DNA from: Geodermatophilus obscurus
GTDB lineage: Bacteria; Actinomycetota; Actinomycetes; Mycobacteriales; Geodermatophilaceae
Reading direction: 5' to 3'
Length of the DNA: 64,000 nucleotides
Assembly: GCF_900115395.1 (NCBI RefSeq)
Contig: NZ_FOWE01000002.1
Coordinates: 434,001 to 498,000, forward strand
The position numbers and the translations under genes were made by a program. Shown here in pieces: positions 1 through 64,000 of the stretch (the first letter of the stretch is position 1; each line of letters opens with the position of its first letter). The notes beneath the pieces were generated by a model. The model did not search any database. It was not told where the DNA came from and was given only the letters and a program-made list of their open reading frames with translations.

Positions 1-414
1 CCCGAGGAACCGCTTGCGGACCGGCTTGCCGAGGTTGCGGCGGTCGATGCCGCGGAGGGTGAAGCGGACCAGCAGGTACACGCCGAGCGACAGCAGGATC
101 AGCGACATCACCGGCGCGGCGACCTCGGTGGAGAGGGTGGACAGCACGGTCGCGCCGGCGAAGGCACCGACCGCGCCGGGCACGCCGACCCTGGCGACGA
201 CCTTCCAGTCGACGTTGCCGAACTTCCAGTGCGACAGGCCCGACGCCAGCGTCGTGCCGATCTCCGCGAGGTGGATGGTCGCCGAGGCGGCGGCCGGGTT
301 GGTGCCGATGGCCAGCAGCAGCGTCGTCGAGGTGACGCCGTAGGCCATGCCGAGACTGCCGTCGACGAGTTGGGCGCCGAGTCCGGCGAGGGCGAGCAGG
401 ATCAGGGTCTTCAC
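1..414 (-). CDS. TauE/SafE family sulfite/organosulfonate exporter, partial (C-terminus beyond window)
   Basis: The visible 138 N-terminal residues begin with a GTG start and read MKTLILLALAGLGAQLVDG, followed by GMAYGVTSTTLL and an alternation of hydrophobic helices. This is the typical start of TauE/SafE (DUF81) permeases, which are thought to export sulfite or sulfonates. About three membrane segments are visible and the rest of the gene lies before the window start. The segment NPAAASATIHLAEIGTTLASG with a conserved HLAE is characteristic of the family. The substrate cannot be read from the sequence. The gene stands alone here; the next gene toward the right is the sigma factor on the same strand. 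Confidence 0.85.
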   Translation of the reverse strand, partial: MKTLILLALAGLGAQLVDGSLGMAYGVTSTTLLLAIGTNPAAASATIHLAEIGTTLASGLSHWKFGNVDWKVVARVGVPGAVGAFAGATVLSTLSTEVAAPVMSLILLSLGVYLLVRFTLRGIDRRNLGKPVRKRFLG

Positions 415-662
415 GGGGCTGACTCCGGGGAGGGGGCGCCGAGGGCGCGCGGCAGCGCAGCGCGACGGCGGGGACGAGCGGGGGAGCGCCGGGGACGGCG
501 CGGGAGGTCAGCGGCCCGGACAGGCGGCGGTGCAGACACGCAGCAGGTCGACGTGGATCCGCCCCACGAGGAGCACCACCGTCGCCGCCACGGGGCGTAT
601 GTCTACCAGATCGGTCGGGATTGTCCGACCCGGGTCCCGCAGGGTGGGACGGACGCGGCCGG

Positions 663-1220
663 TCAGCCCCCGGACGCTCCCGACCCCTGTCGGCCGGACC
701 CGTCGAGCGCCTCCACGAGGTCGGCCCGCGCCCGCGCGACCCGCGATCGGATGGTCCCGACCGGGCACCCGGCCACCTCGGCGGCGTCGGCGTAGGAGAG
801 GCCGAGCAGCTGGGTCAGGGCGAAGGCCTCGCGCCGCTCGGGGTCGAGCCGGCCGAGCAGGTCGGTGACCGCGGCGCCCTCGCCGACCCGGTCGGTGGTG
901 TCGGCGGGGGAGAGGGCCTCGAGGTCGGCGTCGTCGCGGACCAGGGTCAGCCGCCGGCGGCGACGCGAGCGGACGGCGTCGGCGCACACCCGGCGGGCGA
1001 TCGACAGCAGCCAGGTGCGCAGCGACGAGCGGCCCTCGAAGCGGTGCAGCGAGGCGAACGCGCGGGCGTAGGTCTCCTGGGTGAGGTCGTCGGCGGAGTC
1101 CCGGTCGCCGAGGGCGGCGCACAGCCGCCACACGTCGGACTGGGTGGACCGGACGAGGGTCGCGGCGGCGAGGGGGTCGCCCTCCACCGCGGCCGCGGCC
1201 ACCCGCGCCAGCTCGTCCAC
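663..1220 (-). CDS. ECF RNA polymerase sigma factor (SigC-like)
   Basis: Extracytoplasmic-function sigma factor of about 185 residues. Region 2 is seen as DSADDLTQETYARAFASLHRF followed by RTWLLSIARRVCADAVR, and region 4 as DPERREAFALTQLLGLSYADAAEVAGCPVGTIRSRVARARADL, a normal helix-turn-helix for -35 recognition. I chose the GTG start because a GGAGGGG Shine-Dalgarno sits just upstream of it; the open frame extends further but without such a site. It is divergent from a zinc-finger membrane protein and a copper operon. SigC-type factors are linked to copper metabolism in mycobacteria, so a role in controlling the neighbouring copper genes is likely but inferred. Confidence 0.9.
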   Translation of the reverse strand: MDELARVAAAAVEGDPLAAATLVRSTQSDVWRLCAALGDRDSADDLTQETYARAFASLHRFEGRSSLRTWLLSIARRVCADAVRSRRRRRLTLVRDDADLEALSPADTTDRVGEGAAVTDLLGRLDPERREAFALTQLLGLSYADAAEVAGCPVGTIRSRVARARADLVEALDGSGRQGSGASGG

Positions 1221-1288
1221 GTCACCCCTCCGTCGTGATCCCCGTCCCACCGGGAACCGGACGGACCCCCCGCGACGACTACTCCTCC
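1221..1288. promoter_or_regulatory. Divergent intergenic region between sigma factor and copper operon
   Basis: Only 68 bp separate the two divergent starts, so both promoters, or one of them extending into coding sequence, must lie here. I could not pick out a convincing -35/-10 pair by eye. The layout itself suggests shared control of the sigma factor and of the copper operon. Confidence 0.35.
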
Positions 1289-1933
1289 ATGCAGTGTGCA
1301 CCGTTCCGCGAGGCCGTCTCGGCGCGACTCGACGGCGAGCCGCTCGGGATGCCGGCCGCCGACCTCGACCGCCACCTGGCCGGGTGCCCCGACTGCGCCG
1401 GCTGGTCCGGTGCCGCCGGGGCGGTCACCCGGCGCGCCCGGCTGGCCCCGGCGCCCCCCGTCCCGGACCTGACCGCGGCGGTGCTCGGCGCGCTGCCCAG
1501 GCAGCTGCCCGGGACCGCGGCCGCCGCGCGGGCCCGCCTGCTGCACCAGTCGCTGCGGCTGGCCCTGCTCGCGGTGGGCGTCGCGCAGGCGGGTCTGGCC
1601 TGGCCGGCGCTGTCGGGCGGCGCCGCCGCGATGAGCGCCCCGGTGCACGTGGCCAACGAGACCGGCGCGTGGAACCTCGCCGTCGCGGCCGCCTTCGTGG
1701 CCGTCGCCGCCGCCCCGCGGCTCGCCGCCGGCGCCCTGCCGCTGCTGGCCACCTTCGCCGTGCTGCTGACCCTCACCACGGTGCGCGACCTGAACGCCGG
1801 GCACGTGCACGCCGACAGGGCCGCCGCCCACCTGCTGCTGCTGGCCGGCGTGGTGCTCGTCACCGTCGTCGCGTGGCGGCAGCGCAGGCGCCGGGGCGCC
1901 GCCGTCCTCGCCGGGGAGCGGGTCGCCGCGTGA
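1289..1933 (+). CDS. Membrane-anchored zinc-finger (zf-HC2) anti-sigma factor candidate
   Basis: A 214-residue protein whose N-terminus carries the zinc-finger anti-sigma pattern: an FREAVSARLDGE helix, then DLDRHLAGCPDC (HxxxCxxC), as in ZAS-type anti-sigma factors. After about residue 75 come roughly four or five hydrophobic segments, ending in a basic tail. I took the ATG preceding QCAPFREAV as start; the frame opens 54 bases earlier, but the zinc finger lies close behind this ATG as in the family. It is divergent from the ECF sigma factor, its obvious partner, and overlaps the next gene by 4 nt. Histidines in GHVHADRAAAH between late membrane segments could bind metal; that is speculation. 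Confidence 0.75.
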   Translation: MQCAPFREAVSARLDGEPLGMPAADLDRHLAGCPDCAGWSGAAGAVTRRARLAPAPPVPDLTAAVLGALPRQLPGTAAAARARLLHQSLRLALLAVGVAQAGLAWPALSGGAAAMSAPVHVANETGAWNLAVAAAFVAVAAAPRLAAGALPLLATFAVLLTLTTVRDLNAGHVHADRAAAHLLLLAGVVLVTVVAWRQRRRRGAAVLAGERVAA

Positions 1934-3741
1934 CCGCCCTCCCCGCACGGCCGGTCCGCCCGGTCCTGCTGCTGCTCGTCCTGCTCACCGGGTGGCTGGG
2001 CCTGGGCGTGGCCACCGCCGGCCCGGCCGCCGCGCACGCCGAGCTGGTCTCCACCGACCCGGGGGAGGGCGCCCGCCTCGACGAGGTCCCCGGCTCGGTG
2101 ACGCTGCGCTTCACCGAGGGCGTCTCGCTGGGCGCCGGCTACGCCCGCGTGCTCGGTGAGGAGGGCGAGCGGGTCGACACCGGCACCGCCACGGTCGACG
2201 GCGACACCGTCACCGTCCCGCTGCGCGACGACCTGCCCGACGCCAGCTACGTCGTCACCTACCGGATCGTCTCGGCCGACTCCCACCCGATCAGCGGCGC
2301 CTTCGCCTTCGTCGTCGGGGACGGCGAGCTCGCCGACGCCGGCGCCGTGGCCGAGGGTGTCGACGTCGACCCGTTCGTGGGCGCCGCCCTGCCGGCCTCC
2401 CGCGCCCTCGGGTTCGCCGGGCTGGCCGCGGGACTCGGGATCCCGGCGTTCCTGGTGCTGTGCTGGCCGGCCGGCTGGGCGTCGCGCAGGATGCGGCGGC
2501 TGACCACCGCCGGGCTCGGCACCGTCGCGGCGGCCGCCGTGCTCACCTTCCTGCTGCAGGGCCCGTACGCCGCCGGCTCCGGCCCCGGGTCGCTGTTCGA
2601 CCCGGCGCTGGTGTCGGCGACGGCCGCCTCCTCCTTCGGGCTGACCACGCTCGGCCGCGGCGCGCTGGCCCTGCTGCTGGCCGCGCTGCTGGTGCCGCTG
2701 TGGCGGCGCGGCGCGGGCCCGACGGCGCAGGAGACCGCCGGGCTGGCCGTCCTCGGCGGCGGCGTCGTCCTCACCACCGCGGCGGTCGGCCACCCGGTCG
2801 CGGGCCCCGTGCCGTTCTTCGCGACCGCCGTGACCGCCGTGCACGTCGTGGCGATGGTGCTGTGGCTCGGCGGGATGACCGCGCTGCTGACCGGCCTGCT
2901 CCGGCCTGGGGCCGGTGCCGGCGACGCGGCAGGGGAGGTGGCCGGCACGCTGCCGCGCTGGTCCCGGGTCGCCTCCGGCTCGGTGGCCGCGCTCGTCCTC
3001 ACGGGTGTGGTGCAGTCGGTGCGGGAGGTCGGCTCGCCGTCGGCGCTGGTGTCGACCACGTACGGCTGGGTCCTGCTCGGCAAGCTGGCTCTCGTCCTGC
3101 TGCTGCTCGCCGCGGCCGGGGTGTCGCGCGTCTGGGTGCAGCAGCACCTCGGGATCCACCGCCCGCGGCCGGGCGGGCGGCGCCGGGTCACCGCGCACGC
3201 CTTCTCGGCCACCGGCGGCAGCCCCGCCGACGAGCCCACCGTGGCCGCCGCCCGGGTCCGCGCGGCCGCGCAGGCCCGCGGCGCCGTGGAGGACGTCGGC
3301 CCGCTGCGCCGCTCGGTGCTGGTCGAGGCCGCCGTCGCCGCGGCCGTGCTGGTGCTGTCGGCGGTGCTCGTGGGCACCCCGCCGGCCCGCGCCGCCGTAG
3401 CCTCGCCGGTCGACGTCACCCTGCCGCTGCAGTCGGCCGCGGGGGAGTCCGGCAGCGTCCAGCTGTCGATCGACCCGGTCCGCTCCGGTCCCAACACCCT
3501 GCACGTCTACCTCTTCGACGACGGCGGGCAGCTCGCCCAGCCCGCCGGACTGCGCGTGACGCTCACCGAGCCCGAGCAGGAGATCGGCCCGCTCGACGTC
3601 GAGCTCGAGCCGGCCGGCCCCGGTCACTGGGTGGCCGACGGGATGACCATCCCGGGCGCCGGCACCTGGACCGTCGCCGTGAGCGTCCGGCTCGACGAGT
3701 TCACCGCCACCACCGCCAGCACCGACGTCCCGGTGCGCTGA
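1930..3741 (+). CDS. CopC-CopD fusion copper resistance/uptake protein
   Basis: A 603-residue secreted and membrane protein. A signal peptide ends in the PAAAHAELV junction, giving the mature CopC domain an N-terminal histidine as in copper-binding CopC; a second ligand region is SADSHPISG. Residues from about 155 to 480 form the CopD multi-helix membrane domain (PASRALGFAGLAAG, VHVVAMVLWLGGM). The last 110 residues form an extracytoplasmic beta-rich domain resembling YtkA/FixH C-terminal modules of actinobacterial fusions. The GTG start overlaps the upstream stop (GTGA), so translation is probably coupled to the anti-sigma candidate. Likely role: copper binding at the outer face and transport across the membrane. 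Confidence 0.9.
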   Translation: MTALPARPVRPVLLLLVLLTGWLGLGVATAGPAAAHAELVSTDPGEGARLDEVPGSVTLRFTEGVSLGAGYARVLGEEGERVDTGTATVDGDTVTVPLRDDLPDASYVVTYRIVSADSHPISGAFAFVVGDGELADAGAVAEGVDVDPFVGAALPASRALGFAGLAAGLGIPAFLVLCWPAGWASRRMRRLTTAGLGTVAAAAVLTFLLQGPYAAGSGPGSLFDPALVSATAASSFGLTTLGRGALALLLAALLVPLWRRGAGPTAQETAGLAVLGGGVVLTTAAVGHPVAGPVPFFATAVTAVHVVAMVLWLGGMTALLTGLLRPGAGAGDAAGEVAGTLPRWSRVASGSVAALVLTGVVQSVREVGSPSALVSTTYGWVLLGKLALVLLLLAAAGVSRVWVQQHLGIHRPRPGGRRRVTAHAFSATGGSPADEPTVAAARVRAAAQARGAVEDVGPLRRSVLVEAAVAAAVLVLSAVLVGTPPARAAVASPVDVTLPLQSAAGESGSVQLSIDPVRSGPNTLHVYLFDDGGQLAQPAGLRVTLTEPEQEIGPLDVELEPAGPGHWVADGMTIPGAGTWTVAVSVRLDEFTATTASTDVPVR

Positions 3742-3772
3742 CCCGCTCCCCGCGGGCGAGAGAAGGAGAACC

Positions 3773-4510
3773 GTGTCCCCGACCCCCCTGCGACCGCCGG
3801 CCCGTGCCGGCGTCGTCCTGACCGCCCTGCTCGCCGCCCTGGTCGCGTCCGTCGTGGTCGCCACCGGCGCGTCGGCGCACGTGACGGTCTCCTCGGACGA
3901 CGCCACCGCCGGCGGCTACGGGAAGCTGACCTTCCGGGTCCCCAACGAGAGCGACACCGCCAGCACGGTCGCGCTGCGCATCTCGATCCCGGAGGAGCAG
4001 GCGATGGCCTCGCTGCGGGCCCAGCCGGTGCCGGGCTGGACGGTGACGACGACGTCGTCGCAGCTCGCCGATCCGGTGGCGGTGCACGGGCAGGAGATCA
4101 GCGACTACGTGTCGGTCGTCGAGTTCCGCGCCGACGCCGGGGGCGGGATCGCACCCGGCCAGTTCCAGGAGTTCGCGCTGTCGGGCGGGCCCTTCCCCGA
4201 CGCCGGGACGCTGACCTTCCCGGCGGTGCAGACCTACAGCGACGGCACCGAGTCGGCCTGGATCGAGCCGACCGTGGCGGGCCAGGAGGAGCCGGAGAGC
4301 CCCGCGCCGGTGCTGTCGCTGACCGGGGACGCGGCCGGCGACGGCGCCGCCGCCGGGACCACCACCGCCGCCGGCGAGCACGGCCACGGCGGGCCGGTGA
4401 GCAACGAGCCGGCCGGCCTGGCGCTGTTCCTCGCGATCCTCGCGCTGGTCACCGGCGTCGCGGGCGTCGTCCTCGGGTACCGCGCCGGTCGACGTACCGT
4501 GGGGTCGTGA
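3773..4510 (+). CDS. ycnI: YcnI family copper-associated protein (DUF1775)
   Basis: A 245-residue protein with an N-terminal signal peptide ending ASAHVTVSSDDA, so that the mature protein starts with the histidine used for copper binding in YcnI proteins. The domain continues with KLTFRVPNESD and ends with FPAVQTYSDGTE-W, the hallmark tail of the family. A C-terminal transmembrane helix (LALFLAILALVTGVAGVVLGY) anchors it, after a histidine-containing linker EHGHGG. A GAGAAGGAGAA Shine-Dalgarno precedes the GTG start. It follows the CopCD gene by 31 bp and overlaps the SCO1 gene by 4 nt, consistent with a copper chaperone role in the same operon. Confidence 0.92.
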   Translation: MSPTPLRPPARAGVVLTALLAALVASVVVATGASAHVTVSSDDATAGGYGKLTFRVPNESDTASTVALRISIPEEQAMASLRAQPVPGWTVTTTSSQLADPVAVHGQEISDYVSVVEFRADAGGGIAPGQFQEFALSGGPFPDAGTLTFPAVQTYSDGTESAWIEPTVAGQEEPESPAPVLSLTGDAAGDGAAAGTTTAAGEHGHGGPVSNEPAGLALFLAILALVTGVAGVVLGYRAGRRTVGS

Positions 4511-5172
4511 CCGTTCCCGCCCGCGGCCGCGTCGCCGCGCTGCTCCTCACCGCCGCCCTGGGCCTGTCCGCCTGCGGCTCCGGTGACGCGGACGAGGCGG
4601 CGGCCGCCGAGGGACACGACCACTCCGACGGGCCGGCCGCGACGCTGGAGGGCCCCGGCGACGAGTACGCCGGCATCGACCTGCGCGATCCCTTCCAGCG
4701 GCCGTCGTTCACCCTCACCGACAGCACCGGCGCCGCGTACGACTTCGCCGCCGCGACCGCGGGCAGGCCGACGCTGCTGTTCTTCGGCTACACCAACTGC
4801 CCCGACATCTGCCCGACGACGATGGCCGACGTCGCCCTCGCCCTGCGCGACGTCGACCCGGCGCTGGCCGCCCAGGTGCAGGTGGTCTTCGTCACCACCG
4901 ACCCGGCCAACGACACCCCGCAGGTGCTCGGTGAGTACCTCGACCGGTTCGACGCCGACCTGCCCACCCAGTTCGTCGGGCTGACCGGCGAGCAGGAGGT
5001 CGTCGACCAGGCGCAGCTCTCGGCCGGTGTGCCCCTGGCCGAGGACGAGGGCCGGCTGCACAGCTCGCTGCTGCTCCTCTACGGCGCCGACGACGAGGCG
5101 CACGTGGCCTTCGACGCCGGCAACACCGCCCGCGACATCGCCGGCGACCTCGAAGCCGTCGCGGCGGCGTGA
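4507..5172 (+). CDS. SCO1/SenC family copper chaperone lipoprotein
   Basis: A 221-residue lipoprotein with lipobox LSAC near residue 22. The thioredoxin-like SCO fold is seen with the copper motif TNCPDICPTT (CxxxC) and the distal histidine in GRLHSSLLLLY. SCO proteins deliver copper to the Cu-A centre of cytochrome c oxidase or act as thiol-disulfide reductants. The GTG start overlaps the stop of the YcnI gene by 4 nt, and the stop overlaps the next start. A short histidine-rich stretch (EGHDHSD) after the lipid anchor may assist copper capture. Confidence 0.93.
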   Translation: MTVPARGRVAALLLTAALGLSACGSGDADEAAAAEGHDHSDGPAATLEGPGDEYAGIDLRDPFQRPSFTLTDSTGAAYDFAAATAGRPTLLFFGYTNCPDICPTTMADVALALRDVDPALAAQVQVVFVTTDPANDTPQVLGEYLDRFDADLPTQFVGLTGEQEVVDQAQLSAGVPLAEDEGRLHSSLLLLYGADDEAHVAFDAGNTARDIAGDLEAVAAA

Positions 5173-6239
5173 TGGGCCGCCTCCCCGGGCGGCTGCTGGT
5201 CGTCGTCCTCGGCGTGCTCGCCGTCCTGGCGTTCGCGGGACCAGCGGCGGCGCACGTCGGCGGCGAGGCGGCCGGCAGCGACTTCGACGGCCGGGTCACC
5301 TCCGTCCGGCCGGCGGTGCCCGGGGTGTCGGTGCGGGTGCTGGAGTTCGGCGACGCCCTGGAGCTGGTGAACGACACCGGCGCCGAGGTGACCGTGCCCG
5401 GCTACTCCGACGAGCCCTACCTGCGGATCGGGCCCGACGGCGTCTGGCGCAACGCGCACAGCCCGGCGACCTACATCAACCTCGACCGCTACGGCCAGGT
5501 GACGCTGCCCGAGGGTGCCGACCCGCAGGCCGCGCCGGAGTGGGTGCAGGTGTCCACCGAGCCGCGTTACACCTGGCACGACCACCGCACGCACTGGATG
5601 AGCGAGGGCCAGCTGCCGCCGGCGGTCGCCGCCGACCCGTCCCGCCCGCACACCGTCTTCGACTGGACCGTGCCGCTGCGGCACGGCGACACCGCCGTGA
5701 CCGTGCGCGGCACCCTGACCTGGGCGCCGCCACCGCCGACCTGGCTGACCTGGGCGCTGCACCTGGGGCTCGTCGCCGCCGTCGCCGCGACCGGGCTGGT
5801 CGCCCGCACGTCGCGGCCGTTGGCCTGGGCGCTGGGCGTCGGAGCCGCCGCGGCGCTGTGGCACGCCGCGGCGACGCCGGAGCCGCCGGTGACGGTCTCC
5901 TCGCACGCCGCGGCCGTCGTCTCGGCGCTGCTGCCGGCGGTCACCGCGGCGCTGGTCGCCGGGCTCGGGGTGATCGCCGCGCGCCGCGGCCGGGGCGTCG
6001 TGACCGGCCTGTGCGCGCTGGTCCTCGGGTGGCTGCTGCTGGTCCAGGGCCTGCCCGACGTCGACGTGCTGTGGAGCGCAAACGTGGGCAGCGCCGGCCC
6101 CCACGTCCTCGCGCGGGCGGCCGTCGCCGTCCTGGTGGCCGGGGGTGCGGGCCTGGTCGTGGCCGGGCCGGCCGCCGTCCGCCGCCTCCGCGAGCCCGAC
6201 CGCCCAGCCCCGGCCCCGGAGCCCCAGCCGGTCGGCTGA
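5172..6239 (+). CDS. Secreted/multi-pass membrane protein of the copper operon, function unknown
   Basis: About 355 residues: signal peptide ending AAAHVGGEA, an extracytoplasmic domain of some 170 residues containing RYTWHDHRTHWM, then five or six hydrophobic helices and a proline-rich tail. I know of no assigned function. The histidine just after signal cleavage and the HDHRTH cluster suggest metal contact. The TGATG junction with the SCO1 stop shows it is the last gene of the copper operon; a GTG one codon upstream is an equally good start. Probable role in copper handling by context only. Confidence 0.75.
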   Translation: MGRLPGRLLVVVLGVLAVLAFAGPAAAHVGGEAAGSDFDGRVTSVRPAVPGVSVRVLEFGDALELVNDTGAEVTVPGYSDEPYLRIGPDGVWRNAHSPATYINLDRYGQVTLPEGADPQAAPEWVQVSTEPRYTWHDHRTHWMSEGQLPPAVAADPSRPHTVFDWTVPLRHGDTAVTVRGTLTWAPPPPTWLTWALHLGLVAAVAATGLVARTSRPLAWALGVGAAAALWHAAATPEPPVTVSSHAAAVVSALLPAVTAALVAGLGVIAARRGRGVVTGLCALVLGWLLLVQGLPDVDVLWSANVGSAGPHVLARAAVAVLVAGGAGLVVAGPAAVRRLREPDRPAPAPEPQPVG

Positions 6240-6265
6240 GCCGGCCGGCCGGGGCCCGGACCGGG

Positions 6266-7090
6266 CTAGACGGTGCCGTCGGGGACCGGGTGCAGGTGCG
6301 GCCGGGGGCCGGAGAAGAGCGCGTTGGCCCGGTCCAGGTCGGCCTCGAAGTCGACCTCGACGGCGGCCCAGCGGGAGATGTCCAGCGGCCGGAACCGCAG
6401 GCCCGCGTCGGCGATGGCGGTCTCCATGCCACGCTCGAAGTAGTCCTGGTCGCCGCACCCCTCGAGGTGCTCGATCAGCGTGGCCTTGTCCCGCGAGGAG
6501 ACGTGGTTGATGCCCACGGCCTCGCCCAGGCCGCCCTCGACCGTCTTCGACAGGCCGGCGATCCAGCCCTCGGCGTCGAGGGTGTACTTGACCTCCTCGT
6601 CGCCGACCACGGAGGTGTCGACGCACACGAAGCTCTCGTCGGCCTCCAGCGCCGGGACCACCGACTCCAGGACGGCGGCGTCGAACACGACGTCGCCGTT
6701 GAGCCACAGCACCCCGCCGGGGCCGGTCGCGCGCAGGCCGCGCAGCAGGCTCTTGCTGGTGTTGGTCCGCGCGTAGTGCGGGTTGTAGGCGAAGCGCAGG
6801 TCCGGCGCGGCCTGCATGAGCAGCTCGCACTGGAAGCCGACGACGGCGGTCACGTCGACGGCCGGGCCGAGCACCTGCCCCAGCGTGTCGAGCTGGCGCT
6901 GCAGGATGCTGCGCCCGTCGTGCAGGGGTGTCAGCGGCTTGGGCAGGGGCCGGCCGAGCCGGGTGCCCATCCCGGCGGCCAGGACGACGACCTGTACGGG
7001 CCGGTCCTGCGGCCGCGCGGCCGGACGGGTGGGACGCGGCAGGAAGTCGCCGCGTGCCGGGGTGGTCTGCGTGAGGTCAGCGGTACGCAC
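6266..7090 (-). CDS. Nucleotidyltransferase (phosphocholine/polyol-phosphate cytidylyltransferase-like)
   Basis: A 274-residue sugar-nucleotidyltransferase fold: VVVLAAGMGTRLGRPLPKPL is the nucleotide-binding loop, with LNGDVVFD as the metal-binding aspartate motif. The first about 30 residues are a basic, proline-rich extension. The closest functional relatives by motif are the small NTP transferases that activate choline phosphate or polyol phosphates with CTP. The start overlaps the preceding gene, a CDP-glycerol-type phosphotransferase, by 14 nt, which supports a role in supplying its CDP-activated donor. Substrate is inferred, not shown. Confidence 0.82.
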   Translation of the reverse strand: MRTADLTQTTPARGDFLPRPTRPAARPQDRPVQVVVLAAGMGTRLGRPLPKPLTPLHDGRSILQRQLDTLGQVLGPAVDVTAVVGFQCELLMQAAPDLRFAYNPHYARTNTSKSLLRGLRATGPGGVLWLNGDVVFDAAVLESVVPALEADESFVCVDTSVVGDEEVKYTLDAEGWIAGLSKTVEGGLGEAVGINHVSSRDKATLIEHLEGCGDQDYFERGMETAIADAGLRFRPLDISRWAAVEVDFEADLDRANALFSGPRPHLHPVPDGTV

Positions 7091-8207
7091 CGTCGCCCCC
7101 TCCTCGGGTCGTGGGAACCGCACCGGCGGGAGTGCCGGCGGGCGGGAAGAACAGGTCGAGGACACGCTCGGTGGCGTGCCCGTCCTCGAGGGAGGTGAAG
7201 GTCTCCCGGAAGGTGCCGTACCGCTGCGCGGATGCGGCGGTGACGGCGTCGAGGTCGGCGATCGCATCGACCAGCTCGGCGCTGGTCGACAGCAGCGGCC
7301 CGGGCGCGATCTCCTCGATGTCGACGTAGAAGCCGCGCAGCCGGTCGCGGTACTCGTCGAGGTCGTAGGTGAACAGCAGGATCGGCTTCCCGGTGACGGC
7401 GAAGTCGACCATCGTCGACGAGTAGTCGGTGACCAGCAGGTCGGCTGCCAGGTACAGGTCGGCGATGTCGGAGTACGAGGACACGTCGCGCACCGGCAGC
7501 CCCTCGATCGACTCCAGCCGGCTGGAGACCATGTTGTGCAGTCGCAGCAGCAGCACGTGGTCCTCGCCGAGGCGCTTGCCGAAGTCCTCGAGGTCGACGG
7601 GGAAGTGGAAGTCCCGCTCGCCTTTCCCCTCGAACACCAGGTCGTCGCGCCACGTGGGCGCATAGAGGACGACGCGGGTGCCCTCCGCGATGCCGAGCCC
7701 GGCCCGCACCGACGCGCGGACCTCCTCGCGCCGCGGGCTGCAGAGCAGGTCGTTGCGCGGGTAGCCGGTCTCGTGGATCGGTCGGGGGAAGCCGAAGGCC
7801 TGCCGGAACCGCGCGGTGCTGTACGCGTTCGGCGACAGCATGGCGTCCCAGCGGGCGATGTCGTGCTCCAGGTAGGCCAGCCGGCCCTCCGGCGCCCAGA
7901 GGACGTCGTTGTGGATCCGCTTGAGCGGCGTGCCGTGCCAGGTCTGCAGGTAGAGGGTGCCCGGCCGCTTCTCCCAGTCCAGCGGCACGTGGTCGTTGGA
8001 GACGACGACGTCGGCGGACTCCAGCGCGGCGATGCTCTCGGGACTGCCGAACGGGACGGTCTCGACGTCGGCGGGGAAGGCGGACTCGGCCACCGCCGAG
8101 GTCAGCCACGTGTGCGTGGCGTCGTCGCCACGGGCCACCAGGGCCTCGTAGATCGCGCGCGGGCTGTCGGAGAACAGGCCGCGGAAGCTGGTGTAGACGA
8201 TCCTCAT
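7077..8207 (-). CDS. CDP-glycerol glycerophosphotransferase family protein (TagB/TagF-like)
   Basis: A 376-residue protein matching the catalytic domain of teichoic-acid polyol-phosphate transferases: LYLQTWHGTPLKRI (the conserved TWHGT), VVLYAPTWRD, DLYLAADLLVTDYSSTMVDF and KPILLFTYDLDEYRDRLRGFY. These are the signature blocks of TagB/TagF. It moves a polyol phosphate from a CDP-linked donor to a lipid- or polymer-linked acceptor at the inner face of the membrane. The ATG start lies 4 nt inside the end of the HAD gene upstream, and it overlaps the cytidylyltransferase downstream. The neighbouring mannitol dehydrogenase hints that the polyol may not be glycerol. Confidence 0.9.
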   Translation of the reverse strand: MRIVYTSFRGLFSDSPRAIYEALVARGDDATHTWLTSAVAESAFPADVETVPFGSPESIAALESADVVVSNDHVPLDWEKRPGTLYLQTWHGTPLKRIHNDVLWAPEGRLAYLEHDIARWDAMLSPNAYSTARFRQAFGFPRPIHETGYPRNDLLCSPRREEVRASVRAGLGIAEGTRVVLYAPTWRDDLVFEGKGERDFHFPVDLEDFGKRLGEDHVLLLRLHNMVSSRLESIEGLPVRDVSSYSDIADLYLAADLLVTDYSSTMVDFAVTGKPILLFTYDLDEYRDRLRGFYVDIEEIAPGPLLSTSAELVDAIADLDAVTAASAQRYGTFRETFTSLEDGHATERVLDLFFPPAGTPAGAVPTTRGGGDGAYR

Positions 8208-8986
8208 CGACCACCTCCGGTCAGGACGGGCAGGAGCAGGTCGGCGAGCTCCTGCCAGGACGAGACGACGGCGAGCACCCCGGCCTCGCGCAGCGCGGCC
8301 TCGCGGTCGGCGCGTTCGGCGGGCTGCACGAACAGCAGGTTCCCCACGGTGGGACAACCCGCGCGGACCGCCGAGAGTGCCCCCGGCACGGAGTCCTCGA
8401 CGGCGAGGCCCTGCCGTGGGGCGATCCCGAGCCGCTCGCAGGCGAACAGGTAGACCGCCGGGTCGGGCTTGCTCGTGGGCTCCGGGAGGGAGTCCTCGGC
8501 GCTGAACCGTACGGCCGGAGGGACCAGCCCGTCGAGTCCGGTGGCGGTGAAGCAGGCGGCCAGCCGGGCCAGCGCGCTGGAGCTCACCGCCGCCAGCCGC
8601 AGGTGCGGCGCGAGGGCGGTGAGGGCGGCGGTGGTCTCCGCGTGCGGTCGCAGGTGCTCGCCGAGGTACGCCGTCACCGCGCGCCGCTCCTCGGCGACCC
8701 ACGGCTCGACGTCGACGTCGGGCCGGCCCGCCTCGGCGGCCAGCCGCCGCGCCGTCGACCGGAAGTTCATCCCGGTGGTGGCCAGCCGCAGCTCCTCCGG
8801 GCCGTACCGGCGCGGGTCGCCGAGGTCGGCGAGGAAGCGGTTGGTGACCCCGGTGGAGGCGACGAAGGCCGGCTCCTCGGAGGGGAAGAGGTTGCCGTCG
8901 GCGTCGCAGAGCAGCGCGGTGAGGCCGGCGACGACGGACCGGGGGAGGGTCGCCGTGCCCGCCCCGCCCTCGCGGGGCGGGGTCAC
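8204..8986 (-). CDS. HAD-superfamily phosphatase (beta-phosphoglucomutase/polyol-phosphatase type)
   Basis: A 260-residue HAD hydrolase. Motif I is LLCDADGNLFPSE, with DxD as nucleophile and acid/base, although the usual threonine after DG is asparagine. Motif II is AAVSSSALARL, motif III is the lysine of TSKPDPAVYLFACERLG, and motif IV is VEDSVPGALSA. A helical cap lies between motifs I and II. The GTG start overlaps the mannitol dehydrogenase stop by 4 nt. In Acinetobacter a HAD phosphatase is fused to a mannitol-1-phosphate dehydrogenase, so a mannitol-phosphate or related phosphatase is a reasonable guess here. Confidence 0.85.
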   Translation of the reverse strand: MTPPREGGAGTATLPRSVVAGLTALLCDADGNLFPSEEPAFVASTGVTNRFLADLGDPRRYGPEELRLATTGMNFRSTARRLAAEAGRPDVDVEPWVAEERRAVTAYLGEHLRPHAETTAALTALAPHLRLAAVSSSALARLAACFTATGLDGLVPPAVRFSAEDSLPEPTSKPDPAVYLFACERLGIAPRQGLAVEDSVPGALSAVRAGCPTVGNLLFVQPAERADREAALREAGVLAVVSSWQELADLLLPVLTGGGR

Positions 8987-10569
8987 CGATCGCTCGCGGC
9001 GGTGCGGGCGGCCGAGCTGGCGCAGGCGGACGTGGCGGCGGCGACGGTGGCGCGGACGCCGTCGCGCTCGAGCCGGTGCAGGACGGCCGCCAGCTCGTCG
9101 GCGAAGCCGGGGACACGGCCCAGGTCGCCGACGACGGACTCCTCGGCGAGCAGGGGACGCGGGTCGGTCCCCCCGGCCAGGGCGAGCGCCTGCAGGTGCG
9201 GGCCGGCGTCGTCCTCGACCGGCAGCGGCACCCCGGCGTCGTCGGTCCGCTGCAGGTAGCGGATCCAGCCGGCCAGCGCGAGGGTCAGCAGGCCGTGCGG
9301 GCGCTCCTCGGCCAGCGCCTGGCGCAGCGAGGGCAGCAGGTGCTGCGGCAGCTTGGTCGAGCCGCGGCGGCACAGCCGGGACAGCCGGTCGGCGATCGCC
9401 GGGTTGCCGAAGCGCTGCAGCAGCGTGGCCTTGTACTCGGCGAGGTCGATGCCCTCCGGGCAGCGGATGAGCGGGGTGACCTCGTCGTCCATGAGGTGCC
9501 GCGCGTAGGCGGCGAACACCGGGTCGCCCACGAGCAGGTCGATCCGGTCGTGGCCGGCCAGCGTCCCGAGGTAGCCCAGGGCCGAGTGCGTGGCGTTGAG
9601 CAGCCGCGTCTTCATGAGCTCGTGATCGGTGACGTCGCGGACGTAGCGCACGCCGACCTGGTCCAGCGGCGGGCGCCCGTTGCAGAAGGTGTCCTCGATG
9701 ACCCACTGGGCGAACGGCTCGGTGACGACCGGCCAGCGGTCGTCGACGCCGTACCGGCGGGCCACGGCCGCCCGCTCCTCGGGGGCGGTCTGCGGGGTGA
9801 TCCGGTCGACCATGCTGCTGGGGAAGGCCACGCGGTCGGCGATCCAGCGGGCGAGCACCTCGTCGCGGCGCGCGGCGAAGCCGACGACGGCGGCGCGGGT
9901 GGCGTCGCCGTTGCGGTGCAGGTTGTCGCAGGAGAGCACGGTGAACGGCGCGGTGCCGGCCCGCCGGCGGCGGTCGAGCGCCTCGACGAGGAACCCGAAG
10001 ACCGTCCGCGGCGCGCCGGGGTGGGCGAGGTCGTGCCGGACGTCGTCGTCGGGGGTGAAGGCGCCGGTGCGCGGGTCGAGCAGGTAGCCGGCGTCGGTGA
10101 TGGTCATCGTGACCACCCGCGTGCGCGGGTCGGCCAGCCGGTCCAGGACGGCGGCCGGGGCGTCGGGGGCGAACAGGTAGTCGGTGAGGACGCCGACCAC
10201 CCGGGCCCGCTCGCCGTCGGGGCTGCGCTCCACGACGGTGTAGAGGTTGTCCTGCGGAGCCAGGGCCTCCTGCATGAGCCGGGCCCGCAGGCCCACCCCG
10301 ACGACGCCCCACTCGTCCGAGATGCGCCGCTCGGCGACGTCGTCGAAGTAGGTGAGCTGGTGGGCTCGCGAGAACCCGCCCACGCTGAGGTGCACGACGG
10401 CGGGGACGAGGGCCGCGCGGTCGTAGGTGGGGACGGTCAGCCGGGCCCCGTGCTGCTCGAGCGTCGCGGCGGTCAGCGGCCGGATGCGGACGACGGGTGC
10501 CACCGCCGGCTCCGGAGTGGCCGTGAGGCTCCGCGGCTGCTCCCGCGGAGGACGCTCGGGCTGCGCCAT
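8983..10569 (-). CDS. Mannitol dehydrogenase family protein (long-chain polyol dehydrogenase)
   Basis: A 528-residue member of the polyol-specific long-chain dehydrogenases. The N-terminal Rossmann segment has the family block VVHLSVGGFSRAHQLTYFDD, and the catalytic lysine/asparagine/histidine triad is in MKTRLLNATHSALGYLG (K, then N five and H eight residues later). It probably interconverts fructose (or fructose 6-phosphate) and mannitol (phosphate) with NAD(P)H. It is the first gene of a four-gene overlapping operon with a HAD phosphatase, a TagF-like transferase and a cytidylyltransferase. The first about 25 residues are a proline- and arginine-rich extension. Confidence 0.9.
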   Translation of the reverse strand: MAQPERPPREQPRSLTATPEPAVAPVVRIRPLTAATLEQHGARLTVPTYDRAALVPAVVHLSVGGFSRAHQLTYFDDVAERRISDEWGVVGVGLRARLMQEALAPQDNLYTVVERSPDGERARVVGVLTDYLFAPDAPAAVLDRLADPRTRVVTMTITDAGYLLDPRTGAFTPDDDVRHDLAHPGAPRTVFGFLVEALDRRRRAGTAPFTVLSCDNLHRNGDATRAAVVGFAARRDEVLARWIADRVAFPSSMVDRITPQTAPEERAAVARRYGVDDRWPVVTEPFAQWVIEDTFCNGRPPLDQVGVRYVRDVTDHELMKTRLLNATHSALGYLGTLAGHDRIDLLVGDPVFAAYARHLMDDEVTPLIRCPEGIDLAEYKATLLQRFGNPAIADRLSRLCRRGSTKLPQHLLPSLRQALAEERPHGLLTLALAGWIRYLQRTDDAGVPLPVEDDAGPHLQALALAGGTDPRPLLAEESVVGDLGRVPGFADELAAVLHRLERDGVRATVAAATSACASSAARTAASDR

Positions 10570-10790
10570 CGAGGCATCGGTCCTTCCTGTCGAGACTGCT
10601 GGATCCGGCCACGACCGGTCGCACCGCCGCCAGGGGGCGCCCGCGGGTCCCGCCGGGGACGATCATGGGATCACGCCGGGTACACCGGCCGCACCCCTGG
10701 GGAGGGTGGCGGCCGGCTCGTGCGGCGAGTCCGGCGGCGTGTCGGGCACCGGCGCGACGGGGCACGCGGGTACCGGGCTTCAGCGGGGGC

Positions 10791-10844
10791 GTCGGCCCGG
10801 CGGGAGTCGTCGGCCCGGCGGGAGTCGTCGGACCGGCGCGAGCT
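10791..10844. repeat. 18-bp tandem repeat, three units
   Basis: GTCGGCCCGGCGGGAGTC occurs twice in a row and a third time with changes (GTCGGACCGGCGCGAGCT). It is not in a gene. No function is evident. Confidence 0.8.
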
Positions 10845-10951
10845 TCTCCACGCCGGAGAGTTCTGGTTCCCGGCTGGGCCGCCGGCCAAACGCGGGGCGC
10901 GGCGTGACCCGCGGCACGCGGCGCGTCACTCGACGACACGCCGAGCGAAGG

Positions 10952-10982
10952 GTTACGAAGCGGTCACGGTGTGTTTGTATGG
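10952..10982 (+). promoter_or_regulatory. Paired GTYACG direct repeat plus GTGTTTGTATGG upstream of the M23 peptidase
   Basis: GTTACG and GTCACG are spaced 11 bp start to start, followed 2 bp later by GTGTTTGTATGG. The same arrangement, with the same spacing, is found at 63749-63779 before another gene start. Direct repeats of GTNAC with about one helical turn spacing resemble sites of MtrA, the response regulator that controls cell-wall hydrolases in actinobacteria. The assignment to MtrA is inference; the duplication of the motif is observed. Confidence 0.55.
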
Positions 10983-11035
10983 CGACCACCTGATCGGGCC
11001 CACGGGGGCCGCTTCCCACGAGCGGGGTACGTGCA

Positions 11036-12058
11036 TTGGCGAGTCACCGGAGTGACGCGGGTCTGCTGACCCGCCCCTCGAGCGGTTCCCGCACCGAGGT
11101 GCCCGGTCCCCGCAGCGGTGGGCACCGCCGCGCCGCCGCCCGTCCCGTCTCCCCGCTGCGCGGCTTCCCGCCCGTGCGCCCGCCGGAGGAGGCCACCCCG
11201 CCGTCCGCGCCGTCGCCCGCCCTCGTGCCCCGGCCCCGCGCCGCGGCCGACGACGTCGTCCCGGTGCGGCCGGCCAAGGCGCTGCCCGGCGTCGAGCTGC
11301 CCACTGCGGTCGTCCGCGCGGAGGCCCCGCCGACCGCGGCCCGCCCCGCCGCCGCGCCCGCGCCCCGCCGCCGTCGCGGCCTGCGCGACCGCCGCCCCTA
11401 CTTCCTGATCGCCGCGCTGGTCGCCGGCGCCGTCGGGGCCGGGGTCGTCGGCGTGCCCGGCGCGGCGACGTCGACGGAGCCGACCTCGGTGCTCGGCGCC
11501 CGGACGGAGCTCGCCACCGGCGACGAGGTGGTCGAGGTCATGCCGATGGCCTCCATCACCGAGGCCGAGGCGCAGGCCCGGCTGCAGGAGGTGGCCGCCT
11601 CCCGCGCCGAGCGCGCCGCTGCCGAGGCCGCGGCGGCGGAGGCCGCCGCCGAGGCGGCCCGGCCCAAGACCGTGCTGCCGGTCCAGGGCGCCCGCTTCAC
11701 CAGCGGCTACGGCTCGCGGTGGGGCACCTTCCACTACGGCATCGACCTGGCCGCCCCCATCGGGACGCCGGAGTACGCCGCGGCCGACGGCGTCGTGGTG
11801 CGGGCCGGCGCGGCCAGCGGCTTCGGCCTGGCCGTGTACATCCTGCACGAGAACGGCGACGTCACCGTCTACGGCCACATGGAGGAGATCCTGGTCGAGC
11901 CGGGCCAGTACGTGGACGCCGGTGAGACCATCGCGCTGCTGGGCAACCGGGGGCAGTCGACCGGGCCGCACCTGCACTTCGAGGTGCACGAGGGCGGCAT
12001 GGACGGCCGCCGGATCGACCCCGTCCCGTGGCTGGCCGAGCGCGGCGTCGAGGTCTGA
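11036..12058 (+). CDS. M23 family metallopeptidase (LytM-like peptidoglycan hydrolase)
   Basis: A 340-residue membrane-anchored peptidase. Residues 1-120 are a basic, proline/alanine-rich cytoplasmic tail, 121-143 a transmembrane helix, about 172-208 an alanine/glutamate-rich coiled-coil stalk, and 215-335 the M23 domain. Zinc and catalytic residues are visible: H233 and D237 (HYGID), H281 (YGHM), H312 and H314 (PHLHFEVH). All are present, so the enzyme should be active on peptide cross-links outside the membrane. The start is a TTG; no better start occurs in frame nearby. A conserved direct-repeat motif lies 54-84 bp upstream. The tRNA-Ala gene follows. Confidence 0.9.
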   Translation: MASHRSDAGLLTRPSSGSRTEVPGPRSGGHRRAAARPVSPLRGFPPVRPPEEATPPSAPSPALVPRPRAAADDVVPVRPAKALPGVELPTAVVRAEAPPTAARPAAAPAPRRRRGLRDRRPYFLIAALVAGAVGAGVVGVPGAATSTEPTSVLGARTELATGDEVVEVMPMASITEAEAQARLQEVAASRAERAAAEAAAAEAAAEAARPKTVLPVQGARFTSGYGSRWGTFHYGIDLAAPIGTPEYAAADGVVVRAGAASGFGLAVYILHENGDVTVYGHMEEILVEPGQYVDAGETIALLGNRGQSTGPHLHFEVHEGGMDGRRIDPVPWLAERGVEV

Positions 12059-12162
12059 CGCACGCGGGGGAGGAGCGACGCGCGGCCACCCCCTGCCGCG
12101 GCCGCCCGCGGGCGGCGATGTACAGTTCTCCTCGGTCCGGGCGACACCGGCCGGACCGGAAC

Positions 12163-12235
12163 GGGGCTGTGGCGCAGCTGGTAGCGCACCACACTGGCAG
12201 TGTGGGGGTCAGGGGTTCGAGTCCCCTCAGCTCCA
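12163..12235 (+). tRNA. tRNA-Ala (anticodon GGC)
   Basis: A complete cloverleaf of 73 nt. The acceptor stem GGGGCTG pairs with CAGCTCC and contains the G3:U70 pair that identifies alanine tRNAs. The anticodon stem CCACA/TGTGG encloses loop CTGGCAG, giving anticodon GGC. The T arm is AGGGG-TTCGAGT-CCCCT, and the discriminator base is A. CCA is not fully encoded. It follows the M23 gene and is closed by a strong hairpin. Confidence 0.97.
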
Positions 12236-12244
12236 CCCCGACGA

Positions 12245-12277
12245 CCAGGGCGTTCTCCCTCAGGGAGAGCGCCCTGG
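12245..12277 (+). terminator. Hairpin terminator after tRNA-Ala
   Basis: CCAGGGCG-TTCTCCC-TCA-GGGAGAG-CGCCCTGG forms a near-perfect stem with a tiny loop, immediately downstream of the tRNA. It lacks a U tract, as is common in high-G+C actinobacteria. Confidence 0.8.
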
Positions 12278-12704
12278 GTCACATCCGGGGTGGCACAGAT
12301 GGTGCGGTGAACGGCATCGGCAGGTCGACTCCACCTCGACCGGGCTGAACGCCGACGGACCCCTGCCACTCGGAAGCCGAACACCGGGCAGGCCCTCGCG
12401 GACCTGCAGGCGCTGCTGGGTGGCGGGGGAGGGTCGGATCCACCGGCTCTGCGCCGTCGACGGCCCACTACTGCGGCGACGATCGACCCGGCCGGCCACC
12501 TCGACACGGACGCCCCTCGCAACGCGGTGTCGGGCGGGTACGGCATCACAGATGCGGGGCTGCGCAGGTTCCGCTGACGCCTGGACGGCGGCGACGCCGG
12601 CAACCGGTCGGAGGACCTGCCGGTCAGCCTGTCGGCGCCGGCCGGTGAGGACGGCGTGGTCGAGTCGACCCTCGACGGCTGGGAGCGCTGACTGCGGCCG
12701 TCGG
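12278..12704. other. Intergenic region, 427 bp, no confident gene
   Basis: This stretch separates the tRNA terminator from the 3' end of the biosynthetic island. Short open frames occur on the plus strand, one ending in VVESTLDGWER before a TGA near 12691, but none has a plausible start with a ribosome binding site. It may be decayed sequence. I looked for a copy of the tRNA 3' end or an integrase remnant and saw neither. Confidence 0.5.
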
Positions 12705-13493
12705 TCAGGACAGCAGTCGTCCGCTCTGACGCAGCAGGGGCCCGGCGTCCCGGTGGACGACGTCGTCCGGGGCGGGGCCCACCACGGCCAGCGCGGCGGC
12801 GAAGCCTGCCGGCGCGGGCAGGTCGTCCAGCCACACCGGTTCCGGGTCGTCCCGGTGCAGCACCCGCGGCGGGGTGGACGGCGGGGTGAGGACGAGCTCG
12901 TCCGGCAGGATGCCGAGCCCCTGGCCGGTGGCCTTGAGCACTGCCTCCCGGCGCACCCAGGAGATGGTGAACGCCCACGGCTGCTGGGTGGCCGGCAGGC
13001 GGGCCAGGTGCTCGCGCTCGGGGTCGGGCAGCACGCATCCGGCCAGGTCGCCGACCTCGCCGGGCGCGAGACACCAGACCTCCTGGACGTCCACGCCGAC
13101 CGGGTGGCCGGGCAGGACGGCGACGGCGACCCAGTTGCCCGAGTGGGAGACCGAGAAGTGCAGTCCCTCGGCGCCCGGTAGCCGGGGCCGGCCGTGGGGC
13201 GAGCCGCAGGAGGTGCACGTCCGGTCGATCCGCAGCGCCTGCGGCGGCGTCCCGAGGGCTGTCCCCAGCACCAGCCGGACGACCGCCGCGCCCGCCGTCA
13301 GCCGCAGCCGGTCGGCCGGGCGGGTCAGGCGGACCCGCCGGGCCAGGTCCGCGTCACCAAGCAGCGTGTCGTGCTCCGGGCGGACGTCGCCCGGACAAGC
13401 CCACCACACCTGGCACACCCCCGGCAGCGACGCCAGGTCGGGCTCCGACCGCGGCCAGGGCGGCCATCCGTGTGTCGACGCCAGGGGGGTCAT
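12705..13493 (-). CDS. Sfp-type 4'-phosphopantetheinyl transferase
   Basis: A 262-residue PPTase that would attach phosphopantetheine from CoA to the carrier domains of the upstream NRPS and Pls-like proteins. The core blocks are FSVSHSGNWVAVAV, VGVDVQEV (residues 132-139) and WVRREAVLKATGQGL (179-193). Aspartate 135 and glutamate 183 match magnesium ligands of Sfp. Glutamine 137 stands where Sfp has a third acidic ligand, and arginine replaces the lysine of the KEA motif. The ATG overlaps the SbnB stop by 4 nt (ATGA), so it is the last gene of the island operon. Confidence 0.92.
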   Translation of the reverse strand: MTPLASTHGWPPWPRSEPDLASLPGVCQVWWACPGDVRPEHDTLLGDADLARRVRLTRPADRLRLTAGAAVVRLVLGTALGTPPQALRIDRTCTSCGSPHGRPRLPGAEGLHFSVSHSGNWVAVAVLPGHPVGVDVQEVWCLAPGEVGDLAGCVLPDPEREHLARLPATQQPWAFTISWVRREAVLKATGQGLGILPDELVLTPPSTPPRVLHRDDPEPVWLDDLPAPAGFAAALAVVGPAPDDVVHRDAGPLLRQSGRLLS

Positions 13494-14518
13494 CCGTAGC
13501 GGGACAGCTCGGTGAAGAAGTCGTCGACCACGTGCAGGTCGCCCGCCCGCGCCACCTCGTCGTGGACGAAGCGTCCTACCGCCAGGTCGAGCACGCCCAG
13601 CCCGAAGGGGGAGAAGATCACGGGCCGGTCGTGGGGCACCGTCACCCGCCCGGTCATCACGTCGGCGAGCGTGCCCAGCAGGAAGTCGCGGCTGCCGGTC
13701 AGCTGCTCGACCAGGTGCGGCGAGGTGTCGGCCTTGAGGCAGTGCTCGACGTCGTCGACCAGGTTGGCCGAGGCGAGCAGCACCTCGGGTGCGAGGTCGC
13801 GCAGCGACACGTGCAGCACCACGGGGCAGTGGGCGAACGCCGTCACGTCGGAGACGTAGGGCCGCCCGGCGATGGTGGCGAAGACGACCAGGTCGCTGGC
13901 GCGCACCACCGCCTCGGGGCTGTCGTGCACGGTGACCCGACCGGTGGTGCCCGTGCGCTCGAGGTAGCCGCAGAAGCCGGCCGTGCTGTCGGCGGACAGG
14001 TCGTGCACGGCCACCTCGTCGAACGACCAGCCGGTGCCGGTCAGGTAGGTGTGCACGTAGCGGGCGATCAGCCCCACCCCGACGAACCCGACCCGCGCCG
14101 GACGGCCGCGGTCGCGGGTCAGCCAGTCGGCCGCCAGTGCCGCCGACGCCGCCGTCCGGCTCGCGCTGACCACCGAGGCCTCGAGGCAGGCGAACGGGTA
14201 GCCGGTCTGGTGGTCGTTGAGGACCAGCACCGCCGAGGCCCGCGGGATCCCGGACGCCACGTTGTCCGGGAAGCTGGAGATCCACTTGACGCCGTGCACC
14301 CGCACGTCACCGCCGATCGAGGCCGGCAACGCGATGATCCGGGCCGAGGGCCGGTCGGGGAAGCGCAGGAAGTACGACGGTGGGTTGACCGTGTCCCCGG
14401 ACGCGTGCACCAGGTAGGTCGCCTCGACCAGCTCCACGACCTGCGTCTCGCGGCCCTGCAGGGCGCGCTGCACCTGGGCGCCGGACACCAACGCGAAGGA
14501 CGGGACGGCGGCGGTCAC
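13490..14518 (-). CDS. sbnB: 2,3-diaminopropionate biosynthesis protein SbnB (ornithine cyclodeaminase family)
   Basis: A 342-residue member of the ornithine cyclodeaminase/mu-crystallin family, with the NAD-binding loop VGFVGVGLIARYVHTYL at about residues 135-151 and family blocks VHGVKWISSFPDN and DHQTGYPFACLEAS. In the staphyloferrin B pathway SbnB oxidatively splits N-(1-amino-1-carboxy-2-ethyl)-glutamate into 2-oxoglutarate and L-2,3-diaminopropionate. The SbnA partner gene lies at the 5' end of the same operon, which strongly supports this role over ornithine cyclodeamination. The chosen GTG overlaps the dioxygenase stop (GTGA); the frame opens slightly earlier, inside that gene. Confidence 0.9.
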   Translation of the reverse strand: MTAAVPSFALVSGAQVQRALQGRETQVVELVEATYLVHASGDTVNPPSYFLRFPDRPSARIIALPASIGGDVRVHGVKWISSFPDNVASGIPRASAVLVLNDHQTGYPFACLEASVVSASRTAASAALAADWLTRDRGRPARVGFVGVGLIARYVHTYLTGTGWSFDEVAVHDLSADSTAGFCGYLERTGTTGRVTVHDSPEAVVRASDLVVFATIAGRPYVSDVTAFAHCPVVLHVSLRDLAPEVLLASANLVDDVEHCLKADTSPHLVEQLTGSRDFLLGTLADVMTGRVTVPHDRPVIFSPFGLGVLDLAVGRFVHDEVARAGDLHVVDDFFTELSRYG

Positions 14519-15516
14519 GGGGCACCCACCGGGACCGTCGGGGAGCAATCGGCCAGGTGCACCGGGTCCGCGAGGGCGACCAGCACCTCACGGGGCCCGG
14601 TGTAGGCCTCCCGGCTGTGCGCGGTGCGCACGTTGTCCACCAGCAGCAGGTCACCGTCGTGCCACGGCTCGCGGGCGGTGTGCCGCTCGTAGACGGAGTT
14701 GAGCAGCGCCACGACGTCCTCCCCGATCGGGTCCCCGTCGCCGTAGGCGGTGGTGAACGGCAGCCCCTCGGGGCCGTAGACGTCGACCAGGTACTCGCGT
14801 ACCTCCTCGGCCAGCGTCCACTCGTTGAGGAACGCCACCTGGTTGAACCAGCAGCGCCGCCCGGTGACCGGGTGCCGGACGACGGCGCTGCGCCGCTGCC
14901 GGGTGCGCAGCCCGCCGTCGGGCTGCCACTCGACGTCGATGCCGTTGGCCCGGCAGTAGGCCTCCACCGCGCCACGGTCGTCGGTGCCGAACGCCTCGGG
15001 CCAGGGGGCGCCGATCTCGTCGTTGTAGCTGCGCAGCAGTAGCCAGCCCTCGCGCTCGAAGCGCGATGTGAGGTCGGCCGGGAGGGCGTCCAGCACGGTG
15101 GGCGCATCGGCCACCGCGGTCGCGCCGCCCTCCGCCGGCGCGGTCAGGCAGGCGAACAGCAGCAGGCCGGGGAACTCCATGGCGTAGCTGAGCTCGTGGT
15201 GCATGCACATCGGCTGGTTGGCCGGCCAGGGCGTGGCCGAGTACAGCCCGCTGGGCTGCAGCTGCCGGGGTGCGAAGGCCTCCCGCTCGAGGACCAGCCG
15301 GTCGGTCAGCCGACTCGCCACGTCGGCGACCGTGCCGGCGTCGGCGAGGCCCAGGCCACGGACCAGCACCGACCCGTGGTCGACGACGGCGGCACGCAGC
15401 GCCCCGCGGTGCTCGGCCGCCCAGGCCGCAGGGTCGCCGGGTACGTCAGTGCGCAGCACCGGGGGGCTGCCCGGGCGCAGGTCCACGTCGAGGGGGGGCA
15501 CCGGGCACGACGTCAT
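14515..15516 (-). CDS. TauD/TfdA family Fe(II)/2-oxoglutarate dioxygenase (SyrP-like)
   Basis: A 333-residue non-haem iron dioxygenase. The metal motif is in QPMCMHHELSYAMEFPG (HxE), the distal histidine in LLVDNVRTAHSREAY, and the 2-oxoglutarate-binding arginine probably in TGPREVLVAL. The alternation of GLLLFACLTAPAEGGAT is typical of the SyrP/TauD-like branch found in NRPS clusters, where such enzymes hydroxylate a carrier-bound or free amino acid. Its start overlaps the NRPS stop and its stop overlaps the SbnB start, so it is fully embedded in the operon. The substrate is unknown; hydroxylation of Dap or of the polymer is the contextual guess. Confidence 0.88.
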   Translation of the reverse strand: MTSCPVPPLDVDLRPGSPPVLRTDVPGDPAAWAAEHRGALRAAVVDHGSVLVRGLGLADAGTVADVASRLTDRLVLEREAFAPRQLQPSGLYSATPWPANQPMCMHHELSYAMEFPGLLLFACLTAPAEGGATAVADAPTVLDALPADLTSRFEREGWLLLRSYNDEIGAPWPEAFGTDDRGAVEAYCRANGIDVEWQPDGGLRTRQRRSAVVRHPVTGRRCWFNQVAFLNEWTLAEEVREYLVDVYGPEGLPFTTAYGDGDPIGEDVVALLNSVYERHTAREPWHDGDLLLVDNVRTAHSREAYTGPREVLVALADPVHLADCSPTVPVGAP

Positions 15517-18044
15517 AGCGCGTTGCCTTCCGGGGCTTCGGAGGAGGGGACGGAGGAGGGCCGGCCGCGCTCGTCGAGCAGAGCGGCGAGGTCGGCCAGG
15601 ACGGGATGCCGGACGAGGTCGGGCAGGGAGACGGTGCGGTCCAGCGCGATCGCCAGCTTCACGGCCGACAGTGACGTCCCGCCGCGGTCGAAGAAGCCGT
15701 CGGTCCGGCCGATCTGGTCGGCTGGGATGCCGAGCACCGTCGACCAGGCGGCGGCGACCCTCCGCTCGCTCGGCGTCCGCGGGGCGGTGGTGTCCTCGAC
15801 CACCGCAGCGAGCTGGCCGGCCAGCGCGGTGAGGACCTTGGTGTCGACTTTGCCGTTGGGGGTCAGGGGCAGACTCGGCCGGTGGTGGAAGGCGCGCGGC
15901 ACCATGTACGCCGGCAGGGAGGCGGCCAGCCGGTCCCGGAGGACGTCGTCCGGCAGCTCGTCGCCGGTGAAGAAGGCCACGAGGTGGCGGCTGTGGTCGG
16001 GCCCCTGCGCCACGACCACCGCGTTGTCGCGCACGCCGGGCACCCCGAGCAGGGTGTTCTCCACCTCGCCGAGCTCGATCCGGAAGCCCGAGATCTTCAC
16101 CTGGCTGTCCCGACGGCCGAGGAACTCCAGTTCACCACTGGGCAGCCAGCGTCCGGAGTCGCCGCTGCGGTACAGCCGCCGGCCCGGGCGGTACGGGTCG
16201 GGCACGAAGGCCCGGCGGGTCCGCTCCGGGTCGTTGACGTAGCCGCGGCCGACGCAGACGCCGGAGAAGACGATCTCGCCGGGCGCGCCCAGCGGCACCG
16301 GCACCAGGTGCTCGTCGACCACCCGTACCTCGACGTTGGGGATCGGGCGTCCCAGCGGTACCCGGTCGGTCTCCGGGACCGACCGCAGGACCGCGTGGTT
16401 GGTGTCGTCGGAGGTCTCGGTCAGCCCGTAGGCGTTGACCAGCGCGATGCCCGGCTGTGCGGCGAACCAACGCTGCACGAGTTCCTTCTTCACCGCCTCG
16501 CCGGTGACCGACACGCAGCGCAGGTCGGGCAGCCCGCGGGGGTGCGCCTCCAGGTAGGTCAACACGACCTCGAGGTAGGAGGGGACCACCTGCACCACGG
16601 CGACGTGCTCGTCGACCAGCTGGTCGACGAAGCGCGCCACGTCGAGGACGACGTCCTGCGGCACGAGCACGGTCCGCCCGCCGACCACCAGCGCCGACAC
16701 CAGCTGCCACAGGGAGATGTCGAAGCCCTGCGGGGCGACCTGCGCGACCACCCGGCCTCCGGCGACGCCGAGGTCGTCGATCTTGGCCAGGACGTGGTTG
16801 AGCATCCCCGCGTGCTCGCACATCGCCCCCTTGGGCTCACCGGTCGACCCGGACGTGAAGAACAGGTAGGCCAGCTGCCCGGGGCCGACCGCGACTCCGG
16901 GGCTGGTCGCGGGATGCCCCTCGTCAGCGGCGTCGCCGACGTGCAGCGCCTGCACGCCCGGCAGCCCGGCCAGGGCCGCGTCGAGCGAGGCGGTGCTGCC
17001 CGGCTCGGTGAGCGCCAGCCGGCAGCCGGCGCGGGTCAGCACGACGGCGATCCGGTCGGCGGGGAGGTGCGGCTCGACGGGCAGGTAGGCGCCACCGGCC
17101 TTGAACACCGCGAGGACGGCGGTCAGCCAGTCCAGGTCGCGCTCGGTGACCACGGCGACGACGTCCTCCGGCGCGAGCCCGCGGACCAGCAGCGCCCGGG
17201 CCACCCGATTGGCGCGGGCGTCCAGCTCGCCGTAACCGATCCGGGCGTTCCCGTGCACAGCGGCGATGTCGTCCGGACGTCGGCGGGCCTGCTCCTCCAC
17301 CAGCTCGTGCACCCGGCGGTCCGGCAGCTCGCGGCGGGGTCCGGCCAGCCCCACGAGCTGGAACTCGAGCTCCTCGGCGGAGAGCAGGCTCTGCCGTCCG
17401 GGATCAGCGTCGGGATCAGCGGTCATGAGCCGGAGCGCGGTGAGGTGGTAGTCGCTGATCCGCTGGGCGGTCGCGGCGTCCACGGCGTCAGTCCGGTACT
17501 GCAGCCGCAGTCCGAGGGAGGCGCCGTGCGGGACGGCGCCGACGGAGAGGACAGCGGTGTCGGGCAGGTCGCCACCGATGCCGTCCGGGTCGACCGCGGA
17601 CTCGGACGATGCGTCGGTCAGGCCGTGCTCCCGGCGGAGGGCCTCGAGGGGGGCGTCTCGGTGCGCCAGCAGCCGCGCCCGGGCGTGCGCGGCCTCCCGC
17701 ACCAGTTCGCGCCAGGAGCCGGCGCCGGTGTCCAGCCGGCACGGCAGCGTCCGGTCTTCCGGACCGGTCACGTAGCCGGTCAGTACCTCGCGATCGCCGG
17801 ACAGCGCCGTGAGTACCCGGGCGTGCGCGGCCAGCAGCAGTGCGCTCGGGTGGACGGCCAGGTCTCCGGCCAGCTCCCGCACCGCTGTCAGCAGCCCACG
17901 GGGTACCGGCGTCTCGTGCTCCGCCACACCTGGCACCGGGTCGAGTGTCCAACGCGGGAGCGTGGTCCGTCCGCCGGTCATGAGCACCTCCCGCCAGAAC
18001 TCGCGGCCGGCGTCCGGCGTCGCGACCGTGTCCACCGCGCTCAC
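15513..18044 (-). CDS. NRPS: partial condensation lobe, adenylation domain, peptidyl carrier domain
   Basis: An 843-residue synthetase. Residues about 1-235 resemble only the C-terminal half of a condensation domain; no HHxxxDG motif is present, so it should not condense. The adenylation domain spans about 245-740: A3 FFTSGSTGEPKG (395-406), A5 NAYGLTETSDD (537-547), A7 YRSGD, A8 GRRDSQVKISGFRIELGEVE and A10 lysine 732 (NGKVD). By alignment with PheA the pocket residues read D442 I443 W446 Q485 S512 T514 A538 D546 D547; the two late aspartates would suit a positively charged side chain. The carrier domain (FFDRGGTSLSA, serine 791) follows. No thioesterase. It overlaps the Pls-like gene and the dioxygenase gene by 4 nt each. 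Confidence 0.9.
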   Translation of the reverse strand: MSAVDTVATPDAGREFWREVLMTGGRTTLPRWTLDPVPGVAEHETPVPRGLLTAVRELAGDLAVHPSALLLAAHARVLTALSGDREVLTGYVTGPEDRTLPCRLDTGAGSWRELVREAAHARARLLAHRDAPLEALRREHGLTDASSESAVDPDGIGGDLPDTAVLSVGAVPHGASLGLRLQYRTDAVDAATAQRISDYHLTALRLMTADPDADPGRQSLLSAEELEFQLVGLAGPRRELPDRRVHELVEEQARRRPDDIAAVHGNARIGYGELDARANRVARALLVRGLAPEDVVAVVTERDLDWLTAVLAVFKAGGAYLPVEPHLPADRIAVVLTRAGCRLALTEPGSTASLDAALAGLPGVQALHVGDAADEGHPATSPGVAVGPGQLAYLFFTSGSTGEPKGAMCEHAGMLNHVLAKIDDLGVAGGRVVAQVAPQGFDISLWQLVSALVVGGRTVLVPQDVVLDVARFVDQLVDEHVAVVQVVPSYLEVVLTYLEAHPRGLPDLRCVSVTGEAVKKELVQRWFAAQPGIALVNAYGLTETSDDTNHAVLRSVPETDRVPLGRPIPNVEVRVVDEHLVPVPLGAPGEIVFSGVCVGRGYVNDPERTRRAFVPDPYRPGRRLYRSGDSGRWLPSGELEFLGRRDSQVKISGFRIELGEVENTLLGVPGVRDNAVVVAQGPDHSRHLVAFFTGDELPDDVLRDRLAASLPAYMVPRAFHHRPSLPLTPNGKVDTKVLTALAGQLAAVVEDTTAPRTPSERRVAAAWSTVLGIPADQIGRTDGFFDRGGTSLSAVKLAIALDRTVSLPDLVRHPVLADLAALLDERGRPSSVPSSEAPEGNAL

Positions 18045-20986
18045 CGGGTCGCCGCCCGGTGGCGCTGGCGGGCGCGGTGTCGGCCGGCCATCCGCTGTGG
18101 CGGGACGGCCTGGTGCTGACCATCGGAGAGGGCGTCCTGACGGAGCACCTCCATGAGCTCCTCCATGGTGTCGTGGGTGCGCCCGATCCGGGCGTGGCCG
18201 TCGGGAGCGGCGCTCGAGGCGGGGGCCGACGTGCGTAGGCCGGTGGGCAGTTCGTCGTCCCGCAGCTCCTGCGCCGGGTTGCCGCCCCAGTGCTCGGCCG
18301 GCAGGACCTCAGAGCCCTTCATGAGAAAGGCGTCGGGACCGAGATCCGCGCCGTCGCCGACCGTCACGCCGTAGTGCACCCAGGCGCCGACCCCGAGGGT
18401 GACGTCGGCGCCGATGGTGATGTGGTCGGACTTGAAGCCGCCGTCCTCCTGCGAGTGGCCCTGGATGGAGGTCCCGGCGTTGATGGTGCAGTCGTCGCCG
18501 ATGGTGACCAGCGTCCGCTCGGGGATGGCGGCGCCGTCGTCGAACACCCGGCGGCCGAGTCGGACACCCAGCAGCCGCCAGACGACGTTCTTGAACGGCG
18601 TGCCGTTGTAGAAGTTCGGCTGCGTGTCGGCCATCAGCTTCCAGTAGCGCTCGTGCCACCAGAAGTACGGGTCGTAGATCGAGCACTGCTGCGGGGTCAG
18701 CGGGCGGAAACCGGTGGAGGCGCGCTCGATCAGCACGGTGTACACGGTGACGAACAGGACGGCGACCACCATGGACGCCGCGAGCGCGCTACTGCCGTAG
18801 CGGTCGCTGAGGTCGAGGCCGGCCGTGGTGATCACGGCCAGTGCGAAGACATCGACCCAGCGGAGCAGCAGGAACAGGCCCATGGTGATGAGGTTGTGCT
18901 GGTTCTTGGCGGCCAGTCGGCGGGACAGCTCACCCGGGGCCTGGAGGTGGGCGTCGATCGTGGCGTCGCGGAAGACGGTGCGCGGGATCGTGAAGGCAGG
19001 GGAGCCCAGCAGCCCGACGCCCTCCCGGAGCTCCCCGTCGATCGGGATCATCACCTTCGTCGCGAGCAGGACGTCGTTCCCGACCATGGCCTCCGCGGGA
19101 TAGGCGACCGCGTTCCCGAGGAAGCTGTGTGCGCCGATCGAGACCCAGGACGCCCTGAAGGACGTACTGGAGAAGTCGGCGTTCGAGACCGACAGTCCGT
19201 CGGCGATCATCGTGCCGCTGCCGACGGAGGTCAGGTACGGGGTGTCGTGTTTCACCGCCTCACCGAAGTTCGACCCGGTCTGCTCCACCTGCCCGAGGTG
19301 GTACCCCAGGGCTCTCAGGTAGTGGACGACGTAGGAGCTGTTGCCGGTGAGCTTCAGCAGCGGCTTGGCGTTCGTCGTCTTCGTGATCGTCCGCTGCACC
19401 GAGTAGTGGAAGCCGTACAGGGGATAGACGCGGCCCGGTGTGATGAGCGCGCTCAGCAGCCGGGGGACGGTCGTGACGAAGAGGAAGCCGACGACGTAGG
19501 TGCCGAAGTAGAGGATCAGCGAGCCCACCAGGGCGTTGAGGTAGAACGTCGCGCTGGTCAAGGCCACCGGGCCGGCATCGAGCAGCTCGCCGAGGCCGGG
19601 GAACGCGAGGAACAGGAAAGCCAGTCCGCCGATCGCCAGCGGCAGGTCGACCAGCAGCACCGTGACCAGCTTGAGGAGCGTGTAGACCACCTTGCGGCGG
19701 GTGCGACAGACCCGGGGCGGGACCAGCCGGTAGTCGACGTCGGCCCGCCGGGCCGGCGCTCCGTGCCAGCTCTCACCCGCGGGCACCGCCTGACCGGCGT
19801 GCAGCGATGACCGGTGACCGAGCTGGGCGCCGTCCCCCATCGACGTCTCGGTGTCGATGACCGAGGCCTCGCCCACGACCACGTCCCTGCCGAGGGTGAT
19901 CCGGCCGATCTGGATCTGGCCGGCGTGGGCCCGGTAGCCGCTGATCAGGACGTCCTTCCGGATCACCGTCCCGTCGCCGATGGTCAGCAGGTCGGTGGCC
20001 ACCGGAACCTGCCGGACGAAGATCGCGACATCCCGGCCGACCTTCGCGCCCAGCGCCCTCAGGTACCAGACGTACAGCGGCGTGCCGCTGAAGAACAGCA
20101 GCATCGGATTCCGCTGGATCAGCGTCTTGACGATCCAGAAGCGGACGTACGCAAGACTCCAGACCGGGAACTGCCGCGGTCCGCCGCGCCCGATCAGCGC
20201 CCACTTCACCACGATGGGCAAGAGGGTGAGCCCGACGAAGGCCGCACCGCCGGCGACGACCGACCGCGCGTACAGGTCGACGATCCCCCCGCCGTCGGAG
20301 ATCCAGCCGTAGCCGGCCACGCTGACGGCCGCGACGAGGAGGCAGTAGCCGAAGAAGAACAGCGCCTGCAGGGTCCCGCAGAGGAGGTACTGCGCCGTCT
20401 TGGCGGGGGCAGGTGGGGGTGCCGCGGTCGGCACCGGGGCCGATCGCTCGACCGCGGCAGGCAGGTCGGCGCTGAAGGCTGCGGCCAGGCTGTGGATCGT
20501 CGGGTGCTGGTAGACGTCCTTCATCGAGACCGTGGGGAGGTCTGGCTGCTTGCGTACGCGGGCGCAGAAGCGCGCCATGACCATGGAGTCCGCGCCCAGG
20601 TCGTCGAAGACGTGCGCGTCGACCGGGACCTGCTCGACCTGCAGGACGTCGGCCAGCACCGCGGCCAGCTTGGTGTCGACGGGGTCGGTGGCAGGCGGCG
20701 GTGCGAGCGCCACCGCCAGGCTGTGGATCGTCGGGTGCTGGTAGACGTCCTTCATCGAGACCGTGGGGAGGTCTGGCTGCTTGCGTACGCGGGCGCAGAA
20801 GCGCGCCATGACCATGGAGTCCGCGCCCAGGTCGTCGAAGACGTGCGCGTCGACCGGGACCTGCTCGACCTGCAGGACGTCGGCCAGCACCGCGGCCAGG
20901 ACGGCCTGGGTCTGCGGGGCGTGCTCGTCATGAACGGCCGAGGCTGCTGCCGGGGCAGTCGTGAGGACCTCGATCGGGTGTCCCAC
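18041..20986 (-). CDS. Pls/PosA-type membrane poly(amino acid) synthetase terminal region with two tandem carrier domains and no adenylation domain
   Basis: A 981-residue protein. Two carrier domains have LGADSMVMARF with phosphopantetheine serines at 57 and 134. Then come six membrane helices in three pairs (about 200-226/240-265, 433-463/482-512, 699-723/734-754), each followed by a soluble hexapeptide-repeat, acyltransferase-like domain (about 310-425, 550-690, 800-912). This is the layout of poly-epsilon-lysine synthetase after its adenylation and carrier domains (TIGR02353-type terminal region), where the soluble domains perform iterative peptide bond formation at the membrane. Here the adenylation domain is missing and must be supplied in trans, presumably by the next gene, which it overlaps by 4 nt. 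AAGGAG lies 8 bp before the GTG start. The C-terminal 60 residues are basic and disordered-looking. Confidence 0.9.
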   Translation of the reverse strand: MGHPIEVLTTAPAAASAVHDEHAPQTQAVLAAVLADVLQVEQVPVDAHVFDDLGADSMVMARFCARVRKQPDLPTVSMKDVYQHPTIHSLAVALAPPPATDPVDTKLAAVLADVLQVEQVPVDAHVFDDLGADSMVMARFCARVRKQPDLPTVSMKDVYQHPTIHSLAAAFSADLPAAVERSAPVPTAAPPPAPAKTAQYLLCGTLQALFFFGYCLLVAAVSVAGYGWISDGGGIVDLYARSVVAGGAAFVGLTLLPIVVKWALIGRGGPRQFPVWSLAYVRFWIVKTLIQRNPMLLFFSGTPLYVWYLRALGAKVGRDVAIFVRQVPVATDLLTIGDGTVIRKDVLISGYRAHAGQIQIGRITLGRDVVVGEASVIDTETSMGDGAQLGHRSSLHAGQAVPAGESWHGAPARRADVDYRLVPPRVCRTRRKVVYTLLKLVTVLLVDLPLAIGGLAFLFLAFPGLGELLDAGPVALTSATFYLNALVGSLILYFGTYVVGFLFVTTVPRLLSALITPGRVYPLYGFHYSVQRTITKTTNAKPLLKLTGNSSYVVHYLRALGYHLGQVEQTGSNFGEAVKHDTPYLTSVGSGTMIADGLSVSNADFSSTSFRASWVSIGAHSFLGNAVAYPAEAMVGNDVLLATKVMIPIDGELREGVGLLGSPAFTIPRTVFRDATIDAHLQAPGELSRRLAAKNQHNLITMGLFLLLRWVDVFALAVITTAGLDLSDRYGSSALAASMVVAVLFVTVYTVLIERASTGFRPLTPQQCSIYDPYFWWHERYWKLMADTQPNFYNGTPFKNVVWRLLGVRLGRRVFDDGAAIPERTLVTIGDDCTINAGTSIQGHSQEDGGFKSDHITIGADVTLGVGAWVHYGVTVGDGADLGPDAFLMKGSEVLPAEHWGGNPAQELRDDELPTGLRTSAPASSAAPDGHARIGRTHDTMEELMEVLRQDALSDGQHQAVPPQRMAGRHRARQRHRAATR
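20484..20668. repeat. Direct repeat copy 1 (185 bp) encoding carrier domain 2 of the Pls-like protein
   Basis: This copy and the one 231 bp further right are identical over all 185 bases by direct comparison, including synonymous positions. It encodes most of the second carrier domain (serine 134). The identity indicates a very recent duplication or ongoing gene conversion. Confidence 0.95.
20715..20899. repeat. Direct repeat copy 2 (185 bp) encoding carrier domain 1 of the Pls-like protein
   Basis: Perfect partner of the copy at 20484-20668, in the same orientation and reading frame (offset exactly 77 codons). It encodes the first carrier domain (serine 57). The 46 bp between the copies encode a proline-rich linker. 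Confidence 0.95.
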
Positions 20987-21058
20987 GTCATGGACTCCTT
21001 CAGCGCGAGGAAGCAGGTCTGTGCCCGTGCGGGGGGATGCGTCGCCTGCGCCTCCGCC

Positions 21059-22096
21059 TCAGCGCGGGTCGGACGTGACGGACGACCGGTACGCGGATGA
21101 CCGTGGCTCGAGCACGGCCGGTCCCGCCTCAGCTCCCGTGTCCACAGGGAGCGCGTCCTTGCCGTACAGAGCCTCGACCCAGTTGGACTGGTAGAGGGTG
21201 TCGAGATAGCGCTCGCCGAGGTCTGGGGCGATGGCCACCGCGGTGACGTCCCACCCGTCGTGCCGGGCCAGCCAGTTCGTGGCGCCGCTGACCACCGTGC
21301 CGGTGGAGCCGCCGAACAGGAAGCCGCGGCGGGCCAGCCGGTGGCAGGCTCTGATGGTGTCCACCTCCTCGACGAGGACCACGTCGTCGACGAAGGACTC
21401 ATCGAGCAGTTCCGGGCGGACGCCGCTGCCCAGGCCGGGGATCATCCGTCGGGCGGCCGGGCTGCCGAAGGTCACCGAGCCGACGCTGTCGACCGCGACG
21501 ATCCGCACCGGCCGGTACCACTCCCGGAACCAGCGGGCGCAGCCCATCAGGGTCCCGGTGGTGCCGGCACCGACGAACAACACGTCCAGCTCGGGGAAGG
21601 AGCGGGCGATGGCCGGTGCCGTCGTGCGGTAGTGGGCCATCCAGGCGCGCGGGTTGCTGTACTGGTTGAGCCACACGTACCGGTCGTCGGAGGCGCACAT
21701 CGCCCGGACGTAGTCCTTCCGGGCGCCGAGGAAGCCCCCGACGGAATCGGGCTCGGTGATGGTGTGCACCCGGGCGCCCAGCGCCTCCATCAGCCGCCTG
21801 CTGGACAGGTTGCACCTAGGGTCGGTCACACAGAGGAATCGGTAGCCCTTGCTGGCCGCGATCATGCTCAGCGCCACACCGAGGTTCCCGGACGAGGACT
21901 CGATCAGGACCGCACCGGGCCGCAGGCTCCCGTCCTGCTCAGCGGCATCCACCATTTCCCTCGCGGTCTTGAACTTGACCGAACCGGCGAAGTTGAAGCC
22001 CTCGCACTTCAGGAAGAGCGAGTGGTTCGAGATCGATCGGAGATCGATGTACAGGTCCTCTTCGTTGAAGGCCTGGGGAGCGCATATGACTGTCAT
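21059..22096 (-). CDS. sbnA: 2,3-diaminopropionate biosynthesis protein SbnA (PLP-dependent, cysteine synthase-like)
   Basis: A 345-residue fold-type II PLP enzyme. GFNFAGSVKFKTAREM holds the PLP lysine, IESSSGNLGVALSMIAA is the asparagine loop, and VGAGTTGTLMG the phosphate-binding loop. SbnA joins O-phospho-L-serine and L-glutamate into the substrate that SbnB then splits to L-2,3-diaminopropionate. Its partner SbnB is 6.5 kb further along the same operon. I chose the ATG preceding TVICAPQAF, with GAGGAT upstream; the frame extends 54 bases further without a better site. A gap of 72 bp separates it from the Pls-like gene, so it leads the operon. Confidence 0.92.
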   Translation of the reverse strand: MTVICAPQAFNEEDLYIDLRSISNHSLFLKCEGFNFAGSVKFKTAREMVDAAEQDGSLRPGAVLIESSSGNLGVALSMIAASKGYRFLCVTDPRCNLSSRRLMEALGARVHTITEPDSVGGFLGARKDYVRAMCASDDRYVWLNQYSNPRAWMAHYRTTAPAIARSFPELDVLFVGAGTTGTLMGCARWFREWYRPVRIVAVDSVGSVTFGSPAARRMIPGLGSGVRPELLDESFVDDVVLVEEVDTIRACHRLARRGFLFGGSTGTVVSGATNWLARHDGWDVTAVAIAPDLGERYLDTLYQSNWVEALYGKDALPVDTGAEAGPAVLEPRSSAYRSSVTSDPR

Positions 22097-22280
22097 GATC
22101 AGATCCTCAGCGGCAGCGGATCGCTCAGTTGCGCTCTCGTACCGGCGCAATGAGGCGAATTGGCCGACGACGTGCGACGTCGACGACGAGCAGTGCAGGG
22201 ATCGCCTTCGGAGCGATCGGCAGGTGTGCGGTCAGCAGTGGGGCCACGGCGATCGCGTCCACGTGCGGCGGAGCCGCGTG

Positions 22281-22433
22281 TCACCTGGTGAAGCCGTGAA
22301 CCGGTGGGAGACCTGCATGGCAGGCGTGGCACGCCTCGCACTCCTCGACGACCACGACGGACGTGACGCGGTGTGGAACCTCTGCCCCCGTGCATGAGCC
22401 CCCCTCGTCAACCGACCACGAGTCGGCCTGCAT
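22281..22433 (-). CDS. Possible small cysteine-rich peptide gene (50 codons) upstream of sbnA
   Basis: A 50-residue frame begins MQADSWSVDEGGSCTG and ends with ECEACHACHAGLPPVHGFTR. By hand count G+C is about 70% at first, 52% at second and 80% at third codon positions, the pattern expected for a real gene in this region. Four cysteines include a CxxCxxC arrangement (CEACHAC). No clear Shine-Dalgarno precedes the ATG. It lies 184 bp upstream of sbnA on the same strand. It could be a small regulatory or leader peptide, a metal-binding peptide, a peptide precursor, or chance. I do not recognise a family. Confidence 0.35.
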   Translation of the reverse strand: MQADSWSVDEGGSCTGAEVPHRVTSVVVVEECEACHACHAGLPPVHGFTR

Positions 22434-23684
22434 TGCGCCAGCCGTCACCGCACCACGGTGTCGATCGTCAGGCTGTGCAATTGCGCGGGAGCCGTGGAGT
22501 CGCACGTGCCGATTAGCACGTCGTTGCGCCTCCGGGGCTGTGGGTACGACTCCTCTCGGCCCATTCCCTGAACCGCCCGGCCGCCGCGGGGTGAAGAGCC
22601 TGCGCTCGCGCGGTGGGCCTGTCAAGGCTCCGAGTGACCGCTGTGCATGAATTCTCAGTGCCTTCTCGGACGTACCTCGTTCCGTCATGAGAGCTCCGCA
22701 ACCCACCTCCGTGACGCAAGTCGAGACGCTGCTCACCGAACCGGTCCGGCTCCGAGTGGGAGGGGTTGCGGTCGCCGCAGCCGGAGCGGTCGCCGCCCGC
22801 ACCGTGCGCTGGCGCACGGCGGAGCGCGGACTCGTGGTCGCGACGCCCGGAGACGTGCTCGCTGCGGTACGGACGACCAGTCGCACGAGGAACTCCGCCC
22901 GTGTCGGCCCGACCGGATGTGGCCGGGATCACTGGTGCATACGGGCCTGCGGTGCCCTCCGTTCACGGGCGCAGGCCACGCGCCGTCCTCTTCCTGACCG
23001 CCATCGATCGACGGGCGTCCGGCCGAGCGACCTGGTCAGCGGAGCGACCGAACCGAGGGAGCCCCACCGAGCCTTGCCATTGCGGGCGTTGAGCAGCTCA
23101 CGACGGACACGTCCACGGCGGCGAGACGAGCGACGACCACCGGGACACCCCGGAGGTCGAGGGACCGCCGCGATGGCCCGCCGGAGCCGGTGATCGACGA
23201 GTCGGCCGACCCCGGTCATGGACTGACCGTTCGCCGACCGCCCGGCGCCGGCGCCGGCTGTCCCTGGAGCCGCCTCCGGACACTGGGCGAGCGCCGGGCC
23301 CGAGGTGCCGCCACGGCGTCGTCGGCAGGGTTCCGTCGGCCTGGTCGCTGTCGTGGTGGCAGTCGGCGGGGTTCGCGCCGGTGGGCGGGTGTCCGCCGTC
23401 GGTCGAACCGGCAGTCCGAGGGGCTGCGGGAACGACGGCGGACCCCGTGAACGCGATCACGGCGGCCCGGCAGTGTGGGGGTCGATCGCGCCGTCCGCCG
23501 GAACCCGCCGCGTCGCGGCCAGGTGCGGCGACTCCCGTCGACCCCGGGCCCTCCTGCGGTCCCCCTCGGGTGCTCACCGGCTCGCGGCGGCGTAGGCGCT
23601 CGGCCGTCGGGTAGACAGCAGGGGAGCAGTTCCGTCGAGACGGCTCTCGTCGCAGGCAGCCGACACCACGGGGGGACGAGCACG
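22434..23684. other. 1.25-kb region without a confident gene
   Basis: Several open frames occur on both strands, but all lack a ribosome binding site, start in odd places and encode arginine/proline/glycine-rich sequence with no recognisable domain. The most gene-like is a plus-strand frame starting at 22687, which I do not accept. The region separates the biosynthetic island from the signalling genes and could be decayed sequence left by insertion or deletion. Confidence 0.5.
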
Positions 23685-24674
23685 GTGCAGGTGGGTCACC
23701 CGGTCGAGCGTCCCGGCAGTCGCGTGCCGGGCTCCGACGAGGTGCCTCCCGGGTACCTGCACGACGCGCTGGTCTACGACGGCGTCGACGACCTCGTCGC
23801 CGTCGCGGCTCCGTGGCTGCTCGACGGGCTGGCCGCCGGCGACGCCGCGCTCATCGCAGCCGGACCCGCGACCACCGGGCCGCTGCGCGAGGCCGTCGGC
23901 GACGACCCGCGCGTGGTGGTCGTCGAGCGGCGCAGCGTGTACCGCGCCCGCACGCCCACCGCCATCACGACGTTCCGCCGCTTCGCCGCCGAGCACGCCG
24001 CGCCGGGCCGGCGGCTCCGGGTGGTCGGGGAGACCGACTTCGGCACGACGACCGCCGAGTGGCGGGAGTGGCAGGCCTACGAGGCGGTCGTCAACGTCGC
24101 CTTCGCCGCGTCTCCGCTGTGGGGCCTGTGCGTGGTCGACGCCGCCCTGCCCGAGCCGATCCTGACCTCGGTCCGGCAGACCCACCCCCAGCTGGTCACC
24201 GCCTCCGGGCGGGCGGTGAACCCCGACTTCGTCGACCCGGCCACCTACGTGCGCACCCTGCCGGTGCCCGTCGAGCCGCTGGAGGCGACGCCGCCGGTGC
24301 TGGCCGACGACCGCATCACCGACTACACCGGTCTGCGGCACACGGTCCGCCACCTGCTGGAAGCCGTGGACGGTCCGCCCGACCTGCTCGAGGACTTCCT
24401 CATGGCCGTCGACGAGATCACCTCCAACGCGGTCCGGCACGGTGCCCCGCCGGCGGGCCTGCGCCTGTGGACCGCACCGGGGCGGCTGGTGGCCACCGTC
24501 CGCGACTCCGGCAGCGGCCTCGACGACCCGTTCGCCGGCTACGGACCCGCCCACGGGCAGGACCTCTCCCACGGCGGCATGGGTCTGTGGCTGGCCCGGC
24601 AGCTGTGCGACCACGTCGCGGTCCGCCACGACGAGCACGGCGTGAGCGTGCGGCTCTCCACGAGCTGGAGCTGA
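23685..24674 (+). CDS. MEDS sensor domain plus HATPase anti-sigma regulatory protein (RsbA-like)
   Basis: A 329-residue regulator. Residues about 20-190 match the MEDS domain (HDALVYDGVDDLVAVAAPWLLDGLAAGDAALIAA), found in sensors of methylotrophs and actinobacteria. The C-terminal 120 residues are a serine-kinase-type ATPase with N-box MAVDEITSNAVRHG and G-box GGMGLWLARQLCDHV, as in anti-sigma kinases of the RsbW family. It likely phosphorylates an anti-sigma antagonist or binds a sigma factor. GGGGGACGA precedes the GTG start. It converges on the PP2C phosphatase gene next door, a natural functional partner. Confidence 0.85.
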   Translation: MQVGHPVERPGSRVPGSDEVPPGYLHDALVYDGVDDLVAVAAPWLLDGLAAGDAALIAAGPATTGPLREAVGDDPRVVVVERRSVYRARTPTAITTFRRFAAEHAAPGRRLRVVGETDFGTTTAEWREWQAYEAVVNVAFAASPLWGLCVVDAALPEPILTSVRQTHPQLVTASGRAVNPDFVDPATYVRTLPVPVEPLEATPPVLADDRITDYTGLRHTVRHLLEAVDGPPDLLEDFLMAVDEITSNAVRHGAPPAGLRLWTAPGRLVATVRDSGSGLDDPFAGYGPAHGQDLSHGGMGLWLARQLCDHVAVRHDEHGVSVRLSTSWS

Positions 24675-24705
24675 GACCTCGGCAGGTCCGCGGGGACGGG
24701 CCGGC

Positions 24706-26841
24706 TCAGTCCGCCGGCACGTTCGGCGGCACGCGGTTCGGTCCGGCCTGGGGCGGCCGCGGCCGGTCCTGCGGGTGCAGCTGCAGGGCGACGAGGGCGA
24801 CGTCGTCACCGGGGTTGGTCGGCAGCATCCTCGCGAGCACCTCGTCGCAGAGCTCGTCGAGCTCGCGGCCGGCCAGCTCGCCCAGGAGCACCTGCAGCCG
24901 GTGCAGGCCGTGGTCGATGTCCTCGTGCCGGCTCTCCACCAGCCCGTCGGTGTAGAGCAGCACCACGCTGTCCCACGGCAGGGTCACCTCGGCCTCCCGG
25001 CGTGGCGCGTCGGGGCGGACCCCCAGCAGCAGGTCCGGGCGGCCGCCGTCGAGGACCCGCACGTGCCCGTCCGGGGTGACCACCATCGGGGGCGGGTGCC
25101 CGGCGTTCGACCAGCGCAGCCGGGTCAGACCGGCCGCGCGCTCGTCGTCGGTCTGCTCCAGGCGCGCGACGACAGCGGTGGCGAGGATCTCCGACTGCAG
25201 GGTCTGCATCACCTGCTCGACCTCGCCGAGGACCGCAGCGGGTCCGCCGTGGTCGCGAGCGGCCAGCGCCCGGACGATCGTGCGCACCTGGCCCATCGCC
25301 GCGGCGGCCTGGACGTCGTGACCGACGACGTCCCCGATGACGAGCACCGTGGCACCCGAGGGCTGCAGGAACGCGTCGTACCAGTCCCCGCCGACCTCGG
25401 CCGCCTCCCCGGCGGGGACGTACCGGACGACGATCTGCACGTGGTCGGGCTCGGGCGGCGGGGTCAGCAGGGACCGTTGGAAGCCCTCGGCCAGGTCGCG
25501 TTGCTGCCGGTACAGGCGCGCGTTGTCCAGCACGACCCCGGCTCGGGCGGCGACGTGGCGGGCGGTCACCAGGTCGGCCGGGACGAACCCTCCGCGGGCC
25601 CGACCGGTGCACAACGTCAGCATCCCGACGGGGCCGTTCCTGCCGGGCAGCGGGAGCACGGCGATCGACTCGGGCGCCAGCTCCAGCACCAGGTCCTGCA
25701 CCGGTCCCGGGTGGAGCATCCCCCGCACCTGGTCGGTGGCGTCCCGCGCGAGCAGCTGCAGCTGCCCGGTGCGCATGGCCCGGACGACCAGCGAGTCGTC
25801 CCTCAGGGCAGCCAGCCGCGTCCGCGCGTAGGCGTCCACGGCGCCGCGCCACTGCGGGTCGTGGTGCCAGGAGGTCACGTTCCGCAGCGCCCGGCGGTCG
25901 CCGCTGGCCTCCTCGTCGTGGATGAGCGTGACGATGCACCAGTCGGCGACACCGGGCACCACCAGCCTGGTGAGCCGGCGGGCGGCCTCGTCGGCGTCCA
26001 GCGTCGCCGACAGCTCCTCGGTGATGCGGGACAGCATCCGCTCGCGCTCGGCCGCCCGGTCCGACAGCTCCTGCGCGCGGCGACGGGCGGTGATGTCGAG
26101 GAAGTACAGCGCGACCCCGTCGTCGCCGGGGACGGCGCGGACCTCGACCCAGACGTCGAGCGGCTCGGGGTAGAAGGCCTCGAAGACCACCGGCCGGCCG
26201 GTGTCGGCGGCACGGCGGTAGGAGGCCTCGAACTCGGTGCCGACCGTCGCGGGGAACACCTCCCACAGCGTCCGGCCCAGCAACTGCGTCCGCGGCATGC
26301 CGGTGACCCGCTCGCCCTCGGCGTTGACGTGGGTCATCACCCAGTCGGTGTCCATGGCGATGAACCCGACCGCCATCGACTCGACCAGCTGCGCCAGGCG
26401 GTCCTGTGCCTCCCGGCGGACGGAGATGTCCCACGCCGCCCCGAGCAGCCGCACGGCCGCACCCGACTCGTCGGCCAGGGCCCGCCCGCGGGCGGCCACC
26501 CACCGCTGCCCACCGCCGGGGAGGACCACCCGGTACTCCGCGGAGTACTCACCCACCGTCTCGATCGCCCGGCCGAGCAGCTCGCCGACCCGGTCGACGT
26601 CGTCGGGGTGCAGACGGGCGTTGAACGCGTCGATGCTGCGGTCGAACGTGGCGGCGTCGTAGCCGAACAGCTCGATCAGCCGCGCATCCCAGCTCAGGGT
26701 GCCGGTGACCAGGTCCCAGTCGAACGAGCCGATCCCGGCAGCGGCGACCGCCAGGTCCAGCAGCGAGCGTCGCGCCTCGTCCGGCTCGCCCGGCCACTCC
26801 GCCACGTCGGGTCGCCGCGCGTCGTCGCCGTGCGCGCTCAT
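24706..26841 (-). CDS. PAS-PAS-GAF-SpoIIE/PP2C phosphatase (RsbU-like)
   Basis: A 711-residue signalling protein: PAS domain about 25-150 (IGSFDWDLVTGTLSWD), second PAS about 155-275 (MAVGFIAMDTDWVMTHVNAEG), GAF about 290-440, and a SpoIIE/PP2C phosphatase in the last 240 residues. In the last, VGGDWYDAF and VIGDVVGHDVQAAAAMGQVR carry metal-binding aspartates, LRWSNAGHPPP follows, and LLYTDGLVESR completes the set. Such enzymes dephosphorylate anti-sigma antagonists in response to sensed signals. No HATPase domain is present in this protein; the adjacent convergent gene supplies one. The last 25 residues are proline-rich. Confidence 0.9.
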   Translation of the reverse strand: MSAHGDDARRPDVAEWPGEPDEARRSLLDLAVAAAGIGSFDWDLVTGTLSWDARLIELFGYDAATFDRSIDAFNARLHPDDVDRVGELLGRAIETVGEYSAEYRVVLPGGGQRWVAARGRALADESGAAVRLLGAAWDISVRREAQDRLAQLVESMAVGFIAMDTDWVMTHVNAEGERVTGMPRTQLLGRTLWEVFPATVGTEFEASYRRAADTGRPVVFEAFYPEPLDVWVEVRAVPGDDGVALYFLDITARRRAQELSDRAAERERMLSRITEELSATLDADEAARRLTRLVVPGVADWCIVTLIHDEEASGDRRALRNVTSWHHDPQWRGAVDAYARTRLAALRDDSLVVRAMRTGQLQLLARDATDQVRGMLHPGPVQDLVLELAPESIAVLPLPGRNGPVGMLTLCTGRARGGFVPADLVTARHVAARAGVVLDNARLYRQQRDLAEGFQRSLLTPPPEPDHVQIVVRYVPAGEAAEVGGDWYDAFLQPSGATVLVIGDVVGHDVQAAAAMGQVRTIVRALAARDHGGPAAVLGEVEQVMQTLQSEILATAVVARLEQTDDERAAGLTRLRWSNAGHPPPMVVTPDGHVRVLDGGRPDLLLGVRPDAPRREAEVTLPWDSVVLLYTDGLVESRHEDIDHGLHRLQVLLGELAGRELDELCDEVLARMLPTNPGDDVALVALQLHPQDRPRPPQAGPNRVPPNVPAD

Positions 26842-27086
26842 CGTCCCCGTCCCCGGTCGAGCCTCCGCGTGGGTCTGCAGCGGCACCTGGTCGGTCCAGT
26901 ATGGACGAGCACGACGGCAGGGCCCAGGAAGCGGCGGAGGTGCCGCGCCCCATCTCCGTCCGGGCCCCGGCGGCCGGGTTCGGGCGTCTCGCACGCGGGT
27001 AGGACGGCGTCGCTCCACGAGGTGCGCCAGCTCGAGCCCAGGGTCAGCGGCCACCCCTTCGCCGGTGTGCACCGGCCGGGAGAGAC

Positions 27087-27290
27087 ATGGCGAGTGAACA
27101 CATCACCTGGGAGACCTGTCCGCGCTGCGGTCTCACCGCGGCCGTCGGCTGGCTCGACGGCGTGCCGGTCGAGTTCGACTGCACGGCCGGGTGCAGACCG
27201 GTCGAGCAGGGCCTCGCGGGGTTCCGGCCGCTGGCCGGCGGCGCCGGCGCGTGGCAGCGCGGGCCCGGCACGACGTGGCGCTCCGGCTGA
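27087..27290 (+). CDS. Small zinc-ribbon-like protein, function unknown
   Basis: A 67-residue protein with ETCPRCGLTAAVGWLDG and FDCTAGCRPVEQG, that is CxxC followed 19 residues later by CxxxC, suggesting a small metal-binding knuckle. GGGAGAG precedes the ATG at good spacing, and the reading frame has strong third-position G+C. I do not recognise a family. It lies between the PP2C gene and another small protein gene. Confidence 0.6.
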   Translation: MASEHITWETCPRCGLTAAVGWLDGVPVEFDCTAGCRPVEQGLAGFRPLAGGAGAWQRGPGTTWRSG

Positions 27291-27444
27291 GTGCCCACGG
27301 CTCGAGATCGCCGGGGGGCGCCCGCCGTCGACGGCGCCGGACCGGGCTCCCGTCGGCAGGAGTACCCCGGTGCTCCCCGGGCATGGTGGGGACCGGCACC
27401 CGCCCCACAGCCGCCGGGCCTGCGGGCCGACGACGGAGGTCCAG

Positions 27445-27882
27445 ATGTCGACGCCAGGCGCAGCCGATCCGCAGCCGCCGGGGATCCGCGCCGAGCCCAC
27501 CGTCCGGGTGGGCCGGCCACCGGTCCCGGCCCGTGCACGCCCTCCCCAGGCCGGGGCCTCGGGGGTGTCCGGGCCGGGCGGCACTCCTCGGGACGAGGCC
27601 ACGGTGACCCTGCCCGACCGGGTGCAGGGGGTCCGGCAACCGACGATCGAGTACGGCGCCCCCGCGCCGGTCCAGGTCACCGTCGCCCCCCGTCGGCGTC
27701 CCCGGCGCAGGTACCGCACCTGGCCGTGGATCGCCGCCGTCGTCGTCGCCCTCGTCCTGCTGGGGGCGGTCCTGCTGGTGATGCTCCTGCGGGGCGCGAC
27801 CATCGACGGCGACGTCGACCTGGTCGGTCGGGGTGGACCCGGCGGGTCGGGCGCGGACACCGTCACCGGACAGTCGCCGTAG
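27445..27882 (+). CDS. Small single-pass membrane protein, function unknown
   Basis: A 145-residue protein: a long proline-rich cytoplasmic region, a basic patch (RRRPRRRYRTWP), one transmembrane helix (WIAAVVVALVLLGAVLLVMLL) and a short glycine/aspartate-rich outside tail. GGAGGT precedes the ATG. The N-terminal half contains several threonines near arginine (TVRVGRPP, RDEATVTLP), which might be kinase sites, but this is speculative. Confidence 0.6.
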   Translation: MSTPGAADPQPPGIRAEPTVRVGRPPVPARARPPQAGASGVSGPGGTPRDEATVTLPDRVQGVRQPTIEYGAPAPVQVTVAPRRRPRRRYRTWPWIAAVVVALVLLGAVLLVMLLRGATIDGDVDLVGRGGPGGSGADTVTGQSP

Positions 27883-28000
27883 GGACCGGAGCCCGGTCGG
27901 CCGGGCGGGCCGGTCCAGAGCAGGAAGCCCGCCGTGTGGACCGCCGCCGCACCGAGCACCGCCACCACGTACGGCACGACCGCGAGGACGCCGGTCACCG

Positions 28001-28627
28001 TCAGCCGCCGACGTGGATGCCGGGCCGGCGGGAGGGGTCGGGCTCGGCCTCGCGGATGATCTCCCGCACCACCGGCGGGGTGTCGCCGCGGCCGAGCAGC
28101 AGGTGGCGGAACAGGTGCCCGAGGGGGTTGCCCTCGGACCACTCGAAGTAGCAGTGCGGCCGCACCCCGGTCGCCTCCTGCAGGGCGAGCAGGACCGCCG
28201 CGATGGCGTTGGGCGCCGCCGGGGCCTCCGCCCGGAGGATCCGGTGACCGTCCACCTGCACGCCCCGCACGTGCAGCGCCCCGCTGAACGCCGAGGGGTC
28301 GACCACGTCGATCTCCAGGAACAGGACGTCGGCGGCACCGGGCACGGGGTTCATCCCGCGTTGGGCCTCCTCCTTCTCCGCGTACTCCCCGGCCTCCCCG
28401 CGCTGGCGGCGGTTGGCCACGAGGTGCAGCTGCCCGTCGTGGGCCAGCGAGTCGGTGACGAACGAGCGGGCCGGGTCGTCGAGATCGATGTGGTCGGCCC
28501 GCAGCTCGGTGGTGCGGGTGACCCGTGACACCAGGGAGATCGCCACGATGCCGACGACGAAGAAGGCGGAGATCGTGATGCCGTCGGGCTTCTCGACGAC
28601 GTTGGCGAGCAGGGCGTAGAGCAGCAC
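28001..28627 (-). pseudogene. APC family amino acid permease, 5'-truncated remnant (C-terminal cytoplasmic domain only)
   Basis: The 208 codons start in the last membrane helices (LLYALLANVVEKPDGITISAFFVVGIVAISLVSRVTRTTELRADHI) and continue through the C-terminal domain (AQRGMNPVPGAADVLFLEIDVV, AAPNAIAAVLLALQEATGVRPH, YFEWSEGNPLGHLFR, IREAEPDPSRRPGIHVGG). I recognise this as the end of actinobacterial APC permeases of about 650 residues. Everything upstream, some ten membrane helices, is absent, and no ribosome binding site precedes the first GTG. The remaining frame is intact. Probably a deletion relic; a retained soluble role is possible but unproven. Confidence 0.75.
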
Positions 28628-28721
28628 GGAAGACGGCCGGCCGCCGACGGCAGGCCCGATCCTGACGTTCTCCTAGCGCCGGGCCCGGCCGACCGGGCCC
28701 GGCGACGGCGGCCGCTCCGGA

Positions 28722-30170
28722 CTACCGGCCCCGGGCGAAGTCCGCCGGCCGGAACTGCCCCTTCGAGAGCTTGCCCTCGATCTGTTCCAGGCTGCGGCCG
28801 GTGAGCTCGGGCATCTTCCGGTACAGGAAGACGAACGCGGCGATGTTGAACCCGGCGTACAGCCAGAAGGTCTGCCCGGTGCCGATCGTCTCGATGGTGC
28901 TCAGCAGCGTCAGGGTGATGAGCAGGTTGGTGCCCCACAGCGACGCCGACTGCGCGGCGGCGCCGGCCTCGCGGGTGGCCAGCGGGTAGATCTCCGAGCC
29001 GGTGAGCCAGCCCATGAGCTGGATGCCGCCGGCCGTGAAGGCCATGAACGCGATGAGCGTGGCGATGATGTAGGGCACCTGCGCGTCGCCGTCGTTGCCC
29101 GTGACGAAGAAGCTGCCGAGCACGATCAGCGACAGCGCCGCCCCGGGGAGGGTGAGCAGCGTCAGCCGCCGCCGGCCCACGCGGTCGATGATCGCCAGCC
29201 CGATCAGCTGGGTGACCAGGTAGGTGACGCCCAGCGCGACCGAGACCCGCAGCGCCGCGGAGTCGGAGAACCCGTTGTCGGTGAGGATCGTCGGCGAGTA
29301 GTAGACGATCATCTCGATGCCCGAGAGCTGGGTGAAGATCGCCAGCCCGCACCCCACGACCAGCGCCGGGCGCACCCAGGCCTCCCGCAGACCCCGCCAG
29401 CCGCTGGTGCTGGCCTCGCGCTCAGCCTCGACGAGCTCGTCGATGTCGCGCATCTCCCCGGACACGTCGTCGCCCCGGGGGCGCACGCCCTCGAGCGCCT
29501 GCTGCGCGCGGTCGCGCTGACCGGCCTTGACCAGCCACCGCGGGCTGTCGGGCAGGCGCAGCAGGAACAGCAGCATCAGGGCGCCGGGCACGGCGGCCGC
29601 GCCGATCGCCAGCCGCCAGTCGACGCTCTCGGTCGCACCGACGATCGTGGCGATCACGATGCCGACGCCGATGGCGATCTGGAAGAACAGCACCAGACGG
29701 CCGCGGTACCGGCTGGGAGCCAGCTCCGCGACGTACACGGGGGCGGTCTGCGTCGCGCCGCCGACGGCGAAGCCGAGGACGACGCGCGCCAGCGACAGCG
29801 TGAGCGGATCGCGGGCCAGCGACGCCGCGAGCGCGCCGACGACGAAGACCGCGGCGACGATGAGCAGCGTCGTGCGCCGGCCGCGCCGCTCGCTGAGCCG
29901 GCTGCACACCAGCGCCCCGACGACCGCACCGGCGAGGATCGAGGCCGCGATCACCTGCTCCCAGCCGCTGCCGATGCCGAACTCGTCGCTGATCTGCAGC
30001 AGCGCGCCGGAGATGATGCCGGTGTCGTAGCCGTAGAGCAGTCCGGAGATGGCCGACACCAGGGCCACGACCACGACCGCACCGGTCAGGCCGCCCCCGT
30101 CGTCGTGACCGGGGTCGGGTTGGACCGTGCCGGCCGGTGTGCGGGCGGGACCCTCGGGAGAAGAGGCCAC
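28722..30170 (-). CDS. MFS sugar porter (sugar:H+ symporter)
   Basis: A 482-residue, 12-helix major facilitator transporter of the sugar porter family. Signatures: GLLYGYDTGIISGAL in helix 1, SRLSERRGRRTTLL after helix 2, PSRYRGRLVLFFQIAIGVG, LPDSPRWLV after helix 6, FTQLSGIEMIVYYSPTI in helix 7, IDRVGRRRLTLL and PLATREAG. It likely imports a pentose or hexose by proton symport. I chose the GTG preceded by GGAGGG; the frame extends further upstream without such a site. It is divergent from a GAF-ANTAR gene. Confidence 0.92.
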   Translation of the reverse strand: MASSPEGPARTPAGTVQPDPGHDDGGGLTGAVVVVALVSAISGLLYGYDTGIISGALLQISDEFGIGSGWEQVIAASILAGAVVGALVCSRLSERRGRRTTLLIVAAVFVVGALAASLARDPLTLSLARVVLGFAVGGATQTAPVYVAELAPSRYRGRLVLFFQIAIGVGIVIATIVGATESVDWRLAIGAAAVPGALMLLFLLRLPDSPRWLVKAGQRDRAQQALEGVRPRGDDVSGEMRDIDELVEAEREASTSGWRGLREAWVRPALVVGCGLAIFTQLSGIEMIVYYSPTILTDNGFSDSAALRVSVALGVTYLVTQLIGLAIIDRVGRRRLTLLTLPGAALSLIVLGSFFVTGNDGDAQVPYIIATLIAFMAFTAGGIQLMGWLTGSEIYPLATREAGAAAQSASLWGTNLLITLTLLSTIETIGTGQTFWLYAGFNIAAFVFLYRKMPELTGRSLEQIEGKLSKGQFRPADFARGR

Positions 30171-30306
30171 GGGGCCCTCCGACGACGTGGCGGGGCGCCC
30201 GGCTGCTGGGGCGGTGACCGCCACGCTATGGCCGCGGCGGAGGACGCGCCTCCCACGGACGGGACCGTCCCGTTCCAGGACGGGGGCGGCTGGGTAGACG
30301 GTCGTC

Positions 30307-31041
30307 GTGACGGTCGTCGAGGAGTTCCGGGTCGCGCTCGCCGCGTCGGCGCTCGACCTGACCGGTCCGGAGCTGCTGCCGGAGCGCCTGGCGCGGGTGT
30401 GCGCCCGGGTGCTCCCGGTCGACGGCGCGGGCATCGCACTCTTCTTCGCCGACGACCGCCGGCTGCCCGTGGGCGCCAGCGACGCCACGTCGTCGATCGC
30501 GGAGCGGCTGCAGTTCACCGCGGGTGAGGGACCCTGCCTGTCCGCCCACGCCGAGGGACGCCCGCTGGTGGCCGACGAGGCGACCATCCGCACCCGGTGG
30601 CCGGTGTTCCACGACGGGCTGGTCACCCGGACGCCGATCCGCGGGACGATCTCGCTGCCGCTGGAGGACGCCCTGCGCGGCATCGGCGCGCTGGACCTCT
30701 ACACCGTCCCCCCGAACGACGTCACCCGGCTGGGCCTGGCCGACGCGCTCGCGGTCAGCACCGAGGTCACCTCGGTGCTCCGGGCGGAGGGCAGGACCTC
30801 GCGGGGGACCGACGGCGGGCCGGCCTGGCTCGACGCCCCAGCCGCCGAGCGGCGGTCGACCGTGTGGCAGGCCCTGGGCTTCCTCAACGCCGGTCTCGGC
30901 GTGAGCAGCGCCGACGCGCTCGCCCTCCTCCGAGCCCACGCCTACACGAGCGGGGAGGACCTGGACCGGCTCGCCCGGCGCGTCGTCGACCGGGAGATCC
31001 CCTTGGACCACCTCGCCCTGGACCACGACAGCTCGGCGTAG
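30307..31041 (+). CDS. GAF domain protein with degenerate ANTAR domain
   Basis: A 244-residue regulator. Residues about 15-155 form a GAF sensor domain (DGAGIALFFADDRRLPVGASD, GEGPCLSAHAEGRPLVADE). The C-terminal 60 residues have the three-helix ANTAR spacing (VWQALGFLNAGLGVSSADALALLRAHAYTSGEDL), but the usual AKG.LM signature is replaced by QALGFLN. ANTAR domains bind dual-hexaloop RNA and antiterminate transcription; whether this altered copy does is uncertain. A second, canonical GAF-ANTAR gene follows 68 bp downstream. Confidence 0.8.
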   Translation: MTVVEEFRVALAASALDLTGPELLPERLARVCARVLPVDGAGIALFFADDRRLPVGASDATSSIAERLQFTAGEGPCLSAHAEGRPLVADEATIRTRWPVFHDGLVTRTPIRGTISLPLEDALRGIGALDLYTVPPNDVTRLGLADALAVSTEVTSVLRAEGRTSRGTDGGPAWLDAPAAERRSTVWQALGFLNAGLGVSSADALALLRAHAYTSGEDLDRLARRVVDREIPLDHLALDHDSSA

Positions 31042-31109
31042 TCCCGCCGTCGGGATGCGCCGGGTGTCCGCGTCCCCTCACGGACGGTCGCACTGACTAG
31101 ATTGGGGCC

Positions 31110-31838
31110 ATGGTGTCGAGCCCGGGTGAGTGCGACGTACGGCAGCACCTCGGCGACGCCATGAGCCGGGTCGCCCGGCAGCTGCAGGAGGAGCACGGCG
31201 ACGTCGAGGGGACGCTGCGGGCCATCACCGCGTCCGCGGTGGCGACGGTGCCGCACGCCATGGAGTGCGGCATCAGCTACGTGATCGGCCGCCACCGGGT
31301 GGAGCCCCGGGCCTCCAGCGGCGACCTGCCCCGGCAGGTCGACGAGCTGCAGAGCCGCCTGGGCCAGGGGCCGTGCCTCGACGCCGTGTGGGAGCAGGAG
31401 GTCGTCCGGGTCGACGACGTCGGCGCCGACGAGCGCTGGCCGGAGTTCGCGCGCGAGGCCGCGGCGCTCGGGGTCGGCAGCATGATGTGCTTCCAGCTGT
31501 TTGTCTCGGGCGACCAGCTGGGCGCGATGAACCTGTACTCGGCCGCCGCGGGCGCCTTCGACGACGAGTCCGAGCAGATCGGGCTCATGCTCGCCGGCCA
31601 CGCCGCGGTGGCGCTGGCCGGCGCCGAGCACGAGCAGGAGCTGCGCCGGGCCGTCGACAGCCGCGACCTCATCGGCCAGGCCAAGGGCATCCTCATGGAG
31701 CGCTACAAGCTCACCGCGGACCAGGCGTTCGGGGTGCTGGCCCGGGTCTCCCAGGAGACCAACCGCAAGCTGGCCGACATCGCCGTGGAGCTCAGCGAGA
31801 CCGGCGCCGTGCCCGGTGCTGCGCAGCGTCGCGGCTGA
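31110..31838 (+). CDS. GAF-ANTAR transcription antitermination regulator
   Basis: A 242-residue protein with a GAF domain (about 20-170; LGQGPCLDAVWEQEVVRVDDV, LGAMNLYSAAAGAF) and a canonical ANTAR domain (about 180-235; LIGQAKGILMERYKLTADQAFGVL, then ETNRKLADIAVEL). It should sense a small ligand or redox state and act on RNA hairpins. It sits 68 bp after a related gene with a degenerate ANTAR domain. Confidence 0.9.
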   Translation: MVSSPGECDVRQHLGDAMSRVARQLQEEHGDVEGTLRAITASAVATVPHAMECGISYVIGRHRVEPRASSGDLPRQVDELQSRLGQGPCLDAVWEQEVVRVDDVGADERWPEFAREAAALGVGSMMCFQLFVSGDQLGAMNLYSAAAGAFDDESEQIGLMLAGHAAVALAGAEHEQELRRAVDSRDLIGQAKGILMERYKLTADQAFGVLARVSQETNRKLADIAVELSETGAVPGAAQRRG

Positions 31839-32097
31839 CCGGGCCGGCACCTCCGGCCCGGCTCGCCCGGGCCCCTCGCCGCCTGCCCTGTTAGGGTCCG
31901 GACGGGTCGAGAACGCGGCCTGACGTGCCTGTCCACGGGACGCCGTCAGCCGGTCGGCCGGGTGTCCCGCGGCGGATGCCGTGCCTGCGTGCCGACCGTG
32001 TCGCTGCCCCTCCGGCCGTGCGTTCCCGGTCCCGGCCGGTCCCTCCTCGCCCGGCGCAGCCTGCGGCTGCCTGCCGCGTTCCCTGCATTGGAGCTCC

Positions 32098-32757
32098 GTG
32101 TCCGACACCGCGATCTTCGACGTCGACGGCACCCTCGTCGACACCAACTACCACCACGCGCTCGCCTGGTCGCGGGCGTTCGACCGCTACGGGATCACCC
32201 GCCCGCTGTGGCGGATCCACCGCGCCATCGGCATGGGCGGGGACATGCTCGTGCCCGCGATCGGCGGCCGCGAGGCCGAGGAGGAGCACGGCGACGCACT
32301 GCGCGACGCGTGGGTCGAGGAGTTCGACGAGCTCGTCGGCGAGGTGAAGGCCTTCGACGGCGCGCACGAGCTGCTGGAGGAGGTCAAGCGGCGCGGCTTC
32401 CGGCTCGTGCTGGCCAGCTCGGGCAAGGCCAAGCACGTCGAGGCGTTCCTCGACCTCGTCGACGGCAGGTCCCTCGCCGACGCCTGGACCACCTCCGACG
32501 ACGCGGAGCGGACCAAGCCGGAACCGGACCTCGTGGTCACCGCGCTGGCCAAGGTCGAGGGCGCCTCCGGCGTCATGGTCGGTGACTCGACGTGGGACGT
32601 CATCGCCGCCGGCAAGGTGGCCGTCCCCACGATCGCGGTGCGCACCGGCGGGTTCTCCGTGGCGGAGCTCCAGGAGGCCGGCGCCGCGCAGGTGTTCCAG
32701 TCCCTCGTCGAGTTCCGCGCCGGCCTGGACGGCACCGCGCTGGCCCGCCCCAGCTGA
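32098..32757 (+). CDS. HAD-superfamily hydrolase (phosphoglycolate phosphatase/beta-phosphoglucomutase-like)
   Basis: A 219-residue HAD hydrolase. Motif I is AIFDVDGTLVDTNYHHALAW, motif II VLASSGKAKHVEAF, motif III TKPEPDLVVTAL and motif IV VMVGDSTWDVIAAGK. All catalytic residues are present. A helical cap lies between motifs I and II. The GTG start follows GGAG at a suitable distance; the longer frame upstream is unsupported. The substrate is unknown. It stands between GAF-ANTAR genes without an operon link. Confidence 0.9.
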   Translation: MSDTAIFDVDGTLVDTNYHHALAWSRAFDRYGITRPLWRIHRAIGMGGDMLVPAIGGREAEEEHGDALRDAWVEEFDELVGEVKAFDGAHELLEEVKRRGFRLVLASSGKAKHVEAFLDLVDGRSLADAWTTSDDAERTKPEPDLVVTALAKVEGASGVMVGDSTWDVIAAGKVAVPTIAVRTGGFSVAELQEAGAAQVFQSLVEFRAGLDGTALARPS

Positions 32758-32805
32758 GCCCCCTGACGCGACGGGTGGCCCTCGCGATGGGGGCCCGCAG
32801 TGGGG

Positions 32806-32994
32806 CTACTCCCGGACGACCCAGACCTCGGCCGGCCCGTTCGGGGTGTCGCGGACCTGCACCGGCTCGAACCGCTGGTAGACGCCGAACCAGCGGGGGC
32901 CGTCGTAGACCAGCACCGAGGACGTCAGGAGCTCGGGCCGCACGTCGTCCACGTCGCCGTGTCGCGGCCCACCCCAGTGCAACACGAGCGGCAT
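32806..32994 (-). CDS. Small protein, function unknown
   Basis: A 62-residue frame with a compact, domain-like composition (LVLHWGGPRHGDVDDV, VYDGPRWFGVYQRFE), strong third-position G+C and a stop just before the HAD gene end. The ATG preceding PLVLHWGG was taken; the frame is open further upstream, and a GTG start giving about 91 residues is also possible. I do not recognise a family. Confidence 0.5.
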   Translation of the reverse strand: MPLVLHWGGPRHGDVDDVRPELLTSSVLVYDGPRWFGVYQRFEPVQVRDTPNGPAEVWVVRE

Positions 32995-33197
32995 GCCCGG
33001 ACGGTAGTCGCCCGGGACCCGGCCGCCGCGCGCCGGGGACCGAAGGTCGTAGGACGCCTCCGTGGCGTCACGCTCCGTGAACACCCGGTGCGGATCGGCC
33101 CGGCCGCAGGGGAGGGCGGCCCCGCCGCCCCTGGGTCTGGAACGGCGGGGCCTTGCCGCGGCGGCCTCCCGGGGGGTCGCCGCGGCCGCTGAGGGGG

Positions 33198-33926
33198 CTA
33201 CGGGGAGAGGAGCTCGCCGGTGGCCACCAGGTGGTCGGCGACGTCGCGCAGCTTGCGGTTGGCCTGCATCGAAATCCGGGCGAGCACCTGGAAGGCCTGG
33301 TCGGCGGTGAACTTGTGCCGCTCCATGAGGATGCCCTTCGCCTGGTCGATGACCGCGCGCGAGGCCAGGGCGATCTGCAGGTTGTCGGCCATGTCCCGGG
33401 CGCTCTGGTAGGCGTACAGGTTGCCGGCGGCGACCGCGGCGTAGGGGGCGAACCGGGTCCCCACCGACCGGCTCTCCTCGTCGAAGGCGTCCGGCCGGCG
33501 GGCGTAGACGTTGAGCGCGCCGGTGAGCTCCGCGTCCGCGTCGACGGCCAGCGGCAGGGACAGCGAGCTGAGGTTGCCCGCCTCGGCGGCGCGCGGGAGG
33601 TAGTCCGGCCACCGCCCGTCGGTCCGGGTGTCGCGGACCTCGACGACCTCGCCGGTGCGGGCGGCGTGCAGGCACGGCCCGTGTCCCCGGTCGTACTGCA
33701 CCTCGTCGAGGGCGGTGGCGAGCCCACCGGTGGAGGCGATCGTCGTCGGCCGGTCCCGGACCAGCAGGGTCACGGAGGCCTCGGGGGCGCCCGGCATGAC
33801 GCTCTTGGCCAGGTCGGCCACGGTCTGCAGCAGGCTCTCCATGGACAGCTCCCGCAGCGAGAGCCGGCCGAGCCGCTCGAGCACCTCGGTGGCGTCAGCG
33901 GGGGGAGAGTCGTCGGTGCCGGCCAC
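33198..33926 (-). CDS. GAF-ANTAR transcription antitermination regulator
   Basis: A 242-residue regulator: helical N-terminus (LGRLSLRELSMESLLQTVADLA), GAF domain about 30-170 (YDRGHGPCLHAARTGEVVEVRD, LTGALNVYARRPDAF), and a canonical ANTAR domain (VIDQAKGILMERHKFTADQAFQVL, then ANRKLRDVADHL). The GTG start has GGAGG upstream. It is the third GAF-ANTAR protein within 4 kb, and the second with an intact ANTAR signature. Confidence 0.92.
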   Translation of the reverse strand: MAGTDDSPPADATEVLERLGRLSLRELSMESLLQTVADLAKSVMPGAPEASVTLLVRDRPTTIASTGGLATALDEVQYDRGHGPCLHAARTGEVVEVRDTRTDGRWPDYLPRAAEAGNLSSLSLPLAVDADAELTGALNVYARRPDAFDEESRSVGTRFAPYAAVAAGNLYAYQSARDMADNLQIALASRAVIDQAKGILMERHKFTADQAFQVLARISMQANRKLRDVADHLVATGELLSP

Positions 33927-34122
33927 GGGGGGCCTCCGGTCTCGGGGAACCGGGGGCTGGCGACCTCGGTCACGGACCCGGTGGGTCCGTGGGGTGCACG
34001 CCGCTGTCTGACGCACGGTGGACGGCCGGGGCGACCCGGCTACAGCACCCACCGTACGCGGACGGCCGGGTGAGCGCGAGGCCGATCGGCCCGCCGTGTT
34101 GCCGGGGTCACACCCCGGGTCG

Positions 34123-34971
34123 ATGCTGCCGGTCATGACGGCGAAGAAGCAGCCCGGGACCTCGCTCGAGGAGGCACCACAGGCGACCGGCAAGGTCGAC
34201 ACCGCCTGGTACGAGCGCGAGGTCGCCCGGCTCCAGGTCGAGCTGGTCAAGCAGCAGGAGTACATCCGGGCGCGCGGCCTGCGGGTCGTCGTCGTCTTCG
34301 AGGGGCGCGACGCCGCGGGCAAGGGCGGCGCCATCCAGCGGATCACCGAGACGCTCAACCCGCGGGCAGCCCGGGTCGTGGCGCTCGCCGCGCCCACCGA
34401 GCGCGAGCGGGGGCAGTGGTACTTCCAGCGCTACGTCGCGCACCTGCCGACCCGCGGCGAGATGGTCCTGTTCGACCGGTCCTGGTACAACCGCGCGGGC
34501 GTCGAGCGGGTGATGGGCTTTTGCACCGACGAGGAGTACGAGGAGTTCCTGCACTCGTGCCCCGAGTTCGAGCGGATGCTCGTGCGCAGCGGCATCACGC
34601 TGGTCAAGTACTGGTTCTCCGTCAGCGACACCGAGCAGGAGAAGCGGTTCCAGAAGCGGCTCCAGGACCCGACGAAGCGCTGGAAGCTCAGCCCGATGGA
34701 CCTCGAGGCGCGCAACCGCTGGGTCGACTTCTCCCGCGCCAAGGACGCCATGTTCGCCGCCACCGACATCCCGGAGGCGCCGTGGTGGGTGGTCGAGGCC
34801 GACGTGAAGAAGCGCGCCCGCGTCAACGTCATGACCCACCTGCTCGCCCAGGTCCCCTACGAGGACCTCACGCCCGAGCCGCCGGTGCTGCCCCCGCGCC
34901 CGCCGGTCACCGACGACTACGTGCGCCCGCCCAAGGAGAGCCAGCACCTCGTCCCCGACGTCGTCCCCTGA
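34123..34971 (+). CDS. ppk2: Polyphosphate kinase 2 (PPK2)
   Basis: A 282-residue PPK2-family kinase. The Walker A loop is VVFEGRDAAGKGGAIQRI, the Walker B/lid region MVLFDRSWYNRAGVERVMGF, and further family blocks are WYFQRYVAHLP and LVKYWFSVSDTEQEKRF. It uses polyphosphate to phosphorylate nucleotides (single-domain class I type, usually NDP). The length fits the family. A second ATG 12 nt downstream is an equally good start. The C-terminus is proline-rich. It precedes a phospholipase D gene by 81 bp. Confidence 0.95.
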   Translation: MLPVMTAKKQPGTSLEEAPQATGKVDTAWYEREVARLQVELVKQQEYIRARGLRVVVVFEGRDAAGKGGAIQRITETLNPRAARVVALAAPTERERGQWYFQRYVAHLPTRGEMVLFDRSWYNRAGVERVMGFCTDEEYEEFLHSCPEFERMLVRSGITLVKYWFSVSDTEQEKRFQKRLQDPTKRWKLSPMDLEARNRWVDFSRAKDAMFAATDIPEAPWWVVEADVKKRARVNVMTHLLAQVPYEDLTPEPPVLPPRPPVTDDYVRPPKESQHLVPDVVP

Positions 34972-35052
34972 CCCGGGGGGCCGGCGGTCCGATCGTGTGA
35001 CGGCGACGGGCCGGCCGCGCGCGGTCCTTGCGCAGGTCGGCAGACTGCGCAG

Positions 35053-36579
35053 GTGATCGAGAGCGCCGACGGTGCCGGGACGACGTCCGGCGCCTCCACC
35101 GTCCCGGCGCCCACCGCCGACACCCTGCTCGTCCCCGGCGAGACGTGCTGGCGGATCGAGCAGGCCGAGCGGCACGCCGTCTTCGTCGACGCCGCCGACT
35201 ACTTCGCCACGCTCAAGCGCGCGGTGCTGCGCGCCGAGCGCCGGGTGCTGTTCATCGGCTGGGACTTCGACCCCCGCATCCGCCTGGACCCCCGCACCCC
35301 GGGCCGCGCGCGCGAGGACCGGCTGGGCCGCGTGCTCGAGCGGGCGGTGCGGGCCAACCCCCGGCTGGAGATCGGCGTCCTGCAGTGGGACCTCGGGATG
35401 ATCGTGGCGCTCAACCGGCGGATGGCACCGATCGTGCTGCTCAACCGCCGCACGCCCGACCGGCTGCGCTTCGCCGTCGACATGCACCACCCGGTCGGCG
35501 GGGCGCACCACCAGAAGATCGTCGTCATCGACGACTGCCTCGCCTTCGCCGGCGGCATCGACGTCACCGCCGACCGGTGGGACACCTCCGAGCACCGCGA
35601 CCGCCACCCGCTGCGCCACCGGCCGCACACCACCCGGCTCCGCGGGCCGTGGCACGACGTCACCAGCCTGGTCTCCGGCCCGGCCGCCCGCGCGCTCGGC
35701 GACCTCGCCCGCGAGCGGTGGGAGAGCGGCACCGGCGAGCACCTCGAGCCGGTGACCGACGCCGGGACGTGCTGGCCGGAGGACGTCGAGCCGTTCCTCA
35801 CCGACGTCGACGTCGCCGTCTCCCGGACCCGCCCCGAGCACGGCGGCACCGAGCTGGTGCACGAGATCGAGCTGCTGTGGCTGGCCGTGGTCGCCGCCGC
35901 CCGGCGCACCGTCTACATCGAGACCCAGTACTTCGCCAACCGCCGCATCGCCGAGGCGATCGCCGACCGGCTGGGCGAGGAGGACGGCCCGGAGTTCGTC
36001 ATCATCAACCCGCGGGCGGCCAGCGGCTGGCTGGAGAGCAAGGCGATGGACACCGCCCGCGTGAAGCTGCTCGCCCTGGTCCGGGCGGCCGACCGCCACG
36101 ACCGCTTCCGGCTGCTCGTCCCGGTCACCGAGGGGCGGCAGCCGGTGTACGTGCACGCCAAGGTCACCTGCCTCGACGACCGGCTGCTGCGGATCGGCTC
36201 GTCCAACCTCAACAACCGCTCGATGGGGCTGGACACCGAGTGCGACCTGTCGATCGAGGCCCGCACCGGCGACGACCGCGAGGAGGAGCTGCGTGCGGCG
36301 GTGCTCGGCATGCGGCACCGGCTGCTCGGCGAGCACCTCGGCGTCGAGCCCGGTGCGGTGGCCGCGGCCGTCGAGGAGCACGGCGGGTCGCTGGTGCGCG
36401 CCGTCGACGCGCTGATGCGGCCCACCGGCCGCTCGCTGGTGCCCTTCCAGCCGCCGGACCTGGCCCCGGTGGAGCGGTTCCTCGCCGAGACCGAGCTGCT
36501 CGACGCCGAGCACACGCCCGACCGGTGGCGCCGGGTGAAGCGCGCCTTCGGCGGCCGGCGCAGGCAGCAGCGCGGCTGA
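35053..36579 (+). CDS. Phospholipase D family protein (two HKD motifs)
   Basis: A 508-residue protein with both catalytic motifs: HHQKIVVIDDCLAFAGGID (about residues 150-168) and HAKVTCLDDRLLRIGSSNLNNRS (about 362-384). The pairing, spacing and the surrounding VLFIGWDFDPRI and YIETQYFAN match bacterial phospholipase D/transphosphatidylase-like enzymes. No signal peptide is evident, so it is probably cytoplasmic or peripheral at the membrane. The substrate, phospholipid or other phosphodiester, is not known. Confidence 0.92.
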   Translation: MIESADGAGTTSGASTVPAPTADTLLVPGETCWRIEQAERHAVFVDAADYFATLKRAVLRAERRVLFIGWDFDPRIRLDPRTPGRAREDRLGRVLERAVRANPRLEIGVLQWDLGMIVALNRRMAPIVLLNRRTPDRLRFAVDMHHPVGGAHHQKIVVIDDCLAFAGGIDVTADRWDTSEHRDRHPLRHRPHTTRLRGPWHDVTSLVSGPAARALGDLARERWESGTGEHLEPVTDAGTCWPEDVEPFLTDVDVAVSRTRPEHGGTELVHEIELLWLAVVAAARRTVYIETQYFANRRIAEAIADRLGEEDGPEFVIINPRAASGWLESKAMDTARVKLLALVRAADRHDRFRLLVPVTEGRQPVYVHAKVTCLDDRLLRIGSSNLNNRSMGLDTECDLSIEARTGDDREEELRAAVLGMRHRLLGEHLGVEPGAVAAAVEEHGGSLVRAVDALMRPTGRSLVPFQPPDLAPVERFLAETELLDAEHTPDRWRRVKRAFGGRRRQQRG

Positions 36580-36620
36580 GGGTCGCGCATCCGCCCGGGG
36601 TCCGCGGGTAGGGCGGGCGC

Positions 36621-37391
36621 ATGAGCGCTGCGACCTTCGACTTCACCGGCTCCGTCGTCCTCGTCACCGGCGGCGGCACCGGCATCGGCCTGGCCATCAC
36701 CCGGGCGTTCCTCGACGCCGGCGCCACCGTGGCGATCACCGGGCGTCGGCGGGAACGCCTGGAGTCCGCGCTCGAGGGCGTCCCGGAGGAGCGTGCCGCG
36801 GCGCTGCCGGCCGACGTCTCCGACCCGGAGCAGGTGCGGCAGCTTGTCGCCGACGTCGTCGCCCGGTTCGGCCGGCTCGACGTCGTGGTGAGCAACGCCG
36901 CCGGCTACGCCAGGGGGGAACTGACCGACCTCGCCGACGACGCGTGGGAGCAGATGCGGGCCACCAACGTCGACGCGTTCTTCCACCTCGCCAAGGCCGC
37001 CCTGCCCCGGCTGGCGGAGTCCGGCGGGAACCTGGTCGCCGTCTCGTCGGTGTCGGGTCTGCGCGGCGACTGGGGGCAGGCGGGCTACAACGCCACGAAG
37101 GCCGCGGTGACCAACTTCGTGCGCTCGCTGGCGCTGGACTGGGGGCCGCGCGTGCGGCTCAACGCCGTCGCACCGGCCTTCACCTTCACCGAGCTCAACC
37201 AGGACGCCCCGCGGGACGAGGCCTCGCTCGCGCCGCACGTCGACCGGGTCCCGTTGGGCCGCATCGCCGAGCCGGAGGACGTCGCCCCGCCGGTGCTGTT
37301 CCTCGCCAGCGAGGGCGCCCGGTACGTCACCGGCGCGGTGCTCGCCGTCGACGGAGGGACCAGCGCCTCCACCGGGCAGGCGCACGTGTGA
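36621..37391 (+). CDS. Short-chain dehydrogenase/reductase (SDR)
   Basis: A 256-residue classical SDR. The cofactor loop is VLVTGGGTGIGLAI (TGxxxGIG), with NAAG at about residue 94, catalytic serine in LVAVSSVSGLRG and the YxxxK pair in GYNATKAA. An arginine after the second strand (TGRRRERL) suggests NADPH preference. The substrate is unknown. Its stop overlaps the start of a methyltransferase gene by 4 nt, so the two are co-translated. Confidence 0.93.
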   Translation: MSAATFDFTGSVVLVTGGGTGIGLAITRAFLDAGATVAITGRRRERLESALEGVPEERAAALPADVSDPEQVRQLVADVVARFGRLDVVVSNAAGYARGELTDLADDAWEQMRATNVDAFFHLAKAALPRLAESGGNLVAVSSVSGLRGDWGQAGYNATKAAVTNFVRSLALDWGPRVRLNAVAPAFTFTELNQDAPRDEASLAPHVDRVPLGRIAEPEDVAPPVLFLASEGARYVTGAVLAVDGGTSASTGQAHV

Positions 37392-37921
37392 CCCCGCCCG
37401 CCGCGTCCGACCGGCTCGCGTTCGTCGCCGGGGCGGTGGCCGCCGCGCCGGGGGAGCGGGTGCTCGAGGTCGGCTGCGGACACGGCGTCCTGGTCACCGC
37501 GCTGGCGGCGGCGGTGGGGCAGGGGAGCGTCGTCGCCGTCGACCGGTCGCCGCGCATGGCCGCGGCGGCGGTGCGCCGCAATGCGGCGGCGGTCGAGGCG
37601 GGCCGCGTCCGGGTGCTCGCCCGTCCGCTGACCGAGGCCGGGCTCGCCGCCGAGCGCGTCGACGCCGTGGTCGCCGTCGACGTCCGGGCGTTCTGGACGC
37701 CGCCCGCGCCGGAGTGGGACGTCGTCGCCCGCGTGCTGGCGCCGGGCGGGCGCGTGGTCCTGGGGTTCTCGGTGATGCGCCCGGAGGACCGTGCGCGGGT
37801 CCCGGCGGCCGTCGCGCGGCTCGCGGGGGAGCGGGGGTTCGCCGTCACCGCCACGACCGCCGCGGCGACCGTTCCTTACGAGACGGTCGCCGTGGAGTTG
37901 CGCCGGTCCGCCTGCGGGTAG
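37388..37921 (+). CDS. Class I SAM-dependent methyltransferase
   Basis: A 177-residue protein with the SAM-binding motif VLEVGCGHGVLVTAL, acidic residue in VVAVDRSPRMAAAA and later blocks VDAVVAVDVRAFW and VLAPGGRVVLGF. It is small, lacking extra substrate-binding insertions. The GTG start overlaps the SDR stop (GTGTGA), and an acyl-CoA dehydrogenase follows 30 bp later, so the three may form one unit. Confidence 0.88.
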   Translation: MTPPAASDRLAFVAGAVAAAPGERVLEVGCGHGVLVTALAAAVGQGSVVAVDRSPRMAAAAVRRNAAAVEAGRVRVLARPLTEAGLAAERVDAVVAVDVRAFWTPPAPEWDVVARVLAPGGRVVLGFSVMRPEDRARVPAAVARLAGERGFAVTATTAAATVPYETVAVELRRSACG

Positions 37922-37951
37922 GTGCAGGGCCCGACGACGTGAGGACCCGCG

Positions 37952-39127
37952 ATGACCGACGAACTGCCCGGTGACCTCTACGGATACGAGACACTGCTGA
38001 CCGAGGACGAGCGCAAGGAGCTGTCGGGCATCCGGCGCTTCCTGCACGAGGAGGTCCGCCCGCGGGTCAACGACGCCTGGGCCGCGGCGGAGTTCCCGAT
38101 GGACCTGGTGCCCCGCTTCGCCGAGGAGGGCATGGTCGGGCGCAGCTACGACCTCGAGCACCGGCCGCGGGCCTCACGGCTGTTCACCGGGTTCATCGCG
38201 CTGGAGACCGCGCGGGTCGACCCCTCGATGGCCACCTTTCTCGGCGTGCACAACGGCCTGTCGATGGGCTCGATCGTGCTGCTGGGCTCCGACGAGCAGC
38301 GCGCCCGCTGGGTGCCCGGCATGGTCGCGCTGGACACGATCGGCGCCTTCGCGCTGACCGAGCCGCACGGCGGCTCCGACGTCGCCCGCGGCCTGGAGAC
38401 CACCGCCCGCCGCGACGGCGACGGGTGGGTCATCGACGGCGCCAAGCGGTGGATCGGCAACGGGACGTTCGCCGACGTCGTCGTGGTGTTCGCCCGCGAC
38501 GTCGCCGACGACCAGGTGAAGACGTTCGTCGTCGAGAAGGGCACGCCCGGGTTCACGCCGACGAAGATGGAGGGCAAGTACGCGCTGCGGACCGTGCAGA
38601 ACGCCGACATCGTCTTCGACGGCTGCCGGGTCCCGGCGGAGAACAAGCTGGAGCACGGCAACTCGTTCAAGGACGTCAACCGGGTGCTCAAGCTGACCCG
38701 CGGCGGCGTCGCCTGGTCGGCCGTCGGCTGCCAGATGGGCGCTTTCGAGGCGGCGATCGCCTACGCGAAGGAGCGCGAGCAGTTCGGGCGGCCGATCGCC
38801 GGGTTCCAGCTCGTGCAGGACCTGCTCGCCCGCATGGCCGGCAACGTGACCGCGAGCCTCGGCATGGCGGTGCGGGTGTCGCAGCTGCAGGAGGAGGGCG
38901 TGTTCCGCGACGAGCAGGCGGCGCTGGCCAAGGCGTTCGTCACCGGCCGCGCCCGCGAGACCGTCGGGCTGGCCCGCGAGCTGTTCGGCGGCAACGGGAT
39001 CCTGCTGGAGAACGACGTCGTGCGGTACTTCGCCGACGCCGAGGCGCTCTACTCCTACGAGGGCACCCGCGAGATCAACAGCCTCATCGTCGGGCGGGCC
39101 CTGACCGGGGTGAGCGCCTTCGTCTGA
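37952..39127 (+). CDS. Acyl-CoA dehydrogenase (glutaryl-CoA dehydrogenase-like)
   Basis: A 391-residue FAD enzyme of standard length. Family signatures are FALTEPHGGSDVARGLETTA, WVIDGAKRWIGNGTFADV, REQFGRPIAGFQLVQDLLARM and LFGGNGILLEN, with the catalytic glutamate in YSYEGTREINSLIVGRALTG. The combination is closest to the glutaryl-CoA dehydrogenase branch. It oxidises an acyl-CoA thioester at the alpha-beta position and passes electrons to ETF. The exact acyl chain is not predictable here. Confidence 0.93.
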   Translation: MTDELPGDLYGYETLLTEDERKELSGIRRFLHEEVRPRVNDAWAAAEFPMDLVPRFAEEGMVGRSYDLEHRPRASRLFTGFIALETARVDPSMATFLGVHNGLSMGSIVLLGSDEQRARWVPGMVALDTIGAFALTEPHGGSDVARGLETTARRDGDGWVIDGAKRWIGNGTFADVVVVFARDVADDQVKTFVVEKGTPGFTPTKMEGKYALRTVQNADIVFDGCRVPAENKLEHGNSFKDVNRVLKLTRGGVAWSAVGCQMGAFEAAIAYAKEREQFGRPIAGFQLVQDLLARMAGNVTASLGMAVRVSQLQEEGVFRDEQAALAKAFVTGRARETVGLARELFGGNGILLENDVVRYFADAEALYSYEGTREINSLIVGRALTGVSAFV

Positions 39128-39193
39128 GGGTCCCTCGCACGGGGGAGGTACCGCCGCCCGCGGGTGCGGGGTGGTGCGGGGGCCGCGCGGTCG

Positions 39194-39262
39194 GTGCTCG
39201 TCGTGGAGGACAGCGGCGAGATCCGGACCGTCCGCGGGGTGGGCTACCGGCCGGTGGCCTGA
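39194..39262 (+). pseudogene. Remnant of OmpR-family response regulator (internal deletion)
   Basis: A 22-codon frame reads VLVVEDSGEI joined directly to RTVRGVGYRPVA and a stop. The first half is the start of a receiver domain (VLVVEDD type), and the second is the exact end of an OmpR/PhoB winged helix (I-TVRGVGYR). About 200 codons between them are missing, in frame. It overlaps the 3' end of the opposite-strand gene by 19 bp. This is a short but very specific match. Confidence 0.65.
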
Positions 39263-39678
39263 CCGTCCCGGGGCCCGGGCACCGCGGGGTGCCGGGGAGC
39301 GGTCAGCTCGGTGACCAGCGCGTGCGCGACGACGCCGCGGCGGGCCTGCCGGGCGATGGCCCCCGACAGCCGGGCGACGGCGGGGTCACCGGGCTGCCCG
39401 CTGCTGCCCGCGAGCGCGGTGGCCCCGGCCGCCGGCCCCTCGACGTCACCGGCGCGCGCGGCGCCGGCGATGGCGGCCAGCCAGCCCGGCAGCGTCTCGG
39501 CGTGCGCGGCGCGCAGCCGCTCCACGAGTGCGGGGTCGGCGGCGGGGAGGTCGCGGGCGGTCTCCGGCGCGGATCCGGTGCGGCCCTGGAGGAAGGCCAG
39601 CAGACGGGTGGTCAGCTCGCTGTCGGTGGCGACGGTGGTCCTCCGGGTCCTGCTGCCCTCCGGCATGTTCACGTTCAC
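39244..39678 (-). CDS. Degenerate Hpt (histidine phosphotransfer)-like protein
   Basis: A 144-residue, mostly helical protein. The stretch GAARAGDVEGPAAGATALAGSSGQPG resembles the Hpt core (A-H-x-L-K-G-S-S-G), but threonine stands in place of the phospho-accepting histidine and alanine in place of the lysine. It probably cannot carry a phosphoryl group. The N-terminal 20 residues are basic. Start: GTG at the frame opening, or an ATG 12 nt later. Its neighbour on the other strand is a response-regulator remnant, so both may be leftovers of a lost phosphorelay. Family assignment is tentative. Confidence 0.5.
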   Translation of the reverse strand: MNVNMPEGSRTRRTTVATDSELTTRLLAFLQGRTGSAPETARDLPAADPALVERLRAAHAETLPGWLAAIAGAARAGDVEGPAAGATALAGSSGQPGDPAVARLSGAIARQARRGVVAHALVTELTAPRHPAVPGPRDGQATGR

Positions 39679-39879
39679 AGCCTGCCACCGCCCGCGAGCC
39701 GTGGGTGGAGCGGGTCCCAGCGCTGCCCGCTCGGCGTCGGGGATGCCGGCCTGGGCAGGGTCCGGACACGGCAGCGCCCCGCCGGACGGTGTCCGGCGGG
39801 GCGCTGGTGAGCCTGGGACGGCCCCTCCGCAGGGTCCCGACGCGAGTGCGCGAGCGGCGGGGGCGGAGGGGCCCTCCCG

Positions 39880-40614
39880 TCAGGAGCCGGAGGTCTGGCT
39901 CTGCACGCTCTGGCGGGACTGCTGGGCCTGGCCCTGCACGTCCTGAGCGGCCGACTGGCCCTCCTGCTTCACCGTCTGCGCGGCGCCCTGGGCGGTGCCC
40001 TTGACCTCCTCGACGGCCTGCTGGGCGGCCGGCTTGAGCTGCTCGCCGACCTCCTGGGCGGCCTGCTTGGCCGGGGCCAGCAGCTCGTCCTTGTGCTCGC
40101 GGAAGGCGGTCTCGGCCTGCTGGGCCAGCTGCTGCTCCTTCTGCGTGGCGGGGAGCAAGCTGCTCACCAGCCAGCCCACGCCGAAGGCGATGAGGCCGGC
40201 CGCGAGCGGGTTGCCCTGCGTCTGGCGGATCACCGCGTCCGGGGCCTGCTGGACGGCCGAGGCCGCCGACGAGGCGGCGTCCTGGACGGTGCCGGCCGCG
40301 TTGGCGGCCGCGCCCTGGACGGTGCCGGCCGCGTTGGCAGCCGCACCCTGCACGGTGCCGGCCGCGTTGGAGGCCGCACCCTGCACCGAGCCCAGCGCGT
40401 TGTGGGCGGTGCCGTGCGTCGAGGACCGGGTGTCGTGGGACGAGCCCATGACCTTGTCCTTGACGTTGGCGAAGCGGCCCTTCGCCGCGGCCATGCGCCG
40501 GTCGACGACGCGGGCCGGGTTGACCTTCTCGTTGAGGGCGTCGACGTCGTAGCTGAGCTCGCGCCGCGTCTCCTCGATCTGCCGCCGGATGGCGTCCGGG
40601 TCACTGCTGGTCAT
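39880..40614 (-). CDS. DUF3618 domain protein with internal repeats
   Basis: A 244-residue protein beginning with the DUF3618 pattern SSDPDAIRRQIEETRRELSYDVDALNEKVNPARV, followed by a repeat region (NAAGTVQGAAA units), a membrane helix (GLIAFGVGWLVSSLL) and a long amphipathic, glutamine/alanine-rich helix. These proteins are thought to work at the cell envelope. It is the third gene of a minus-strand trio with a holin-like protein and a glycine/tyrosine-rich protein. Confidence 0.85.
   Translation of the reverse strand: MTSSDPDAIRRQIEETRRELSYDVDALNEKVNPARVVDRRMAAAKGRFANVKDKVMGSSHDTRSSTHGTAHNALGSVQGAASNAAGTVQGAAANAAGTVQGAAANAAGTVQDAASSAASAVQQAPDAVIRQTQGNPLAAGLIAFGVGWLVSSLLPATQKEQQLAQQAETAFREHKDELLAPAKQAAQEVGEQLKPAAQQAVEEVKGTAQGAAQTVKQEGQSAAQDVQGQAQQSRQSVQSQTSGS
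40270..40400. repeat. 33-bp in-frame tandem repeat within the DUF3618 gene
   Basis: About four imperfect copies of an 11-codon unit (protein NAAGTVQGAAA) lie in the middle of the gene. The core GGCCGCGCCCTGGACGGTGCC recurs with period 33. It extends a helical linker rather than forming a domain. Confidence 0.75.
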
Positions 40615-40653
40615 GTCTGCTCCAGAGAGGTGTGGGGGCCGTTGGCCCGGGGG

Positions 40654-41226
40654 TCAGTGGGGCTTGAGGGCGCCGGGGACCTGCTGGAGCGTGTCCACGG
40701 TCCGTTCGGGCTTCGGGTTGACCTGCCGGAACTTCTTGCGGCCCATGGAGAACGCGACCGCGCCGATGATCCCCCAGAGGACCGCCACGATCAGGGCGGA
40801 CCAGCTGTGGCCGACCAGGTGCGACAGGGCCCACCACAGCGCGATGCTGAGGAAGATCACGGTCATCAGCCCGGCGAGGCCCGCGGCGCCGAACATGCCC
40901 GCGCCCTGGCCGGCCTTCTTGGCCTCGACCTGCAGCTCGGCCTTGGCCAGCGCGAGCTCCTGGCGCATGAGCACCGAGAGGTCCGTGGTGACCTCGCTGA
41001 TGAGCTGCCCGACGGAGACCCCTTCGACGTCGGGCCGGCCGGCGTCGGTCGTCGGCGTGCCGAGGTCACCGGCGTGGGCGGCGGAGGAGCCGTAGGACTG
41101 GTCGTCGTAACCGGCGGCCTGGTCCTGCCCGTAGCCGGGCGGCACGGCGTAGTTGGCCTGCGGTGGCTCGGGCGGGTAGCCGGCCGACCCGCCCACCGGC
41201 GTGGCGCCGGAGTAGGGGGTGCTCAT
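40654..41226 (-). CDS. Phage holin family protein (DUF1469/Phage_holin_3_6-like envelope protein)
   Basis: A 190-residue protein: a tyrosine/glycine/proline-rich N-terminus of about 65 residues, then GVSVGQLISEVTTDLSVLMRQELALAKAELQVEAKKAGQG and two membrane helices (LAGLMTVIFLSIALWWALSHLV, SALIVAVLWGIIGAVAFSMG). This is the widespread actinobacterial membrane family named after phage holins; it is not evidence of a prophage. It sits between the DUF3618 gene and another envelope protein gene. Confidence 0.88.
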   Translation of the reverse strand: MSTPYSGATPVGGSAGYPPEPPQANYAVPPGYGQDQAAGYDDQSYGSSAAHAGDLGTPTTDAGRPDVEGVSVGQLISEVTTDLSVLMRQELALAKAELQVEAKKAGQGAGMFGAAGLAGLMTVIFLSIALWWALSHLVGHSWSALIVAVLWGIIGAVAFSMGRKKFRQVNPKPERTVDTLQQVPGALKPH

Positions 41227-41229
41227 GGC

Positions 41230-42114
41230 TCAGACCCCCTGACCGGGACGGCGGTCCGGGTCGTCCCAGCCGGCCGGGGTGGTCGGCGGCACGACGCCAC
41301 CCTCCGGCGGGGTGGTCCCGTACGGCGGGGGCGGCAGCGGGGTGCCACCGGCGGTGGAGTCACCGTAGGTCGCGCCCGTCCCGTAGCCACCCGAGGTGGT
41401 CGTCTCGTAGCTCGTCGTCTCGTAGCCCGACGTCGTGCCGTAGGACGGGGTCGACTCGTAGCCGGAGTAGGCCGGTGCCGGGTCGACGTAGTTGCCCGAG
41501 CCGGTGGTCGACGTCCCGGTGAGGGACCGGGTGCCGGAGGACGGGCCGTCGGAGTGGGCGGCCTTGACCCCGCTGGTCAGCCGGCCGGCGAGGACACCGG
41601 CGACGGCGGCACCGAGCAGGAAGGCGCCGGGCCGGCGGCGGGCGAAGCTGCGGACGTCCTCGAGCAGGTCGGCCGGCTCGCGGTTCTGCAGCATGTCGGC
41701 GAAGTCCTGCACGCGGCCGGCGCCCTGCTGGATCAGGTCGCGGGCCGGGCCGGGGGCCGGGGCGTTGCCGTCGACCATGCCGCGCAGCTGCTCGGCCAGG
41801 CTCGACAGGCTCTGCCCGGCCTTCTGCTGCTGCGACACGACCTGCTGGCGGACCTGGGTGCGGCCCTGGTCGACCAGGCCCGCGGCCTGCTGCTTGGTCT
41901 CGGCGACGACGTTCTTCGCCTGGTCGGCGGCCGTCGAGGCGACCTGGTTGCCGGCCTGCTTGGCCGTCTGGCCGACGTTGCGGGCCTCGTCGCGGGCCAC
42001 GTCGGTGGTCGACGGGGAGCCCGTGGTGGTGGTCGAGGTCGTACTCGTGTCCCCGAAGCCGGTCGCGCCCGAGGAGGGCGGCGGCGGGAGGGGAGCGTCG
42101 ATGGAGTGGGTCAT
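41230..42114 (-). CDS. Envelope-associated protein with amphipathic helix, membrane helix and tyrosine/glycine-rich tail
   Basis: A 294-residue protein. Residues about 40-130 are a long amphipathic helix (ARNVGQTAKQAGNQVASTAADQAKNVVAETKQQ), then RRPGAFLLGAAVAGVLAGRL is a probable membrane segment, and the last 110 residues are low-complexity Ser/Thr/Gly/Tyr/Pro. AGGAGG precedes the ATG. The stop lies 3 bp from the start of the holin-like gene, so the three genes form an operon. The function is unknown; surface or division-site association is a guess. Confidence 0.75.
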   Translation of the reverse strand: MTHSIDAPLPPPPSSGATGFGDTSTTSTTTTGSPSTTDVARDEARNVGQTAKQAGNQVASTAADQAKNVVAETKQQAAGLVDQGRTQVRQQVVSQQQKAGQSLSSLAEQLRGMVDGNAPAPGPARDLIQQGAGRVQDFADMLQNREPADLLEDVRSFARRRPGAFLLGAAVAGVLAGRLTSGVKAAHSDGPSSGTRSLTGTSTTGSGNYVDPAPAYSGYESTPSYGTTSGYETTSYETTTSGGYGTGATYGDSTAGGTPLPPPPYGTTPPEGGVVPPTTPAGWDDPDRRPGQGV

Positions 42115-42396
42115 CGTTCCTCCTGAGTGGATCTCGGTCGGCGTAGCGCTACCCCGGAATGGATCACGCACACATCAGCGAGGGACGGCCGTCGCCGGGG
42201 GGTGTGCGTGTGGAACGGGGCCGGCGGTGGTGCGGGTGCCGGCCCGTGACGCGTGGGGAAGAGCGGTCCGGCACCGCCCGGGGCCGTGGCACCTGATCGG
42301 CGACAGCCCCGAGGACGGCGCCGAGGACGGCGCCGTTCCCGCTGGCCAGGGGCTACCCGGACGGAGGGGTCCGGAAACGGGGACCGGTCTGCGCCA

Positions 42397-42415
42397 CCAG
42401 GTAAGGTGAGCCTTC
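42397..42415 (+). promoter_or_regulatory. Probable DtxR/IdeR iron box upstream of the siderophore-interacting protein
   Basis: CCAGGTAAGGTGAGCCTTC matches the 19-bp iron box (TTAGGTAAGGCTAACCTAA type) at 12 positions, ending 20 bp before the gene start. The 321-bp region upstream of that gene holds nothing else I can identify. Confidence 0.6.
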
Positions 42416-42435
42416 CCTGACCTGAGGAGGGCCCT

Positions 42436-43278
42436 GTGGCCGACCCCGCCCCGCGCCGCCGGCGCACGCCCCGCACCGGCACCGTCGTGCGGACCACCCG
42501 GCTCACGCCGCACGTCGTGCGCGTCGTCCTCGGCGGGGACGGGCTGGCCGGCTTCGCCCCCGAGCACACCGACTCCTACGTCAAGCTGCAGTTCCCCCCG
42601 CCGGGAGCGCCCTACGCCGCGCCCTTCGACCTCGACGACGTGCAGGCGCGGCTGCCGCGCGAGCAGTGGCCCTCGACCCGCACCTACACCGTGCGCCGCT
42701 GGGACGCCGCCGCCGCGGAGCTGACCATCGACTTCGTCGTCCACGGCGACGAGGGCGTCGCCGGGCCATGGGCGGTGGCCGCGGGGCCGGGCGACACGCT
42801 GCAGCTGCTCGGCCCCGGCGGGGCCTACACGCCGGCCGCGGACGCCGGCTGGCACCTGCTGGCCGGCGACGAGACGGCGCTGCCGGCGATCGCCGTCGCG
42901 CTGGAGGCGCTGCCCGCCGGCGCCCGCGCGGAGGTGTTCGTCGAGGTGGCCGGCCCGGAGGAGGAGCAGCCGCTGGCCGGGGGACCGGGCGTGCGGGTGA
43001 CCTGGGTCCGCCGCGGCCGCGCGCCGGGGGTCGCCCTGGTCGCCGCCGTCGCCGGTGCCGACCTGCCCGACGGTGACGTGCACGTCTTCGTCCACGGCGA
43101 GGCGGGCGCCGTCCGCGAGCTGCGCCGGTTCGTGCGCGCGGGCTTCGACGTCCCCCGCGAGCGGCTGTCGGTGTCGGGCTACTGGCGCCTGGGCAGCACC
43201 GAGGACCGCTGGCAGGCCGAGAAGCGCGAGTGGAACGCCGCCGTCGAGGCCGAGGATCAGGGGCTGCCGGTCGCCTGA
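42436..43278 (+). CDS. Siderophore-interacting protein (FAD/NAD(P)H ferric-siderophore reductase)
   Basis: A 280-residue SIP-family flavoenzyme. The FAD-binding block is RTYTVRRWD (about residues 82-90), the pyridine-nucleotide side carries LLAGDETALPAIAVALEAL, and the C-terminal motif VSGYWRLGSTEDRWQAEKREW is diagnostic. It releases iron from imported ferric siderophores by reduction in the cytoplasm. Start GTG with GGAGG upstream; an iron box sits just before it, so it should be induced in iron starvation. Its 3' end overlaps the convergent enoyl-CoA hydratase gene by 22 bp. Confidence 0.95.
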   Translation: MADPAPRRRRTPRTGTVVRTTRLTPHVVRVVLGGDGLAGFAPEHTDSYVKLQFPPPGAPYAAPFDLDDVQARLPREQWPSTRTYTVRRWDAAAAELTIDFVVHGDEGVAGPWAVAAGPGDTLQLLGPGGAYTPAADAGWHLLAGDETALPAIAVALEALPAGARAEVFVEVAGPEEEQPLAGGPGVRVTWVRRGRAPGVALVAAVAGADLPDGDVHVFVHGEAGAVRELRRFVRAGFDVPRERLSVSGYWRLGSTEDRWQAEKREWNAAVEAEDQGLPVA

Positions 43279-44063
43279 CCGCGCCAGGGGAACCGTGGTG
43301 CGCGGCGCTCGGTGAAGGCGGCCACGCCCTCGGCCAGCTCGCCGGCGGACGCGGTCTCCCGGTACCAGCGGGCGGCCAGCTCCTCGACGGCGTCCTCGTC
43401 GTCCCCGGCGGCCAGGGCCGCGGTGATCTCCTTGGCCGCGCGCTGGGTCAGCGCCGAGCGGGAGGCGAGCACCTCGGCGAACCGCCGGACCTCCCCGGCG
43501 AGGTCGCCGGCCGGCAGCAGCCGGTCGACCAGCCCGGTCCGCAGCGCGGTCGCGGCGTCGACGAGCTCGCCGGAGTACAGCAGGTAGCGCGCCGTCGAGG
43601 GCCCGACCAGTCGCACCAGCTGGCGGGTCGACGTGGGCGTGAAGACGATCCCCACCCTCGCCGGGGTGACCCCGAAGACGCCGGTCGGGTCGGTGAAGCG
43701 CAGGTCGCAGCACGTGGCCAGCTCCACGCCGCCGCCGATGCAGTGCCCGCGGATCATGGCGATCGTCGGCCCGGGGAAGTCGCGCAGGGCCGCCTGGGCG
43801 GCGAGGTTGTCCCGGCGCAGCTGCGCCATCGGGTCGCCGGCGTCCGGCCCGCCGAGCAGGTCGGCGATGTCGGCCCCGGCGCAGAAGCCCGGCCCGGCGC
43901 CGGTGACCACCAGGACGCGCACCGCCGGGTCGTCGGCCAGCCCGGCCAGCACGCCGGGCAGCGCCGCCCACATCGCGGCGGTGAGCGCGTTGCGCTTCTC
44001 CGGGCGGTCGATGGTCAGGACGGCGACCGCGCCGTCCCGGGTCACGCGCAGGTGCTCGGTCAC
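43257..44063 (-). CDS. Enoyl-CoA hydratase/isomerase family protein
   Basis: A 268-residue crotonase-fold protein. The oxyanion-hole segments are EKRNALTAAM and GPGFCAGADIADLLGG, and the second is FPGPTIAMIRGHCIGGGVELATCCDLRF. A glutamate lies in GGVELA; the second acid typical of hydratases is not obvious, as PARVGIVF replaces the P-E-x-x-L-G block. It may therefore be an isomerase or another crotonase. The start is GTG. It ends inside the SIP gene and begins 4 bp after the metallopeptidase stop. Confidence 0.88.
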   Translation of the reverse strand: MTEHLRVTRDGAVAVLTIDRPEKRNALTAAMWAALPGVLAGLADDPAVRVLVVTGAGPGFCAGADIADLLGGPDAGDPMAQLRRDNLAAQAALRDFPGPTIAMIRGHCIGGGVELATCCDLRFTDPTGVFGVTPARVGIVFTPTSTRQLVRLVGPSTARYLLYSGELVDAATALRTGLVDRLLPAGDLAGEVRRFAEVLASRSALTQRAAKEITAALAAGDDEDAVEELAARWYRETASAGELAEGVAAFTERRAPRFPWRGQATGSP

Positions 44064-44067
44064 CGTC

Positions 44068-44997
44068 TCAGCCCAGGTCGTCGGTGGTGAAGGTGTCGCA
44101 CCGCGCCGGGTCCCCGGTCTCGTAACCGGTGAGGAACCAGCGCTGGCGCTGCTCGGACGAGCCGTGCGTGAAGGCGTCCTGGTCGACGTTGCCGCCGCCC
44201 AGGTTCTCCTGGATGAAGTCGTCGCCGATCCGCCCGGCGGTGTCCAGCGCGCGGTCGACGTCGTCCTGCGTGATCTCGGCGATCAGCGGGGCGCCGGACT
44301 CGTCGGGCACGGTCGTCGCGTGGTTGGCCCACGCGCCGGCGTAGCAGTCGGCCTGCAGCTCCAGGCGCACCGCGCCGCTGGTGGGGCCGCTCTCGCCGGG
44401 CGTCACCTGCTGGTTGGTGCCGAGCAGGTTCTGCACGTGGTGGCCGTACTCGTGGGCGATCACGTAGGAGTTCGGGAAGGCGCCGCCCTGGGCGCCGAAC
44501 TGCGAGCGCAGCGTGTCGAAGAACGACAGGTCGATGTAGACGAGGCGGTCGGCCGGGCAGTAGAAGGGGCCGGAGCCGCTGGTGGCCCCGCCGCACTGCG
44601 TCTGCACCTGCCCGGAGAAGAACACCGTCTGGGTGGGCACGTACTGCGGGCCGAGCTGCTGCGTCCAGAAGTCCTGGATGGACTCGACGTCGGCGACCAC
44701 GGCGCACTCGACGGAGTCGTTGGCGTCGCCGCTGTCGTCGCACGACTGCTCCAGGGCGGCGTTGTCGGCCGTCTCGCCCTCGGCCAGCCCGGCCAGCGCG
44801 CCCAGCCCGGCACCGGTGCCGGCGCCGCCCCCGCTCCCGCCGCCGAGGACCTGCACCAGCACGATGACGAGGAGGCCGACGAGGCCGATCCCGCCACCGC
44901 CGACGGCGATCCCGCGCCCGCCGCCCAGGCCGCCGGAGCGTCCCCGCCGGTCCTGGATCGACGACGTGTCGAGGTCGCCGCCCTCCCTGTACCGCAT
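44068..44997 (-). CDS. Neutral zinc metallopeptidase (YpfJ family)
   Basis: A 309-residue membrane-anchored metallopeptidase: glycine-rich N-terminus, one membrane helix (GLVGLLVIVLVQVLGG), then the peptidase domain with zinc site YVIAHEYGHHVQNLLG (HExxH) and third ligand in ELQADCYAGAWA. Conserved YIDLSFFDTLRSQFGA precedes it. The extracytoplasmic domain contains several cysteines. The substrate is unknown for the whole family. Confidence 0.92.
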   Translation of the reverse strand: MRYREGGDLDTSSIQDRRGRSGGLGGGRGIAVGGGGIGLVGLLVIVLVQVLGGGSGGGAGTGAGLGALAGLAEGETADNAALEQSCDDSGDANDSVECAVVADVESIQDFWTQQLGPQYVPTQTVFFSGQVQTQCGGATSGSGPFYCPADRLVYIDLSFFDTLRSQFGAQGGAFPNSYVIAHEYGHHVQNLLGTNQQVTPGESGPTSGAVRLELQADCYAGAWANHATTVPDESGAPLIAEITQDDVDRALDTAGRIGDDFIQENLGGGNVDQDAFTHGSSEQRQRWFLTGYETGDPARCDTFTTDDLG

Positions 44998-45145
44998 GCG
45001 ACTGAGCCCTCCCGGTGGTCCGTGCGATCGACCGTGCCACCGGGTGCGGACGGCCGCGACCCGGAACGGGACCCGGGCCGCGGCCGCCCGCCCGCCGTCC
45101 CCGGGCGGTCCGGCGGAGTGGGGGCGGCGCGGTGGAGAAGCCCGC

Positions 45146-45991
45146 TCAGGCGCGTTCGGCCGGCTCGGACCCGGTGCGCGGGGCGGCGTCGGGCTGGTCG
45201 CGCAGGAACAGGTACCAGTACGAGGTCCCGACGAAGACGACCGCACCGACCAGGTTGCCCACGCCGGCCAGCAGCCAGTTGGTGAGGGTGTCGCCCCAGT
45301 TGGCGCCCTCCACCCCGGCGAAGAGCGCCGCGGGCAGGAAGAACATGTTGGCGACCACGTGGTCGAAGCCCATGGCGACGAAGGCCATGACCGGGAAGAA
45401 GACGGCCAGGATCTTGCCCGAGACGCCGGTCGCCGCCAGCGACATCCACACCGCGAGGCAGACCAGCCAGTTGCACCCGACCCCGCGCAGGAAGGTCTCC
45501 CACGCGGTGTGGTGCGTCTTGCCGTCGGCGATCTCGGCCAGCCGGGTGAAGGTCAGCTGGGCGCTGCCGGTGCTGTCGGCGTCGCCGATGACCCCGGTGG
45601 AGACGGCGAGGAAGTACGCGACGAACAGGGCGCCGAGCAGGTTGCCGACCAGCACCAGGGTCACGTTGCGCACGACGTCGGCCACGTTGATCTTGCCGTT
45701 CATCGCACCGAGCGGGACCAGCATCATGTTGCCGGTGGCCAGGTCGGAGCCGGCGATGAGCACCAGGACCAGGCCCAGGGTGAAGGCCGCGCCCATGAAC
45801 AGCGTCGGCAGCGTGCCCCAGGTCTCGGGGTCCAGCCCGGAGGACACGGTGATGGCGACCAGCGCGCCGAAGGAGATGTAGGCGCCGGCGAGGAAGGCGC
45901 TCACCAGCACCCGGTCCCACGTCCGGTGCACCTTCTTGGCGCCGGTCGCGGCCGCGACCTTGGCGATCTCGGCTGGTTCCTTGGCGGTCAT
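45146..45991 (-). CDS. Formate/nitrite transporter family channel (FNT)
   Basis: A 281-residue, six-helix channel. Signatures are AFLAGAYISFGALVAIT, GSDLATGNMMLVPLGAMNG, GNLLGALFVAYFLA, GVGCNWLVCLAVWMSLAATGVSGK and MGFDHVVANMFFLPAALFAG. GGAGG precedes the ATG. These channels pass formate, nitrite or hydrosulfide; the ion cannot be chosen from the sequence. It is monocistronic here. Confidence 0.95.
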   Translation of the reverse strand: MTAKEPAEIAKVAAATGAKKVHRTWDRVLVSAFLAGAYISFGALVAITVSSGLDPETWGTLPTLFMGAAFTLGLVLVLIAGSDLATGNMMLVPLGAMNGKINVADVVRNVTLVLVGNLLGALFVAYFLAVSTGVIGDADSTGSAQLTFTRLAEIADGKTHHTAWETFLRGVGCNWLVCLAVWMSLAATGVSGKILAVFFPVMAFVAMGFDHVVANMFFLPAALFAGVEGANWGDTLTNWLLAGVGNLVGAVVFVGTSYWYLFLRDQPDAAPRTGSEPAERA

Positions 45992-46133
45992 CGCGCCTCC
46001 TCCGGGGCGAGGGCGTCGGTGTCCGGACGGTAGCGGCACAGGACCGTCCGCGCCGTGCGAGGAGCCGCCCGGAGCCGCCGCCGTCCCCGGCGTGGATCTA
46101 GGGTCGGGGCGTCCACCAGGTCGGGAGGGGTCC

Positions 46134-46523
46134 ATGGCGTTCTCGAACCGCGTCCGCAGCGCACTGACGACGACGGTGCTCGCCACCGCCGCCACCGGTT
46201 TCCTGGCCGGCTGCGGCAGCGACGACGAGGAGGAGCAGGTCGCCTACTGCACCAACGAGGACGGCGAGATCGTCGACGACGAGTACTGCGACGACGACTA
46301 CCGCGGCGGCGGGGGTGGCCTGTTCTTCCTCTACCTGGGCGCCTTCCGCGGCGGGCTGCCCGTGGGCACCGTGCTGCCCTCCGGCGGCACCCGCGTCGAC
46401 CCGCGCGACACCGCGGCCCGGCAGCGGTACGGCCTGCCCGGCACCGGCACGGTGGCCAGCGGCACCCGCGTCACCGGTGGCATCGGCTCGGGCACCGGCG
46501 GCAACCGCACCTCCGGCTCCTGA
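46134..46523 (+). CDS. Small acidic lipoprotein (partner of glutathionylspermidine-synthase-like protein)
   Basis: A 129-residue protein with a lipoprotein signal (FLAGC at about residue 27), a short acidic region with two cysteines (YCTNEDGEIVDDEYCDDDY), a hydrophobic glycine-rich stretch (GGGGGLFFLYLGAFRGGLP) and a Gly/Thr/Ser-rich tail. GGGAGGGG precedes the ATG. The next gene starts 9 bp after its stop. In enteric bacteria the YgiB lipoprotein is likewise paired with the YgiC synthase-like protein, which supports a joint envelope function. Confidence 0.7.
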   Translation: MAFSNRVRSALTTTVLATAATGFLAGCGSDDEEEQVAYCTNEDGEIVDDEYCDDDYRGGGGGLFFLYLGAFRGGLPVGTVLPSGGTRVDPRDTAARQRYGLPGTGTVASGTRVTGGIGSGTGGNRTSGS

Positions 46524-46532
46524 GGCGCGGGC

Positions 46533-47756
46533 GTGCGGCGCGTCGAGGGCGGCGTCGTCCGGCCCGGCTGGGAGGCCGAGGTCGAGGCGCAGGGGCTGGT
46601 GTACAACCGCACCACCACCCCCGGCGGTGAGGTCCGCAGCTACTGGCGCGAGGGCCCCTTCTACGACTTGACCTCCGCGGAGGTGGCCCGGCTCGAGGGC
46701 TGGGTGTCGCAGCTGTTCGAGATGTGCGTCGCCGCCGGCGACCACGTGGTCGAGCACGACCTGTTCGAGCGGATGGGCATCCCGCTCATCGCCCGCTCCG
46801 GCATCCGCGCCTCCTGGGAGGCCGAGCCGCCCAGCGTCTACGGCCGCTTCGACCTGCGCTACGACGGCGAGGGCCCGCCGAAGCTGCTCGAGTTCAACGC
46901 CGACACCCCCACCGGGCTGGTGGAGGCGGCGGTCGCGCAGTGGAACTGGCACCTGTTCACCGGCCAGGGCCGCGACCAGTGGAACGCCCTGCACGAGAAG
47001 CTGGTCGCCGCGTGGCAGCGCAACCTCACCCGCTGGGAGCGGCGGACCGGGCTGCGGCCACGCGTGCACCTGGCCTGGAGCAGCGCCGACCCCTCCGGCG
47101 AGGACCGGATGACCGTCGCCTACCTGATGGACACCGTGGTGCAGGCCGGCTACGAGGCCGTGGAGCTCGTCGTCGAGGACATCGCCCTCGACGCCGGCGA
47201 CGGGCGCTTCTACGACCCGGCCGGCCGCCACCTCGACGTCGTCTTCAAGCTCTACCCCTGGGAGTGGCTCGTCGACGACGAGTTCGGCGCGGCCGTCCTG
47301 GCCGACGCCGCCCGGCCCGGCGGCACCACGTGGGTCGAGCCGGTCTACAAGATGCTCTGGAGCACCAAGGCGCTGCTGCCGGTGCTGTGGCGGCTGTTCG
47401 GCGGCGACCCGGTGCTCTCGCAGCTGCTGCTGCCGGCCTACTTCGCCGACGAGGTGCCGGCGAGCTGGCGCGACTTCGTGCGCAAGCCGCTGTGGGGCCG
47501 CGAGGGCGCCAACGTGCAGATCGTCCGCGACGGGCAGGTGGTCACCGCGCTGCCCGGCCGGTACGGCACCGAGGGGTTCGTCGTCCAGGAGTTCGCGCCG
47601 CTGCCCGACTTCCCCGGCGTCGACGGCCCGCACCACCCGGTGCTCGGCGCCTGGGTGGTCGACGGCGAGCCCGCCGGCCTCGGCATCCGCGAGAGCGACG
47701 GGCTGATCACCGACAACCTCAGCTTCTTCGTCCCGCACACCGTCGACGCCCGCTGA
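46533..47756 (+). CDS. Glutathionylspermidine synthase-like ATP-grasp protein (YgiC family)
   Basis: A 407-residue ATP-grasp protein matching the synthase domain of glutathionylspermidine synthetase: GRFDLRYDGEGPPKLLEFNADTPTGLVEAA (ATP/Mg region), LYPWEWLVDDEFG, WVEPVYKMLWSTKALLPVLW, FVRKPLWGREGANVQI and GFVVQEFAPLPDF. Stand-alone proteins of this type (YgiC/YjfC) do not make glutathionylspermidine and have an unknown amide-ligase role. The GTG start lies 9 bp after a lipoprotein gene stop. Confidence 0.9.
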   Translation: MRRVEGGVVRPGWEAEVEAQGLVYNRTTTPGGEVRSYWREGPFYDLTSAEVARLEGWVSQLFEMCVAAGDHVVEHDLFERMGIPLIARSGIRASWEAEPPSVYGRFDLRYDGEGPPKLLEFNADTPTGLVEAAVAQWNWHLFTGQGRDQWNALHEKLVAAWQRNLTRWERRTGLRPRVHLAWSSADPSGEDRMTVAYLMDTVVQAGYEAVELVVEDIALDAGDGRFYDPAGRHLDVVFKLYPWEWLVDDEFGAAVLADAARPGGTTWVEPVYKMLWSTKALLPVLWRLFGGDPVLSQLLLPAYFADEVPASWRDFVRKPLWGREGANVQIVRDGQVVTALPGRYGTEGFVVQEFAPLPDFPGVDGPHHPVLGAWVVDGEPAGLGIRESDGLITDNLSFFVPHTVDAR

Positions 47757-47759
47757 GGC

Positions 47760-48314
47760 TCACGCCGGCCGGTAGGTCAGCAGCGTGACGCCGGAGCGGA
47801 AGGTGCGGCTGCCGGTCGCGGTGAGCCGGACGTCGGTGCCGTCGGGGAACAGCCGCCGCCCCCGGCCGAGCACCCGCGGGAAGACGAACAGCCGGTACTC
47901 GTCGACCACCCCCGCCGCGATGAGCGCGTGGCACAGCGTGATGCTGCCGGTGATCCCGACCTCGCCGTCGCGCCCGCGCAGCAGCCGGCGGACCTCCTCG
48001 ACGGCGTCGCCGGACAGCACCGTGGTGTTCGCCCAGCCGGGTTCGGCGAGGGTCGAGGAGACGACGGCCTTCTCGACCGCGTCGAGGTGCGCCCCGATCC
48101 CGGTGGTGTCGCCGGCCTGGTGCGGCCAGAACCCGCGCATCTCCTCGAACGTGCGCCGGCCGGTCAGGAACACCGACTGGCCGGCCATGTGGCCCCGGAC
48201 GACGTCGAGCTGGTCGGAGACGTCGGCGCCGTCGTCCTGCGGGGCGAACCAGCCGCCGGTCGCCTCCACGACGCCGTCCAGGGTGGTGTTCTGGGTGATC
48301 ACGAGCCGGGCCAT
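47760..48314 (-). CDS. Dihydrofolate reductase family protein (RibD C-terminal-like)
   Basis: A 184-residue protein with the DHFR-like fold common in actinobacteria: RLVITQNTTLDGVVEATGGWF, QSVFLTGRRTFEEMRGFWP, TVLSGDAVEEVRRLL, ITGSITLCHALIAAGVVDEYRLFVFPRVLGRGRRLF. It is an NADPH-binding reductase of unknown substrate and not the housekeeping DHFR. It is convergent with the synthase gene, with only 3 bp between the stops. Confidence 0.9.
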   Translation of the reverse strand: MARLVITQNTTLDGVVEATGGWFAPQDDGADVSDQLDVVRGHMAGQSVFLTGRRTFEEMRGFWPHQAGDTTGIGAHLDAVEKAVVSSTLAEPGWANTTVLSGDAVEEVRRLLRGRDGEVGITGSITLCHALIAAGVVDEYRLFVFPRVLGRGRRLFPDGTDVRLTATGSRTFRSGVTLLTYRPA

Positions 48315-48392
48315 GCGGGGTCTCCTCGGGTCGGGGCGCTCCGGGTCGTGACTGCCCGGGCGCCGGGATCTCGTCGGTCCTACGGTCGGGGC

Positions 48393-48848
48393 ATGCCAGT
48401 CCAGGGGGAGTACGTCCCGAGTCCGCAGCAGTGGGTCCGCGACCAGGTGGAGCGCTACGAGGCCACCGGGGGGCGTGAGGCGAACACGCTGCTCGACACC
48501 GGCCTGCCGGTCGTCGTCTTCACGACCCGAGGCGCGACGACGGGGAAGGTCCGCAAGCAGCCGCTCATGCGCGTGGAGAAGGACGGCGTCTACGCGATGG
48601 TCGGCTCCCAGGGCGGGGCGCCGAAGGACCCCGCGTGGGTCGCCAACCTCCGCAGGTACCCCGACCAGGTGAGCGTGCAGGACGGGCCGGAGCCCTGGGA
48701 CGGCGTCGCGCGGGAGATCACCGGCGAGGAGCGGGCCGAGTGGTGGGAGCGCGCCGTGGCCGCCTACCCGCCCTACGCGGAGTACCAGCGGAAGACCGAC
48801 CGGGTCATCCCCGTCTTCCTCGTCGAACGGAGTGCCGAGACCGCTTAG
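48393..48848 (+). CDS. Nitroreductase family deazaflavin-dependent oxidoreductase
   Basis: A 151-residue split-barrel protein of the Ddn family, which uses coenzyme F420: PSPQQWVRDQVERYEATGG, PVVVFTTRGATTGKVRKQPLMRVEKDG, AMVGSQGGAPKDPAWVANLRRYP, WWERAVAAYPPYAEYQRKTDR and IPVFLVER. The substrate is unknown. The stop codon TAG lies inside an iron box that belongs to the next gene. Confidence 0.93.
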   Translation: MPVQGEYVPSPQQWVRDQVERYEATGGREANTLLDTGLPVVVFTTRGATTGKVRKQPLMRVEKDGVYAMVGSQGGAPKDPAWVANLRRYPDQVSVQDGPEPWDGVAREITGEERAEWWERAVAAYPPYAEYQRKTDRVIPVFLVERSAETA

Positions 48849-48863
48849 GCAAGCCTGCCCTAA
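48845..48863 (+). promoter_or_regulatory. DtxR/IdeR iron box overlapping a stop codon
   Basis: TTAGGCAAGCCTGCCCTAA matches the 19-bp iron-box consensus at about 15 positions and is nearly palindromic. It lies 45 bp before the siderophore-binding protein gene and contains the TAG stop of the upstream oxidoreductase gene. Confidence 0.85.
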
Positions 48864-48907
48864 GGTGGGTCCCCGGTGCCGGACGGTCCGGCGCCGGGAG
48901 GAGGGCA

Positions 48908-49876
48908 GTGGTGCTCTGGGGACGGACGGGCCGGCGGGTGACCGGGGCCGTGCTGACGGCGGCGGTGCTGAGCGGATGCGGCGGGACGGAGCCGGAGGCG
49001 CGGGCGGAGGCGACGCCGGCGGAGGAGACCCGCACGGTGCAGCACGCGATGGGGGAGACGGAGATCGTCGGCACCCCGGAGCGCGTCGTCGTCCTCGACA
49101 CCGGTGAGCTCGACGCCGCGCTCGCCCTCGGGGTGACGCCGGTGGGCGCGACCCGCACCGACGTGAGCGACGAGCTGCCCGGCTTCGTCGCGGCGGCCGG
49201 CGTCGACCCCGCGGACATCGCGGACGTGGGCACCATCGCCGATCCCGACCTGGAGGCCATCGCGGCCCTGGAGCCGGACCTGATCCTGTCCAACGCGGTG
49301 CGGCACGCCGAGGTCCACGACCAGCTGGCCGGCATCGCCCCCACCGTCTTCGCCGAGGCGATCGGCGAGAGCTGGCAGGAGAACCTGCTGCTGGCCGGCG
49401 AGGCGCTCGGCCGCGCCGAGGAGGCGCAGGCTCTGCTCGACGAGTACACCGTGCGGGCGCAGGAGGTCGGCGAGCTCTACGGCGACCCGGCCGCCACCGA
49501 GGTCAGCATCGCCCGCTTCCTCGACGGCACGCTGGTGCGGCTCTACGGCGAGGGGTCGTTCATCGGGTCGGTGCTGGCCGACGTCGGCTTCGCCCGGCCG
49601 GAGGTGCAGCGCACGCAGGAGACGTTCGTCGAGGTCTCGCCCGAGCAGGTGACCCAGGCCGACGGCGACCTGCTCTTCCACGCCGCGTACGGGGCCGACG
49701 GCGCGGCGGCGGCCGAGCAGGTCACCGCCGGGCCGCTGTGGCGGTCGATCCCGGCGGTCGCCGAGGGGCGCGCCGTCTCCGTCGACGACGACCGGTGGTT
49801 CCTCGGCCTCGGCCCGCTGGGCGCCGGACTGGTGCTCGACGACCTCGAGGAGCTGGCCGGGCAGCTGGCCGCCTGA
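48908..49876 (+). CDS. Iron-siderophore ABC transporter substrate-binding lipoprotein
   Basis: A 322-residue periplasmic-binding-type lipoprotein: lipobox AAVLSGC, then the class III binding fold with GTPERVVVLDTGELDAALALGVTPVG, IADPDLEAIAALEPDLILSNAVR, EDAQALLDEY-like spacer helix and FIGSVLADVGFARP. This matches ferric-siderophore receptors (FepB/FhuD type). The permease and ATPase genes are not adjacent, so it is an orphan binding protein or uses a transporter encoded elsewhere. GGGAGGAGG precedes the GTG start, and an iron box lies upstream. Confidence 0.93.
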   Translation: MVLWGRTGRRVTGAVLTAAVLSGCGGTEPEARAEATPAEETRTVQHAMGETEIVGTPERVVVLDTGELDAALALGVTPVGATRTDVSDELPGFVAAAGVDPADIADVGTIADPDLEAIAALEPDLILSNAVRHAEVHDQLAGIAPTVFAEAIGESWQENLLLAGEALGRAEEAQALLDEYTVRAQEVGELYGDPAATEVSIARFLDGTLVRLYGEGSFIGSVLADVGFARPEVQRTQETFVEVSPEQVTQADGDLLFHAAYGADGAAAAEQVTAGPLWRSIPAVAEGRAVSVDDDRWFLGLGPLGAGLVLDDLEELAGQLAA

Positions 49877-49884
49877 CCCGCCGC

Positions 49885-49978
49885 CCGCTCCTGCGGTGTC
49901 GCCCGCAGTCCCGCCGCACCGCAGCACCGCAGGAGCGGAGGGCGCACCGCAGGAGCGGTGGGGGCACCGCAGGAGCGG
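49885..49978. repeat. Inverted repeat with one left arm and three tandem right arms (20-bp period)
   Basis: CCGCTCCTGCGGTG is followed by three exact copies of its reverse complement CACCGCAGGAGCGG at 49925, 49945 and 49965. The left arm can pair with any of the three. It lies between two convergent gene ends and may act as a bidirectional terminator. Confidence 0.85.
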
Positions 49979-49993
49979 CGGCCGCCGCGCGGC

Positions 49994-51073
49994 TCAGGGC
50001 AGCCGCGCCGCCAGTTCCGGCACCCGCTCGGCCACGCCGTCGGGGAAGGCGGTGAACGGCTCGGCGACCACCGCCCGCCGCGCCCCGGTGCCCGTCCACC
50101 GCCAGGTGCCGACCGCGCACCCGCCGGTGACCACGGTCGGGCGGAAGACCCCGTTGCCGCCGGGCACGATCCGGTCGGCGTGCTCCGCCGGGACGGTGCA
50201 GGTGCGGTCGGCGTAGCCGAGCACCACCTCGTCGAAGCCGGGCAGCAGGTGCAGGCCCTCGGCCTCGGCCCGGCAGGCGGCCAGCCGGTCGGGGGTCTCC
50301 GGGTCCAGGTACATCTCGGTGCCGTCGGCGTCGACGGCGGCCAGCCGGTCGCGGACCAGCGCCAGACCGGCGCGGGCGTCGCGGACCGTCGTCCCGCCCC
50401 AGCGCACCAGGTCGGCGACGGTGGCCGGGCCGTGCCCCCTGAAGTAGCGCAGCGCCAGCTCGGCCAGCGCCTCCTCGCGGGCGAGCCGGCGCGGCTCCGG
50501 GATCCACTCCTCGAGCAGGACGAACGCCTGGTCACCGGCCTCCGGGGGGCCGAGGACGAGCGTCCCGGTCTGCGACAGGTACCACAGCGTGTGGTAGCCC
50601 TTCTGACCCGCGACGTCGCAGCCGCCGTCGGCCAGGGTTGTCAGCAGTTCCCTGCGCCCGAGCCGCCGGCCGCCGCTCAGCGCTCCCACGGCGACGCCGC
50701 GGGACCGCTCGAGGTCGTCGAGGGTCAGCCCGACCACCTCCCGCCGCTTCGCCGCACCGGCGAGCGCCCGCGAGCCGAGCAGGTCGAGCATCCAGGGCAG
50801 GTCCGCGGCCGGGGTGAGGTGCAGGGTGCCGCGCATCGGCCAGGAGCGGACGACGTCGCCGCTCTCCAGCGCCGCGTCGACCCCGGCCCGCGCGCGGTCC
50901 GCCGTCCGCAGCGCCACCGACGTCAGGGCGCCCGGGAGGTCCTGCGCCTGCACGGCGAGCAGCCCCCGGACGGCGGCCGCGGCGTCGGGGAACGGCGGCC
51001 CGGCGACGCGCTGGGCGACCAGCCGCAGCAGCGCCACCTCCCGCGGCGGGACCGTCGTCGTCACGGCGCGCAT
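49994..51073 (-). CDS. Winged-helix DNA-binding domain protein (AlkZ/HTH_42 family)
   Basis: A 359-residue protein of the AlkZ-like family: LVAQRVAGPPFPDAAAAVRGLLAVQAQDLPGALTSVALR, SWPMRGTLHLTPAADLPWMLDLL, the QKGYHTLWYLSQTGTLVLGPP block, and GRPTVVTGG-like C-terminal strands. AlkZ proteins are DNA glycosylases for interstrand crosslinks; AlkZ itself relies on a QxQ motif, and AVQAQDLPG (QAQ) is present here near residue 41. Function in DNA repair is therefore plausible. Confidence 0.85.
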   Translation of the reverse strand: MRAVTTTVPPREVALLRLVAQRVAGPPFPDAAAAVRGLLAVQAQDLPGALTSVALRTADRARAGVDAALESGDVVRSWPMRGTLHLTPAADLPWMLDLLGSRALAGAAKRREVVGLTLDDLERSRGVAVGALSGGRRLGRRELLTTLADGGCDVAGQKGYHTLWYLSQTGTLVLGPPEAGDQAFVLLEEWIPEPRRLAREEALAELALRYFRGHGPATVADLVRWGGTTVRDARAGLALVRDRLAAVDADGTEMYLDPETPDRLAACRAEAEGLHLLPGFDEVVLGYADRTCTVPAEHADRIVPGGNGVFRPTVVTGGCAVGTWRWTGTGARRAVVAEPFTAFPDGVAERVPELAARLP

Positions 51074-51094
51074 GCTGCCAGCCGGGGACGACGC

Positions 51095-51733
51095 TCAGCC
51101 GTCGGCGCCCCGCGGGATGCCGAGGGTGGACAGCAGGTCCTCGTGCAGCTGCATCCACACGGTGTGGCAGGAGTCGACCTCGGGGGAGTCGACGTAGCGC
51201 CGCTGCCCGAGGTCGACCTGCGCCAGGGCGGCGGCGTAGCGCGCGCCGTAGCCGTCGAGGCGCTGCAGGCACCCGCCGAGCGGGTCGGTGAGCTGCGTCA
51301 GCTCCCGGCCCAGCGTCCCCAGCGCCCGCAGGACGCGCTCGTCCCACCGCCAGTCGGTGTGGTCGTTGGCCGCCATCGGCTCGGCCCGGGTGGGCCGCAG
51401 CTGCCAGTCGGTGCAGACGCGGGCGAAGCGCGCGTTGAGCGGCAGGAACCGCGTGTGCGCGTCGCTGACGACCGGGCGGGCGCCCGTGCGGTCGAGCTCG
51501 GCGGCCATCCGCCGCTCGTCCTCGGCGCGGCCGGCCTCGGTCAGGAACCAGCCGGAGGTGCCGGCGAAGGCGGCCGAGCCCACCCACCCGCGGGCGCCGA
51601 GGTCGAGCAGGTGGTCCTCGACGTCGTCGCGGTCGAGCCCGTAGCGGTCGGCGATGCGGCCCGTCGGGGCGAACCCGAGGACGCGGGGGGCGTGCAGGAC
51701 CAGGTCGTCGACGGCGGAGACGGCAGCGGCCAC
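51095..51733 (-). CDS. Winged-helix regulator-like protein, function unknown
   Basis: A 212-residue protein. The N-terminal 80 residues look like a winged helix (LHAPRVLGFAPTGRIADRYGLDRDDVEDHLLDLGARGWV, then GTSGWFLTEAGRAEDER). The C-terminal part is helical, with HTDWRWDERVLRALGTLGRELTQLTDPL and LARFARYAAAL-like helices. It resembles actinobacterial transcription-regulator-like proteins without assigned ligand. It follows the AlkZ-like gene on the same strand and may be its operon partner. Confidence 0.7.
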   Translation of the reverse strand: MAAAVSAVDDLVLHAPRVLGFAPTGRIADRYGLDRDDVEDHLLDLGARGWVGSAAFAGTSGWFLTEAGRAEDERRMAAELDRTGARPVVSDAHTRFLPLNARFARVCTDWQLRPTRAEPMAANDHTDWRWDERVLRALGTLGRELTQLTDPLGGCLQRLDGYGARYAAALAQVDLGQRRYVDSPEVDSCHTVWMQLHEDLLSTLGIPRGADG

Positions 51734-51749
51734 ACCGGCATCCTGCCCC

Positions 51750-52280
51750 TCACCGCAGGAGGTGCCGGTACAGCATGTCCTCGGCGTCGGGCTCGGTGGT
51801 CAGCGGCGCGAACCCCGCGGACGCCGCTGCGCGGAGGCTCGCCGTGTTGTCCGGCTCGATGCCGAGGACGAACTGCTCGACGTCGGCGGTCTCCGGCGCG
51901 GCCACCAGCGCCCGCAGCGTCGCGGCGCCCAGCCCGCGGCCCCGGCGGGACGGGGCGACGACGTAGGCCGCGCCCATCGTGCGGCGGGGGTCGGTGGACA
52001 GCACGCGCTCGGTGACCGGGTCCCACGCCGTCCAGCGGTCGTAGACGTCTCCGCCGACCTGGGCGACCACGGTGCCGTCGTCGTCCAGCGCGACGAAGGT
52101 GCACGAGCGCAGCACCCGGCGGCCGCGGAACTCCTCGCTCCAGAGCGTGCTGCGCAGCGCCAGCTCCCGGGTGGGCCAGTCGCGGCCGCCCAGCCGGCGC
52201 CGCGTCTCGGGGTCGTCGAACCACGGCAGCACCCCGGGCAGGTGCTCCGGCTCGAAGGGGACCAGCCGGACGGTGCTCAC
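51750..52280 (-). CDS. GNAT family N-acetyltransferase
   Basis: A 176-residue acetyltransferase. The acetyl-CoA-binding motif is AYVVAPSRRGRGLGAATLRALVA (RRGRGLG), followed by EQFVLGIEPDNTASLRAAASAGF, the standard N-x-x-S helix. The GTG preceding STVRLVPFEPEHLPG is the likely start; the frame opens 12 codons earlier. The substrate is unknown. Confidence 0.88.
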   Translation of the reverse strand: MSTVRLVPFEPEHLPGVLPWFDDPETRRRLGGRDWPTRELALRSTLWSEEFRGRRVLRSCTFVALDDDGTVVAQVGGDVYDRWTAWDPVTERVLSTDPRRTMGAAYVVAPSRRGRGLGAATLRALVAAPETADVEQFVLGIEPDNTASLRAAASAGFAPLTTEPDAEDMLYRHLLR

Positions 52281-52338
52281 CCGTGCCAGCCTGGCGTCGT
52301 CCGGACCGGGCCGCACCCGCGCTGGCAGACTCCCGCGC

Positions 52339-52938
52339 GTGCAGGCGGAGGACTGGGACGCGCGCTACGCCGAGCGGCAGCAGTGGTCCGGGGAGCCGAA
52401 CCCCCTGGTGGCCGACCTGGTCGGGGGCCTGCCGCCGGGCGACGCGCTCGACCTGGCGGCGGGGGAGGGGCGGCACGCGCTGTGGCTGGCCCGGCTCGGC
52501 TGGCGGGCCACGGCGGTCGACTTCTCCACGACCGGCCTCGCCCGCGGCCGGGCGCAGGAGGGTGCCGACCGCGTCACCTGGGTGACCGCCGACGTGACGC
52601 GGTGGACGGCGGAGCCGGCGTCGCAGGACCTCGTGCTGGTGGCCTACCTGCACCTGCCCGAGGAGGAGATGACGCCGCTGCTGGTCCGCGCCGTCGACTG
52701 GCTGCGCCCCGGCGGGCGGTTCCTGCTGCTCGGCCACGACGCCGACAACCTCACCCGCGGCGTCGGCGGCCCCCAGGACCCGGCCCTCCTCCACAGCGCG
52801 GACCGCCTGGCACCGGTCGCCGCGCTGCTCGACGTCGACCGGCTCGGGCAGGTGCCCCGCGAGACCCCGGCGGGCACCGCGCTGGACACCCTGCTGTGGG
52901 GACGGCGACCGGCCCCGACCGTCGGTGCCCGTCGCTAG
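52339..52938 (+). CDS. Class I SAM-dependent methyltransferase
   Basis: A 199-residue methyltransferase: AEDWDARYAERQQWSGEPN at the N-terminus (typical of the TehB/thiopurine-like branch), motif I ALDLAAGEGRHALWLARLGW, acidic residue in ATAVDFSTTGLARG, and YLHLPEEEMTPLLVRAVDWLRPGGRFLLLGHD. Substrate unknown. It is divergent from the acetyltransferase gene. Confidence 0.9.
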   Translation: MQAEDWDARYAERQQWSGEPNPLVADLVGGLPPGDALDLAAGEGRHALWLARLGWRATAVDFSTTGLARGRAQEGADRVTWVTADVTRWTAEPASQDLVLVAYLHLPEEEMTPLLVRAVDWLRPGGRFLLLGHDADNLTRGVGGPQDPALLHSADRLAPVAALLDVDRLGQVPRETPAGTALDTLLWGRRPAPTVGARR

Positions 52939-52948
52939 CGTCGCGCCC

Positions 52949-53374
52949 GTGATCGATCCCGTCGAGGAGTGGTTCGACGCGGCCGGGCCGCGGGCGGACG
53001 AGCTGCGCCGCGTCGACGCGCTGGTGCGGGAGGCGGCGCCCGGCCTGGACCGGCAGCTGGTGACCGCGGGCTCGGGGCAGGTGCTCGGGTACGGGCTCAT
53101 GCCCTACCGGCCCCGGTCGGCCAGGGAGACGACGCTGTGGCCCCTGATCGCCCTGGCCGCGCAGAAGCGGCACCTGTCGCTGTACGTGTGTGCCGTCGTC
53201 GACGGCGAGTACCTGGCCGAGGCGCGGGCCGCGCGGCTGGGCAGGGTCTCCTGCGGCAAGAGCTGCATCCGCTTCGCCGCCCTCGACCGCGTCGACGCCG
53301 GCGAGCTGGCCGCCTTGGTCCGCGACGCCGCGGCGGTCACCACGACCGGCCAGAACGGCTACTTCACGTCCTGA
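52949..53374 (+). CDS. DUF1801 domain-containing protein
   Basis: A 141-residue protein of the YdhG/DUF1801 type: VEEWFDAAGPRADELRRVDALVREAAPGLDR, QVLGYGLMPYRPRSARETTLWPLIALAAQKRHLSLYV and RVSCGKSCIRFAALDRVDAGELAALVRDA. The family is of unknown biochemical role. A GTG 24 nt upstream, overlapping the methyltransferase gene, is an alternative start. Confidence 0.82.
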   Translation: MIDPVEEWFDAAGPRADELRRVDALVREAAPGLDRQLVTAGSGQVLGYGLMPYRPRSARETTLWPLIALAAQKRHLSLYVCAVVDGEYLAEARAARLGRVSCGKSCIRFAALDRVDAGELAALVRDAAAVTTTGQNGYFTS

Positions 53375-53506
53375 CCGCATAACACCGTGTGATGTCGGGG
53401 TCGACTGTCGAGCGCCCGGGACGTTGGTCCCTGGCCCGCGGCCCCGGCGCAGGTCACGGTGGTCCCCGTCCCCCGCACCGGACAGCACGAGGAGTCCCGC
53501 GCGCCC

Positions 53507-53713
53507 ATGACGCTTCCCGCGCAGCACACTGCCGACCCCGTCGTCGAGCAGGCCGTCGCCCGGCTGGTCTCCGAGTTCGGCACCCGGCTGCGACCCCAGG
53601 TGGTGGGCAGCGTCGTCCGCTCCTCGCGCCGCGACCTCAGCGGCGTCCCCGTCACCGCGCTGCCCGAGATGGTCGAGCGGCTGGCCCGGGCCCGGCTGCA
53701 GTCGGTCGGCTGA
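53507..53713 (+). CDS. Small three-helix-bundle protein, function unknown
   Basis: A 68-residue helical protein (PVVEQAVARLVSEFGTRLRPQVVGSVVRSSRRDL, then LPEMVERLARARLQ). It resembles the short actinobacterial proteins annotated as three-helix bundle dimerisation domains. AGGAG lies 16 bp before the ATG. No operon link is clear. Confidence 0.65.
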   Translation: MTLPAQHTADPVVEQAVARLVSEFGTRLRPQVVGSVVRSSRRDLSGVPVTALPEMVERLARARLQSVG

Positions 53714-53755
53714 GCTCTTGACCTCCCGTGCACGTGAGGCGGTTGCCTCCCGTGC

Positions 53756-54739
53756 ATGCGAGCGATCCGACTGCACTCCTTCGGCGGCCCCGACCGCCTG
53801 GTCCTCGACGAGCTGCCCGACCTGACGCCGGGACCGGGGCAGGTCCGCATCGCCGTCGAGGCGGCGGGCGTCCACCTGGTCGACACGGAGCTGCGCCGCG
53901 GCGACCCCGGGCCGGTGCCGCTGCCCGCGCCGCGGCTGCCCACCGTCCCGGGCCGTGAGGTCGCCGGGGTGGTCGACGCCCTGGGCGACGGCGTCGACCC
54001 GGGCTGGCTCGGCCGCCGCGCCGTCGCCCACCTGGGCCCGGTCCCCGGGGGGTACGCCGAGCAGGCGGTCACCGCCGCCGACGGGCAGCTGTTCGCCGTC
54101 CCCGGGCACGTCCCCGCGGCGGACGCCGTCGCCGCCGTCGGCACCGGCCGGACCGCGCTGGGTGTCCTGGAGCTGGAGCCGCCGTCGGCCGACGACGTCG
54201 TCCTCGTCCCGTCGGCCGCCGGCGGGCTGGGCTGGCTGCTGGTCCAGGCGGCCCGCGAGCGCGGCGCGACCGTGGTGGCCGCGGCGCGCGGCCGGCACCG
54301 GACCGCCCGGCTGGCCGGGCTGGGCGCCGACCTGGTCGTCGACTACGGCGAGGCCGGCTGGGACGCCCGCGTCCGCGACGCCGTCGGCGGGGTGACCCTG
54401 GTCTACGACGGTGTCGGCGGGGCGGTCGGGCGGTGCGCGCTCGAGCTGCTGCGGCCCGGTGGCCGGCTGGTCCTCTTCGGCTGGTCCTCGGGCACCGTCA
54501 CCGCCCTCGACAGCGCCGACCTCGTCCGGCTGGGGATCACCGCCGGCTGGTCGCTCGGACCGCGGATGGCCGCCCTGCCCGGCGGCGTCCCGGGTCTCGC
54601 CGCACGGGCGCTGGACCGGGTGGCCTCGGGTGCCTGGCGGCCCCTGGTGACGACGTACCCGCTGGCCGAGGCGGCCCGGGCGCACGCCGACCTCGAGCAG
54701 CGGCGGGCGCTGGGCAAGGTCGTGCTGACCACCTCCTGA
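53756..54739 (+). CDS. Zinc-binding-type alcohol dehydrogenase/quinone oxidoreductase (MDR family)
   Basis: A 327-residue medium-chain reductase without structural zinc cysteines, so of the quinone oxidoreductase branch. Blocks: RAIRLHSFGGPDRLVLDELP, VAVEAAGVHLVDTELRRGD-like region, PTVPGREVAGVVDALG, the cofactor loop VLVPSAAGGLGWLLVQAARERGATVVAAARG and GVTLVYDGVGGAVGRCALELLRPGGRLVLFG. Probably reduces quinones or enones with NADPH. Confidence 0.92.
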   Translation: MRAIRLHSFGGPDRLVLDELPDLTPGPGQVRIAVEAAGVHLVDTELRRGDPGPVPLPAPRLPTVPGREVAGVVDALGDGVDPGWLGRRAVAHLGPVPGGYAEQAVTAADGQLFAVPGHVPAADAVAAVGTGRTALGVLELEPPSADDVVLVPSAAGGLGWLLVQAARERGATVVAAARGRHRTARLAGLGADLVVDYGEAGWDARVRDAVGGVTLVYDGVGGAVGRCALELLRPGGRLVLFGWSSGTVTALDSADLVRLGITAGWSLGPRMAALPGGVPGLAARALDRVASGAWRPLVTTYPLAEAARAHADLEQRRALGKVVLTTS

Positions 54740-54771
54740 AAGCGGCTTGCCCCGTCCCGGACCATGAGCGC

Positions 54772-56391
54772 GTGGGGTACGTGGACGTGAGCGGGGTCCG
54801 GCACACGCTGCCGGGCGGCCGGGTGCTGCTGGACGACGTCTCCTTCCGGATCGGCGACGGCGCCCGCGCCGCGCTGGTCGGCGAGAACGGCGCCGGCAAG
54901 ACGACGCTGCTGCGGATCGTCGCCGGGGACCTCGTGCCCGAGGCCGGCACGGTCGGCCGCAGCGGCGGCCTCGGCGTCATGCGCCAGTTCATCGGCTCGG
55001 TGCGCGACGACACCACGGTGCAGCGGTTCCTCGTCGACCTCTCGGCCCCGGCGGTGCGCGCCGCCTGGGACGCCCTCGAGGCCGCCGAGCTGAGGCTCAT
55101 GGAGACCGACGACGAGCCCGCCCAGCTGGCCTACGCCGACGCGCTGGCGCAGTGGGGCGACGTCGGCGGCTACGAGGCCGAGGTCACCTGGGACACCGTC
55201 ACCGTCGCCGCGCTCGGCGTCCCCTACGACCGGTGCAAGTACCGCGAGCTGTCGACGCTGTCGGGCGGTGAGCAGAAGCGGCTGGCGCTGGAGTCGCTGC
55301 TGCGCGGGCCCGAGCAGGTGCTGCTGCTCGACGAGCCGGACAACTACCTCGACGTCCCCGGCAAGCGGTGGCTGGAGGAGCGGCTGCTCGAGACCCGCAA
55401 GACGGTGCTGTTCGTCAGCCACGACCGCGAGCTGCTGGCCCGCGTGGCAGACCGGGTGGTGACCGTCGAGGGCGGCACGGCATGGGTGCACGGCGGCGGG
55501 TGGGGCGGCTACGCCGACGCCCGGACGGCGCGGCACGAGCGGATGGCCGAGCTGCGGCGGCGCTGGGAGGAGGAGCACGAGCGGCTGGTCGAGCTGGTGC
55601 GCACGCTGCAGCAGCAGGCGGCCAACTCCCCGGACATGGCCAGCCGGTACCGCGCGATGCAGACGCGGCTGGCGAAGTTCGAGGCCGCCGGACCGCCGCC
55701 GGACCGGCCGCCGCAGCAGCAGGTGGCGATGCGGCTGCGCGGCGGGCGCACCGGCGTCCGGGCGGTCATGGCCGAGCAGCTGGAGCTGACCGGGCTGATG
55801 CGGCCGTTCGACCTGGAGGTCTGGTACGGCGACCGGGTCTGCGTGCTGGGCGCGAACGGGGCCGGCAAGTCGCACTTCCTGCGGCTGCTGGCCGGCGGCG
55901 ACGTCCCGCACACCGGTTCCTGGCGCCTCGGCGCGCGCGTGGTTCCCGGCTCGTTCGCGCAGACGCACGCGCACCCGGAGTGGCTCGACCGCACGCCGGT
56001 CGACCTGCTGTGGCACGGCGAGCCCGGCCGGCCCGGCGTGGACCGCGGCCGGGCGATGGCGGTGCTGCGCCGCTACGGGCTCACCGACTCCGCCGACCAG
56101 CCGTTCCGGACCATGTCGGGCGGGCAGCAGGCCCGCTTCCAGGTGCTCGTGCTGGAGCTGTCCGGCGCCACGCTGCTGCTGCTCGACGAGCCCACCGACA
56201 ACCTCGACGTGCTGTCGGCCGAGGCCCTGGAGGAGGCGCTGGCCGCGTTCGACGGCACGGTGCTCGCGGTGACCCACGACCGGTGGTTCGCCCGCTCCTT
56301 CGACCGGTTCCTCGTGTTCGGCTCCGACGGGCACGTGTACGAGTCCGCCGAGCCGGTCTTCGACGAGACCCGGGTGGCCCGCGCCCGCTGA
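54772..56391 (+). CDS. ABC-F family ATPase (two ABC domains, no membrane domain)
   Basis: A 539-residue tandem ATPase. First domain: Walker A VGENGAGKTTLL, signature LSGGEQKRLALE, Walker B VLLLDEPDNYLD. Second: Walker A LGANGAGKSHFL, signature MSGGQQARFQ, Walker B LLLLDEPTDNLD. A charged linker (MAELRRRWEEEHERLVELVRTLQQQ) joins them, as in ribosome-acting ABC-F proteins. GTG start by comparison with the family. It may protect or tune the ribosome; resistance to a specific antibiotic cannot be inferred. Confidence 0.92.
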   Translation: MGYVDVSGVRHTLPGGRVLLDDVSFRIGDGARAALVGENGAGKTTLLRIVAGDLVPEAGTVGRSGGLGVMRQFIGSVRDDTTVQRFLVDLSAPAVRAAWDALEAAELRLMETDDEPAQLAYADALAQWGDVGGYEAEVTWDTVTVAALGVPYDRCKYRELSTLSGGEQKRLALESLLRGPEQVLLLDEPDNYLDVPGKRWLEERLLETRKTVLFVSHDRELLARVADRVVTVEGGTAWVHGGGWGGYADARTARHERMAELRRRWEEEHERLVELVRTLQQQAANSPDMASRYRAMQTRLAKFEAAGPPPDRPPQQQVAMRLRGGRTGVRAVMAEQLELTGLMRPFDLEVWYGDRVCVLGANGAGKSHFLRLLAGGDVPHTGSWRLGARVVPGSFAQTHAHPEWLDRTPVDLLWHGEPGRPGVDRGRAMAVLRRYGLTDSADQPFRTMSGGQQARFQVLVLELSGATLLLLDEPTDNLDVLSAEALEEALAAFDGTVLAVTHDRWFARSFDRFLVFGSDGHVYESAEPVFDETRVARAR

Positions 56392-56556
56392 CGAGCGGGA
56401 CCGGCCGGTGGAGCACACACCGTCAGCTGTGGTCGCCGTGCGTGCCGACGTGCAGGGCCGGCCGGCCGACCGGGCGCAGACGGACGGGCCGGGCTCCTGT
56501 GGCGTCCGGGCAGCCCTACGGTCCGGCCCATCCGTTCCCGCTCCGAGAGGGCGCTC

Positions 56557-56967
56557 ATGGCATCCGGACTGGCACTGCAGGACATCCACCCCACCGTCGA
56601 GCGGATGGTCAACACCGGGGACGTCGAGGGCTTCGTCGCCCTCTACGCCGCAGACGCCAGCATGGTCCTGCCCGACGGCTCGACCGTCACCGGACGCGAG
56701 GCCATCCGGGAGGTCGCGACCCAGGTCGTCGCGATGCAGGGCCGCATGACGGTCAGCACCCGCTACGTGATCGAGGCGGGCGACCTCGCCATCCTCAGCA
56801 ACGAGTGGACGCTCACCGCCGGAGGGGAGTCCCTGTCGGCCATCACGGCCGAGGTCGCCCGGCGCCAGCCGGACGGTGGGTGGCTGTACGTCATCGACAA
56901 CCCGTACGCCGGACCGGCTTCCGGCGCGGCAGCCGCCGCCCGCGAACCCGCGGCCGGCGGTGTCTGA
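56557..56967 (+). CDS. SnoaL/NTF2-like (YybH family) protein
   Basis: A 136-residue cone-shaped NTF2-fold protein: DIHPTVERMVNTGDVEGFVALYAADASMVLPDG, TVTGREAIREVATQVVAMQGR, STRYVIEAGDLAILSNEWTL and WLYVIDNPYA at the end. Such proteins bind or isomerise small hydrophobic molecules; the exact role is unknown. The alanine-rich tail is extra. AGAGGG lies upstream of the ATG. Confidence 0.85.
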   Translation: MASGLALQDIHPTVERMVNTGDVEGFVALYAADASMVLPDGSTVTGREAIREVATQVVAMQGRMTVSTRYVIEAGDLAILSNEWTLTAGGESLSAITAEVARRQPDGGWLYVIDNPYAGPASGAAAAAREPAAGGV

Positions 56968-57025
56968 CCAGGCGTCGTCCGTCAGGCTGCCTTGACAGTC
57001 AGGACGGCCTGACGGACTCTGGGGC

Positions 57026-57421
57026 ATGGACGTCGACGCACTCGAACGGCAGCACACGCTGATGAGCGCCGTCCTCCGCTACGACGAGCTGCGTGCCCGG
57101 GACTCGCTGGCCGACCCCGACGACCCGGCCGGGCCGCGACCGCTGACCCGCGGGGAGGCTCTCGAGCTGCTGGCGCTCGGCGAGGTGATCGCCCGCCGCG
57201 CGGCCCAGGGACGGCAGCTCACGGTGCGCACGGCGCGGACGACGGGGGCGTCGTGGGCGCAGATCGGCCGCGCACTCGGCGCCACCCGCCAGTCGGCGTG
57301 GGAGGCGCACAAGCGCTGGATCGACGCCCAGGTCGCCCGCCGGGGCGAGGCGGACCACATGGGCTTCGACGACGAGGAGGCGGCCGAGGCCCGCGCCCTG
57401 CTGGCCAACGACGCGGACTAG
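57026..57421 (+). CDS. Small helix-turn-helix-like protein, function unknown
   Basis: A 131-residue, mostly helical protein with a possible HTH (TTGASWAQIGRALGATRQSAWEAHKRWID) in the second half, resembling short actinobacterial DNA-binding proteins. The last 25 residues are acidic. I do not recognise a specific family. It converges with the aldolase gene. Confidence 0.6.
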   Translation: MDVDALERQHTLMSAVLRYDELRARDSLADPDDPAGPRPLTRGEALELLALGEVIARRAAQGRQLTVRTARTTGASWAQIGRALGATRQSAWEAHKRWIDAQVARRGEADHMGFDDEEAAEARALLANDAD

Positions 57422-57470
57422 TGGGGGTCCGGCCCTCGCCGTCGCCCCGGCCAGGGCACACCGCCGCGGT

Positions 57471-58676
57471 TCAGCCGAAGGCGCGGCCCTCGCCGCGGTA
57501 GGTCGGGACCGAGCCGGTGAGCGCGTCGCGGCCGAGGGTGTGCAGCACGTCGACGTGCTCGCACACCTCGCCGGCCTTGGCGTGGCGGAACCACACCCGG
57601 TCACCGACGGCCAGCCCGGCGGTGCCGGGCCCGCGCAGCGGCGTCTGCACCTCGCCGGCGCCCTCGGTGCCGAGCAGCCGCAGCCCGGCCGGGTGCACCG
57701 GGCGCGGGGAGCGGTCGGGGCCGGGCGGGCCCGACGCGATCCAGCCGCCGGCCGCCGTGGTGACGATCCCGGGCGCGGGGCGGCGGGTGACCGCGAGCGC
57801 GAACAGCAGCGCCGGCTCCCCGCGGAAGGCGCGGTACCCGTCGAACAGGGTGGGCTGGTACAGCCCGGACCCGGCCGCCAGCTCGGTCACCGACGGGTCG
57901 GCCGCGGTGCGCTCGAGGCTGCCGGTCCCACCGCCGTTGACGAACTCCAGCGGGGCCACCGCCGAGACGGCGGCCACCGCCGCCGCCCGCCGTCCGGCCA
58001 GCTCCCGCACCGACAGCGCCTGCACGCCGCGCACCGCCAGGCCGCGCAGCGGACGCCCGGGCGGGGCGTCGGGCACCCCGGCCACCTGGGCCTCGTAGGC
58101 CATGAGGCCGACGAGCGTGAAGCCCGGCCGCCCGTGCACCGCCCGGGCCAGCGCCGCCGCTCCCGCCGGGTCGTGCACCGGCGAGCGGCGGACGCCGACG
58201 TGCACCCGTCCGCCCCCGGCGCGCAGCGAGGCGTCGAGGTCGAGGCAGATCCGCACCGGCGGCCGGTGCCCGGGGGCGGCCACGGCGTCGACGACGTCGA
58301 GGTGGTCGGGGGAGTCGGCCATCAGCGTCACCCGGGCGGCCAGCGCCGGGTCGGCCACCAGGCGGCGCAGCGCGCCCCGGTCGGCGGTGGGGTAGCCGAT
58401 GACGACGTCGTCGCCGACCGGGTCGTCCCCGCCGGCCAGCCACAGCGCCTCGGGCAGCGAGTAGGCCAGCACGCCCGCGAACCCGGGCCGGGCCAGCACC
58501 CGCCGCAGCACCGCGCGGCAGCGGACGGACTTGCTCGCCACCCGCACCGGCCGTCCCCCCGCCCGGCGGGCGAGGTCGGCGGCGTTCGCGTCGAGGGCGT
58601 CGAGGTCGAGGACGGCGACCGGCGGGTCGAGCTCCGCGGTCGCGGCGTCGAGCCGGGCCCGTGCCGGATCGGTCAC
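57471..58676 (-). CDS. PLP-dependent amino acid deaminase/aldolase (alanine racemase N-terminal fold)
   Basis: A 401-residue fold-type III PLP enzyme of the D-threonine aldolase/D-serine dehydratase group. PAVLDLDALDANAADLARRAGGRPVRVASKSVRC contains the PLP lysine (ASKS), and FVNGGGTGSLE binds PLP phosphate. The C-terminal domain has the zinc-type FRHAKAGEVCEHVDVLHTLG with histidine and cysteine. It probably acts on D-hydroxy amino acids. It is divergent from the lactone oxidase gene. Confidence 0.88.
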   Translation of the reverse strand: MTDPARARLDAATAELDPPVAVLDLDALDANAADLARRAGGRPVRVASKSVRCRAVLRRVLARPGFAGVLAYSLPEALWLAGGDDPVGDDVVIGYPTADRGALRRLVADPALAARVTLMADSPDHLDVVDAVAAPGHRPPVRICLDLDASLRAGGGRVHVGVRRSPVHDPAGAAALARAVHGRPGFTLVGLMAYEAQVAGVPDAPPGRPLRGLAVRGVQALSVRELAGRRAAAVAAVSAVAPLEFVNGGGTGSLERTAADPSVTELAAGSGLYQPTLFDGYRAFRGEPALLFALAVTRRPAPGIVTTAAGGWIASGPPGPDRSPRPVHPAGLRLLGTEGAGEVQTPLRGPGTAGLAVGDRVWFRHAKAGEVCEHVDVLHTLGRDALTGSVPTYRGEGRAFG

Positions 58677-58738
58677 GGCACCGGAGCCTCCCGGCGGCGG
58701 ACCCGCGGGGCAAGCGCGGGCAGCGGCAGGATGACGCC

Positions 58739-60073
58739 GTGGCGGGCACCGGGACGGGCACGTGGCGCAACTGGGCGGGCAACCAGCGGGCCGCCGGGCT
58801 GACCGTCGTCGCGCCGGCCGGGACGGAGGCGGTCGCCGCCGAGGTCCGGGCGGCCGCCGCGGCGGGGCGCCGGGTCACCGCGCTGGGCAGCGGGCACTCC
58901 TTCAGCGGCATCGGCCGGCCCGAGGACGTCGCGCTGGACCTCCGCCGGCACGCCGCCCTGCTCGACGTCGACGACGCCGGGCTGGTCACCGTGCAGGCGG
59001 GCATGACGCTGCACCGGCTGGACGCCGAGCTCGCCGCCCGGGGCTGGGCGCTGACCAACCTCGGCGACGTCGACCGGCAGACCGTCGCCGGCGCGCTGTC
59101 CACCGGGACGCACGGCACCGGAGCGCGGTTCGGCGGGCTGGCCACCCAGGTGCGCGCCCTGGAGCTGGTGACCGCCGACGGCACCGTCCTGCGCTGCTCG
59201 GCCGCCGAGCACCCCGGGGTCCTCTCCGCCGCCCGCGTCGGACTGGGCGCGCTCGGCGTGATCAGCACGGTGACCCTGCAGGCGGTGCCCGCCTTCGCGC
59301 TGCGGGCCGAGGAGGGCGCGGCCCGGCTGCCGGACCTGCTCGCCTCCTTCGACGAGGTCATGACCTCGACCGACCACGTCGAGTTCTACTGGTTCCCGCA
59401 CACCGACCGCTGCCTCACCAAGCGCAACACCCGCGTGCCGCTGGCGGAGGTGGCGCCGCTGTCCCGGGCCCGGGCGCTGTGGGACGACGAGGTGCTGGCC
59501 AACGCCGGCTTCGGCGCCGTCGTCGCGCTCGGCCGCCGCGTGCCGGCGCTGGTCCCGCCGCTGGCCCGCTTCTCCGCCGGCGCCCTCGGCGCGCGCACCT
59601 ACACCGACGCCGCGCACCGCGTGTTCGTCGCCCGCCGCCGCGTCCGGTTCCGGGAGATGGAGTACGCCGTCCCGCGGGAGGCGGCGCCGCAGGTGCTCAC
59701 CGAGCTGCACCGGGCGGTCGAGGCCGGTCCCTGGCGCGTGCCGTTCCCCGTCGAGGTGCGCGTCGCCGCCGCCGACGACGTCCCGCTGTCCACGGCGTCG
59801 GGGCGCGACACCGCCTACGTCGCCGTCCACGTGCCGGCGCGCAGCGAGCCGGGCGGGTACTTCGCGGCGTTCGAGGCGATCGCCGGTGCGGTGGGCGGGC
59901 GGCCGCACTGGGGCAAGGAGCACGGCCTCGACGCCGTGGCGCTGGCCGGCCGGTACCCGCGCTCCGGCGAGTTCACCGCGCTGCGCTCCCGGCTCGACCC
60001 CGCCGGGGTCTTCGCCAACGCCCACCTCGCCCGGGTGCTCGGTCCGGTCGGGGCGGGCGTCGGGCAGGCCTGA
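58739..60073 (+). CDS. D-arabinono-1,4-lactone oxidase family FAD protein
   Basis: A 444-residue FAD oxidoreductase of the ALO/VAO type: RNWAGNQRA, the FAD-binding PCMH domain with VTALGSGHSFSGI, LSTGTHGTGARFGGLATQVRALELVTADG, and C-terminal ALO block WGKEHGLDAVALAGRYPR then RLDPAGVFANAHLARVLG. No covalent-FAD histidine was verified beyond the GSGHS motif, where H is present. Likely oxidises sugar lactones or alditols. The GTG start has no strong Shine-Dalgarno. Confidence 0.92.
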   Translation: MAGTGTGTWRNWAGNQRAAGLTVVAPAGTEAVAAEVRAAAAAGRRVTALGSGHSFSGIGRPEDVALDLRRHAALLDVDDAGLVTVQAGMTLHRLDAELAARGWALTNLGDVDRQTVAGALSTGTHGTGARFGGLATQVRALELVTADGTVLRCSAAEHPGVLSAARVGLGALGVISTVTLQAVPAFALRAEEGAARLPDLLASFDEVMTSTDHVEFYWFPHTDRCLTKRNTRVPLAEVAPLSRARALWDDEVLANAGFGAVVALGRRVPALVPPLARFSAGALGARTYTDAAHRVFVARRRVRFREMEYAVPREAAPQVLTELHRAVEAGPWRVPFPVEVRVAAADDVPLSTASGRDTAYVAVHVPARSEPGGYFAAFEAIAGAVGGRPHWGKEHGLDAVALAGRYPRSGEFTALRSRLDPAGVFANAHLARVLGPVGAGVGQA

Positions 60074-60075
60074 GC

Positions 60076-60969
60076 TCAGAGGTCGACGTCGGGCTCCCCG
60101 GTGCCGCCGATCCGGTCGAGCTCCGCCATCTCGGCGGGCCCGAGCACCCGCATCGCGGCCTGCAGGTTCTCCTCCAGGTGCGTCACCGACGAGGTGCCCG
60201 GGATGAGCAGGACGTTGGGGGAGCGGGCCAGCAGCCAGGTCAGCGCGACCTGCATGGGCGTGGTCTCCAGCCGCCGCGCCACGGTCTCCAGCGCCGCGGA
60301 CTGCAGCGGGGTGAAGCCGCCGAGCGGGAAGAACGGCACGTAGGCCACACCCTCGCGGGCGAGTGCGTCGACCATCGGGTCGTCGTCGCGGTGCACGAGG
60401 TTGTAGTGGTTCTGCACGCACACCACCGGGGCGATCGCCCGCGCCTCGGCGAACTGCTGCGTCGTCACGTTGGAGACGCCGAGGTGGCGGACCAGGCCCT
60501 CCTGCTGCAGCTGGGCCAGCGCGCCGAACGGCTCGGCGAGCGAGCGCTCCACGGGCGCGGCGAAGCCGGGCATCCGCAGGTTCACCACGTCGAGGACCTC
60601 GACCCCGAGGTGCTCGAGGTTGTCGTGCACGGCCTGCCGGAGCTCGTCGGGGGAGAGCGCCTCGGGCCAGTCGCCGTCCGGTGTCCGCCGCGCGCCGACC
60701 TTGGTGACGATGGTCAGGTGCTCCGGGTAGGGGTGCAGCGCCTCGCGGATGACCTCGTTGGTCACGTGCGGGCCGTAGTAGTCGCTGGTGTCGATGTGGT
60801 CCACGCCCAGCTCCACGGCCCGGCGCAGCACCGCGACGGCGGCGTCCCGGTCGGCCGGCGGGCCCATCACGTGCGGGCCGGCCAGCTGCATCGCGCCGTA
60901 GCCCATGCGGTTCACCGTGCGGTCCCCGAGCGTGAACTGTCCGGACCGCTCGGCGGTCGTCGTCGTCAT
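60076..60969 (-). CDS. Aldo/keto reductase
   Basis: A 297-residue AKR with catalytic residues visible: DTSDYYG (D, Y), lysine in VTKVGARR and a histidine-equivalent in DVVNLRMPG. The usual histidine of the HxxP motif is replaced by LRMPG, as in some actinobacterial oxidoreductases. C-terminal VLLIPGTSSVTHLEENLQAA binds NADPH. Substrate unknown. Convergent with the lactone oxidase gene, with 2 bp between stops. Confidence 0.9.
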   Translation of the reverse strand: MTTTTAERSGQFTLGDRTVNRMGYGAMQLAGPHVMGPPADRDAAVAVLRRAVELGVDHIDTSDYYGPHVTNEVIREALHPYPEHLTIVTKVGARRTPDGDWPEALSPDELRQAVHDNLEHLGVEVLDVVNLRMPGFAAPVERSLAEPFGALAQLQQEGLVRHLGVSNVTTQQFAEARAIAPVVCVQNHYNLVHRDDDPMVDALAREGVAYVPFFPLGGFTPLQSAALETVARRLETTPMQVALTWLLARSPNVLLIPGTSSVTHLEENLQAAMRVLGPAEMAELDRIGGTGEPDVDL

Positions 60970-61007
60970 GACCGCCTCCTACCCGCCGGACGGCGGTCGA
61001 CCCGGGC

Positions 61008-62222
61008 TCAGGCGGCGGTGTCCAGCCGCCCCGCCACCTCCGCGCGCCACCGCCGGACGTCGGCGGTCACCCGCGCGGACTCGCGGCGGTCGGCGCGCCG
61101 GACGGCGAGCGCCAGGACGCATCCGGCCAGGGCCAGCGCGGCCCCCACCCAGATCGGCGCGGTGTAGCCGAGGCCGAGGGACAGCACCAGCGCGCCCAGC
61201 GCCGCGCCGATGGCGTTGGCCACGTTGAACGCGGCCTGGTTGGCCGCCGACACCAGGCTGCCGCCGCGCACCCGGGCGGCCTCGATGACGCCGTTCTGCA
61301 CGACCGGGCCCATCGCGAACGACACCAGGCCGAAGAGCACCAGCAGGACGACGGCCGCGGCGGGCGTGCGCGCCAACAGCGCGAAGGCGGTCAGGGTGAG
61401 CGAGGTGAGCAGCAGCCCGACGACGACGAAGGAGGAGCCGAAGCGGTCGCCCAGCCGCCCGCCGGCCAGGGTGCCCACGGTGGTCCCGACGCCGAAGAGC
61501 CCCAGCACCGGCGTCACCCAGCCCTCGGACAGGCCGGCCAGCTCGGTGAGGATGGGGCTGACGTAGCTGTAGACGGCGAACAGGGCGGCGAACCCGACCA
61601 TCGTCAGCGTCAGGACCAGCCAGACCTGCCGACGGCGGAAGGCGGACAGCTCGCTGCGCAGGTCGCCCCGCTCGCCGGTGCCCGCCGGCAGCCAGGCGAG
61701 CAGGCCGGCGATGGTGACCAGCCCGATGACGGCGATGCCACCGAACACCAGCCGCCAGCTCAGCTGCTGGGCGACGAACGTGCCGAGCGGGACCCCGGCG
61801 ACGTTGGCCAGCGTCAGGCCGGTGATCATCAGCGAGATCGCCCGCGTGGCCCGCTCCGGCGCCACCAGGGCCCGCGCGGCCACCGCCCCGACGCCGAAGA
61901 ACGCGCCGTGCATCAGCGCCGTCAGCACCCGCGCGGCGACCAGGGTCTCGTAGGTCGGCGCCAGCGCCGACAGGGCGTTGCCGACGGTGAACACCACCAT
62001 CAGCGCGACCAGCGTCTGCCGCGGCGGGAAGCGCACCCCGAGCGCGGTCAGCGTCGGCGCGCCGACGACCACGCCGATCGCGTAGGCGGAGATGAGCAGG
62101 CCGACGGCCGACACCGAGACGCCGAGGCCGTCGGCGATCTGGGGCAGCATGCCCATGACCACGAACTCGGTGGTGCCGATGCCGAAGGCGCCGATGGCGA
62201 GGGCGAGCAGGCCGCGGGGCAC
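61008..62222 (-). CDS. MFS transporter, DHA1 type (AraJ/chloramphenicol-efflux-like)
   Basis: A 404-residue, 12-helix exporter: FGIGTTEFVVMGMLPQIADGLGVSVSAVGLLISAYAIGVV (helix 1 and 2), then LVAARVLTALMHGAFFGVGAVAA and GLTLANVAGVPLGTFVAQQLSWR, the signature of the AraJ/CmlR drug-efflux branch. I chose the GTG preceding PRGLLALAIG because GGAG sits 7 bp upstream; the frame opens 29 codons earlier. The drug or sugar exported is not known. Confidence 0.9.
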   Translation of the reverse strand: MPRGLLALAIGAFGIGTTEFVVMGMLPQIADGLGVSVSAVGLLISAYAIGVVVGAPTLTALGVRFPPRQTLVALMVVFTVGNALSALAPTYETLVAARVLTALMHGAFFGVGAVAARALVAPERATRAISLMITGLTLANVAGVPLGTFVAQQLSWRLVFGGIAVIGLVTIAGLLAWLPAGTGERGDLRSELSAFRRRQVWLVLTLTMVGFAALFAVYSYVSPILTELAGLSEGWVTPVLGLFGVGTTVGTLAGGRLGDRFGSSFVVVGLLLTSLTLTAFALLARTPAAAVVLLVLFGLVSFAMGPVVQNGVIEAARVRGGSLVSAANQAAFNVANAIGAALGALVLSLGLGYTAPIWVGAALALAGCVLALAVRRADRRESARVTADVRRWRAEVAGRLDTAA

Positions 62223-62360
62223 GGGGGGACTCCAGGGGACGACGACGGGTGCGGGACGGACGGGAACGGACGTCGTCGTCCGGAGCGGTCCTACCGGAGG
62301 GCAAGGCACCGGCCGCGCGGAGCATGCCCCGCGGGCCGGTGGTCCTCCTCACGCGGGGCC

Positions 62361-63539
62361 TCAGGGCTGCAGCAGCACCTTGACCGCGCCGTCCTTCTTC
62401 TCGCGGAAGTCGGCGTAGGCCTGCGGTGCCTGCTCCAGCGGCACGCGGTGGGTGGCGAAGTCGTCGACGCCGAGGGGATCGTCGTCGACCAGCAGCGGCA
62501 GGATGTCGGGCACCCACCGCCAGACGTTGGCCTGGCCCATGCGCAGCTGGATCTGCTTGTCGAACATGTTCGACAGCGGCATCGGGTCGGTGGCCCCGCC
62601 GTAGACGCCCGACAGCGAGACCGTCCCGCCGCGCCGGACCGCCTCGATCGCCGTGTTCAGCGCGGCCAGCCGGTCGATGCCGGCGACCTTCATCACCGGC
62701 GCCATGATCGCGTCCGGGATGACGGCTGTCGCCTTCTGGGCGATGCGGGCCACCGGGGAGCCGTGCGCCTCCATGCCGACGGCGTCGATCACCGCGTCGG
62801 CGCCCCGCCCGTCGGTGCGGTCGCGGATCTCGGCGACGACGTCGGCCTGGTCGGTGGAGCGGATCACCTCGGTGCCGCGGGCGGTGGCGCGCTCGAGCCG
62901 CTCGGGGACGACGTCGACCCCGACGACCCGGAGGCCGAGGTGCGCGGCGATGCGGGTGCACATGTCACCGATCGGGCCCAGTCCCAGGACCAGCAGCGTG
63001 CCGCCGGGCGGCGTCGCCGCGTACTGCACCGCCTGCCAGGAGGTCGGCAGCACGTCGGAGAGGTAGACGAACCGGTCGTCGGAGGGACCGTCGGGCACCT
63101 TGATGGGCAGCGTGTTGCCGAACGGCACCCGCAGGTACTCGGCCTGGCCGCCGGGCACCTGCCCGTAGAGCTTGGTGTAGCCGAACAGCGAGGCGCCGAA
63201 GCCCTGCTCGCGGTTCTGCGTGGTCTCGCACTGCGACTGCAGGCCCTGCGAGCACATCCAGCAGGTCCCGCAGGAGATGTTGAACGGCACGACGACGCGG
63301 TCGCCGGGCTTCACGGCGGTCACCGCGGAGCCGACCTCGCGGACGACGCCCATGGGCTCGTGACCCATGACATCGCCCTTCGTCATGAACGGCGCCATCA
63401 CCTCGATGAGGTGGAGGTCGGACCCGCAGATGCCGCTGGAGGTGATCTCGACGATCACGTCGGTGTCGTCCTGCAGCGTCGGGTCGGGGACGGTGTCGAC
63501 CTGTACGTCGGCACGTCCGTGCCAGGTGACTGCGCGCAC
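62361..63539 (-). CDS. Zinc-dependent alcohol dehydrogenase (formaldehyde-dehydrogenase-like)
   Basis: A 392-residue zinc MDR. Catalytic zinc ligands are in SSGICGSDLHLIE and GHEPMGVV, a structural-zinc-type cysteine cluster in ISCGTCWMCSQGLQSQC, and the NAD loop is LLVLGLGPIGDMCTRIAAHLG. The arrangement (long, with GDMCTRIA) matches the glutathione-independent formaldehyde dehydrogenase branch. GAGGAGAG precedes the GTG start. It may detoxify aldehydes. Confidence 0.92.
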   Translation of the reverse strand: MRAVTWHGRADVQVDTVPDPTLQDDTDVIVEITSSGICGSDLHLIEVMAPFMTKGDVMGHEPMGVVREVGSAVTAVKPGDRVVVPFNISCGTCWMCSQGLQSQCETTQNREQGFGASLFGYTKLYGQVPGGQAEYLRVPFGNTLPIKVPDGPSDDRFVYLSDVLPTSWQAVQYAATPPGGTLLVLGLGPIGDMCTRIAAHLGLRVVGVDVVPERLERATARGTEVIRSTDQADVVAEIRDRTDGRGADAVIDAVGMEAHGSPVARIAQKATAVIPDAIMAPVMKVAGIDRLAALNTAIEAVRRGGTVSLSGVYGGATDPMPLSNMFDKQIQLRMGQANVWRWVPDILPLLVDDDPLGVDDFATHRVPLEQAPQAYADFREKKDGAVKVLLQP

Positions 63540-63748
63540 TGGTGCTCTCCTCGGATCGCCGGACGGGAGTGCTGTCAAGGGGGTGTCCACGCCCCTCGTG
63601 CCCCCTGTGGGCCTCATCGCTCCTGATCAGCGCCCCACGCGGCGCGTCCCTCACTGAGCGTCGCTCGAGTTGGACGCAGCGTCGAAGGAGGCGGGAACGG
63701 CCAGGTGGCGCACGCCACACAACCGCTCGGCCGTACCCGCCCTCGCAG

Positions 63749-63779
63749 ATCACGAACCGGTCACGGCGTGTTTACATGG
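63749..63779 (+). promoter_or_regulatory. Second copy of the paired GTYACG/GTCACG motif plus GTGTTTACATGG
   Basis: ATCACG and GTCACG are spaced 11 bp start to start and followed 2 bp later by GTGTTTACATGG, the same design and spacing as at 10952-10982 before the M23 peptidase. It lies 60-90 bp before the last gene of the window. The first element is one base away from the GTYACG form. Confidence 0.55.
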
Positions 63780-63838
63780 GCCCCGCCCGCTCCCCCGGGC
63801 ACCGCACGACGTCCCTGTCCCCGACGGAAGCCAGGTGC

Positions 63839-64000
63839 ATGACCGAGCTCCACCCCGACCGCCTCCTCGAGGGAGGAACGGCCCCGCATCCGACCGCGGC
63901 CGGCTCCTCCCGCAGGGCCTCGGCGGCGTCGCCCGACCGGCGACGCGCCCCGGCCGGGACGGCGGCCCAGCACACGCCCCCCCAGCGACGTCAGGGGGAG
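63839..64000 (+). CDS. N-terminal fragment of a gene, possibly a secreted or membrane cell-wall protein
   Basis: The first 54 codons only. They are rich in arginine, alanine and proline (TELHPDRLLEGG, then RRASAASPDRRRAPAG), similar in character to the cytoplasmic tail of the M23 peptidase at 11-12 kb, but no domain has been reached by the end of the window. GGAAGCCAGGTGC precedes the ATG. Because its promoter motif is shared with the M23 gene, a cell-wall hydrolase is a reasonable guess. Confidence 0.55.
   Translation, partial: MTELHPDRLLEGGTAPHPTAAGSSRRASAASPDRRRAPAGTAAQHTPPQRRQGE

Follow-up and report, generated by a model that had tools for sequence, protein, structure and literature searches.

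A six-gene operon in the window (the whole 64,000-nucleotide stretch of DNA analyzed here) probably encodes a trans-loaded synthetase of a poly-diaminopropionate type, in which a membrane enzyme of the Pls/PosA lineage has lost its cis adenylation (A) domain and relies on a separate enzyme in its place. From the sequence we infer a route in which L-2,3-diaminopropionate (Dap) would be made by SbnA and SbnB, and three carriers would be armed by a 4'-phosphopantetheinyl transferase (PPTase). Dap would be activated by the A domain of a C*-A-T nonribosomal peptide synthetase (NRPS) and loaded both onto the carrier of that NRPS and, in trans, onto the membrane protein's tandem carriers. The membrane domain would then join the residues through isopeptide linkages, giving a cationic polymer or oligomer. 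Dap on the C*-A-T carrier is most likely oxidized by a TauD-type dioxygenase, and the product may be partly or wholly modified.

Gene content and domain layout of the operon

The genes lie on the minus strand in the order sbnA, A-less Pls/PosA-type synthetase (pls), C*-A-T NRPS, TauD-type dioxygenase, sbnB and PPTase, with the following features:

21059..22096, minus strand: sbnA, PLP-dependent first enzyme of Dap synthesis (TIGR03945, 385.9 bits, cut-off 349.95)
18041..20986, minus strand: Pls/PosA-type membrane synthetase without an adenylation domain, 981 aa (TIGR02353, 701.4 bits, cut-off 423.1; PF00550 twice)
20714..20899, minus strand: carrier 1 of the Pls-like protein, aa 30-91 (LGADS serine motif; 185 of 186 nt as in carrier 2)
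20483..20668, minus strand: carrier 2 of the Pls-like protein, aa 107-168 (LGADS motif; PF00550)
18272..20383, minus strand: membrane polymerization domain, aa 202-905, with hexapeptide-type soluble parts (TIGR02353, hexapeptide matches, hydropathy)
15513..18044, minus strand: C*-A-T NRPS, 843 aa (PF00501, 263.4 bits; PF00550, 38.5 bits)
17367..18044, minus strand: C*, partial condensation domain, C-terminal part only (partial profile match, no HHxxxDG)
15825..17312, minus strand: adenylation domain, about aa 245-740 (core motifs FTSGSTGEPKG and NGK)
15576..15761, minus strand: carrier (T) of the NRPS, aa 762-823 (PF00550)
14515..15516, minus strand: TauD-type Fe(II)/2-oxoglutarate dioxygenase, 333 aa (PF02668, 144.3 bits; HHE 106, HSR 300)
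13490..14518, minus strand: sbnB, second enzyme of Dap synthesis, 342 aa (TIGR03944, 414.3 bits, cut-off 326.9)
12705..13493, minus strand: PPTase, 262 aa (PF01648, 37.3 bits; ATGA overlap)

A gap of 72 nt separates sbnA from pls, and the four junctions after pls are the 4-nt overlaps described in the first-pass annotation, reading GTGA, ATGA, GTGA and ATGA. The likely starts are ATG 22096 for sbnA (TTG 22150 is possible), GTG 14518 for sbnB, inside the GTGA overlap, and ATG 13493 for the PPTase, which accounts for only the smaller part of a 526-aa frame at 12705-14285. The Dap pathway, dioxygenase and PPTase that had been assigned to this operon were all recovered by profile search, with both the SbnA and SbnB equivalog profiles exceeding their cut-offs. 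Chance can be excluded as the source of this gene set because it recurs in the majority of the fetched related loci.

The 981-aa protein (L007) is a member of the TIGR02353 family with two carriers and no A domain of its own, and the check run here upholds the earlier claims to this effect. A Pfam profile search returned no PF00501 (AMP-binding) domain in it, and the cis-A profile gave no match at E 1e-3. Hydropathy alone predicts six transmembrane stretches, paired by eye as approximately 200-229/241-267, 432-469/474-516 and 698-724/730-758, with soluble parts between the three pairs as in Pls/PosA. The operon's only A domain lies in another protein, as had been proposed, and co-occurs with the Dap-making genes; the cluster comprises both an A-less carrier protein and an intact A domain on a separate chain. 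To the extent of this layout and the TIGR02353 membership, the earlier proposal of a split, in-trans system coupled to Dap supply is borne out.

The NRPS had been described as three-part, and its A and T domains are present, but its condensation domain is only partial. Over the first ~226 residues (C*), the condensation profile is matched only in its C-terminal part and below the Pfam cut-off (166-226 to profile positions 392-452; in the homologue L056, 11-101 to 192-284). When 17 aligned proteins were searched over their first 400 residues, the pattern HHxxx[DE]G was found in none.

Decay of the cis adenylation domain and co-occurrence of the parts

A trans system is supported by related membrane chains, in which residue-by-residue alignment indicates that the cis A domain has decayed. 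Relics of the domain were found in 14 loci (13 distinct chains) and in six further proteins. The A10 lysine is kept in none of these 20 relics, the A3 lysine is replaced in every relic that spans A3 (all but L039 and L041) and D235 is Gly in seven relic loci; all three residues are kept in 12 one-piece chains (11 distinct). By the same alignment, the cis A domains of L018-L026 are not decayed. The residues DFEC can still be read in the relics L049, L060 and L098, as well as in the intact L015, L053 and L081; Phe at code position 2 is what the PosA paper gives for PDAP and PDAB synthetases (PMC10522769). Over the best segment, the membrane domain of the window's chain is 53-57% identical to those of the one-piece chains L015, L018, L019 and L081, and 28-30% identical to those of the DFEYNGTVTK type.

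In a quick tree of 93 rows, from which nine had been dropped (seven identical membrane domains, and L001 and L096 as repeats), the intact state needs two changes, one is not excluded, and deep support is weak. Under a simpler model, a 43-row tree, built without 5 of the 11 intact and 45 of the 69 A-less rows, places the intact rows on one side with a support of 96, deep support again being weak. Relic and absent states require at least four changes (93 rows) or at least five (43 rows) on the starred branches. The relic A domains constitute an evolutionary record of a switch from cis to trans.

The split arrangement is widespread and not a one-off. Among the 69 related A-less or relic loci with enough flank, 46 have trans A, TauD, SbnA and SbnB all present, and 16 have trans A, TauD and SbnB all absent nearby. 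Where a trans A is accompanied by 6 kb of flank, SbnA was found in 48 and SbnB in 47 of 49 loci. Twenty loci have no trans A nearby, and for 19 of them (17 genomes) the rest of the genome was checked: 16 of the 17 have a trans A match of at least 63% elsewhere, two of these as partial pieces only, and one (G101, carrying L047) has nothing above 41%. At a threshold of E<=1e-150, every relative with an A-less chain (10 of 10) has a trans A, as does every class genome in which the chain has too little length for an A domain (15 of 15). Trans A is missing from all 10 relatives for which the reading gave an intact one-piece chain but no A-less one. One genome (G019) has no Pls match, and its trans A is decayed. 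Of the 394 sampled class genomes, the window's own included, 15 have both a close membrane chain and trans A, suggesting that a sizeable group of polymers may be uncharacterized. The wide spread of the arrangement, the partial C domain and the homogenized carriers are absent from the first-pass annotation.

Monomer, dioxygenase step and alternative readings

The pocket code of the trans A domain, by a reading checked on GrsA (DAWTIAAICK), is DIWQSTADDK in most complete homologues and DIWQSTTDDK or DIWQCTTDDK in others. The same code is found in L108 beside another apparent Dap route, comprising an SbnA-like PALP and a protein of argininosuccinate-lyase type. The code DIWELTADDK, for 2,4-diaminobutyrate (Dab), was not found in the open-access papers searched and is not counted as evidence. 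DIWQSTADDK shares 6 of 10 positions with the printed Dab-type code DVWQMIGDDK (beta-OH), and Dap codes are given as 80% identical to Dab codes in the accessible part of the same source (PMC12283262). The Phe reported at code position 2 of PDAP and PDAB synthetases (PMC10522769, in the part available) is not seen in the operon's only A domain, which reads DIWQSTADDK. Dap is suggested as the monomer mainly by the SbnA/SbnB gene context, the evidence from the code being thin. Given the resemblance of the code to a Dab type, the A domain might instead be specific for Dab or another diamino acid, with Dap going elsewhere; this is improbable considering SbnA and SbnB within the operon and beside trans A in most relatives, and the second Dap-type route accompanying the same code in L108.

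The dioxygenase has both the TauD family profile and the His-X-Glu...His motif, and its nearest solved structures are 1y0z (At3g21360) and 9yut. TauD occurs with the same kind of A domain and without a nearby Pls in L107 (where the A domain is decayed), L108, L113, L114, L115 and L116, and such Pls-free places include ones with further A-domain hits; the trans A and TauD cassette is not Pls-specific. Placed on the amine-bearing carbon of Dap, a hydroxyl group would be expected on chemical grounds to form an unstable hemiaminal. Because of this instability, and because TauD accompanies the A domain without a nearby Pls, the "hydroxylated" polymer suggested in the first-pass annotation is doubtful, and the step catalyzed by TauD may be another than hydroxylation of the polymer's Dap. 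We tentatively raise the further possibility of a widespread, as yet unstudied actinobacterial class of membrane synthetases that polymerize carrier-oxidized Dap (e.g., dehydro or alpha-oxidized), having passed adenylation to a separate Dap enzyme, lost cis A and, in many lineages, multiplied their carriers. If true, the resulting polymer chemistry would have no counterpart among known homopoly(amino acids).

The Pls-free occurrences of TauD with this A domain also fit a different division of labor, which is possible although less probable than direct loading in trans: C*-A-T and TauD may form an off-line tailoring station, the Pls carriers receiving oxidized Dap by transfer or by release and re-use, so that the polymer would consist of oxidized Dap. 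Several NRPS homologues have a C-terminal thioesterase, so release of a free modified amino acid fits as well as delivery to Pls, and the Fe/2OG enzyme DdaC of the dapdiamide pathway, in the description available, oxidizes a carrier-tethered Dap derivative on DdaD. However, the window's NRPS has no thioesterase, the six-gene operon encodes no transferase and, by chemical reasoning, the instability of the hydroxylated product also speaks against such a station. The three carriers in two proteins that share one operon with TauD could alternatively make a mixed or decorated polymer, with a Dap backbone on the Pls carriers and T-bound, TauD-modified Dap as caps or branches. A branched Dap-Dap polymer from Streptomyces is on record (PMC10522769, in the part available), but no sequence feature marks a branching step and only one carrier is present in 34 of the 69 distinct A-less chains (an upper bound, as some chains end at a contig edge), making this reading unlikely. 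A conventional Dap-containing siderophore is very improbable: in Staphylococcus aureus, according to the portion of PMC4668381 used, staphyloferrin B is made with the help of SbnA and SbnB, but here the two are partnered with a membrane domain of the TIGR02353 family, and a scan of 20 other window frames detected no family of siderophore synthetases or of iron uptake.

Comparison with known systems and the tandem carriers

No description of the split form was found in the open-access papers searched, although an earlier description elsewhere is possible. The dapdiamide system (DdaC/DdaD) reportedly shares Dap synthesis, an NRPS tethering a Dap derivative and an Fe/2OG oxygenase, but is said to have no Pls and to direct epoxidation at a fumaramoyl group, the gene for which is absent from the six-gene operon. 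The PDAP synthetase of Streptomyces albulus PD-1 has Dap as its monomer, a Pls-type membrane domain and a Dap supply by cysteine-synthase-like and ornithine-cyclodeaminase-like enzymes; compared by description, its A, carrier and membrane domains form one 4,338-bp ORF in contrast to the split seen here, and no dioxygenase or separate A enzyme is reported in the description used (PMC4668381). Epsilon-poly-lysine synthetase and PosA, in the accessible account, similarly have six helices in three pairs, but possess a cis A domain where the window's chain has none and two carriers (PMC10522769). Dap loading in trans onto an A-less partner has been demonstrated for capreomycin CmnA-A1/CmnI, where, in the part of the report available, a Dap-specific A domain serves a T-C module of a cyclic-peptide NRPS (PMC12400406); here the putative partner is a membrane polymerase. 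The sulfazecin enzymes SulG/SulH/SulM/SulO share Dap supply, a Dap-activating A domain and a non-heme iron oxygenase acting on a Dap-derived product but, as far as their available description goes, form a monobactam via a thioesterase with oxidation after release, unlike the window's operon (PMC11298585).

In the accounts consulted, each characterized synthetase of a cationic homopoly(amino acid) consists of one chain, and it is therefore hard to study how monomers reach the membrane domain. With the loading and polymerizing parts split, separate purification, counting and swapping of carriers, and the use of chosen monomers would become possible.

The two carriers of the membrane protein form a near-exact tandem repeat differing at 1 of 186 nt, a feature absent from the first-pass annotation. 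In P0005, a protein of the same length and 90% identical, the two carriers are alike at 61 of 62 positions to each other and at only 54-55 of 62 to those of the window. The sequences indicate that the window's two carriers evolve in concert, because the P0005 pair resembles itself more than it does the window's pair, and this pair rules out a recent duplication or an assembly artifact as the sole cause of the identity. Universal concerted evolution is not supported: of the 108 carriers in the 46 chains with more than one, only 44 find their best match within the same chain. Nor are two carriers an essential feature, given the single-carrier A-less chains noted above; carrier number varies from one to four, and the mechanism therefore need not depend on exactly two. 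All 11 distinct intact one-piece chains have a single carrier, compared with two in the window's chain.

Organization of the split synthetase operon

The window lies on contig 11 (434001-498000) of a 4.96 Mb, high-GC assembly. Its operon reads, on the minus strand, sbnA, pls, NRPS, tauD, sbnB and PPTase, with 72 nt between the end of sbnA and pls and 4-nt overlaps at all four junctions 3' of pls.

Features of the operon and its downstream flank
21059-22096, minus: sbnA (above the curated TIGR03945 cut-off)
18041-20986, minus: Pls-type gene without adenylation (A) domain (above the curated TIGR02353 cut-off)
15513-18044, minus: C*-A-T NRPS gene
14515-15516, minus: tauD
13490-14518, minus: sbnB (above the curated TIGR03944 cut-off)
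12705-13493, minus: PPTase gene
12163-12237: tRNA-Ala gene, downstream

An M23 peptidase frame also lies downstream, and a MEDS/ATPase frame and a PAS/SpoIIE-type frame lie upstream, beyond 23.4 kb. A CDP-glycerol glycerophosphotransferase-type protein (PF04464; 7080-9284, minus) is encoded a few kb past the operon. The window's own genome contains no second TIGR02353 match above cut-off.

The Pls/PosA domain spans residues 202-905 of the 981-aa membrane protein, whose hydrophobic stretches can be grouped by hydropathy as three pairs, the helix layout described for Pls in the accessible text of PMC10522769. Profile searches found two carriers and no A domain at its N-terminus. Being the sole A domain in the operon, that of the NRPS is the best candidate for charging the membrane protein, and we propose that it would load these carriers in trans. 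Such charging of an A-less partner by a Dap-specific A domain is shown for capreomycin in the accessible part of PMC12400406.

Over its first ∼226 residues the NRPS matches a condensation domain only in the C-terminal portion, and none of 17 aligned proteins yielded an HHxxxDG motif, so the NRPS should not condense. Its A domain keeps the core motifs and has the pocket code DIWQSTADDK (the GrsA control gave DAWTIAAICK), which recurs in most complete homologs, the remainder having A->T and/or S->C. Six of ten positions are common with the Dab-type code DVWQMIGDDK printed in PMC12283262, the accessible part of which gives Dap codes as 80% identical to Dab codes. Characterized members of the family are single chains with an internal (cis) A domain, according to accessible portions of PMC4668381 and PMC10522769. 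No description of the split form was found in the open-access literature searched, from which most subscription papers are missing, and we rate the split synthetase as a Pls/PosA variant for which no earlier description was found.

Homologs of the NRPS ending in a thioesterase domain occur at five loci:
L056, 12589-15861, in a cluster with A-less Pls
L091, 12558-15872, in a cluster with A-less Pls
L108, 9286-14277
L114, 8274-11390
L117, 6814-10545

Erosion of the cis A domain and carrier duplication

A single scan of the species-genome collection gave 343 relatives, from which the best 80 loci were analyzed with the window genes as queries; among these 80, the membrane chain is A-less in 65, carries a relic A domain in 14 and is intact and one-piece in one. 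At L053 (Pseudonocardia xinjiangensis) an intact one-piece and an A-less chain adjoin (3289-8118 and 9935-12901), with sbnA between them.

An A-like stretch is retained in the membrane chain at 14 loci (13 distinct chains) and in six further proteins, the relic loci belonging to Pseudonocardia wherever a genus is named. Residue-by-residue alignment showed the A10 lysine in none of the 20 relics and the A3 lysine replaced in every relic covering that motif (it is uncovered in L039, at a contig end, and L041). D235 is glycine in seven relic loci, and several relic stretches are shortened. All three residues are kept in the 12 one-piece chains (11 distinct) of the same table. The code begins DFEC in three relics, as in the intact chains of L015, L053 and L081, and DLES, DCQC or with G in others; Phe at position 2 marks PDAP/PDAB synthetases in the accessible text of the PosA paper (PMC10522769). 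In the membrane-domain tree, relic and A-less chains are intermixed, and seven chains with the cis-A code DFEYNGTVTK stand far apart from others. A 43-row subset tree places the intact rows on one side (support 96), with at least five changes between relic and absent states. These topologies fit a single move to trans loading and then recurrent erosion of cis A, with weak deep support.

Carriers were counted in 93 distinct related chains, ignoring matches below 60 bits (25 for intact chains); chains ending at a contig edge may hold more. Intact chains have one carrier (11/11) and relic chains two (11/13) or one (2/13). Of the 69 A-less chains, 34 show a single carrier, 21 show two, 12 show three and 2 show four. 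Tandem carriers are not essential, as about half of the A-less chains show one, but they probably increase the capacity for loading. The window's two carriers are identical at all but 1 of 186 nt. Those of P0005, a homolog 90% identical to the window's chain, are alike at 61/62 residues yet match the window carriers at only 54-55/62, indicating concerted evolution of the copies. The 46 multi-carrier chains together hold 108 carriers, 44 of which match best within their own chain; homogenization is therefore frequent, but not universal.

Co-occurrence of trans A domain and membrane chain

Among 69 A-less or relic loci (from the best 80 of 343) with at least 6 kb of sequence 3' of the chain, trans A was found in 49, TauD in 51, SbnB in 48 and SbnA in 51, all four together in 46; three have TauD but no trans A, and 16 lack trans A, TauD and SbnB nearby. 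Hosts of trans-A loci include Streptomyces, Pseudonocardia, Kibdelosporangium, Kutzneria, Geodermatophilus, Blastococcus, Modestobacter, Arthrobacter, Kocuria and Rhodococcus. For 19 of the 20 loci without nearby trans A (17 genomes), a genome-wide check found trans A at least 63% identical elsewhere in 16 of 17 genomes (only partial pieces in G098 and G103); the G101 genome has nothing more than 41% identical.

Trans A (E<=1e-150) occurs in 12 and TauD (E<=1e-60) in 15 of 98 relatives. Both are present in all 10 genomes with A-less chains (at least 65% and 69% identity, respectively), and neither occurs in any of the 10 genomes from which an intact one-piece chain but none of the A-less kind was read; in three genomes the sole match is a more distant TauD (36-46%). 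Trans A and TauD occur together in the absence of a Pls chain in two genomes: G019, with a decayed A domain (code SAGQSTADE-, sequence cut before its end), and G063, with a DIWQSTADDK A domain fused to a thioesterase and adjoining PALP and lyase genes. At L107 (10480-12567, minus), in a genome without any Pls match, trans A is decayed (A3 altered, D235 non-Asp, truncated) while TauD and PPTase are still present, a natural control for dependence on Pls.

A close membrane chain (E<=1e-100) is present in 17 of 394 class genomes. Trans A accompanies it in 15, with chain frames of 816-1106 aa (some partial), too short for A-T-TM; the remaining two frames (1379 and 1425 aa) contain an A-domain match. 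Four class genomes have trans A without a close chain, three of them with SbnA, SbnB, TauD and more A-domain matches within 19 kb and the fourth without TauD.

The TauD dioxygenase and recurrent neighbors

Since TauD accompanies the A-T protein even away from Pls, its substrate is most likely carrier-bound Dap. DdaC, which reportedly acts on DdaD, is a precedent. A hydroxyl on the amine-bearing carbon of Dap would give a hemiaminal, and on chemical reasoning desaturation or alpha-oxidation of an acylated residue would therefore be easier for TauD than hydroxylation. Sulfazecin SulO is an oxidation precedent, but acts after release according to the accessible text of PMC11298585. Three of the 69 loci (L037, L048 and L064) combine TauD and Pls with a different AMP-ligase and no nearby trans A, which argues against strict TauD/trans-A pairing, although their genomes do hold trans A elsewhere. 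With L068 they form a second cluster type of A-less Pls, TauD and a carrier-free AMP-ligase (pocket letters DASVATMRSK; 565 and 578 aa in the two of four scanned), in which SbnB was not found near Pls.

Other genes recur at related loci. A LuxE-type acyl-protein synthetase frame lies 3' of sbnB at L061 (7987-9324) and at L063, L077, L079, L082, L085 and L086 (one representative scanned). M28 peptidase frames near or beside Pls-type genes (L112, 9685-10917; the L082 12326-13534 cluster, five loci; two scanned) may serve to cut the polymer or to protect the producer. Another recurrent neighbor of Pls-type genes encodes a DUF418/acyltransferase-like membrane protein (L035 7903-9129 cluster, 13 loci, one scanned), and a second PALP-family PLP enzyme is encoded close to sbnB (L076 17304-18653 cluster, five loci, one scanned).
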